A stretch of DNA of 32,398 bases from an uncultured Cellvibrionales bacterium (GTDB taxonomy: Bacteria > Pseudomonadota > Gammaproteobacteria > Pseudomonadales > Porticoccaceae), in contig CAJWCO010000030.1 in NCBI GenBank assembly GCA_913031145.1, positions 1 through 32,398 on the forward strand, read 5' to 3'. A program made the translations under genes and the position numbers. Positions 1 to 32,398 of this stretch are shown piece by piece (the stretch's first letter is position 1; each line of letters begins with the position of its first letter). The notes under the pieces are model-generated. The model was not told where the DNA came from, ran no database searches, and saw only the letters and a program-made list of their open reading frames with translations.

Positions 1-539
1 TTCTGGGGTATATCGAACCGACCTGTCCCCTTTACTGTGCGCGCATATTCGAAACCCATGGACTTTAGATTTTCGAGCGCATTGATATCATAGCGACCAA
101 ATGGATACGCCATACCGCGAATAATTTCGCCAGAAACTGCCTCGAGTGCTCGACGATCCTCTAAAAATTCATAAAACATGTCTGCGCGCGACAAACCCGT
201 AAGCCCCTGATGATTCACGCCGTGAGCTGAAATTTCATGACCTTTGAACGCCGTCTTTACTTCTTCGATTGTTAAGTAGTAGGGCATTGATAAACGCGCA
301 GAATTTAGGTGGAACGTGCCTCTTAATTGATATTTGTTGAGCAACTCCACCAGTTTCAAGTCTTGTCTCATTCCATCATCAAAGCTCAATACAAGTGCTT
401 TGAGCTTGCCCTCGGGGTAGCGCATATCGACAATGATGTCACGTTCTTTTAGGTTCCAAGAAAACAGGTCTGGCGCCTCGTCCGCACCCACGCTCGCAAC
501 CTGAATTAGCAGGAAAAAAATACCGATAAGTTTTTGCAT
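1..539 (-). CDS. Polysaccharide deacetylase (CE4/NodB fold), 3' part outside the window
   Basis: This reading frame starts with ATG at 539 and runs leftward off the window, giving 179 codons with no stop. The first 20 or so residues form a signal peptide (hydrophobic IGIFFLLIQVASVGA), so the enzyme is exported. The NodB-type metal motifs are visible: motif 1 SFDDG near residue 50 and motif 2 AHGVNH near residue 108 (two His spaced by three residues). A YPFGRYD segment near residue 150 takes the place of motif 3. The family removes acetyl groups from polysaccharides in a metal-dependent reaction. The gene lies 28 bases after the GDSL esterase stop on the same strand, so it is probably third in the GH13-GDSL-deacetylase operon. 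No strong ribosome binding site precedes it. Function by motif is fairly sure; the substrate is unknown, though the neighbours point to an acetylated glycan. Confidence 0.85.
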   Translation of the reverse strand, partial: MQKLIGIFFLLIQVASVGADEAPDLFSWNLKERDIIVDMRYPEGKLKALVLSFDDGMRQDLKLVELLNKYQLRGTFHLNSARLSMPYYLTIEEVKTAFKGHEISAHGVNHQGLTGLSRADMFYEFLEDRRALEAVSGEIIRGMAYPFGRYDINALENLKSMGFEYARTVKGTGRFDIPQ

Positions 540-567
540 TGTTACACCACTATTCTTAGAGTTGATG

Positions 568-1335
568 TTATTGGTTAACAGTATCGATCAGGGGCGTGAT
601 GAGTCGACCCCAGTGCTGATAGCCCTTTTCATTGAGATGTCCGTCACCAAACGCATTCGCATCTAGCAACGTCGTCTTTAATCGCCCTGTATGATCTGTA
701 AAATGGCTGTATAAGTCCACGAAACGAAAGTTAGCATGAGCCGACGCATCAGCAACAATGGCGTTCACCGTTCGGATTAGCTCGTTTATGGTGGAATTTC
801 GACATGGGAGGATACTTTGTACAATAATTTGCGTTTCGGGACTCCCGCTCGAAATTATTTCTATAATGCGCAAAATATTTTTGGCAGTATATTTAGGCGA
901 AGTAATGCGCACTTCTTCTCGACTAAAGTGTATATTATTCACATCGTTAAAACCAATCATCAAAAAAACGGCGCGCGGTTTAAAGTGCCTAATCTCGCCG
1001 AGTCGAGCGAGCACACCGTCTGTAACATCGCCACCAATACCGCGATTAACAACGCTGGGTTGACCCAGTCGATTACTCCAGTTGCCGCCGCCCTCGGTAA
1101 TACTGTCTCCTATAAACACGATATCTTTACGGGTTAGAGGCGCTTTCTTGAAGGTTGCAATCCGATCTCGGTAGTGCTCGGGTGTTGATAGGTAGTTTAT
1201 CTGTTGAGTTGATGTTGGATATATGGCGTTGTCGTCGCTGGCAACGACGTTATGCGCAGCCTGATTGCAGCCAGTAAAGAATATTGCAATAATTGCAGCC
1301 ACGACGATATTGTAGCACCACGAAACTATAACCAT
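568..1335 (-). CDS. GDSL/SGNH-family esterase lipoprotein
   Basis: The product is 255 residues. The N terminus has a hydrophobic stretch ending in FFTGC, a lipobox, so the protein is probably a lipoprotein. SGNH blocks are present: block I IGDSITEG with nucleophile Ser78, block II GIGGD, block III MIGFNDVN, and block V around DGHLNEKGY with His233. The acid in block V is Asp231, two residues before the His (D-x-H), whereas the family usually has D-x-x-H. Such enzymes hydrolyse acyl esters, often acetyl groups on sugars. The ATG overlaps the TAA of the upstream GH13 gene by one base (TAATG), which points to translational coupling within the leftward operon. The link to carbohydrate deacetylation is inferred from context. 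Confidence 0.85.
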   Translation of the reverse strand: MVIVSWCYNIVVAAIIAIFFTGCNQAAHNVVASDDNAIYPTSTQQINYLSTPEHYRDRIATFKKAPLTRKDIVFIGDSITEGGGNWSNRLGQPSVVNRGIGGDVTDGVLARLGEIRHFKPRAVFLMIGFNDVNNIHFSREEVRITSPKYTAKNILRIIEIISSGSPETQIIVQSILPCRNSTINELIRTVNAIVADASAHANFRFVDLYSHFTDHTGRLKTTLLDANAFGDGHLNEKGYQHWGRLITPLIDTVNQ

Positions 1336-3011
1336 TAAAAAGCGGGCGCCTCATTTATTACGACATAGGTAAAACCGAAGGGTTCGAGCGTGAGTTGAGA
1401 CCCTGGTTTGCTTGTTTGACAGCCCTGACTCGGTGCGTGCTCGAGCACTCGCATTCCATCGGGCAACGTCACTGTTTGGGTACCGTTTTCCAGATTAAAA
1501 TAGCCACGAATTAAAGCGTCACCATAGGTTCTTTCGATGGTTAATAATTCTCGCTCCGCAATAACATCAGGAAAGCTAATGTTGCCATATTTTAAGGCCG
1601 CTTGTGTAGATCGCCAATGATGAAATTGCCGGTAGAAGCTCAGCACAGATTCTTTATTTTGCAGTTGATCGGCTACACTTCGATATAAATGTTCGGGCGG
1701 TATCGGCAACCAAGGTGTTGCTTCAGAAAAACCCCCAAACGGATCATCGGAAACCCACGGCATGGGAGTTCGGCAACCGTCTCGTCCTTTAAAATCAGGC
1801 CAAAACTCGATGCCAAAAGGATCTTGCAGTTGGTGCTGCTCGATATGGGCTTGTGTAAGACCTAATTCTTCACCCTGATAAGTACAGATCGTCCCGCGGA
1901 GTGTTCCCAAGAGCACCGTTAAGAGCTTAGCTAGAGCGTCAGTATTGGAATCATCGACTAGGTCCATGCCCCAACGGCTCACGACGCGGATTACGTCATG
2001 GTTACTTAATGCCCAGCAAGGCCAGCCGTCCGAGACGTGCTGTTCGAAAGCTTCTACCGTTTTTCGGATATGGCAGGCAGAAAATTCATCGCCCAGCAAT
2101 TCAAAGCTATACCCCATGTGGAGCCGATCATTCGCCTGAGTATAGTCCGCCATTGTGGCAAGCGAGTTCTCAGAATTGATCTCCCCCAGTGCGGCGGTAC
2201 CCGGGTAGCGATCTAACAGCGCTCTGAGTTCTTCCAAAAACTCTAAATTCTCAGGTTGAGTGTTATCGTAAATGTGATATTGAGCCGCATATGGGTTATC
2301 GCTCGAAAATCCTCGGCCCGTTCGCTCGCCGACGGGTTTTTCTGGATTGTTACGAAGGTGCGCATCATGGTAACAGTAATTAATTGCGTCTAAGCGGAGG
2401 CCATCAACGCCCTGCGCCAGCCAAAATTCCATCTCACTCAGTATTTGTGCTCTTACCTCGCTGCAGTGGTAGTTAAGGTCCGGCTGGCTTCGAAGAAAAT
2501 TGTGTAGGTAGTATTGTTGTCTTCCTGTATCCCACTGCCATGCAGAGCCACCAAAAATCGATAACCAATTGTTCGGAGGTTTATCGATGTGAGGACTGTC
2601 TGCCCAAACATACCAATCGGATTTCGGGTTGGTTGTGCTTTGGCGGCTTTCAATGAACCAGGCGTGTTGGTCTGAGGTGTGACTGATCACTTGATCAATC
2701 ATGACCTTTAAATTAAGGGCATGCGCACGGTTGATTAATTCGCTGAAATCGTCGCTGGAGCCAAAAAGCGGTGAAACCTGGCGGTAATCGCTGATGTCGT
2801 ACCCAAAGTCTTCCATCGGCGACTGGAAAAAAGGCGAAATCCAGACGGCATCAACCCCCAGACTTGCGACATAATCGAGTTTCTTGGTGATACCACGAAG
2901 ATCACCAACCCCGGTGCCATTTGTGTCCAAAAGACTACGCGGGTAGATTTGATATATCACTGCGCCACGCCACCACTCAATTGGGGCAGATAGATTAAAT
3001 GCGTTCTTCAT
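1335..3011 (-). CDS. GH13 alpha-glucosidase (oligo-1,6-/alpha-glucosidase type), cytoplasmic
   Basis: The product is 558 residues from ATG 3011; an in-frame ATG at 3080 would add 23 residues (basic, not a signal peptide). I prefer 3011 because the family usually starts just before WWRGAVIYQIYPRS. There is no signal peptide, so it acts in the cytoplasm on imported oligosaccharides, releasing glucose from alpha-linked ends. GH13 regions are all present: region I around MIDQVISHTS, region II GLRLDAIN with nucleophile Asp208, region III LGEINSE with acid/base Glu277, and region IV SNHDV with Asp339. The length and the IYPRS start match alpha-glucosidases of GH13 subfamilies 17/23/30. It is first in the leftward arm, divergent from the TonB receptor arm, with a candidate LacI-type operator about 100 bp upstream. 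The exact linkage preference cannot be read from sequence. Confidence 0.93.
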   Translation of the reverse strand: MKNAFNLSAPIEWWRGAVIYQIYPRSLLDTNGTGVGDLRGITKKLDYVASLGVDAVWISPFFQSPMEDFGYDISDYRQVSPLFGSSDDFSELINRAHALNLKVMIDQVISHTSDQHAWFIESRQSTTNPKSDWYVWADSPHIDKPPNNWLSIFGGSAWQWDTGRQQYYLHNFLRSQPDLNYHCSEVRAQILSEMEFWLAQGVDGLRLDAINYCYHDAHLRNNPEKPVGERTGRGFSSDNPYAAQYHIYDNTQPENLEFLEELRALLDRYPGTAALGEINSENSLATMADYTQANDRLHMGYSFELLGDEFSACHIRKTVEAFEQHVSDGWPCWALSNHDVIRVVSRWGMDLVDDSNTDALAKLLTVLLGTLRGTICTYQGEELGLTQAHIEQHQLQDPFGIEFWPDFKGRDGCRTPMPWVSDDPFGGFSEATPWLPIPPEHLYRSVADQLQNKESVLSFYRQFHHWRSTQAALKYGNISFPDVIAERELLTIERTYGDALIRGYFNLENGTQTVTLPDGMRVLEHAPSQGCQTSKPGSQLTLEPFGFTYVVINEAPAF

Positions 3012-3113
3012 GGTGGAAATCTGTCGCTTCTTTTTCTCGTTAGAGTCGCTTTTGGCACAGTGAGTGTAAACTGCGCCCATGAAACTCTATGAGAGCGTCG
3101 GTTGGCAACAAGC

Positions 3114-3127
3114 CGAATACGTATTCA
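3114..3127. promoter_or_regulatory. Candidate LacI-family operator 1
   Basis: The sequence is CGAATACGTATTCA, whose inner 12 bases form a perfect palindrome with a central CG. A 14-bp palindrome with central CG is the usual shape of a LacI-family operator. It lies about 100 bp upstream of the GH13 start, suited to control of the leftward arm. The likely partner is the LacI-type regulator ending at 18694. This assignment is inferred. Confidence 0.55.
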
Positions 3128-3253
3128 TTTACACTTCGCACTATCTGTATGGCTTTGGCTGCCACATTTTTATTTATAAAATATTGTTTTTTAACAATTT
3201 CTTTTGAATTCTTTGTTAAGTGGAGTGCGTTAACCACCATAAAGCCAGACGAC

Positions 3254-3267
3254 TGAATACGTATGTA
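3254..3267. promoter_or_regulatory. Candidate LacI-family operator 2
   Basis: The sequence TGAATACGTATGTA shares ten consecutive bases (GAATACGTAT) with the site at 3114-3127 and differs in the right outer arm. It lies exactly 140 bp from the first site and just upstream of a possible promoter for the TonB receptor arm. Two sites so placed could allow looping by a tetramer or independent control of each arm. Confidence 0.5.
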
Positions 3268-3273
3268 GTGGCT

Positions 3274-3302
3274 TGTGCAAAAAAGCGTTGCACGATTATT
3301 CT
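3274..3302 (+). promoter_or_regulatory. Weak sigma-70-like promoter candidate for the TonB receptor operon
   Basis: TTGTGC at 3274-3279 and TATTCT at 3297-3302 are separated by 17 bases. The -35 box is poor and the -10 box fair. Its position six bases after the second operator is what makes it plausible. Transcription from here would give a leader of about 250 bases that includes the hairpin at 3331-3352 and the direct repeats. Confidence 0.3.
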
Positions 3303-3330
3303 AGGCACTCGATTAAGTGGGCGTAACAAC

Positions 3331-3352
3331 ACCGAGGCAACAGCGCCTCGGT
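3331..3352 (+). other. GC-rich stem-loop in the probable 5' leader
   Basis: ACCGAGGC (3331-3338) pairs perfectly with GCCTCGGT (3345-3352) around a six-base loop. No T-run follows, so it is not a standard terminator. It may be a leader structure or a protein site in the TonB receptor mRNA. Confidence 0.45.
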
Positions 3353-3378
3353 AGCGCCACGTCCTATGTACTATTAGC

Positions 3379-3410
3379 AAGGAAAGTACAAACGGTAAGG
3401 AAAGTACAAA
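3379..3410 (+). repeat. Tandem 14-bp direct repeat, 18-bp period
   Basis: AAGGAAAGTACAAA occurs at 3379-3392 and again at 3397-3410 with four bases between. The 18-bp period is not an exact multiple of a helical turn. The copies could be an activator site or, in RNA, paired AAGGA elements of the kind bound by CsrA/RsmA. Neither role is shown by the sequence. Confidence 0.6.
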
Positions 3411-3562
3411 AAAATAAAATTTAAATTTAACATAAGTGTATCGCCCGAACATTGTGAGCCATGCGCCTGATGTCAACAATAACATTGGCATTCAAGTCAA
3501 AAGGTAAACAGCGGGCAGCGCGGAGTCGAATCAGAATCATCAACATAAAGAGGGGAACTAGG

Positions 3563-6412
3563 ATGCAGGGTAAAAAACTATGGAACAACCATGCGTTGTA
3601 TTTAGCGTTAGCGGCATTGCTTCTGCCCGCGACTTGCGTGGTTGGACAAGAGGCCGAAATCGAAGAGATTGTCGTCCTTTCCAATTTTCAAAAATCAGTA
3701 CGCTCTGGCATAGAGCAAAAAAGAGACGCCGATACGCAAATTGACGCATTTGGCATTGGTGACATTGGTGTGCTTCCGGGGCGTTCGGTCGCGGAGACCA
3801 TCGCAAGACTGCCCGGCGTATCAGGTATTCGTTCCGATCTGGGTGTTATGAATACCCTCGTTGTGAGGGGCTCGACCGATCTAACGATGGGAACGCTCAA
3901 TGGGAGAGAACAGGTCACTATGGACCACGATGGCTCTAGGAATGTGAATTACCACTTATACCCAACGCATGTGTTATCGGCGATTCAGGTGGCTAAGACA
4001 ACATCAGCCGGCATGAGCGAAGGGGGTGTGTCAGGAACCATTAATATGGACACAATTAAACCGTTGGCATTCGATAGCCGGCGCGTCGTGGTGAATGCGG
4101 AGGTTAATCAATACGGGATTGCTGACGATAATGCGCGGGCTGACGACAATGGTGGTGTTCTAAGTGTTACCTATATTGACCAGTTAAGTGATAATTTTGG
4201 TATTGCCATAGGGTTGGGAATGCGCAGTGAGAGCATTGGTAGAACGTCGACGCAAGTGGGTGGTTGGCAAGCATTTAATGGCGGTGGGTTTGGCGGTGAG
4301 GCGCCAGATATCGACGGTGACGGCGCTTTAGGTGATGAGGCGATTCCCTTTAATGTTGCTGTACAAACCGATGCTGGAACGGAAGAGTCAGAGAGCATTT
4401 TCATTGCGTTGCAGTACAAGAATGACAACTTTGACATCAACTTCGACCATTTAAGCTCGAGCCGTGATCGTGACCGTATGCAAGCAGGTGCACAATTCCA
4501 AGGGCTGCCGGATGCCAACATCGATAATGGTAAGCTTGGTAGCATTACTTATACCACCATGGATGGCCTCGATTTTGTCGGGTCAGCAAGCGTCGGAGTG
4601 GCAGGTCAAGAGGCCCCCGGTTTTGGGGCAGGAGCGAGCGGTTTTTACGTGTTCAATAATTTAGATCAGCGCAATGCGGACATGTCCAGCACGGGCCTTA
4701 ATGTCACTTGGCAGGATGATGGTTGGACTGTTGTTAGCGACCTCTATAATTCGCAGGCAAGCCTTGACTATTACATCGTGACTGGGTCGACCTATCGGTT
4801 TGCAAGCACTCCTGGGACAGAAGAAGGCTTTGGTTGCCCTTGCCCAGCTTCAGCGCCTGATTTGACTTTGACCACTGATTTACTCGGCAGTAGGCCCAAC
4901 TTCTCGGTTGCAGAGGATATTCTTGATCCGGGATTTTATGCGCCTAGGCAAGCGTCTCGTTCACTTTTTCAAAACGACGACGATCTTTTTGGTTTTTCTG
5001 TTGATGTCACCAAAGAGCTAGCGTTTGACGGCTTTAGAGCGCTGAAGTTTGGTGTTCGCTATACTGATCGCCAAAAGAACGTGATAAACCCCTATAATGT
5101 GAATAGCACGGGTGTGTTGCCAGATAGTCAAAATGCGCTGACCGGCGAGTTTGTCGATCAGATTATTCATCCAAAGTATGGGCCTGCCTTCCCAGTGTTT
5201 GATCCAGAAGCGCTGTACACGTTGCACACGGATCCTGCGCGTTGGCAGCCAGGTGATAGCCAATCTTCCAATCCTATAGTGCGCGCTAATTCTCCGCTTC
5301 AAAACTCGGGCTCAGTGATTGAAGAAACGACAGCAGCCTACGTGCAGCTTGATTTTGAGACTAATTTATTCAATATCGATGTGTCGGGTAATGCTGGGGT
5401 TAGGCATGTATCAACAGATTCTGAATCGCCGGGTTTTCGATCACGTGGTGATCGTTATACGACTCTGGCAGAAGCTATTGTTCCGGTCCCCGCGAACAGT
5501 TACAGCGAGTTTCTGCCAAGCTTGAATCTGAAGTTCCAAGTTAGCGATACCCAAGATGTTCGCTTGGGAGTGGGTAAAGTTATGAGCCGCGCACCGTTGG
5601 ACAATCTGCGCTCGACTGAAATAGTAACAGTGGGCGGATTCGGAGTTACTGCAACCGGTGGTAACCCAGCGCTTAATCCAACTGTAGCGACGCAGGCCTC
5701 GCTAGCGTACGGTTATTATCCGTCAGAAGACCGCGCGATCACCGTGGGTGTTTTTTACAATGATTTAGATTCCTACGTGGGTGAAACCATCCTCAATGAT
5801 TTCGTAACACTTGCGGGCACACCAGAAGTGCCAGAGTCCGTGGATGGCTTTGGAACTGTAACGCCTGCGGTACCCGCACAGCCAGAAACGAGTGTTCCAT
5901 ATTCGCGAACAACGCAAGACAATATGGAGGGTGGCTATATTCGGGGCGTAGAGCTTCGGATTTATACGTTACTTGATTTTATTAGCCCTATCCTTGATGC
6001 CACGGGCATTGATTTCAATTATACCGTTATCGAGTCAAACGTGCAGCCGACAACAGCAGGTGGTTTTGGCGGTCCGGGCGTTCTCAGCGGGCTTGCAGGA
6101 TTGGCTGAGGGCGAGGGTAAGCTGTCACTCTTTACCATTCATGACAAAGTCGAAGCACGGCTAAATTATGACTACCGTGATTCCATTTTGGTTGAAGGTG
6201 GCTTTGGTGCATTTAATGATATGGAGGCTCGGACACTCGTGTCGTTCTTGGTATCGTATCAAATGCGTGATGCCTTAAAAGTTGGAGTGTTTGGTCAGAA
6301 TATTACTAATGAGCCGCAACGTGATTACACTCAAGCGAACCCAGCTCTAACCAGCTCGCTGGATTATTTTGGCAGTGTCTATGGCGTTAAAGTCAGCTAC
6401 GAACTGAACTGA
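3563..6412 (+). CDS. TonB-dependent outer-membrane receptor for oligosaccharides
   Basis: The product is 949 residues from ATG 3563, which has a good ribosome binding site (AGAGGGG, 3549-3555). An in-frame ATG at 3461 would add 34 basic residues before the signal peptide and is not favoured. The signal peptide is MQGKKLWNN then a hydrophobic run ending CVVGQ. A short IEEIVV TonB-box-like segment follows, then the plug domain (about residues 35-160, with LPGVSGIRSD, TLVVRGS and GGVSGTINMDT), and a large beta-barrel ending in YGVKVSYELN with a polar last residue. Its pattern fits the TonB receptor group common in Xanthomonas and Caulobacter relatives that take up plant or algal sugars. It heads the rightward operon and ends 23 bases before the next gene. 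Given the neighbours, alpha-glucan oligosaccharides are the likely ligand. Confidence 0.93.
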   Translation: MQGKKLWNNHALYLALAALLLPATCVVGQEAEIEEIVVLSNFQKSVRSGIEQKRDADTQIDAFGIGDIGVLPGRSVAETIARLPGVSGIRSDLGVMNTLVVRGSTDLTMGTLNGREQVTMDHDGSRNVNYHLYPTHVLSAIQVAKTTSAGMSEGGVSGTINMDTIKPLAFDSRRVVVNAEVNQYGIADDNARADDNGGVLSVTYIDQLSDNFGIAIGLGMRSESIGRTSTQVGGWQAFNGGGFGGEAPDIDGDGALGDEAIPFNVAVQTDAGTEESESIFIALQYKNDNFDINFDHLSSSRDRDRMQAGAQFQGLPDANIDNGKLGSITYTTMDGLDFVGSASVGVAGQEAPGFGAGASGFYVFNNLDQRNADMSSTGLNVTWQDDGWTVVSDLYNSQASLDYYIVTGSTYRFASTPGTEEGFGCPCPASAPDLTLTTDLLGSRPNFSVAEDILDPGFYAPRQASRSLFQNDDDLFGFSVDVTKELAFDGFRALKFGVRYTDRQKNVINPYNVNSTGVLPDSQNALTGEFVDQIIHPKYGPAFPVFDPEALYTLHTDPARWQPGDSQSSNPIVRANSPLQNSGSVIEETTAAYVQLDFETNLFNIDVSGNAGVRHVSTDSESPGFRSRGDRYTTLAEAIVPVPANSYSEFLPSLNLKFQVSDTQDVRLGVGKVMSRAPLDNLRSTEIVTVGGFGVTATGGNPALNPTVATQASLAYGYYPSEDRAITVGVFYNDLDSYVGETILNDFVTLAGTPEVPESVDGFGTVTPAVPAQPETSVPYSRTTQDNMEGGYIRGVELRIYTLLDFISPILDATGIDFNYTVIESNVQPTTAGGFGGPGVLSGLAGLAEGEGKLSLFTIHDKVEARLNYDYRDSILVEGGFGAFNDMEARTLVSFLVSYQMRDALKVGVFGQNITNEPQRDYTQANPALTSSLDYFGSVYGVKVSYELN

Positions 6413-6435
6413 TCGTAGCTAGATTGGAAAGTATT

Positions 6436-9400
6436 ATGGTGCCAAAACGCAAAGTGACTTTGGCACCTGCTTTTCTTGCATGTTTTATTTTGAGTGCTTG
6501 CGGAGGTGGTGGCGGAGGCGGATCATCTTCCGCGGCGGCGCCACCGTCTTCAACGATTAATCAGCCAACCAATGACGCGGCGGAATCTGGCCTTTTGCCT
6601 GACGAGAATGCCGGGGTTGTAGAGGTTGTTGATAACGCATCGAGCAAACTCAGGTTTGTGGATTCAACCGCAGATTCGGGCTTGTCAGTGACGTTTGGCT
6701 TTAACGTACCCATGGCGAATAACGAAGTCAAATGGATCATGCCGCATGGTATCGCCGCGGGTGATTATGATGGTGACGGCGATGTTGATTTGTTTATTGT
6801 TCGGGGTGATGTGGGGCCAAATTTGCTCTACAGAAATATGGGTGACCTTGTGTTCGAGGAAGTTGCAGAGCTGGCGGGCGTTGCCTACACACGTTCTGCG
6901 TTACGCAATTGGCGACATGGGTCACCGGCATTTGCGGATATGGATGGCGATGGTCATCTGGATCTATTTCTATGTGGGTTGGATGGCGACCCAAATAAAA
7001 TCTTCAAAAATGCGGGTGATGGAACCTTCTCTGATGTAACGCAAGGGTCCGGAATCGATCAAATGCGCGCACCCTATACATCGTCACCTGCGTTTGGGGA
7101 CTATGATTCAGACGGCGATTTAGACTTGGCTCTCGGGCACTGGGGCTCACCGAGGGACTATACCAGTGCGCCGAATGAGACCGAGCATTTGTGGCGAAAT
7201 GACAGCACCGATGAAAAAATAATGTTTACACCCGTTACTTACGGCGCGGGGATTTCGCCCGGCATTCTGACAATTGCGGACTCGCGGATTACGCAGCGCT
7301 CGTTTGATAATACCTTCACTCCGACATTTGCCGATATGAATGACGATGGACACTCTGACTTATTGATGGCAGCGGACTTTAATTTTTCACAAATCTTCAT
7401 CAACAACCAAGATGGAACATTTACCAATGTAACAGACCCACTGGTGATTATTGACGGCAACGGCATGGGGTCGGCAGTGGGTGATTACGATGGGGATGGT
7501 GATCTTGACTGGTTTGTTTCCTCAATTCTGGCGCAGGGGGAAGTCCCACCGCACCTGTCGAGTATTGGTAATCGACTGTATCGCAATGAGGGTGGTGTGT
7601 TGGTAGATGCGTCATCAAGTACAGCGATTGCGAGCGGTGGTTGGGGTTGGGGCAGTTGCTTCTTAGACTATGAAAACGATATGCACCTCGACATTTATCA
7701 AACGAATGGTTGGCCGGAATGGGAAGAGTTGGGAAATTTTCCAACCGATACGACGAGGGCTTTCGTCAACAATGGAGCGGCCTCTTTTACAAACCAAGCA
7801 GAAGATTACGGCTTGAACGATACCGAGCAAGGCCGAGGCGTTGTTTGCGCAGATCTGGATCGCGATGGTGATATCGACATCTTACAGTTGCATGGCAATA
7901 CGGCGAATGCGGTAACACTTTGGGAAAATACCAGTGGGGGTAATTATCTCACCGTTGAGCTTCGAGGGCGGGCGCCCAATACGCAGGCGATTGGCGCCAA
8001 AGTGGTGATTGAAGCGGGACAAAAATGGCAGTTGCGCGAGATGATGTTAGGAAACAATTTCGCATCACACAATCCGGCAGAACAACACTTTGGTCTTGGG
8101 CAGGCCACTCAGATTAATACCCTTCGTATCGACTGGCCAGATGGTACGCGGACCGAGCTCAAAGATCTGCCTGCCAATCAGCATCTGGTCATTACCCAAG
8201 AGGCTGCGACGGCCGCTCGGTTAGTTGTGAATCAGGGTAGCGGAAGTGGGTTTTATCAGTCAGGAGAAGCGATCAGTGTGGCTGCGGCGCAACCTAATGA
8301 CGAACATTATCAGTTTTCACATTGGACGGTTAGCCCGCTGGATATGATCGCTGACCGGTTTGCGAGAGACACTATGTTGATGATACCAGAGGGGTTAACT
8401 TCGGTAACTGTGACCGCAAATTATTTGCCAGGGCCAGCATTTTCGAAGCCCGTTTCGGTAGCGCGGCGGTGGAACGAGATTTTATTGCAGGCGATTAGAA
8501 ACGATTTTGCGCGACCAACAGTCCATGCCAGAAACCTGTTTCACGTGTCGGCAGCAATGTATGACGCATGGAGTGCGGGGTCCAATGAAGCAAACCCATG
8601 GTTGTTGGGTCAAACTCGCGCGAGCCAGTCGTGTGAATACAACCGTGCTTTGGGGGCGACCGATGCTGATTTTAAAGAGCAGGCGCTGAGTTATGCCGCC
8701 TACGGTTTAATTAAACACCGCTTCGCGAACTCTCCCGGAGGGCTTCAAATTGAGCAAGACGCGCATACACTCATGAGTGCATTGGGCTACGACGTGGGCA
8801 ATACTTCAACCGATCTAATGGGTGATTCGCCCGCGGCACTCGGCAATTACATTGCCCAGTGCTATGTTCGTTTTGGTCTGGCAGACGGGGCCAACGAGGC
8901 GGATGATTATGCCAATGTGCACTATAAACCAGTTAACTTGCCGCTGAATCCGGAACTCCCCGGAAATCCAGACATTAGCGACTTGAACCGGTGGCAGCCG
9001 TTAAGCTTGAGCACGTTTATTGATCAATCGGGAAATACCATTGATCGGCAGCCCGAGTTTTTTGGCCCTGAATGGGGCATTGTGTATCCGTTTGCATTGT
9101 CTGAACGCGATGTGACCATTTACCAACGGGATGGCTTTGATTACTGGGTATTTCATGATCCACCGGCCCCGCCAACACTCGACGGATTACTTTCAGACGT
9201 CTACCGCTGGGCATACAGTCTGGTGGCAATATGGTCATCGCATCTGGATCCTACCGATGGTGAGATGCTCGATATCTCACCGGCCAGCATTGGCAATATC
9301 TCTGACTATCCGGCTCGTTTTCAGGAATATCCGCAGTTCTATGCGACCATTAGCGGGGGGGATGTCGGCGCAGGTTACGACATGAATCCGGTGACGGGCC

Positions 9401-10296
9401 AGCCCTACTTGCCGCAACGGGTGCCCCGAGGTGATTACACGCGTGTTCTTGCAGAGTTCTGGGCGGATGGCCCCGACTCAGAAACACCACCGGGGCATTG
9501 GTTTGTTATTCTCAATGGCGTTAACGACCACCCGTTGCTGGAGCGACGATTAGAGGGGGTTGGCGATGTGTTGAATCCACTTGAGTGGGATGTGAAAAGT
9601 TATTTCGCGTTGGGCGGAGCCATGCATGACGCCGCGATCGCTGCGTGGGGTACCAAGGGTTGGTACGATACTATCCGACCTATTTCGGCACTGCGCGCTA
9701 TGGCAGATCGAGGGCAGAGCAGCCACCCAGAGGCACCCTCTTACCATGTTGAAGGTATTCCGCTTGAAGACGGATATATCGAAGTGGTCACGCAAGACGA
9801 TGTCCTAGCAGGTGAGGAAGGCCAACACGAAGGCAAGATAAAATTCAGAGCATGGCGCGGACCGTCATTGATCCAAAATCCAGCGACTGATGTCGCCGGT
9901 GTAGGGTGGATCTTGGCTGAGAACTGGTGGTCATATCAGCGTTCTAGTTTTGTAACGCCCCCCTTTGCAGGCTACGTTTCGGGTCATTCCACTTATTCGC
10001 GTGCTGCAGCAGAAGTGCTCACCGCCATCACCGGAAACGAATACTTTCCAGGTGGTATGAGTCGTTTTGAGATTACAGCCGATGAATTTTTAGTTTTTGA
10101 AGAGGGCCCTTCAGTGCCAATGACGTTGCAGTGGGCAAGCTACCAAGATGCGGCTGATCAGTGCGGTTTGTCGCGTATTTGGGGTGGCATTCATCCACCG
10201 ACTGACGATATTCCGGGGCGCTTAATGGGTCGACAAGTGGGCCGTGATGCGTTTGCACATGCGCGAATGCATTTCAGCGGCACGCTCGTTGAGTAA
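6436..10296 (+). CDS. Giant lipoprotein: FG-GAP repeats + ASPIC/UnbV + vanadium-haloperoxidase-like domain
   Basis: The product is 1286 residues from ATG 6436, preceded by GGAAAG; a TTG at 6424 is a weaker start. The signal ends in the lipobox LSAC followed by a glycine run and a Ser/Ala/Pro linker. Seven FG-GAP/VCBS-like calcium-binding loops of D-x-D-x-D-G-D type lie near residues 109, 165, 219, 296, 348, 410 and 471. An ASPIC/UnbV domain spans about 500-588 and a short beta-rich repeat about 595-665. The last 610 residues match vanadium chloroperoxidase/PAP2 enzymes: K-x6-R-P at Lys1074-Arg1081, SGH at 1182-1184, and SR-x5-H-x3-D at Ser1246, Arg1247, His1253 and Asp1257. All vanadate-binding residues are therefore present. 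The family oxidises halides to hypohalous acid or, in relatives, hydrolyses phosphate esters. The protein is probably surface- or periplasm-anchored. It sits between the receptor and GH97, so it is probably co-expressed with glucan use. Confidence 0.88.
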   Translation: MVPKRKVTLAPAFLACFILSACGGGGGGGSSSAAAPPSSTINQPTNDAAESGLLPDENAGVVEVVDNASSKLRFVDSTADSGLSVTFGFNVPMANNEVKWIMPHGIAAGDYDGDGDVDLFIVRGDVGPNLLYRNMGDLVFEEVAELAGVAYTRSALRNWRHGSPAFADMDGDGHLDLFLCGLDGDPNKIFKNAGDGTFSDVTQGSGIDQMRAPYTSSPAFGDYDSDGDLDLALGHWGSPRDYTSAPNETEHLWRNDSTDEKIMFTPVTYGAGISPGILTIADSRITQRSFDNTFTPTFADMNDDGHSDLLMAADFNFSQIFINNQDGTFTNVTDPLVIIDGNGMGSAVGDYDGDGDLDWFVSSILAQGEVPPHLSSIGNRLYRNEGGVLVDASSSTAIASGGWGWGSCFLDYENDMHLDIYQTNGWPEWEELGNFPTDTTRAFVNNGAASFTNQAEDYGLNDTEQGRGVVCADLDRDGDIDILQLHGNTANAVTLWENTSGGNYLTVELRGRAPNTQAIGAKVVIEAGQKWQLREMMLGNNFASHNPAEQHFGLGQATQINTLRIDWPDGTRTELKDLPANQHLVITQEAATAARLVVNQGSGSGFYQSGEAISVAAAQPNDEHYQFSHWTVSPLDMIADRFARDTMLMIPEGLTSVTVTANYLPGPAFSKPVSVARRWNEILLQAIRNDFARPTVHARNLFHVSAAMYDAWSAGSNEANPWLLGQTRASQSCEYNRALGATDADFKEQALSYAAYGLIKHRFANSPGGLQIEQDAHTLMSALGYDVGNTSTDLMGDSPAALGNYIAQCYVRFGLADGANEADDYANVHYKPVNLPLNPELPGNPDISDLNRWQPLSLSTFIDQSGNTIDRQPEFFGPEWGIVYPFALSERDVTIYQRDGFDYWVFHDPPAPPTLDGLLSDVYRWAYSLVAIWSSHLDPTDGEMLDISPASIGNISDYPARFQEYPQFYATISGGDVGAGYDMNPVTGQPYLPQRVPRGDYTRVLAEFWADGPDSETPPGHWFVILNGVNDHPLLERRLEGVGDVLNPLEWDVKSYFALGGAMHDAAIAAWGTKGWYDTIRPISALRAMADRGQSSHPEAPSYHVEGIPLEDGYIEVVTQDDVLAGEEGQHEGKIKFRAWRGPSLIQNPATDVAGVGWILAENWWSYQRSSFVTPPFAGYVSGHSTYSRAAAEVLTAITGNEYFPGGMSRFEITADEFLVFEEGPSVPMTLQWASYQDAADQCGLSRIWGGIHPPTDDIPGRLMGRQVGRDAFAHARMHFSGTLVE

Positions 10297-10334
10297 TTAT
10301 TTTTTTAATATTTCAGATAAATTTGGAGAGCTAT

Positions 10335-12389
10335 GTGTTAGCAAAGCACGTTTTAATACTGGGTTTGGTGTACGTATTAGCTGGTTGTGGCACTCAACTA
10401 AATCCCGATTTTTCGGTGGTATCACCTGACTCCCGAATCGTCTTTACGGTTATGACTGACGGACTCGGCCGAGTTTACTATCATGTTGTTGTTGATGGCG
10501 AGACCACGATTGAGCCGTCTCGTCTGGGTTTTACGTTTGCTAACGCCGAACCTTTTTTAGCAGGACTATCCGTTCAAGAGGTGAGCCGTGACGAGCGTGA
10601 TGACACGTGGGAGCAGCCCTGGGGCGAGCGGCGGTTTGTAAGAAGCCACTACAATGAGAGTATGCTCGATATAACTGATGGTGAGCGACATGTCGGCCTG
10701 CGGGTTCGTGTATTTGACGATGGGCTCGGATTTCGTTATGAATTTGGTGACGATTTTAATACCGGAGAATTGCTCATAACGGATGAATTAACACAGTTCA
10801 ATTTGGCCGATCATGACAGCCTTGTCCATTGGACCGAGGCCTTTAATGAGGAGCGGTATGAGTATCAATACAATGACGGAAAAATTGCTGATATTGACGT
10901 TGCTCATACGCCCTTAACTGCGAAATTATCAAATCACCGCTACGTGACGTTGCATGAAGCTGCGCTCGTTGATTATTCCAGCTTAGTGCTCAGGCGAGGC
11001 TCTGCCGACACTTTAAATACCGAGTTGGTGGCTGCATATGACGGCATTAAGGTTCGGCGAGAAGGTCCCTTCACGACACCTTGGCGAACGGTCCAGATTG
11101 CCGACTCGTCCGTCGATTTGTTGCGCTCAAATTTAATCTTAAACTTAAACGAGCCGAATAAATTGGGCGATGTGTCTTGGTTAAAGCCGGGCATTTACAT
11201 GGGTATTTGGTGGAGTTTGCATACCGGTGAACAAAGCTGGGAGCAGGGCCCGAAACTTGGTGCGACCACCGAAGAGGCTAAGCGCTATATTGATTTTATC
11301 TCAACACACGGGCTTGATGGATTTTTAGTTGAAGGCTGGAATGTTGGCTGGACCAAAGACTGGTGGAAGAGTAAAGAAAATACCTTTAGTTTTACTGAGT
11401 CTAATCCTCGTTTTGATCTTGAAGAAGTGGCGCATTACGCGCGAGATAAACAGGTCAGCCTTATTCTTCACAATGAAACGGCTGGAGACGTCGAGCATTA
11501 TGAAGAGCAAATGGCGGCGGCCTTCGCTCTGTACGAACGTCTGGGTGTGCAACAACTAAAGACGGGGTATGTCGACTTTGCGAACGGCTACACCCGGCCA
11601 TTGTCGAGCAAGGGCGGGCGAGAGTTCAAATATGCGTACGAATGGAACCATGGGCAGTATGTCATCAATCATATGCAGCGCTCCATCGAAAAAGCGGCCG
11701 AACATAAAATTGCCATCAACATGCATGAGTCCATTAAACCGACCGGACTGCGCAGAACCTACCCTAATTTTATGACGCGTGAGAGCGCGATGGGTCAGGA
11801 GTACAAGGGGTTTGCGCCAAGACACACGACAGTTTTGCCTTTTACACGAATGATGGCAGGCCCATTCGACTATACGCCCGGGATTTTTAATCTTTGGTAT
11901 AAAGGTGAAGGGAATTCTGAGCGTATTAAGTCAACGATTGCAAAGCAATTGGGCTTAATGGTGGTCCTCTACAGTCCTATGCAGATGGCGGCGGATTTGC
12001 CGCGGTTTTATGAGCAAAAGCCTGATCTATTTCAGTTTATCAAAGAGGTTCCCGCAGATTGGGAAGAGAGTATTCCACTCGGCGGTGAGATTGGTGAATA
12101 CGTGGTTTACGCGCGTCAGCAGAGGGGCACCGAAAGCTGGTTTGTCGGGGGAATTACCAACGAAGTGGGACGCACATTCGAGCTTGATTTTGATTTTCTA
12201 GGTGACGGTGAGTATACCGCTCGCATCTATAAAGATGGTGCTGATGCAGATTGGGATACCAATCCCTACAGTACCGTAATTGAATCGATCGCGATTAAAA
12301 GCGCAACAGTCTTACCTATTTATCTGGCGCCAGGTGGCGGTTTTGCGATCAGTATAACCAAAAATAGCAATGATGAAGGTAGCTTGTAA
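10335..12389 (+). CDS. GH97 alpha-glucosidase lipoprotein (SusB-like)
   Basis: The product is 684 residues from GTG 10335. This start is chosen because GGAGAG lies at 10325-10330; an ATG one base earlier runs straight into a stop. The N terminus ends in the lipobox VLAGC, so a lipoprotein is likely. The N-terminal beta-sandwich typical of GH97 is followed by the barrel. Key GH97 segments are HNETAGD, NMHESIKPTGLRRTYPN and TRESAMGQEY; the Glu residues correspond, from memory of SusB of Bacteroides thetaiotaomicron, to the inverting-type catalytic base and acid residues. Inverting members release glucose from the ends of alpha-glucans and act on several alpha linkages. The stop codon is immediately followed by the ATG of the next GH13 gene, so the two are surely co-translated or co-transcribed. 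Confidence 0.92.
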   Translation: MLAKHVLILGLVYVLAGCGTQLNPDFSVVSPDSRIVFTVMTDGLGRVYYHVVVDGETTIEPSRLGFTFANAEPFLAGLSVQEVSRDERDDTWEQPWGERRFVRSHYNESMLDITDGERHVGLRVRVFDDGLGFRYEFGDDFNTGELLITDELTQFNLADHDSLVHWTEAFNEERYEYQYNDGKIADIDVAHTPLTAKLSNHRYVTLHEAALVDYSSLVLRRGSADTLNTELVAAYDGIKVRREGPFTTPWRTVQIADSSVDLLRSNLILNLNEPNKLGDVSWLKPGIYMGIWWSLHTGEQSWEQGPKLGATTEEAKRYIDFISTHGLDGFLVEGWNVGWTKDWWKSKENTFSFTESNPRFDLEEVAHYARDKQVSLILHNETAGDVEHYEEQMAAAFALYERLGVQQLKTGYVDFANGYTRPLSSKGGREFKYAYEWNHGQYVINHMQRSIEKAAEHKIAINMHESIKPTGLRRTYPNFMTRESAMGQEYKGFAPRHTTVLPFTRMMAGPFDYTPGIFNLWYKGEGNSERIKSTIAKQLGLMVVLYSPMQMAADLPRFYEQKPDLFQFIKEVPADWEESIPLGGEIGEYVVYARQQRGTESWFVGGITNEVGRTFELDFDFLGDGEYTARIYKDGADADWDTNPYSTVIESIAIKSATVLPIYLAPGGGFAISITKNSNDEGSL

Positions 12390-14243
12390 ATGAATAACGT
12401 AAAGGCATTAAAAACGTTACTAGTAACCTTTTACATGAGTTTTTCCTCATTGGGTAGCGCAGGCGTTGACCGCATCGACCCGCCGAATTGGTGGGCTGGG
12501 ATGGCGGCAAGTGATCTTCAACTGATGGTTTATGGCAATGGCATGCGTGGTTGCCAAGTATCGACAAACTATCCGGGCGTGGCGGTTGATAGCGTAACTC
12601 GCGGCGATAGCCAGAATTATTTATTTATTAATCTGACCTTGGCAGAGGCGGTCAAGCCGGGGGGTGTAGACCTTCAGTTTGTGTGTGACGGCAAGGTTTT
12701 GCATGATGCCAGTTATCCATTACTGGCGCGACGCGAGGGTTCTTCTGAGCGTCAAGGATTTTCGTCAAAAGATGTAATATATCTTGTCGTGCCTGACCGT
12801 TTTGCGAATGGCGACCCGAGTAATGATCAGGTCGCGGGGGTTATCGAGGGGCCTGATCGCAACGATGATTATGGTCGTCATGGCGGCGATATTCAGGGCA
12901 TTATCGATCATCTGGATTATCTTGAGGCGCTCGGAGTAACGCAACTGTGGTTAACGCCTGTGCTTGAAAATAATTACCAACATTCAACCTACCACGGTTA
13001 TGCCATTTCCGATTTGTACGCAGTTGACCCAAGAATGGGCTCTAACGCGCTGTATGCCGAATTAGCCGACAAGGCTGCGGAAAAAGGAATCGGGATCATC
13101 CATGATTTAGTACTCAACCACATTAGTATTGCACACCCATGGATTGGTGATATCCCCGAAAAAGACTGGGTTCACCATGATCGAAAATTCGTCCGGACGA
13201 ATGACCGACACGAAGCTATTATTGACCCTCATGCAAGTGCATCGGATAAGGAAAGAATGGTCACAGGTTGGTTTGATCATCATATGCCTGATCTGGATCA
13301 GAGAAATCCATTGCTCGCGCGATATTTGCAACAAAACGCCATTTGGTGGGTAGAGACGGCGGGTCTTTCGGGTTTCCGAATTGATACTTGGCCTTATTTG
13401 CATGCATCGTTTATGCCGAGTTTCATTGATGCAGTCATGTCAGAATACCCCAACTTAAATATTGTGGGCGAGGAGACAGACTGGAACTCGCGAATTGTGT
13501 CGTATTGGCAGCGCGGCAAGAAAAATGCTGACGGATTTCATGCCGGCGTACCCTCGATGATGGACTTCCCTCTGACCCACGCGATCATTGATGCTTTTAG
13601 TGAAGAGGAAAGTTGGAATACCGGGTTATCGCATTTATACAGAACGCTGGCGAATGATTCGGTGTATGCGGATTCCAGTAACCTCATTGTGTTTGCTGAC
13701 AACCACGATCGCGATCGGTTTCTGACAGCAATTGATGACCAGTTAGATCGTTTTAAGATGGGTATTATATTTCTTATGACGACTCGAGGAATACCGCAAA
13801 TTTATTACGGAACAGAGTTGGCGGCATCGCATCGCGGCCAGCGTGGTGATGGCATTCGGCGCAGTGATTTTCCAGGTGGCTGGGCGGGCGATCGTAAAAA
13901 TGCGTTTACTGGCGAACGACTCAGTACCGATGAGCGTGACACGCTGAAATTCTTCAAGAAACTACTCAACTGGCGTAAGACCGCGCCCGCAATCCACGAT
14001 GGTAGACTGGTTCATTTTGGTCCGCTTGAGGGAATCTATGCATACTTTCGCATTGCCGATAATCAAACGATTATGGTGTTAATAAACAATGCGAAGACCT
14101 TACAATCTGTTGATTTTCAGCGTTTTAAAGAAGTCATTGGCGCATCAAAAATGGCCAGTAATGTTCTTGAAAGCCAGATGATTGACTTGACGAAACCCTT
14201 TTCAATACCTAAAAAATCAGCTGTTATCTTTGAGCTGCAATAA
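12390..14243 (+). CDS. GH13 alpha-amylase/neopullulanase (SusA-like), exported
   Basis: The product is 617 residues. A signal peptide (MNNVKALKTLLVTFYMSFSS, probable cut after SLGSA) sends it to the periplasm or surface. An N-terminal cyclomaltodextrinase-type beta domain (about 27-125, starting VDRIDPPNWWAGM) precedes the catalytic barrel (VIYLVVPDRFANGD). Catalytic residues are visible: nucleophile Asp332 in GFRIDTW, acid Glu361 in VGEETDW and Asp440 in DNHDRDR. Region I is HDLVLNH. Enzymes with this layout open starch, pullulan or cyclodextrins into maltose-range sugars. The start codon directly abuts the GH97 stop; GAAGG lies about 12 bases upstream, inside the GH97 gene. Together with GH97 it forms the SusA/SusB-like pair of the locus. 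Confidence 0.93.
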   Translation: MNNVKALKTLLVTFYMSFSSLGSAGVDRIDPPNWWAGMAASDLQLMVYGNGMRGCQVSTNYPGVAVDSVTRGDSQNYLFINLTLAEAVKPGGVDLQFVCDGKVLHDASYPLLARREGSSERQGFSSKDVIYLVVPDRFANGDPSNDQVAGVIEGPDRNDDYGRHGGDIQGIIDHLDYLEALGVTQLWLTPVLENNYQHSTYHGYAISDLYAVDPRMGSNALYAELADKAAEKGIGIIHDLVLNHISIAHPWIGDIPEKDWVHHDRKFVRTNDRHEAIIDPHASASDKERMVTGWFDHHMPDLDQRNPLLARYLQQNAIWWVETAGLSGFRIDTWPYLHASFMPSFIDAVMSEYPNLNIVGEETDWNSRIVSYWQRGKKNADGFHAGVPSMMDFPLTHAIIDAFSEEESWNTGLSHLYRTLANDSVYADSSNLIVFADNHDRDRFLTAIDDQLDRFKMGIIFLMTTRGIPQIYYGTELAASHRGQRGDGIRRSDFPGGWAGDRKNAFTGERLSTDERDTLKFFKKLLNWRKTAPAIHDGRLVHFGPLEGIYAYFRIADNQTIMVLINNAKTLQSVDFQRFKEVIGASKMASNVLESQMIDLTKPFSIPKKSAVIFELQ

Positions 14244-14267
14244 CGGCTAAACTTTGGAGCTACCCCC

Positions 14268-16076
14268 ATGCTATTTGCCAGATTTCGCGCCCTAATGACG
14301 GGTCGTCAGGTTCAAAAAAAAATGACTAAGCATCGGGCCGAGGGTGTTTGCGGCGCTGTTGTATTGCTGATCCTTTGCAGTTTTGATGCGCACAGCCAAC
14401 AGCGAACATTCACTAATCCGATTCTCAATGGCGGTTATCCAGACCCAAGTATCTGTCGCGATGGCGAGGACTTTTACATCGTGAACTCGTCTTTTGAATA
14501 CTTCCCCGGGTTGCCTCTTCATCACAGTAAAGATCTGGTCAATTGGGAGCTTGTTGGTTATGGCCTGCACCGTGCTGAGCAGGCGAGTGGTGCCGTGAAT
14601 CTTGTCGACGTGCAGTCTAATGGGGGTATTCATGCACCGACTTTGCGGTGTCATGAGGGTCGGTTTTACATTATAACGACGAATGTTTACACCCCCGCTA
14701 AAAGCGGTGAACCGACACAAATGGTCAATTTTGTGATCACAGCGGATACCATTCAAGGTCCTTGGTCGCAACCAAACGTCATTGATAATGCGCCAGGCAT
14801 TGATCCAGACTTGTTTTTTGACGACGACGGCCGCGTCTGGTACGTCGGCACGCACTCGCCTGAAGAGCCGGCATATGGCGGCGAAGGAGAAATTTATCTT
14901 CAGGAATTGAACCCTAAAACATGGCAGTTTATGGGCGATCGGCATTTTTTATGGCGCGGCGCGGTGAAGTTCGCCACATGGGCTGAAGGGCCGCATCTTT
15001 ATAAAAAAGATGGGCGTTATTATCTATTGGTGGCCGAAGGTGGTACTAGCTTTAACCATGCTGTTACGGTGGCGGTGAGTGATCAAATTACAGGGCCTTA
15101 TGACGGAAATCACAGAAACCCTATCCTAACCTCAAGACATCTTTCGTATGACAATTGGGTGCACAGTACCGGACATGCAGACATGGTCGAATTGGCGGAT
15201 GGGCGCTGGTATATGGTAGCGTTGAGCAAGCGCGGTGATATTGAAGGTGAGACTGACGACGGCAGGCGGGGTGCTAACATGGGTCGTGAAACGCACTTGC
15301 TGCCTGTGGTTTGGGAGCGTGTGCCATTTAACTGGGTGCCGGAGGAAAAGCGAATTTTGTGGCCTGTCGTGGCCCCGCTAACCGGAAAAGTGGAGCGTGA
15401 TAATCCGCTGCCTTTCAGTGATAAACCTCAGTATCGTGCGCTGGCTTGGGCAGATAATTTCGATCAATCTAAATTAAAATTGGATTGGAATTTTCGACGT
15501 GTTCCAGAGAACAAAGTTTATTCTTTGACCGCTCGGCCGGGTTATTTGCGACTTTACACACGGCCGGAGCAACCGATGGACCGTGCGCGGGCAAGTTTGA
15601 TGGGGGTGCGCCAACCGGAAAGCGATTTTACCTACCGTGTCAGTATGGCGTTTATGCCTGCGGCGAACGATGCGTCTACTGACATGGAAGCGGGCATAAA
15701 TCTGTTTCAAAAAGATAATAATTACATCGCTTACACGCTGTTACGTCGCGGCCAAGCGTTTGAATTGCAATTACAACTTGCCGAGCGTGATGAATCACTG
15801 AGCGTGCTGAAAATTAAACGATTGTCTGATTATAAAGGTACGATCCAGTTGGAAGTTGTATCCAAAAATGATCGCTACGTTTACCGGTACTCGCTAGATG
15901 GCGGTGATTCGTGGTTAGATTTTGCAGATAGTGATGCAAACTTACTGGTCAGTCGAGGCTATACCGGCGCGTATTTTGGATTATATAGCAGCAGCCGTGG
16001 GCGGCAAGTTAACGCCCATGCAGATTTCGATTGGGTCCGTTATCAGGCCTACGAACGTCGAAAAGAGGGCCTGTGA
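14268..16076 (+). CDS. GH43 glycosidase (beta-xylosidase/arabinofuranosidase type) with C-terminal lectin-like domain
   Basis: The product is 602 residues from ATG 14268 (GGAG eight bases upstream); ATG 14322 would give a neater signal peptide (VCGAVVLLILCSFDAHSQ) but lacks a ribosome binding site. The five-bladed GH43 domain has Asp59 in YPDPSICRDG (base), Asp179 in GIDPDLFFDDDG (pKa modulator) and Glu240 in WAEGPHLY (acid). From about residue 390 a concanavalin-like beta-sandwich follows (ALAWADNFDQSKLKLDWN onward), typical of GH43 subfamilies 10-12. Those enzymes remove xylose or arabinose residues, which is unexpected beside alpha-glucan enzymes. It lies 24 bases after the GH13 gene and 4 bases before the esterase. 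The true substrate is uncertain. Confidence 0.9.
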   Translation: MLFARFRALMTGRQVQKKMTKHRAEGVCGAVVLLILCSFDAHSQQRTFTNPILNGGYPDPSICRDGEDFYIVNSSFEYFPGLPLHHSKDLVNWELVGYGLHRAEQASGAVNLVDVQSNGGIHAPTLRCHEGRFYIITTNVYTPAKSGEPTQMVNFVITADTIQGPWSQPNVIDNAPGIDPDLFFDDDGRVWYVGTHSPEEPAYGGEGEIYLQELNPKTWQFMGDRHFLWRGAVKFATWAEGPHLYKKDGRYYLLVAEGGTSFNHAVTVAVSDQITGPYDGNHRNPILTSRHLSYDNWVHSTGHADMVELADGRWYMVALSKRGDIEGETDDGRRGANMGRETHLLPVVWERVPFNWVPEEKRILWPVVAPLTGKVERDNPLPFSDKPQYRALAWADNFDQSKLKLDWNFRRVPENKVYSLTARPGYLRLYTRPEQPMDRARASLMGVRQPESDFTYRVSMAFMPAANDASTDMEAGINLFQKDNNYIAYTLLRRGQAFELQLQLAERDESLSVLKIKRLSDYKGTIQLEVVSKNDRYVYRYSLDGGDSWLDFADSDANLLVSRGYTGAYFGLYSSSRGRQVNAHADFDWVRYQAYERRKEGL

Positions 16077-16080
16077 GCGC

Positions 16081-17043
16081 ATGAATATCCGTTATTGGGT
16101 GGCGAGTATTGGGCTTGTTATGTTCGTCGCCGGTTCAATACAGAGTCGGGAGATAGGGAGTGTCTCGGCGGGGCGCCTCATTGTTCATAAAGATTTTCCA
16201 TCAGACTTTGTGGCACCGCGTGATGTGTTTGTTTGGTTACCAGAAGAATATACGCGAGACACGACGTACCCCGTTGTCTACGTGCACGATGGCCAATCCT
16301 TATTTTATGCGGACTCCTCTAATGACGGCTTTGCTAATGGTGAGTGGGAACTTGACGAGACGGCATCAGCATTGATCGCTTCTGGTAAAGTCGTGCCCTT
16401 TATTGCCGTGGGTATTGCCAATAGCCCGTTTCGTCATAGTGAATATTTTCCTGCGAAAGTTACCCAGCGGTTGACTTCGCTGCAGAAAGACTTCCTGATC
16501 TCGCGAGCGATGGACCACCAAGTTGCGACCTTTTCGGACCCTCCCAAAGCCGATGCATATCTTAAATTCATCATCAAGGAACTAATGCCTGCGATTGAAG
16601 GCCACTACTCGGTGGCCACAGGGCTTGAAAATACGGTGCTCATGGGGGCGAGTATGGGGGGCTTGATCTCTCTTTATGGGCTTGTCGAATACCCTGAAAC
16701 GTTCGGGGGTGCGGTCTGTATATCCTCTAACTGGCCGGGTATTACACATCGTTTGCCGCTGCTAGAGGCCAATAATAATCCAATACCCCCTGCCATTTAT
16801 CGCTATTTACAGGCTCATTTGCCGAGGGCGGGTCAGCATACTATTTACTTTGATTTTGGCACGCAAGGGCTTGATGCTCTATACCCGCCACTACAAAAGG
16901 AGGTAGACGGCATTATGCGGAATAAAGGCTATACCGCGAACGACTGGATGACTTTCCGCGATCAAGGTGCAGAGCATTCAGAGGCAGCATGGCAGGCTCG
17001 ATTGCATAGACCGTTACAATTTATTTTGAGCCCTCGGGAGTAA
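16081..17043 (+). CDS. Exported alpha/beta-hydrolase esterase (esterase D/Fes-like)
   Basis: The product is 320 residues from ATG 16081, four bases after the GH43 stop, with AGAGGG near 16062. A longer reading frame from 15922 overlaps GH43 and is rejected. A signal peptide is present (WVASIGLVMFVAGSIQS). The nucleophile is Ser191 in GASMGG, the His is His299 in GAEHSEAAW, and the acid is probably Asp258 or Asp265 in DFGTQGLDALY. VHDGQSLFY near residue 63 is typical of the esterase D family, which includes feruloyl and acetyl esterases and enterobactin esterases. In this operon it probably removes acyl groups from the imported glycan, working with GH43, but this is inferred. Confidence 0.88.
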   Translation: MNIRYWVASIGLVMFVAGSIQSREIGSVSAGRLIVHKDFPSDFVAPRDVFVWLPEEYTRDTTYPVVYVHDGQSLFYADSSNDGFANGEWELDETASALIASGKVVPFIAVGIANSPFRHSEYFPAKVTQRLTSLQKDFLISRAMDHQVATFSDPPKADAYLKFIIKELMPAIEGHYSVATGLENTVLMGASMGGLISLYGLVEYPETFGGAVCISSNWPGITHRLPLLEANNNPIPPAIYRYLQAHLPRAGQHTIYFDFGTQGLDALYPPLQKEVDGIMRNKGYTANDWMTFRDQGAEHSEAAWQARLHRPLQFILSPRE

Positions 17044-17048
17044 GGTTC

Positions 17049-17153
17049 ATGCATGGTCAAAACCGCTTCATGCAGCGTATGCCAGCGTTTTTTTGCTCTG
17101 GTAAGCGAGGTGTTAGCTCCATGCAACCGATGAGAGCTCAGACCGTCTCATGA
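17049..17153 (+). CDS. Candidate 34-residue leader ORF coupled to the MFS gene
   Basis: ATG 17049 has a strong ribosome binding site (GGGAG, 17036-17040) eight bases upstream. The frame has 34 codons (starting MHGQNRFMQR, ending RAQTVS) and its TGA overlaps the ATG of the MFS transporter as ATGA. The MFS gene itself lacks a well-placed ribosome binding site. I recognise no family; the peptide is basic, has no membrane segment, and may matter only as an act of translation that opens the downstream start. Confidence 0.45.
   Translation: MHGQNRFMQRMPAFFCSGKRGVSSMQPMRAQTVS
17130..17151 (+). promoter_or_regulatory. Hairpin covering the MFS start codon and its weak ribosome binding site
   Basis: ATGAGA (17130-17135) pairs with TCTCAT (17146-17151). 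The 5' arm holds the only GAGAG-like ribosome binding site of the MFS gene (17132-17136) and the 3' arm contains the first two bases of its start codon. Ribosomes finishing the leader ORF at 17153 would pass through and open it. Confidence 0.45.
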
Positions 17154-18679
17154 GCGGTCACCCGACACTGAATTTTTGGCAAATTTGGAACATGTGTTTC
17201 GGGTTTATGGGCATTCAATTCGGCTTTGCGTTGCAAAATGCCAACGTCAGCCGAATCTTTCAGACGCTCGGTGCTGACTATAACAACATGACAATCCTTT
17301 GGCTGGCAGCGCCTGTTACAGGGTTGATCGTGCAACCGATCGTAGGTTATTACAGCGACAAAACCTGGGGATCCTTGGGACGCCGCCGACCCTATTTTCT
17401 GTACGGTGCGATTGCCGCGAGTATGGCTCTCCTAGTGATGCCTAATTCGCCGACGTTGTGGATCGCTGCGGGAACTTTGTGGGTTTTGGATGCATCCATC
17501 AATATAGCTATGGAGCCGTTCAGAGCATTTGTTGGCGATATGCTGCCCCCTTCTCAACGCGGCCTCGGTTATGCGTTGCAGAGTTTTTTTATTGGGGTGG
17601 GTTCGGTGGTGGCCTCTGCGTTGCCATGGATCATGTCTAATGCATTCGACGTGAGCAGCACGGCGGCTGCCGGCGTGATTCCAGATTCCGTAGCGTATGC
17701 ATTTTACATCGGTGCGCTGTTTTTTCTAGGCGCAGTTTTGTGGACGGTCTTTACCACCGACGAATATTCACCCGAACAATTACTCGCCTTTCAAACGCAG
17801 CACGAAAAGATCCCGAAGCCAACAACAGGCCAGCCCAGCCGATCGCGACTTGAGGCTGCGTGGTATTTAAAGCTAGGCATTCTTTGCCTATTTTTAGGCT
17901 TCATTGCTACTGGATTGGTAGGGTATTACATCGAGGCCTTAGATCGTAATCTGTTTATTATGACAGTCGGGTTAAGCGTATTTGGGCTATTACAAATCGT
18001 TGCAGGCTTTTTAAAACATCGCGGTTTGGGTGAGCATGGTTTTGCCCAAGCTATGGATGATTTGTTCACCATGCCCGCCGCAATGCGAAAACTCGCGGTA
18101 GTACAGTTTTTTAGCTGGTTCCCCTTTTTTGTAATGTGGAGCTCAACCACATTGGCGGTCACCTCGTTTCATTACGGTACCTCAGATACGACCAGCGCTG
18201 CTTACAATTCGGGGGCCGATTGGGTGGGTATATTGTTCTCGATCTACAATGCAACGGCGGTTTTAGCGGCGATTGCGATTCCCTTAATGGGGCGATACCT
18301 ATCGTTGAAGCAGATTCATATGACAAACTTGTGCTTGGGTGGTGCCGGGTACGTGAGCTTTGTTTTTATTCAGGATCCACATTGGTTGGTGATACCTATG
18401 ATCGGAGTAGGCTTTGCTTGGGCATCGATTCTCTCCATCCCCTACGCGCTGCTGTCGACGTCATTGCCCTACCAGAAAATGGGACTTTATATGGGTATTT
18501 TTAACTTTTTTATTGTCTTGCCGCAGATTCTCGCGGCGAGTATTTTAACATTTCTTGTAGAGCGATTTTTCTCGGGCGAACCAATTTATGCGTTGGTCAT
18601 TGGTGGTTGTAGTTTATTTCTAGCGGGCGCATTGACGCTGCGTGTCGAGTCCCCCACGGCTAATGAATCGAATGCATAA
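17150..18679 (+). CDS. MFS disaccharide transporter (maltose/sucrose:H+ symporter type)
   Basis: The product is 509 residues with about 12 membrane segments. NFWQIWNMCFGFMGIQFGFALQNANVSRIF at the N terminus and GYYSDKTWGSLGRRRPY near residue 70 (the MFS loop 2-3 signature D-x4-G-x-L-GRRRP) mark the SLC45/GPH-like group that imports maltose, maltodextrin or sucrose with protons. It would carry products of the periplasmic enzymes into the cytoplasm, where the GH13 alpha-glucosidase acts. It lies 106 bases after the esterase, overlaps a small leader frame, and converges with the LacI regulator, whose stop is 14 bases beyond its own stop. Maltose is the most likely substrate from context. Confidence 0.9.
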   Translation: MSGHPTLNFWQIWNMCFGFMGIQFGFALQNANVSRIFQTLGADYNNMTILWLAAPVTGLIVQPIVGYYSDKTWGSLGRRRPYFLYGAIAASMALLVMPNSPTLWIAAGTLWVLDASINIAMEPFRAFVGDMLPPSQRGLGYALQSFFIGVGSVVASALPWIMSNAFDVSSTAAAGVIPDSVAYAFYIGALFFLGAVLWTVFTTDEYSPEQLLAFQTQHEKIPKPTTGQPSRSRLEAAWYLKLGILCLFLGFIATGLVGYYIEALDRNLFIMTVGLSVFGLLQIVAGFLKHRGLGEHGFAQAMDDLFTMPAAMRKLAVVQFFSWFPFFVMWSSTTLAVTSFHYGTSDTTSAAYNSGADWVGILFSIYNATAVLAAIAIPLMGRYLSLKQIHMTNLCLGGAGYVSFVFIQDPHWLVIPMIGVGFAWASILSIPYALLSTSLPYQKMGLYMGIFNFFIVLPQILAASILTFLVERFFSGEPIYALVIGGCSLFLAGALTLRVESPTANESNA

Positions 18680-18693
18680 TTGAGGGGTATCGG

Positions 18694-19746
18694 TCAGGTG
18701 CTCCTGTTTTCGGGACGCGCCCCGCAAGACTGTCTTACAATTAGGGTTGGTTGGACCAACATAGATTCAATGGACTCACCATTGATCAGTTTGATGAGAT
18801 TTTCGACCAAAAGTTTTCCTGACAAATTGGTGTCCTGATGGATTGTCGTTAGGGGTGGGTCAATGTGTGACGCGGTAACAATGTCATCAAAGCCTATCAC
18901 TGCGATGTCCTTCGGCACGCTAAGACCACGGCTTTTTATTGCATTCACCGCGCCAATCGCCATTAAGTCACTCCCCGCAAATAAGGCAGTACACGAGGTG
19001 TTAAGACTCATTAATTTAAGCGTTGCATCGTAACCAGAAGACTCGAGATTATCAGAAAAAACCAATAATTGTGGGTCCGGTTCGACACCACGCTCGCGCA
19101 GTGCGCGCTGGAAGCCCTCGTAGCGCAGCAAATACTCCGGATAATGACGAGATGCCTCGCCAATAAACGCGATGTTACGATGTCCCAGGTCTAGCAGATG
19201 GCGACAGGCCAGATAGCCGCCGAGCGCATTATCGCAGCCAAGTGAATGGCCAAGTTGCTGCGCGCCAGTGGGTCCCCAGATCATAAAATGTGCGTTTGCC
19301 TTATTGAGTTGAGTGAGTTTTTCTTGATAGCTGATAAAGTCACCATAGCCAAGCAATATCAAACCGTCGGCGCGATGAGATAACTCATAGTCGCTATGCC
19401 AATCGTTAGACAATTGCTGAAACGAGACCAACAGATCATAGCCTGCAAGGGCTGCAGATCGAGTAATACTGCCCAGCATCGCCAAAAAGAAGGGGTTGAT
19501 TTGCGAGTCATCGAGTGTGGGGTCTTCAAAAATCAGTAGGGCCAAGGTTTTCGTTGTTTTAGAGCGCAGATTAGCCGCATTTCTGTCTACGTGGTAATTC
19601 AGTTGTTGCGCAATGGCTTGTACTTTCAGGCGAGTTTTCTCGCTCACATGAGGGCTGTTGCGGAGTGCTCTTGAGACGGTTGGCTGAGATACGCCTGCCA
19701 TGTAAGCAATATCGAAAGATGTATGCGTTTTGTTTTTTTTCGTCAT
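18694..19746 (-). CDS. LacI-family transcriptional regulator of the glycan locus
   Basis: The product is 350 residues from ATG 19746, chosen because TTGAGG lies just upstream; an upstream in-frame start at 19782 would add 12 residues before the usual start. The N-terminal helix-turn-helix is clear (SFDIAYMAGVSQPTVSRALRN, residues about 9-29), with a hinge helix containing NAANLRS near residue 55. The rest is a periplasmic-binding-protein-like effector domain (LALLIFEDP, HRNIAFIGEASRHYPEYLLRYEGF, VIGFDDIV). Such proteins usually repress sugar genes until a sugar binds. It is placed at the end of the locus, convergent with the operon. Candidate binding sites are the palindromes at 3114-3127 and 3254-3267; I saw no such site before this gene itself. 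Confidence 0.92.
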   Translation of the reverse strand: MTKKNKTHTSFDIAYMAGVSQPTVSRALRNSPHVSEKTRLKVQAIAQQLNYHVDRNAANLRSKTTKTLALLIFEDPTLDDSQINPFFLAMLGSITRSAALAGYDLLVSFQQLSNDWHSDYELSHRADGLILLGYGDFISYQEKLTQLNKANAHFMIWGPTGAQQLGHSLGCDNALGGYLACRHLLDLGHRNIAFIGEASRHYPEYLLRYEGFQRALRERGVEPDPQLLVFSDNLESSGYDATLKLMSLNTSCTALFAGSDLMAIGAVNAIKSRGLSVPKDIAVIGFDDIVTASHIDPPLTTIHQDTNLSGKLLVENLIKLINGESIESMLVQPTLIVRQSCGARPENRST

Positions 19747-19992
19747 CGAAGCCTCAAGATAGCCGCGTGCCACAACGATCATCAGTATTAATAGGAAAAG
19801 AATAACGCAACTTTGACCGACTGTATAGAAGTGATGTCGGGGGCGGATTTCGCAGTAAGGTGGGGCGTTTATTAATCATAACCGGATTATGGCGCGCTAC
19901 CCTCATCACCCGGTTTAAATTGCTGTGTCTTGGCGTTTAACGTCTGTATCCTAGCGACCTTGAGTCCACGACATACAGGCTGATACTTCACG

Positions 19993-22186
<2,194 letters not shown>

Positions 22187-22231
22187 CGATTAATTTGTTT
22201 AGCCTACGCCCTATTTGGGGGCGAATATCGC

Positions 22232-22237
22232 TATAAT
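22232..22237 (+). promoter_or_regulatory. Consensus -10 box between tgt and secD
   Basis: A perfect TATAAT lies 35 bases before the secD ATG, in the 85-bp gap after tgt. No good -35 hexamer sits 16-18 bases upstream, so promoter activity is uncertain. It would give secDF its own promoter. Confidence 0.4.
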
Positions 22238-22271
22238 GCGCGGTCTTATATCGTCGGGGAACGCGCCAGCT

Positions 22272-24119
22272 ATGCCGAACAAATTTCCGTTGTGGAAAAA
22301 CGTAACCATTGTCCTTGTGATTTTCTTTGGTTTTATCTATGCGGCCCCCAATCTGTTCCCACCCGATCCGGCAATACAGTTGTCTGGACAAAGTGGTGCG
22401 ATGGTGATCGACGAAGTGGTATTGGCCAAAATGACGGCGTCGTTGGAGGAAGCGGATATACGCTATTTCGGGGCTACTTCCGATGGCGTTAGTGCACTGG
22501 TTCGCTTGAACGACATGGCGCAACAATTGCGCGCTAAAGATGTGATTCAGGCAGAGATGGGAAGCGATTACATTGTCGCACTCAATCTGGCGCCGACGAC
22601 CCCTGAGGGACTGAGGCAAATCGGTGCACGGCCGATGAAGTTGGGGCTAGATCTTAGCGGCGGTGTACATTTTTTGTTAGAGGTCGATCTTGAGGCCGCA
22701 GTGCATACGCGTTTAGAAGGTGATCTGGAGGACTTAAAGGCGACCTTGCGAGAGGAGCGTGTGCGCTATCGTAACTTCGCTTTAATCGGCAATCAATTAG
22801 TGGGTCAATTTCGCGACGTTGAGCAAGTGGATAAGGCAACGGCGCTGGTGCGCTCCAACTACAGTTCTCTGCAACCTCAGTCTGTTGCGGGGCAGAATCC
22901 ACTGACTCTGACGCTGGTCTTGAGCGCAGATGCAACCAGCACGATCGAAGACAACGCCATCAAACAAAATTTAACCTCGTTGCGTAATCGAGTCAATGAA
23001 CTGGGCGTATCGGAGCCGATTGTATCGCGCCAGGGCAAAAACCGTATTGTGGTTGAATTACCCGGCATTCAGGATACCGCTGAGGCGAAACGGATTATCG
23101 GTAAAACAGCTAATCTAGACTTTCGGCTCGAGGCGCAATCGCGTGTGGGCGAGCTATTTGATTTTCGTAATCCAAGTTCCCAAGGGATTGATGCACGCCT
23201 TGAAAGCCGCGCTATTATTACCGGGGAAAATGTGACAGATGCGCGCGCCAGCTTTGACGAAAATGGTCGTCCTCAGGTGAACATCACGCTCGACAGTTCG
23301 GGGGGATGGGCGATGGGTCATGCGACCCGAGATAATATAGGCAAGCGTTTGGGTGTGCTTTTTATTGAGTACAAAACTCGCTTAGAAAAAAGTATTGATG
23401 CCCAAGGCGAGATTGAATTAACGCCTGTGCCCTATGTTGAAAAACACATTATCAGTTTGGCGACGGTACAGGCACAACTGGGCAAGCAGTTTCGTATTAC
23501 CGGCCTTGATGGCCAGCGAGAGTCGTCAGAACTGGCGTTATTATTGCGCGCTGGAGCGCTTGCAGCGCCTATGTACATCGTAGAAGAACGGACTATTGGC
23601 CCGTCATTGGGCGCTGAGAATATTCGTTTGGGGATTCAGTCGGTGACCGTTGGTATGCTCGCCGTACTGTTGTTTATGCTGGTGATTTATCGTGTCTTTG
23701 GCATCTTCGCAAACATGGCATTGGCGACTAATTTGCTGTTACTAGTGGGCTTTATGTCGTTGTTAGGGGCAACACTCACATTACCCGGTATTGCTGGGAT
23801 CGTGTTAACAGTGGGTATGGCGGTGGATGCCAACGTCTTGATTTTTTCACGTATTCGAGAGGAGCTCGCTGCCGGTTTGTTGCCGCAGGCTGCAATTTCA
23901 GCGGGATACGATCGAGCGTTTGTATCGATTTTAGATGCCAATATCACCACACTGATCGTGGCGCTGATTCTGTATGCGATTGGGTCAGGGCCGGTCCAAG
24001 GTTTTGCTGTAACCCTGTCTATTGGCATATTGACCTCTATGTTTACGTCGATCGTGTTAACGCGCGGCGTGGTTAATTGGGTGTACGGCGGCCGAAAAGT
24101 TGATCGCTTGTGGATATAA
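22272..24119 (+). CDS. secD: Protein translocase subunit SecD
   Basis: The product is 615 residues from ATG 22272, which matches the usual start (MPNKFPLWKNV). One membrane segment follows (VTIVLVIFFGFIYAAPNLF), then the large periplasmic domain with GLDLSGGVHFLLEVD near residue 125, and five more membrane segments near the C terminus (GPSLGAENI, GIAGIVLTVGMAVDANVLIFSRIREE). SecD with SecF uses the proton gradient to help pull proteins through SecYEG into the periplasm. It is followed by secF after 11 bases. Its usual upstream partner yajC is missing from this place. Confidence 0.97.
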   Translation: MPNKFPLWKNVTIVLVIFFGFIYAAPNLFPPDPAIQLSGQSGAMVIDEVVLAKMTASLEEADIRYFGATSDGVSALVRLNDMAQQLRAKDVIQAEMGSDYIVALNLAPTTPEGLRQIGARPMKLGLDLSGGVHFLLEVDLEAAVHTRLEGDLEDLKATLREERVRYRNFALIGNQLVGQFRDVEQVDKATALVRSNYSSLQPQSVAGQNPLTLTLVLSADATSTIEDNAIKQNLTSLRNRVNELGVSEPIVSRQGKNRIVVELPGIQDTAEAKRIIGKTANLDFRLEAQSRVGELFDFRNPSSQGIDARLESRAIITGENVTDARASFDENGRPQVNITLDSSGGWAMGHATRDNIGKRLGVLFIEYKTRLEKSIDAQGEIELTPVPYVEKHIISLATVQAQLGKQFRITGLDGQRESSELALLLRAGALAAPMYIVEERTIGPSLGAENIRLGIQSVTVGMLAVLLFMLVIYRVFGIFANMALATNLLLLVGFMSLLGATLTLPGIAGIVLTVGMAVDANVLIFSRIREELAAGLLPQAAISAGYDRAFVSILDANITTLIVALILYAIGSGPVQGFAVTLSIGILTSMFTSIVLTRGVVNWVYGGRKVDRLWI

Positions 24120-24130
24120 GGAGCTCGGAT

Positions 24131-25045
24131 ATGACACAGGTCACCGTTTACAATTTTATGGGCATTCGCAAGTATGCCGTCGCGGCTTCGGCGGTTTTTT
24201 TACTGGTATCAATCTTGTCGTTAGCTACGCAAGGACTGCAGTTAGGCTTAGATTTTACGGGCGGTACCCAAGTGGAAGTGGGTTATCAGGAGCCAGCAGA
24301 CGTCGAGGTGCTTCGGATGCAGTTGGAAACTGCCGGCTTTGATAGCCCGGTGGTGGTGCATTTTGGATCCGACCGCGATGTGCTCATTCGTCTTCAGGGA
24401 AAACCTGAGGAGGGCCTGTCAGATCGGGTTTACGCCGCTTTGCAGGCGCAGGGTGCGGCGGTTGAACTACGTCGGGTAGACTTTGTTGGCCCGCAGATTG
24501 GCGAAGAATTGCGAGAGGATGGCGGTCTTGGCATGTTAGCCGCGCTGCTTGTTGTGATGGTGTATGTGGCGATGCGCTTTCAACTTAAATTTGCCATTGG
24601 CGCGGTCTTAGCATTGGCGCATGATGTATTGATTACGCTGGGGTTCTTTTCTTTATTTCGGTTAGAGTTTGACCTCACTGTATTGGCAGCAACCTTGGCC
24701 GTTGTGGGTTATTCGCTAAACGACACGATTGTGGTTTCTGACCGCATTCGTGAGAATTTCCGAAAGATTCGTAATATGTCGCCCATCGCCGTCATCAACG
24801 AGTCGTTATCTCAGACTCTTTGGCGAACGATCAACACGTCTACCACCACAATGTTAGTGTTACTGGCGCTGTTCTTTTTGGGGGGTGAGCTCATACACAA
24901 CTTCTCCATTGCCCTGATGGTGGGTGTGGGTGTGGGGACCTATTCGTCGATCTATGTGGCCGCTTCGGTGATGCTGACGATGAATATCGGTCGGGAAGAT
25001 CTTCTGGTTCCCGAAAAAGGCGAACTTGTAGACGATCTTCCATAG
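24131..25045 (+). CDS. secF: Protein translocase subunit SecF
   Basis: The product is 304 residues from ATG 24131, with the strong site AAGGAG at 24118-24123 overlapping the secD stop. The usual features are seen: first membrane segment near residue 20, LGLDFTGGTQVEVGY, VDFVGPQIGEEL, and the membrane core with VVGYSLNDTIVVSDRIRENFR and NTSTTTMLVLLALFFLGG. It forms the SecDF complex in the inner membrane. It converges with the crotonase gene. Confidence 0.97.
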   Translation: MTQVTVYNFMGIRKYAVAASAVFLLVSILSLATQGLQLGLDFTGGTQVEVGYQEPADVEVLRMQLETAGFDSPVVVHFGSDRDVLIRLQGKPEEGLSDRVYAALQAQGAAVELRRVDFVGPQIGEELREDGGLGMLAALLVVMVYVAMRFQLKFAIGAVLALAHDVLITLGFFSLFRLEFDLTVLAATLAVVGYSLNDTIVVSDRIRENFRKIRNMSPIAVINESLSQTLWRTINTSTTTMLVLLALFFLGGELIHNFSIALMVGVGVGTYSSIYVAASVMLTMNIGREDLLVPEKGELVDDLP

Positions 25046-25063
25046 CTAATATTTGAAGGTTGT

Positions 25064-25118
25064 CCTATTAGGTGCTGAATTTCCGATAACAGCGACGCGC
25101 AGCACCAGCCGTAATAGG
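25064..25118. terminator. Structured element between convergent secF and crotonase genes
   Basis: CCTATTA (25064-25070) plus GGTGCTG (25071-25077) pair with CAGCACC (25100-25106) and TAATAGG (25112-25118), a 14-bp stem interrupted by five bases on one side. It sits between two convergent stops, the right place for a two-way terminator, but lacks a T-run, so the mechanism is unclear. Confidence 0.45.
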
Positions 25119-25123
25119 TGTTA

Positions 25124-25996
25124 TCACCACCAGGGGTAGAAGGCGGGCATATCAGACGACGCTTTGTCACTAAAAGCTGCAGGGCGCTTTTCCAAAAATG
25201 CACTCACTCCCTCTTTTCCACTTGAGACACTGGCGTAGAAAATAGCTAAGGAGTCAACTTCATGCGCTTTCATAGGGTGGTTTTCAGCAGCATTGCGATA
25301 CATCATTTGGCGAGTTAATGCGATAGACACAGGGCTGAAGTTTATCATTTTTCGCGCGAGTGCATAGGCGTCTTCAAGTAGGGTGTCGGGCGTATGCACA
25401 GACCGCACATAACGGGCCTCACGCAGCGTCTGCGCATCGAGTATATCAGCGGTATAGCACCATTCTAACGCGGTGGAAACGCCAACAATGCGCGGTAAAA
25501 ACCAGCTGGAGCAGGCTTCGGGCGTGATGCCGATTTTATTGAAGACAAAACCCACTTTGGCCTTTTCAGAGGCCAAGCGCACATCCATCGCACAGGTCAT
25601 TGTCGCGCCGATGCCCACAGCAGCGCCATTAATGGCACCAATAATCGGCTTTTTGCACTCGTACATTGCGAGCGTTACTTGTCCGCCCGAATCCCGTACA
25701 CCCGAGACGATTTCCACGTCACCAACCCGTTCACGCATATCGTTTAATGTGGGTGTTAGCGCTTCATTCAGCCCGAAAACATTGCCATCAATACTCAAAT
25801 CCATACCCGCACAAAATGCCCGACCTGCACCGGTCACAACAATGGCCCGGACATCGTCATCTTCACTGGCACGCGCGTAAGCATCAATGAGTTCGTGCGA
25901 CATTTCGGTTGTGAACGCATTCAAATTGTCGGGTCGGTTTAACGTTAGAGTTAGGATTTGGTCTGCGACTTCATAACGAATCGTTTTGTAGTTCAT
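25124..25996 (-). CDS. Crotonase-fold acyl-CoA enzyme (enoyl-CoA hydratase/isomerase)
   Basis: The product is 290 residues with a clear ribosome binding site (AAGGAG) before ATG 25996. The crotonase fold is shown by LNRPDNLNAFTTEM, the oxyanion-hole segment AFCAGMDLS and GAINGAAVGIGATM. The two Glu residues of classical enoyl-CoA hydratase (in GGGCEL- and QPE-type segments) are not present. Instead there is a Glu in GITPEACSSWFLPR, at the place of the catalytic Glu of delta3-delta2-enoyl-CoA isomerases such as ECI2. It may therefore be an isomerase in beta-oxidation, or a hydratase-like member of unknown substrate. It stands alone. Confidence 0.85.
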   Translation of the reverse strand: MNYKTIRYEVADQILTLTLNRPDNLNAFTTEMSHELIDAYARASEDDDVRAIVVTGAGRAFCAGMDLSIDGNVFGLNEALTPTLNDMRERVGDVEIVSGVRDSGGQVTLAMYECKKPIIGAINGAAVGIGATMTCAMDVRLASEKAKVGFVFNKIGITPEACSSWFLPRIVGVSTALEWCYTADILDAQTLREARYVRSVHTPDTLLEDAYALARKMINFSPVSIALTRQMMYRNAAENHPMKAHEVDSLAIFYASVSSGKEGVSAFLEKRPAAFSDKASSDMPAFYPWW

Positions 25997-26160
25997 AGAA
26001 TCTCCTTGATGACGACCTAGGGGGCCGGATTCGGGGTTAGCTCTTTCAGTATTGAGTATAGCAAGCCGTTGGGGAATATTGATATCTCAGGCATGACCGC
26101 GCGCAAACGCTTTTTTTGCGGGGGTTATTGATGATCTTTTATCAGGCGGTAGATGCTAAC

Positions 26161-27192
26161 TTATACGCCGCTGGAAACGCCTGAAATTACCGTGTTAATG
26201 TCTTTAACCAGTTGTGGGCCGCGATAGATAAACCCGCTATAAATTTGTATAAGTTTTGCCCCTGCCGTCATTTTTTTAAGGGCATCTTCGCCACTTAGAA
26301 TACCACCAACGCCAATAATCGGGATCTCTTCCCCCAAGTGTTGGTGCAAGGCGCTCACAATGTCTGTCGCGCTTTTCAGCAGAGGTGCTCCGCTTAGGCC
26401 ACCGGCTTGGTCGGCATGCTTAAGGCCTGCGACGGGTTCGCGAGCCAGCGTCGTATTGGTGGCGATTACTGCGTCGAATTTATGTTGCAAGAGTGCTCGA
26501 GCGATTTTCTCGAGCTCTGCATCTTTCAGATCAGGTGCGATCTTGAGTGCCAGCGGAACATAACGGCCGGTTTTTTGTGCCAGTTGGTGCTGGTGTTCTT
26601 TCAGGGTTAAAAGTAAGTGATCTAGCAGGTCGCCATACTGTAACGAGCGCAGCCCCGGCGTATTGGGCGATGAAATATTAACGGTAATATAGTCTGCGTG
26701 TGCGTAGACTTTTTGCATGCAGTGAACATAATCGAGCGTGCCATTTTCGAGAGGAGTGTCTCGGTTTTTTCCGATATTCACACCCACCACGATGGGCGAT
26801 TGTTTGCGGATGAGTCGCATGACGAGGTGGTCTACCCCACGGTTGTTAAATCCCATGCGGTTGATGATCGCGTGCTTAGACGGAATTCGAAACAGCCGTG
26901 GTTTAGGATTTCCAGCTTGTGGTCGGGGCGTGACCGTGCCGACTTCGATATGCCCAAAACCCATCGCATAAAAGGCATCAATCGCCATGCCATCTTTGTC
27001 GAGGCCGGCAGCTAAACCCACTGGATTAGGAAAGTTGAGTCCCATAACAGAGACAGGTAAGTTGGGTATATGTTGCTGGTAAAGGCGCTGTAATGGCGTA
27101 TTTGCGCTTCGGCTAAGACTGCCAAGGGTAATGTTGTGGGCGCTTTCGGGGTCGATATTCAGCATCAACTTTTGGGCGAGGTTGAGCAACAT
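26161..27192 (-). CDS. pyrD: Dihydroorotate dehydrogenase (quinone), class 2
   Basis: The product is 343 residues from ATG 27192, matching the usual start ([20 protein letters not shown]); a longer frame to 27252 adds 20 non-conserved residues. The N-terminal helices typical of membrane-associated class 2 enzymes are present. Motifs include [48 protein letters not shown] with the catalytic Ser, and [11 protein letters not shown] for the FMN phosphate. It oxidises dihydroorotate to orotate at the inner membrane using quinone. It stands alone on its strand. Confidence 0.96.
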
Positions 27193-27273
27193 ACAAGGTT
27201 CTCTCTCATACAAACGTTTTTTCCCTCCAAGGTCTAGAGGGCGTTTTGTCAAGGTGGCGATGGTGTTTTCTTA

Positions 27274-27304
27274 ATGATACCATTTTGCGTCATGCAGGTG
27301 TCGA
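27274..27304 (-). promoter_or_regulatory. Possible extended -10 promoter for pyrD
   Basis: On the minus strand TGGTATCAT (27274-27282) matches an extended -10 box. TCGACA at 27299-27304 is a possible -35 but with a 19-base spacer. The transcript would have a leader of about 75 bases before pyrD. Confidence 0.3.
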
Positions 27305-27403
27305 GTTAACGGTGGTTCGGTGTCTTAAATGGGTCAGATTCAGTTGACAGGCTGGCCTTTCTTTGGAGTTCTCTGGCGGCGTAATGAAGGGAGGTTTTGA
27401 GCA

Positions 27404-27709
27404 ATGGCGATCAAGTTATCGACATTAAACAAATATTTTGTGGTCGATAAACTCATCTTTCATTCAATTGACCTAAGCTTGTACCAGTTGTCGGCTATTA
27501 TCGAGGGTGAAGAGCACTATGTGAGTGATGAGTCCGGTGCATTATTACGCGCATTTAACCTCGTTGAACTACAAAAGCTGGCGGCAAAAGTCAACGCGCG
27601 TGAGACCGTACTGAGACACAACAGCGCGTATGATGAAATGATTGGTGGCCCTGAAAAAATCGGCCAGAATACGTTAGAAGTCCCCTTGTCTGATAACAAA
27701 CTGTACTAG
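27404..27709 (+). CDS. Small protein, DUF6482-like
   Basis: The product is 101 residues with a strong site (GGGAGG) nine bases before the ATG. It is soluble, with no signal peptide or membrane segment. The order of short strands and helices (DKLIFHSIDLSLYQLSAIIEGEEHYV then LLRAFNLVELQKLAAKV) resembles the small DUF6482 proteins of Pseudomonas relatives, from memory. Function is unknown. It lies upstream of cysH with 178 bases between, so an operon is possible but not shown. Confidence 0.7.
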   Translation: MAIKLSTLNKYFVVDKLIFHSIDLSLYQLSAIIEGEEHYVSDESGALLRAFNLVELQKLAAKVNARETVLRHNSAYDEMIGGPEKIGQNTLEVPLSDNKLY

Positions 27710-27887
27710 CATCGGCAATGCGCTGAAGCACTGCGCGACCTCGTTATAACATAGAACATATCCGTCTGACCGACAGCTTCATGCCCGACAAGATAGTTGC
27801 TATTATCTTTGCAAACACCTTAAGCACACAAGCGCGCGAACATCTGTTTGCGATCAACGCGGTGCGGCTATATGAAGAGGATTTCAG

Positions 27888-28520
27888 ATGTCGTTCGACT
27901 CAGAAGCTGCAAATGCTGAATTACGCAATCAAACACCCGAAGCCATTGTTCAATGGGCTCTGGGTCAAAAAAGTAGGCCTATAGTGACCACTAACTTCCG
28001 CCCTTACGAAGCCACGCTGCTGCATGCCTGTGCACAGTCCTTGCCGACTATGCCGGTTATTTGGTGTGATTCCGGTTACAACACGCGAGCGACATATCTG
28101 CATGCCGAGCAGACAATTGCCACGCTTAAGCTCAATGTTTCATTATATGTGCCTAAGCAAAGTGCAGCCCACCGCGATGCCGTTATGGGCGGTATTCCGA
28201 AGGTTGATGACCCCCAACACGCCGTGTTTACTCAACAGGTTAAGTTGGAGCCGTTTAAACGAGCTTTGGCTGAACATCGCTGTGATCTATGGTTTACTAA
28301 TTTGCGCAAGGGCCAGACCGCCTTTCGTAATTCACTAGATATTGTCTCCCACGGCAGCGACGGCGTGTTAAAAGTGAGCCCTTTCTTCTACTGGTCCGAT
28401 AGCGAGTTAGACGGCTACATCACCGCCCATGGGCTCAGTAGTGAAACTGATTACTATGATCCGACAAAAGTTCATGAAGATCGCGAGTGCGGATTGCACA
28501 CGCAGTCAGTGACAGGTTAA
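27888..28520 (+). CDS. cysH: Phosphoadenylyl-sulfate (PAPS) reductase
   Basis: The product is 210 residues with GAGGA before the ATG. It has the PAPS reductase features: TTNFRPYEATLLHACA near the P-loop-like start, WCDSGYNT, LWFTNLRKGQTAFR and the C-terminal RECGLHT with the catalytic Cys. The paired CC and CxxC motifs that hold an iron-sulfur cluster in APS reductases are absent, so it is the thioredoxin-dependent PAPS type. It makes sulfite for cysteine synthesis. It is a little shorter than the E. coli enzyme (about 244 residues), mainly at the N terminus. Confidence 0.88.
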   Translation: MSFDSEAANAELRNQTPEAIVQWALGQKSRPIVTTNFRPYEATLLHACAQSLPTMPVIWCDSGYNTRATYLHAEQTIATLKLNVSLYVPKQSAAHRDAVMGGIPKVDDPQHAVFTQQVKLEPFKRALAEHRCDLWFTNLRKGQTAFRNSLDIVSHGSDGVLKVSPFFYWSDSELDGYITAHGLSSETDYYDPTKVHEDRECGLHTQSVTG

Positions 28521-29092
28521 GCGTTTTCACACGGCACTTTGATATACATTTTTTAGAGTCGCAAAAAAGCCCCGAAAAATTTGTTTAAGGCGTTGCTCAC
28601 GCTCAACGCCGGGGTTCCTGTAGAGTTTTTTACCAGCAAAAAAAGTGTGTCTAACAAGTCTTCCGAAGGTCTTCAAGCCACACGCGAGTTGCGCAAAATA
28701 AACCATTACGTCAATACGTCGTGTTGTAAAAAGGCCGGCTAAAAAGCACTGTGGTGCGCGCGGCAGTTGTGGGCAAATACGACAGCCATAATGAGTTTGA
28801 CAATCATTAAGGGGACTCTTTCTGTGGGTGGATTGTCTGAGCTATTGCGCTTTGTTGCCGTTAAAGAGCGATGGGTGATAGCCAATGAATACCTCGTTAC
28901 CAACACATTTGCATTGCGGATAAAAGAGCACGTAGACTGCTTTTTTTGTGGGCACTCTTTGACCATGACCAGTCCGATGGCATGCCTGCTGTCGCGCGCG
29001 CTTTGGTAACGTGGTTTTGGTGACAAGGCAGAGAGCCAAACTCGGTTTGTTGAGTCACAATGAGTTTTATTTTGCGGGTGGGTAAAGTACAC
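28521..29092. other. 572-bp stretch without a convincing gene
   Basis: This region holds a strong nested hairpin (28570-28614) and several small frames that lack good starts. The best plus-strand frame, 28791-29009 (72 codons, MSLTIIKGTLSVGG, later VDCFFCGHS), has no ribosome binding site. A minus-strand frame at 28739-29158 runs into the neighbouring gene and looks non-coding. I recognise no family on either strand. It could be a decayed gene or hold a small RNA. Confidence 0.5.
28563..28614 (-). terminator. Nested hairpin with T-run, terminator-like on the minus strand
   Basis: GGCGTTG (28589-28595) pairs with CAACGCC (28604-28610), and outside it CCCC (28570-28573) pairs with GGGG (28611-28614). 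Read on the minus strand the outer stem is followed by a single C and then a run of six T (plus-strand A at 28563-28568), like an intrinsic terminator. No minus-strand gene is seen upstream of it. It also lies just after cysH, which it might insulate from transcription in either direction. Confidence 0.5.
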
Positions 29093-30088
29093 ATGGCGAC
29101 TATGAAGTATGTAGATATCACAGCAAGTGGCGCAGCCGAACAGATGTTTGTGAAGCATGGAGCAATCCCTCGATGTTGTGCGAATGACGTATTGGTCAAG
29201 GTGATTGCCTGCGGCGTAAACCGACCTGACGTTTTACAGCGCATGGGTTTGTATGCGCCACCGCCAAATGCATCGCCAATATTGGGTTTGGAAGTGGCTG
29301 GCGAGGTGATTGCCGTAGGCAAAGATGTAACGAGTTGGTCTGTGGGTGATCGCGTGTGTGCACTGTGTAATGGTGGAGGTTACGCTGAATTTGTTGCGGT
29401 GCCCGCAGGGCAGTGCCTACCCATTCCAGAGGGTTTGAGCGCAGTCGAGGCGGCGAGCTTACCCGAGACATTTTTTACGGTTTGGTCAAATGTCTTTCAG
29501 CGCGCGCAGTTGCGCCAAGGCGAAAGTTTGTTGGTGCATGGCGGAACCAGTGGGATTGGCGTGGCGGCGATTCAACTGTGCAACGCCATGGGAGCCCGAG
29601 TTTTTGCGACCGCGCGCAGCGCAGAAAAAAGTGCAACATGCGAAATGCTTGGTGCAGAACGCGCGGTCGATACGAGTCAGCAAGATTTCGTAACCCAGAT
29701 TATGACACTGACGCAGGGTCACGGAGTTGATGTAATTTTGGATATGGTTGGCGGCACGTATCTGCAAAAAAATATAGCGTGTGCGGCCGAAGATGCACGG
29801 GTGGTGAGCATTGCTTGTTTGGAGGGTGCGCGCACCGAAGTGGATTTAATGCAAATCATTCGAAAACGCTTAATGCTAACCGGGTCCTTGTTACGCCCAC
29901 AAAGCGCCGATACCAAAGCATTGATTGCTTCTCAGCTTAAACAGCAGGTATGGCCGTTACTGGTAAGTCGACGAATAGTACCCCGTATAGACACAGTCTT
30001 TTGCTTAGCTGATGTGGTCGAGGCGCATCGCTTGATGGAGAGCGGTCAGCATGTTGGTAAGATCGTTTTAGAGGTTTGCAGTGACTGA
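29093..30088 (+). CDS. NAD(P)H quinone oxidoreductase, PIG3 family
   Basis: The product is 331 residues from ATG 29093; starts at 29060 (longer) and 29102 are possible. It is a zinc-free medium-chain reductase: CGVNRPDVLQRMGLYAPPPNASPILGLEVAGEV near residue 40, GDRVCALCNGGGYAEF, the nucleotide-binding loop HGGTSGIGVAAIQL near residue 150, and GKIVLEV at the C terminus. The NRPD-LQR-G-Y-PPP-G pattern is that of the PIG3/quinone oxidoreductase group. It reduces quinones with NAD(P)H. It converges with the NSS transporter gene, the stops being 13 bases apart. Confidence 0.92.
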   Translation: MATMKYVDITASGAAEQMFVKHGAIPRCCANDVLVKVIACGVNRPDVLQRMGLYAPPPNASPILGLEVAGEVIAVGKDVTSWSVGDRVCALCNGGGYAEFVAVPAGQCLPIPEGLSAVEAASLPETFFTVWSNVFQRAQLRQGESLLVHGGTSGIGVAAIQLCNAMGARVFATARSAEKSATCEMLGAERAVDTSQQDFVTQIMTLTQGHGVDVILDMVGGTYLQKNIACAAEDARVVSIACLEGARTEVDLMQIIRKRLMLTGSLLRPQSADTKALIASQLKQQVWPLLVSRRIVPRIDTVFCLADVVEAHRLMESGQHVGKIVLEVCSD

Positions 30089-30101
30089 TTTTTTGGTTTG
30101 G

Positions 30102-31451
30102 TTAGCCGGTGACAACGCCATGCGCGAGTATGGCAAGAATAAATAGCGGGCATACGACTTTAATATAGAGCGGCCAAATGCGCCAAAAAAGTCCATTTTC
30201 AATATCGGGACAGCCCTGTTTCAACTCATTTAATAACTGATCACGATGCATAAGCCAACCACAGAATACGCAGAGCATCAGGCTAAGGAGCGGCTGTGCC
30301 CATTCAGTCGTCACGGTAACCACCCAAGCGAACAACGTTGAAAAGTGGTAGGCGATCAAGCCGCTAACGAGGGCAGCCAAAACACCGACTAAAAGGCTCG
30401 CGCGGGGCCGCGACAGACCTTGAGTTTCGACAGCGAAAGAAACTGGAACCTCAAGCATTGAGATGGACGAGGTGAGAGCCGCGATCGACATGAGGGTAAA
30501 AAATGCGAGCGAGACCCATACGCCACTCGCCCCCATGCCAGAAAATAATGTAGGCAAGACGTTAAAAATTAGATCGGGACCTGCAATGAGCGCGCCATCG
30601 TCAGTGTAAATGGTGACGCCGGCATGCTGCGCGGCAAACAAGGCGGGCAGAATCAATAGACCGGCAAGAATTGCCACACTGGTGTCTGCCAATGTTACAA
30701 GCGTGCCGACTAAGGGCAGGTTTTCATCGGCCCTTAAGTACGAGCCATAAACGAGCATGGTGCCAACTCCGAGTGACATCGAGAAAAAGGCTTGTCCCAG
30801 AGCACTCATAATGAGCTGAGGGTTTGCCAGTTGCGTGAAGTCGGGGACAATAAATACCCACAATCCTTCAAATGCTCCGTCTTGTAGCAGTACATAGACA
30901 ATTAAAGCGATTAATAACAGCAAGAGTGACGGCATCAATCGTCGCGACCATGCTTCAATACCATGTTCGATGCCGGCGCTAATTACCCACACGGTTAAAC
31001 CGATAAAGCCGCAAGCAAATAGGATGTTACGCGTTAAACCGAAGGTCACTAACCATTCGGCAAGGGTGTGAAAAGCGAGAGCGTTGGCAAGCGTTGCCAT
31101 GGTATGAGCTAGCATCCAACCGGCAACCAGGCTATAAAAGCACAAAATCATGCTCGCCGTGATAATGCCGGCAAGACCAACGGGCGTGGCAATTTTTGCC
31201 CCACTGGGCGTTGACGCGATCGTATGGAGCGAAGTGACCATGTTTGCACGGCTGTGGCGCCCAACAATGAGTTCTGCAATGAGTGCGGGATATGCCAATG
31301 CAAAGGCTAAAATTAAATACATCAACACAAAGGCAGCGCCGCCATTTTCGGCTGCATTCGTGGGAAAGCCCCAGATATTACCTAGCCCAACGGCAGAACC
31401 CGAGGCGGCTAAAATAAACCCTAAGCGTGATGTAAACTGACCGCGTTGCAT
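30102..31451 (-). CDS. Sodium-dependent transporter, NSS/SNF family
   Basis: The product is 449 residues with about 11-12 membrane segments. The N terminus SRLGFILAASGSAVGLGNIWGFPTNAAENGGAAF is the family signature for membrane segment 1, with the unwound GSAVGLGN sodium site. Bacterial members take up amino acids or related amines with sodium. No neighbour suggests the substrate. It is a single gene with no visible partner. Confidence 0.93.
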   Translation of the reverse strand: MQRGQFTSRLGFILAASGSAVGLGNIWGFPTNAAENGGAAFVLMYLILAFALAYPALIAELIVGRHSRANMVTSLHTIASTPSGAKIATPVGLAGIITASMILCFYSLVAGWMLAHTMATLANALAFHTLAEWLVTFGLTRNILFACGFIGLTVWVISAGIEHGIEAWSRRLMPSLLLLLIALIVYVLLQDGAFEGLWVFIVPDFTQLANPQLIMSALGQAFFSMSLGVGTMLVYGSYLRADENLPLVGTLVTLADTSVAILAGLLILPALFAAQHAGVTIYTDDGALIAGPDLIFNVLPTLFSGMGASGVWVSLAFFTLMSIAALTSSISMLEVPVSFAVETQGLSRPRASLLVGVLAALVSGLIAYHFSTLFAWVVTVTTEWAQPLLSLMLCVFCGWLMHRDQLLNELKQGCPDIENGLFWRIWPLYIKVVCPLFILAILAHGVVTG

Positions 31452-31778
31452 GCAATGTTCCTGCGTGATGCGCTACCTATGTGCGAATATGACCCCAGCA
31501 AGCATTTGAGTGTAGGTTATTTTTTATTTAAATTCGACTGCCAATGTCGGCTGACTTGTAGGCCTTTTCAGCGCTAAATGCCGCTGCGGCGGTTCATTAC
31601 ACGTTTACACTGCGCACCTATAGGCAGTCTGCACAATCGCACATTTCGCTATCGGGATGGATTTTACGCAAATGGCAGATGTTACGTTTTAGTGTTCCTC
31701 TTACTTACCGTCTGACGGGTGGACGATGGGGGGGCAAGCCGCCTAAATTGGCCGGCTAGCGGCTTCAGGTGCTGGTGG
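31452..31778. other. Non-coding stretch between the NSS gene and the small PLA2-like gene
   Basis: I see no gene in these 327 bases. There is an AT-rich patch near 31520 that may hold the NSS promoter, and a hairpin at 31736-31765. Confidence 0.5.
31736..31765 (-). terminator. Hairpin after the small PLA2-like gene
   Basis: AAGCCGC (31736-31742) pairs with GCGGCTT (31759-31765) 14 bases beyond the stop of the gene at 31779. The 16-base loop contains a self-complementary GCCGGC. No T-run follows, so it is a possible rather than a standard terminator. Confidence 0.35.
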
Positions 31779-32192
31779 TTAATCTGTCTCTTTGTTAGCG
31801 CCATTCGCTTGGTTATTGCGGATTTCTTCAATGGTTGCATGCGAGTTGCGATAGTGAAACGAACGTGTGCCACCAAGGCGAACCGCGATAAAAAATAGTC
31901 CACTAAGTACAAACCCAATGGGCGCGGTTAAAAGCCCCAGTGGGGCAGGTTGGCCGATACTGTCTTTTAGCATGGCTCGTAAAAATACTCGGTCGGCGCG
32001 TGCGCGGTCGTGCGCATTACCGCCAACGACATAACTGAAGTCATGCTGACGCCACGCTGTGTGGTTAAAAAATAGCAGGGCAAACGCAGTGACTGCCCTC
32101 CGTAAGCTCTCGGGTAACCATTCAGGGCCCAATCCATTACCGAAATTGGCCTGTTGTTTGGGTGTTAACTCTGTAAAAACGGGTCGCTTCAT
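31779..32192 (-). CDS. Small protein with phospholipase-A2-like His-Asp motif and one membrane segment
   Basis: The product is 137 residues from ATG 32192; a TTG at 32246 would add 18 residues. The segment FNHTAWRQHDFSYVVGGNAHDRARADRVF (about residues 44-72) has the HD-x2-Y-x2-GG-x3-DR-x2-AD-x2-F pattern seen in bacterial proteins with a prokaryotic phospholipase-A2-like fold. The cysteine that often pairs before the tyrosine is a serine here. A single hydrophobic segment follows (LLTAPIGFVLSGLFFIAV, about 83-102). The N terminus has no signal peptide. Function is unknown; lipid hydrolysis is only a possibility. It is divergent from the tmRNA gene, 151 bases away. Confidence 0.7.
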   Translation of the reverse strand: MKRPVFTELTPKQQANFGNGLGPEWLPESLRRAVTAFALLFFNHTAWRQHDFSYVVGGNAHDRARADRVFLRAMLKDSIGQPAPLGLLTAPIGFVLSGLFFIAVRLGGTRSFHYRNSHATIEEIRNNQANGANKETD

Positions 32193-32307
32193 GAAGTTGA
32201 TTTCGAGCCAGTTCGGCGCCACATGGGGGTATACACAGCATAGCAAGTTTTACTCAACAGCAAATTTCGCGTGTGCGTGTTGGTTGGGTTAGAGCGGGGG
32301 TATTCAT

Positions 32308-32335
32308 TACGCGGCCAGTATGGCTGTGATACTAT
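32308..32335 (+). promoter_or_regulatory. Probable promoter of the tmRNA gene
   Basis: TACTAT at 32330-32335 is a good -10 box, eight bases before the first base of the tmRNA. TTACGC at 32308-32313 is a weak -35 with a 16-base spacer. Confidence 0.5.
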
Positions 32336-32343
32336 GCGCACTT

Positions 32344-32398
32344 GGGGGCGTTCTGGATTCGACGCCGGTTACAAAACCTGTGGTGCATGCCGAGATGG
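32344..32398 (+). ncRNA. ssrA: Transfer-messenger RNA, 5' end only
   Basis: The 55 bases up to the window end match the conserved tmRNA start: a G-rich acceptor strand, then TTCTGGATTCGACG, and GGTGCATGCCGAG. These make the 5' half of the tRNA-like domain and the entry to the first helices. The peptide-tag reading frame and 3' half lie outside the window. tmRNA with SmpB frees stalled ribosomes and tags the unfinished protein. Confidence 0.93.

Follow-up and report, generated by a model that had tools for sequence, protein, structure and literature searches.

The window is a 32,398-nucleotide stretch of contig CAJWCO010000030.1 from an uncultured Cellvibrionales bacterium. Its central operon runs on the forward strand in the order TonB receptor, fusion gene, GH97, GH13, GH43, esterase, and MFS transporter. 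The initial annotation placed the fusion gene second, between the receptor and GH97, and the gene order agrees. Profile searches assign the TonB-dependent receptor directly upstream of the fusion (3461..6412) to the TonB-Xanth-Caul family (TIGR01782) and identify GH97 (10323..12389), GH13 with cyclomaltodextrinase-type N and C domains (12390..14243), GH43 (14268..16076), and an MFS sugar-type transporter (17150..18679). The forward-strand esterase (PF00756; 15922..17043) is drawn from its longest-ORF start, a TTG, and overlaps GH43. On the reverse strand, profile searches find a LacI-type regulator (18694..19782), a second, divergent GH13 (1335..3080), and a divergent GDSL hydrolase (568..1335). 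A peroxide-making enzyme was not detected among the 17 window proteins scanned, which counts against the main reading given below.

The fusion gene (6436..10296 on the forward strand, stop codon included) was defined by its ORF and by profile searches. It is a single intact frame for a predicted lipoprotein of 1286 residues, with the coordinates and length first reported for it. A candidate signal peptide (6436..6501) carries the lipobox LSAC, and Cys22 is followed by a Gly/Ser tract, a reading of the sequence that would make the protein an exported lipoprotein. The frame continues through an FG-GAP seven-loop beta-propeller at about residues 103–504 (6742..7947; Pfam, motif scan, and AlphaFold), an ASPIC/UnbV domain at residues 518–584 (7987..8187; Pfam UnbV_ASPIC, 1.6e-20), a divergent InlB B-repeat-like domain at about residues 602–663 (8239..8424; Pfam PF18998, Flg_new_2, 3e-5), and a vanadium haloperoxidase (VHPO) domain at residues 669–1286 (8440..10293; Pfam and structure comparison). 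The three-part design of the initial annotation holds for the propeller, UnbV, and VHPO parts; the InlB-type domain had been overlooked. Its proposed Pfam check (PF13517, PF07593, and PF01569) returned FG-GAP_3 (8.7e-39, four stretches) and UnbV_ASPIC, and no match to PF01569 (PAP2) at 0.001. At locus L104, where VHPO is a gene of its own, the Flg_new_2 domain is also present, close to the beginning of that gene. The architecture is a new combination of known domains.

Two VHPO-type families match the C-terminal part, DUF6851 at residues 704–855 (9.3e-9) and VCPO_2nd above its cut-off (best stretch 1061–1110, 1.6e-7). The motif series K-x6-RP, SGH, and SR-x5-H is the vanadate signature of vanadium-dependent haloperoxidases. 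Alignment to VHPOs locates W1071, K1074, and R1081-P1082 at 9646..9681, P1175, F1177, and S1182-G1183-H1184 at 9958..9987, and S1246-R1247-x5-H1253-x3-D1257 at 10171..10206, all on the forward strand. All of the vanadate ligands listed earlier (K1074-x6-RP, SGH at 1182–1184, and SR-x5-H-x3-D at 1246–1257) are therefore present. Valine precedes SGH, so the protein has no PSGH. We take W1071, K1074, and R1081 to be W350, K353, and R360 of vanadium chloroperoxidase (VCPO), P1175, F1177, and S1182/H1184 to be P395, F397, and S402/H404, and R1247 and H1253 to be R490 and H496. Conservation was tabulated for 89 C-region ORFs minus two partial ones, leaving 87 rows that include the window and still hold L003 and L004, repeats of L081 and L032. 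The VCPO-set W, K, R, P, P, S, G, H, and R are identical in 87/87 rows; F is kept in 86/87 (one X), as is the H496 equivalent (one gap).

The C domain alone was modeled by AlphaFold with a pLDDT of 86.8 and a pTM of 0.91. Model alignments A5 and A6 contained 61 and 34 rows, respectively. The predicted two-bundle VCPO-type fold (Z 23–31) is closest to the VHPO XhnO11 (9l8x; Z 30.9, rmsd 2.8, 430 aligned residues), followed by NapH1 (3w35; Z 30.5), VIPO (4usz; Z 28.2), and fungal VCPO (3bb0/1vni; Z 23.1). The structure comparison thus bears out the earlier reading at the level of a model: the C-terminal part is predicted to fold as a VHPO, and the pocket residues are kept in sequence. The predicted fold and pocket signature are common to NapH1, NapH3, XhnO11, Curvularia VCPO, and Zobellia VIPO. 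The window family differs from these enzymes in its low sequence similarity, in being partly fused to or paired with FG-GAP/UnbV, and in its enrichment beside TonB receptors. The best PDB profile match scores 62 bits, which counts against the main reading.

The N-terminal part resembles cartilage acidic protein 1 (CRTAC1). The model aligns to CRTAC1 (9etn) with Z 39.3 over 438 residues, and CRTAC1 is the sole PDB sequence match at 0.1. The CRTAC1-type features, calcium-type FG-GAP loops, propeller, and UnbV_ASPIC, are all found. The seven calcium-type loops reported earlier lie at residues 110, 168, 222, 300, 350, 411, and 473, and the sixth (DYENDMHLD) fits the pattern more loosely. Calcium probably stabilizes the propeller/ASPIC part. 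CRTAC1 has the same propeller and ASPIC fold and, to our knowledge, carries no enzyme domain, whereas the bacterial module is additionally joined to a VHPO.

The same fusion occurs in numerous gammaproteobacteria and Bacteroidota, and within the genus 3 of 14 genomes have it at full length. Resemblance to the full fusion was the criterion for selecting loci, so fused genes are over-represented among them; a class sample was instead chosen evenly. In that sample the VHPO domain occurs in 8 of 369 genomes, three of them partial matches, and the four other full-length copies comprise one fused and three alone. In the even Bacteroidota sample, 15/21 VHPO copies lack an FG-GAP/UnbV gene at a distance of 500 bp or less. 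Both results count against the main reading. Neighboring UnbV and VHPO genes on the same strand were found at nine loci (L055, L068, L071, L077, L100, L180, L181, L190, and L191). On a VHPO tree of 91 rows, built by a quick method after near copies, short rows, and X-rich rows were dropped, with two long branches flagged, and scored for fused, adjacent, and lone copies, the fused state needs 10 changes (shuffled mean 28.5), at least 4 of them forced by well-supported (starred) branches. Because the fused state changed at least four times, these data suggest that the FG-GAP/UnbV and VHPO parts work together. Many, though not all, gammaproteobacterial members have lipobox-like N termini, and L089 and L100 have a T9SS sorting domain. 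Plasmids contribute little: 6 of 72,556 records match the fusion protein at 1e-30, and none of the six reaches 80% coverage of it. The design had been thought undescribed. Open-access searches are consistent with this, finding no paper that joins haloperoxidase with UnbV or FG-GAP, or vanadium haloperoxidase with TonB, but genomes with this architecture are not rare. PMC9296495 matches vanadium haloperoxidase together with polysaccharide utilization, and the passage concerned is an entry in its reference list.

Neighboring genes were analyzed at 57 representative loci, the window included, the set left once relatives at ≥85% identity, L003, L004, and L016 had been taken out. A TonB receptor lies directly upstream at 9/50 loci compared to 2/251 background genes (p 2e-6). 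This count covers the 50 loci with a visible upstream gene among 55 (window and L005 left out), and it is a lower bound from custom iterated HMMs, which missed the receptor of L045. At the other 41 loci the receptor is not directly upstream, which counts against the main reading. The neighbor scan covered all 51 first-upstream and 53 first-downstream genes and 107 of 167 further neighbors, mostly the longer ones, and the Pfam tallies cover the first 25 families. SusD, carbohydrate-enzyme, or sulfatase genes are near at least 13/57 loci, with porphyranase, GH10/glucuronyl esterase, pectate-lyase-like, and GH16/GH43 genes represented. The fusion is thus found beside glycan genes elsewhere, as had been anticipated, at a minority of loci; glycan-locus linkage beyond one genome is seen for the window and L081/L107. 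In congener G005 the locus is rearranged, yet the fusion still accompanies the same glucan genes as in the window. In G010, of the same genus, it adjoins a sulfatase and not glucan genes, which counts against the main reading. Of the 57 representatives, only L081 and the window itself show the GH97-GH13-GH43 set by blastp against the window proteins; at L087 there are GH97 relatives and one GH43-like protein without GH13, and L068 has a distant GH13. The specific tie to alpha-glucan in the initial annotation is not supported, because the glycan-linked loci concern chemically different glycans. At L055 of Paraglaciecola hydrolytica and L071 of Cognaticolwellia mytili, genes for flavin-type (Trp) halogenases separate the TonB receptor from the UnbV-VHPO pair. 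As with the putative haloperoxidase in the window, a halogenating enzyme shares a strand with a TonB receptor; the flavin enzyme accompanies the pair and does not replace it. These data show that the uptake-locus link is real but partial.

Known haloperoxidases come from algae, fungi, and certain bacterial pathways. The fusion protein is most likely a tethered haloperoxidase producing hypohalous acid at the cell surface. We give a probability of about 0.6 to the reading that it is an exported, membrane-anchored vanadium-dependent haloperoxidase, docked by its propeller, that makes hypohalous acid outside the cell and treats the food surroundings. We infer its export, anchoring, activity, halide, docking target, co-expression, and role. 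The protein would be made together with the glucan-uptake genes at the window locus, and the CRTAC1-like part would keep it docked close to the TonB receptor, to a surface glycan, or to a different partner at the surface. Vanadate would be bound by the C-terminal domain, which would use H2O2 to oxidize bromide or chloride, giving hypohalous acid just outside the cell. Treatment of the food surroundings, through peroxide removal or the oxidation or halogenation of phenolics, competitors, or signals, seems likelier than cutting of alpha-glucan. If true, a conserved, surface-tethered VHPO tied to nutrient importers would link marine carbohydrate uptake to halogen chemistry and point to a definite origin for bacterial hypohalous acid and organohalogens, and the poorly understood FG-GAP/UnbV domain would gain a testable enzyme partner.

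A surface haloperoxidase could also serve defense or interference, acting on competitors, signals, or biofilm, its place in the glucan operon being accidental or purely regulatory. The very varied contexts, with many loci lacking a glycan gene among the neighbors scanned, agree with this, as do the several paralogues or tandem arrays in some genomes and the patchy distribution in the genus and class. The enrichment of TonB receptors directly upstream and the glucan genes retained in G005 argue against it, and we consider it unlikely but worth keeping in view. It is quite improbable that the VHPO is an accessory depolymerizing enzyme of glycan loci that attacks polysaccharide or linked phenolics by oxidation or halogenation. 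We know of no such depolymerizing activity for VHPOs, the glycans are chemically different, and many loci show no glycan gene; the ≥13 glycan-linked loci speak for this role, as do the FG-GAP lectins among the Foldseek matches of the model (4tqm, 2bwm, 5mb4, and 4up4). The oxidative attack on starch raised at the outset has no support of its own.

PAP2 and VHPO proteins share a signature, and a PAP2-superfamily phosphatase acting on phosphorylated glucan had also been proposed. Weak PAP2 matches, below cut-off, exist in relatives L100 and L104, and according to the title of structure 3bb0 apo-VCPO can dephosphorylate. The best PAP2 acid phosphatase aligns to the C-domain model with Z 11.6 over 202 residues compared to Z 30.9 over 430 for the VHPO, VHPO-type families are above cut-off, and the VCPO-type W and F are conserved. 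The fold comparison and these side residues disfavor dephosphorylation, which we judge very improbable. The chance that two genes were joined artificially, through misassembly or a frameshift error, is negligible: adjacent two-gene versions do exist in relatives, but the full-length fusion is carried by many other, independent assemblies and codon-position G+C shows no break across the domain junction.

A rule that FG-GAP/UnbV modules pair with peroxidases was examined separately. The UnbV profile matches 46/274 genomes, window included. Apart from the window's own there are 80 UnbV places, and forty regions were selected from these, the 23 long frames (≥880 residues) first and then 17 more. 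HMMs found 0 of their 51 UnbV ORFs fused to VHPO or CCP, and one (L288) has an adjoining CCP gene; hence peroxidase pairing is not a rule that extends to the family as a whole. Among ten close relatives of the module without VHPO (G014, G067, plasmid L217, G172, two copies in G023, G081, G275, G217, and G304), three are CCP fusions, one has a CCP neighbor, and six have neither. These ten were pooled from several searches, not sampled in a single draw, and three of them (G172, G275, and G217) overlap with the 40 regions. Fusions of a di-haem peroxidase (CCP_MauG) to FG-GAP/UnbV occur at L007, L008, and L217, with about 40% identity to the FG-GAP/UnbV part of the window. Like the window protein they unite the UnbV part with a peroxidase-family enzyme; they differ in that an unrelated haem domain is N-terminal, whereas the vanadium enzyme of the window is C-terminal. 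Tentatively, and with more doubt than confidence, the CRTAC1-like FG-GAP/ASPIC module may be a surface dock for peroxide-using enzymes in some marine bacteria, joined repeatedly to VHPOs, with separate fusions to di-haem peroxidases, and positioned in TonB-dependent uptake loci; a tethered generator of hypohalous acid would then be standard equipment of some glycan-uptake systems. The CCP_MauG fusion on plasmid L217 adjoins an alpha-hydroxy acid oxidase and a TonB receptor.

The open reading frame at 6436-10296 is unbroken and encodes a 1286-residue product. Pfam detects FG-GAP repeats, UnbV_ASPIC (residues 518-584), DUF6851 (residues 704-855), and VCPO_2nd (best stretch, residues 1061-1110), which bears out the single frame with FG-GAP, UnbV, and vanadium haloperoxidase (VHPO)-type domains proposed in the initial annotation. 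The seven calcium-type loops it claimed were all found. The two halves are separated by a fourth, small domain, of a divergent InlB B-repeat type, and the N terminus, read by eye, resembles a lipoprotein signal with Cys22. The fusion is the second gene of an operon-like run. A TonB-Xanth-Caul receptor precedes it, and GH97, GH13, GH43, an esterase, and an MFS transporter follow in that order, which agrees with the proposed place in a starch-type operon between the receptor and GH97. A LacI regulator comes after the MFS end of the run; divergent from the run are another GH13 gene and one for a GDSL hydrolase.

The AlphaFold model of residues 88-1286 has a mean pLDDT of 86.8 and a pTM of 0.78. 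Structural matches are CRTAC1 for the first part (9etn; Z 39.3, 438 aligned, rmsd 2.4) and the VHPOs 9l8x (Z 31.1) and NapH1 (31.0) for the last. Modeled by itself, the C-terminal domain (pLDDT 86.8, pTM 0.91) gives Z scores of 30.9 for 9l8x, 30.5 for NapH1, 28.2 for the Zobellia iodoperoxidase, and 23.1 for the Curvularia chloroperoxidase (VCPO); among PAP2 acid phosphatases the highest score is 11.6, over 202 residues. The VCPO-type pocket residues are invariant over 87 aligned rows, window counted, except for one X and one gap at positions that we take to be F397 and H496 of VCPO. In one of these rows the signature's final Asp is replaced by a gap, and in another by Gly. The predicted fold and the conserved pocket residues support the assignment of this part as VHPO-like with vanadate ligands.

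The survey covered one genome per species (84,980 species) and returned 505 pattern stretches, 500 encoding a relative; the best 80 were retained and represent 75 distinct loci. Among these best 80 of 500, full-length fusions are found in gammaproteobacteria, alphaproteobacterial MAGs (L078, L084), and Bacteroidota, including Marinoscillum, Reichenbachiella, Flavivirga, and Wenyingzhuangia. Paraglaciecola (L055), Thalassotalea (L068), Cognaticolwellia (L071), Gilvimarinus (L077), and a Catalimonadaceae strain (L100) encode the two parts as adjoining same-strand genes; at L083 and L104 the adjoining genes are divergent. A quick tree of 91 VHPO domains requires 10 changes of the fused label, at least four of them forced by starred branches, and does not distinguish joining from splitting. 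Because the fused versus neighboring state changed repeatedly, these data suggest that the propeller/UnbV part and the VHPO act together. Counting against this partnership, the VHPO often stands alone in even samples. It occurs in 18/296 Bacteroidota genomes, centre genome included, and the 21 copies in the other 17 genomes comprise 2 fused (including L182, whose FG-GAP score is weak), 4 whose partner gene is at most 500 bp away, and 15 neither; in L186, one of the 15, the next gene is an UnbV gene across a gap of >500 bp. Gammaproteobacteria have a VHPO match in 8/369 genomes, window counted, three of them partial, and the four full-length copies besides the window are one fused and three alone.

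Relatives of the propeller/ASPIC part at ~40% identity are fused to a di-haem CCP_MauG domain at L007 (1-3045), L008 (1-2850), and L217 (9877-13194), an Alteromonas macleodii plasmid on which the fusion has an alpha-hydroxy acid oxidase gene and a TonB receptor gene as neighbors. The FG-GAP/UnbV part is related in both, and the partner is CCP_MauG there and a VHPO here. At L288 an FG-GAP/UnbV protein lies unfused beside a di-haem CCP_MauG peroxidase. Ten close module relatives without a VHPO, pooled from several searches, have CCP fused or adjoining in 4 and absent in 6. A class-wide sample of 51 UnbV ORFs held no fusion to VHPO or CCP and a single CCP neighbor (that of L288), so peroxidase pairing does not hold for UnbV proteins in general.

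A TonB receptor/SusC lies immediately upstream on the same strand in 9/50 representative loci versus 2/251 other genes of these loci (Fisher p 2e-6). Within five genes, a receptor is present in 22/55 loci and SusD in 7/55; the 2.2 Mb of the window's genome contain 24 Plug matches. The expectation that the fusion occurs beside glycan genes elsewhere held in at least 13/57 representatives, window included, a lower bound as only part of the neighbors was scanned. These neighbors are an opposite-strand sulfatase (L032, read in L108 of the same contig); GH3 (L055); GH97, GH13, and GH43 (L081); a porphyranase (L082); SusD (L086, L091, L094, L095, L098); GH10, glucuronyl esterase, and GH97 relatives (L087); a sulfatase, pectate-lyase-like DUF4955 proteins, and SusD (L089); and GH16, GH43, and SusD (L100). 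They point to different polysaccharides, which makes one particular glycan bond an unlikely target of the enzyme. Three genomes of the genus (G000, G005, and G012) have a window-type GH97, each with GH13 and GH43. The fusion accompanies this GH97 in both genomes with a visible upstream side, the G012 contig beginning inside GH97; the arrangement differs in G005, and G010 has the fusion elsewhere. A second TonB receptor-GH97 locus of the genus (L213 and L214, in G009 and G012) is without the fusion. Trp (flavin) halogenase genes lie between the TonB receptor and the split FG-GAP/UnbV and VHPO pair at L055 (two, 6680-9673) and L071 (one, 8158-9699), placing two unrelated halogenating enzyme types within one gene run.

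We favor, with a probability of about 0.6, an exported, anchored, and docked VHPO that makes hypohalous acid and acts around the food or on peroxide. The N terminus of the window protein predicts export and then anchoring in the outer membrane; the Bacteroidota relatives L089 and L100 have a T9SS sorting domain. The propeller module would be the docking part. Vanadate-bound VHPOs turn peroxide and halide into hypohalous acid, and by analogy the VHPO domain with vanadate would do the same. In the glucan operon its target may be the surroundings of the food, or peroxide. The enzyme class is more certain than the role. Each domain is already known, and neither the three-part architecture nor its TonB-receptor tie turned up in searches of an open-access library of papers, consistent with the proposal that the design is undescribed as a glycan-locus component.

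Related gammaproteobacterial MAGs carry tandem arrays of several FG-GAP/UnbV-VHPO fusions (L063, L064, L067, L069, L070). Some arrays adjoin a ~1170-residue protein, whose scanned copy (L067, 1752-5258) has no Pfam match at 1e-5. Longer fusions at L054 (9872-15151, 1760 residues) and L085 (9710-15346, 1879 residues) have several hundred additional residues. Short decayed remnants with stops occur in two congeners, G003 (C8, 87588-87893) and G005 (C48, 14477-14706); in both, a piece like residues 101-142 adjoins a piece like residues 1209-1282, and they are, judged by sequence, traces of a lost fusion copy. In Bacteroidota, the VHPO at L184 (8229-10922) continues past its enzyme domain with three stretches of MopE-type copper-binding motif and a T9SS tail. 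The tandem VHPO genes at L178 (7657-10851 and 11455-15348) have long C-terminal extensions, mostly without a Pfam match at 1e-4, followed by a T9SS tail.
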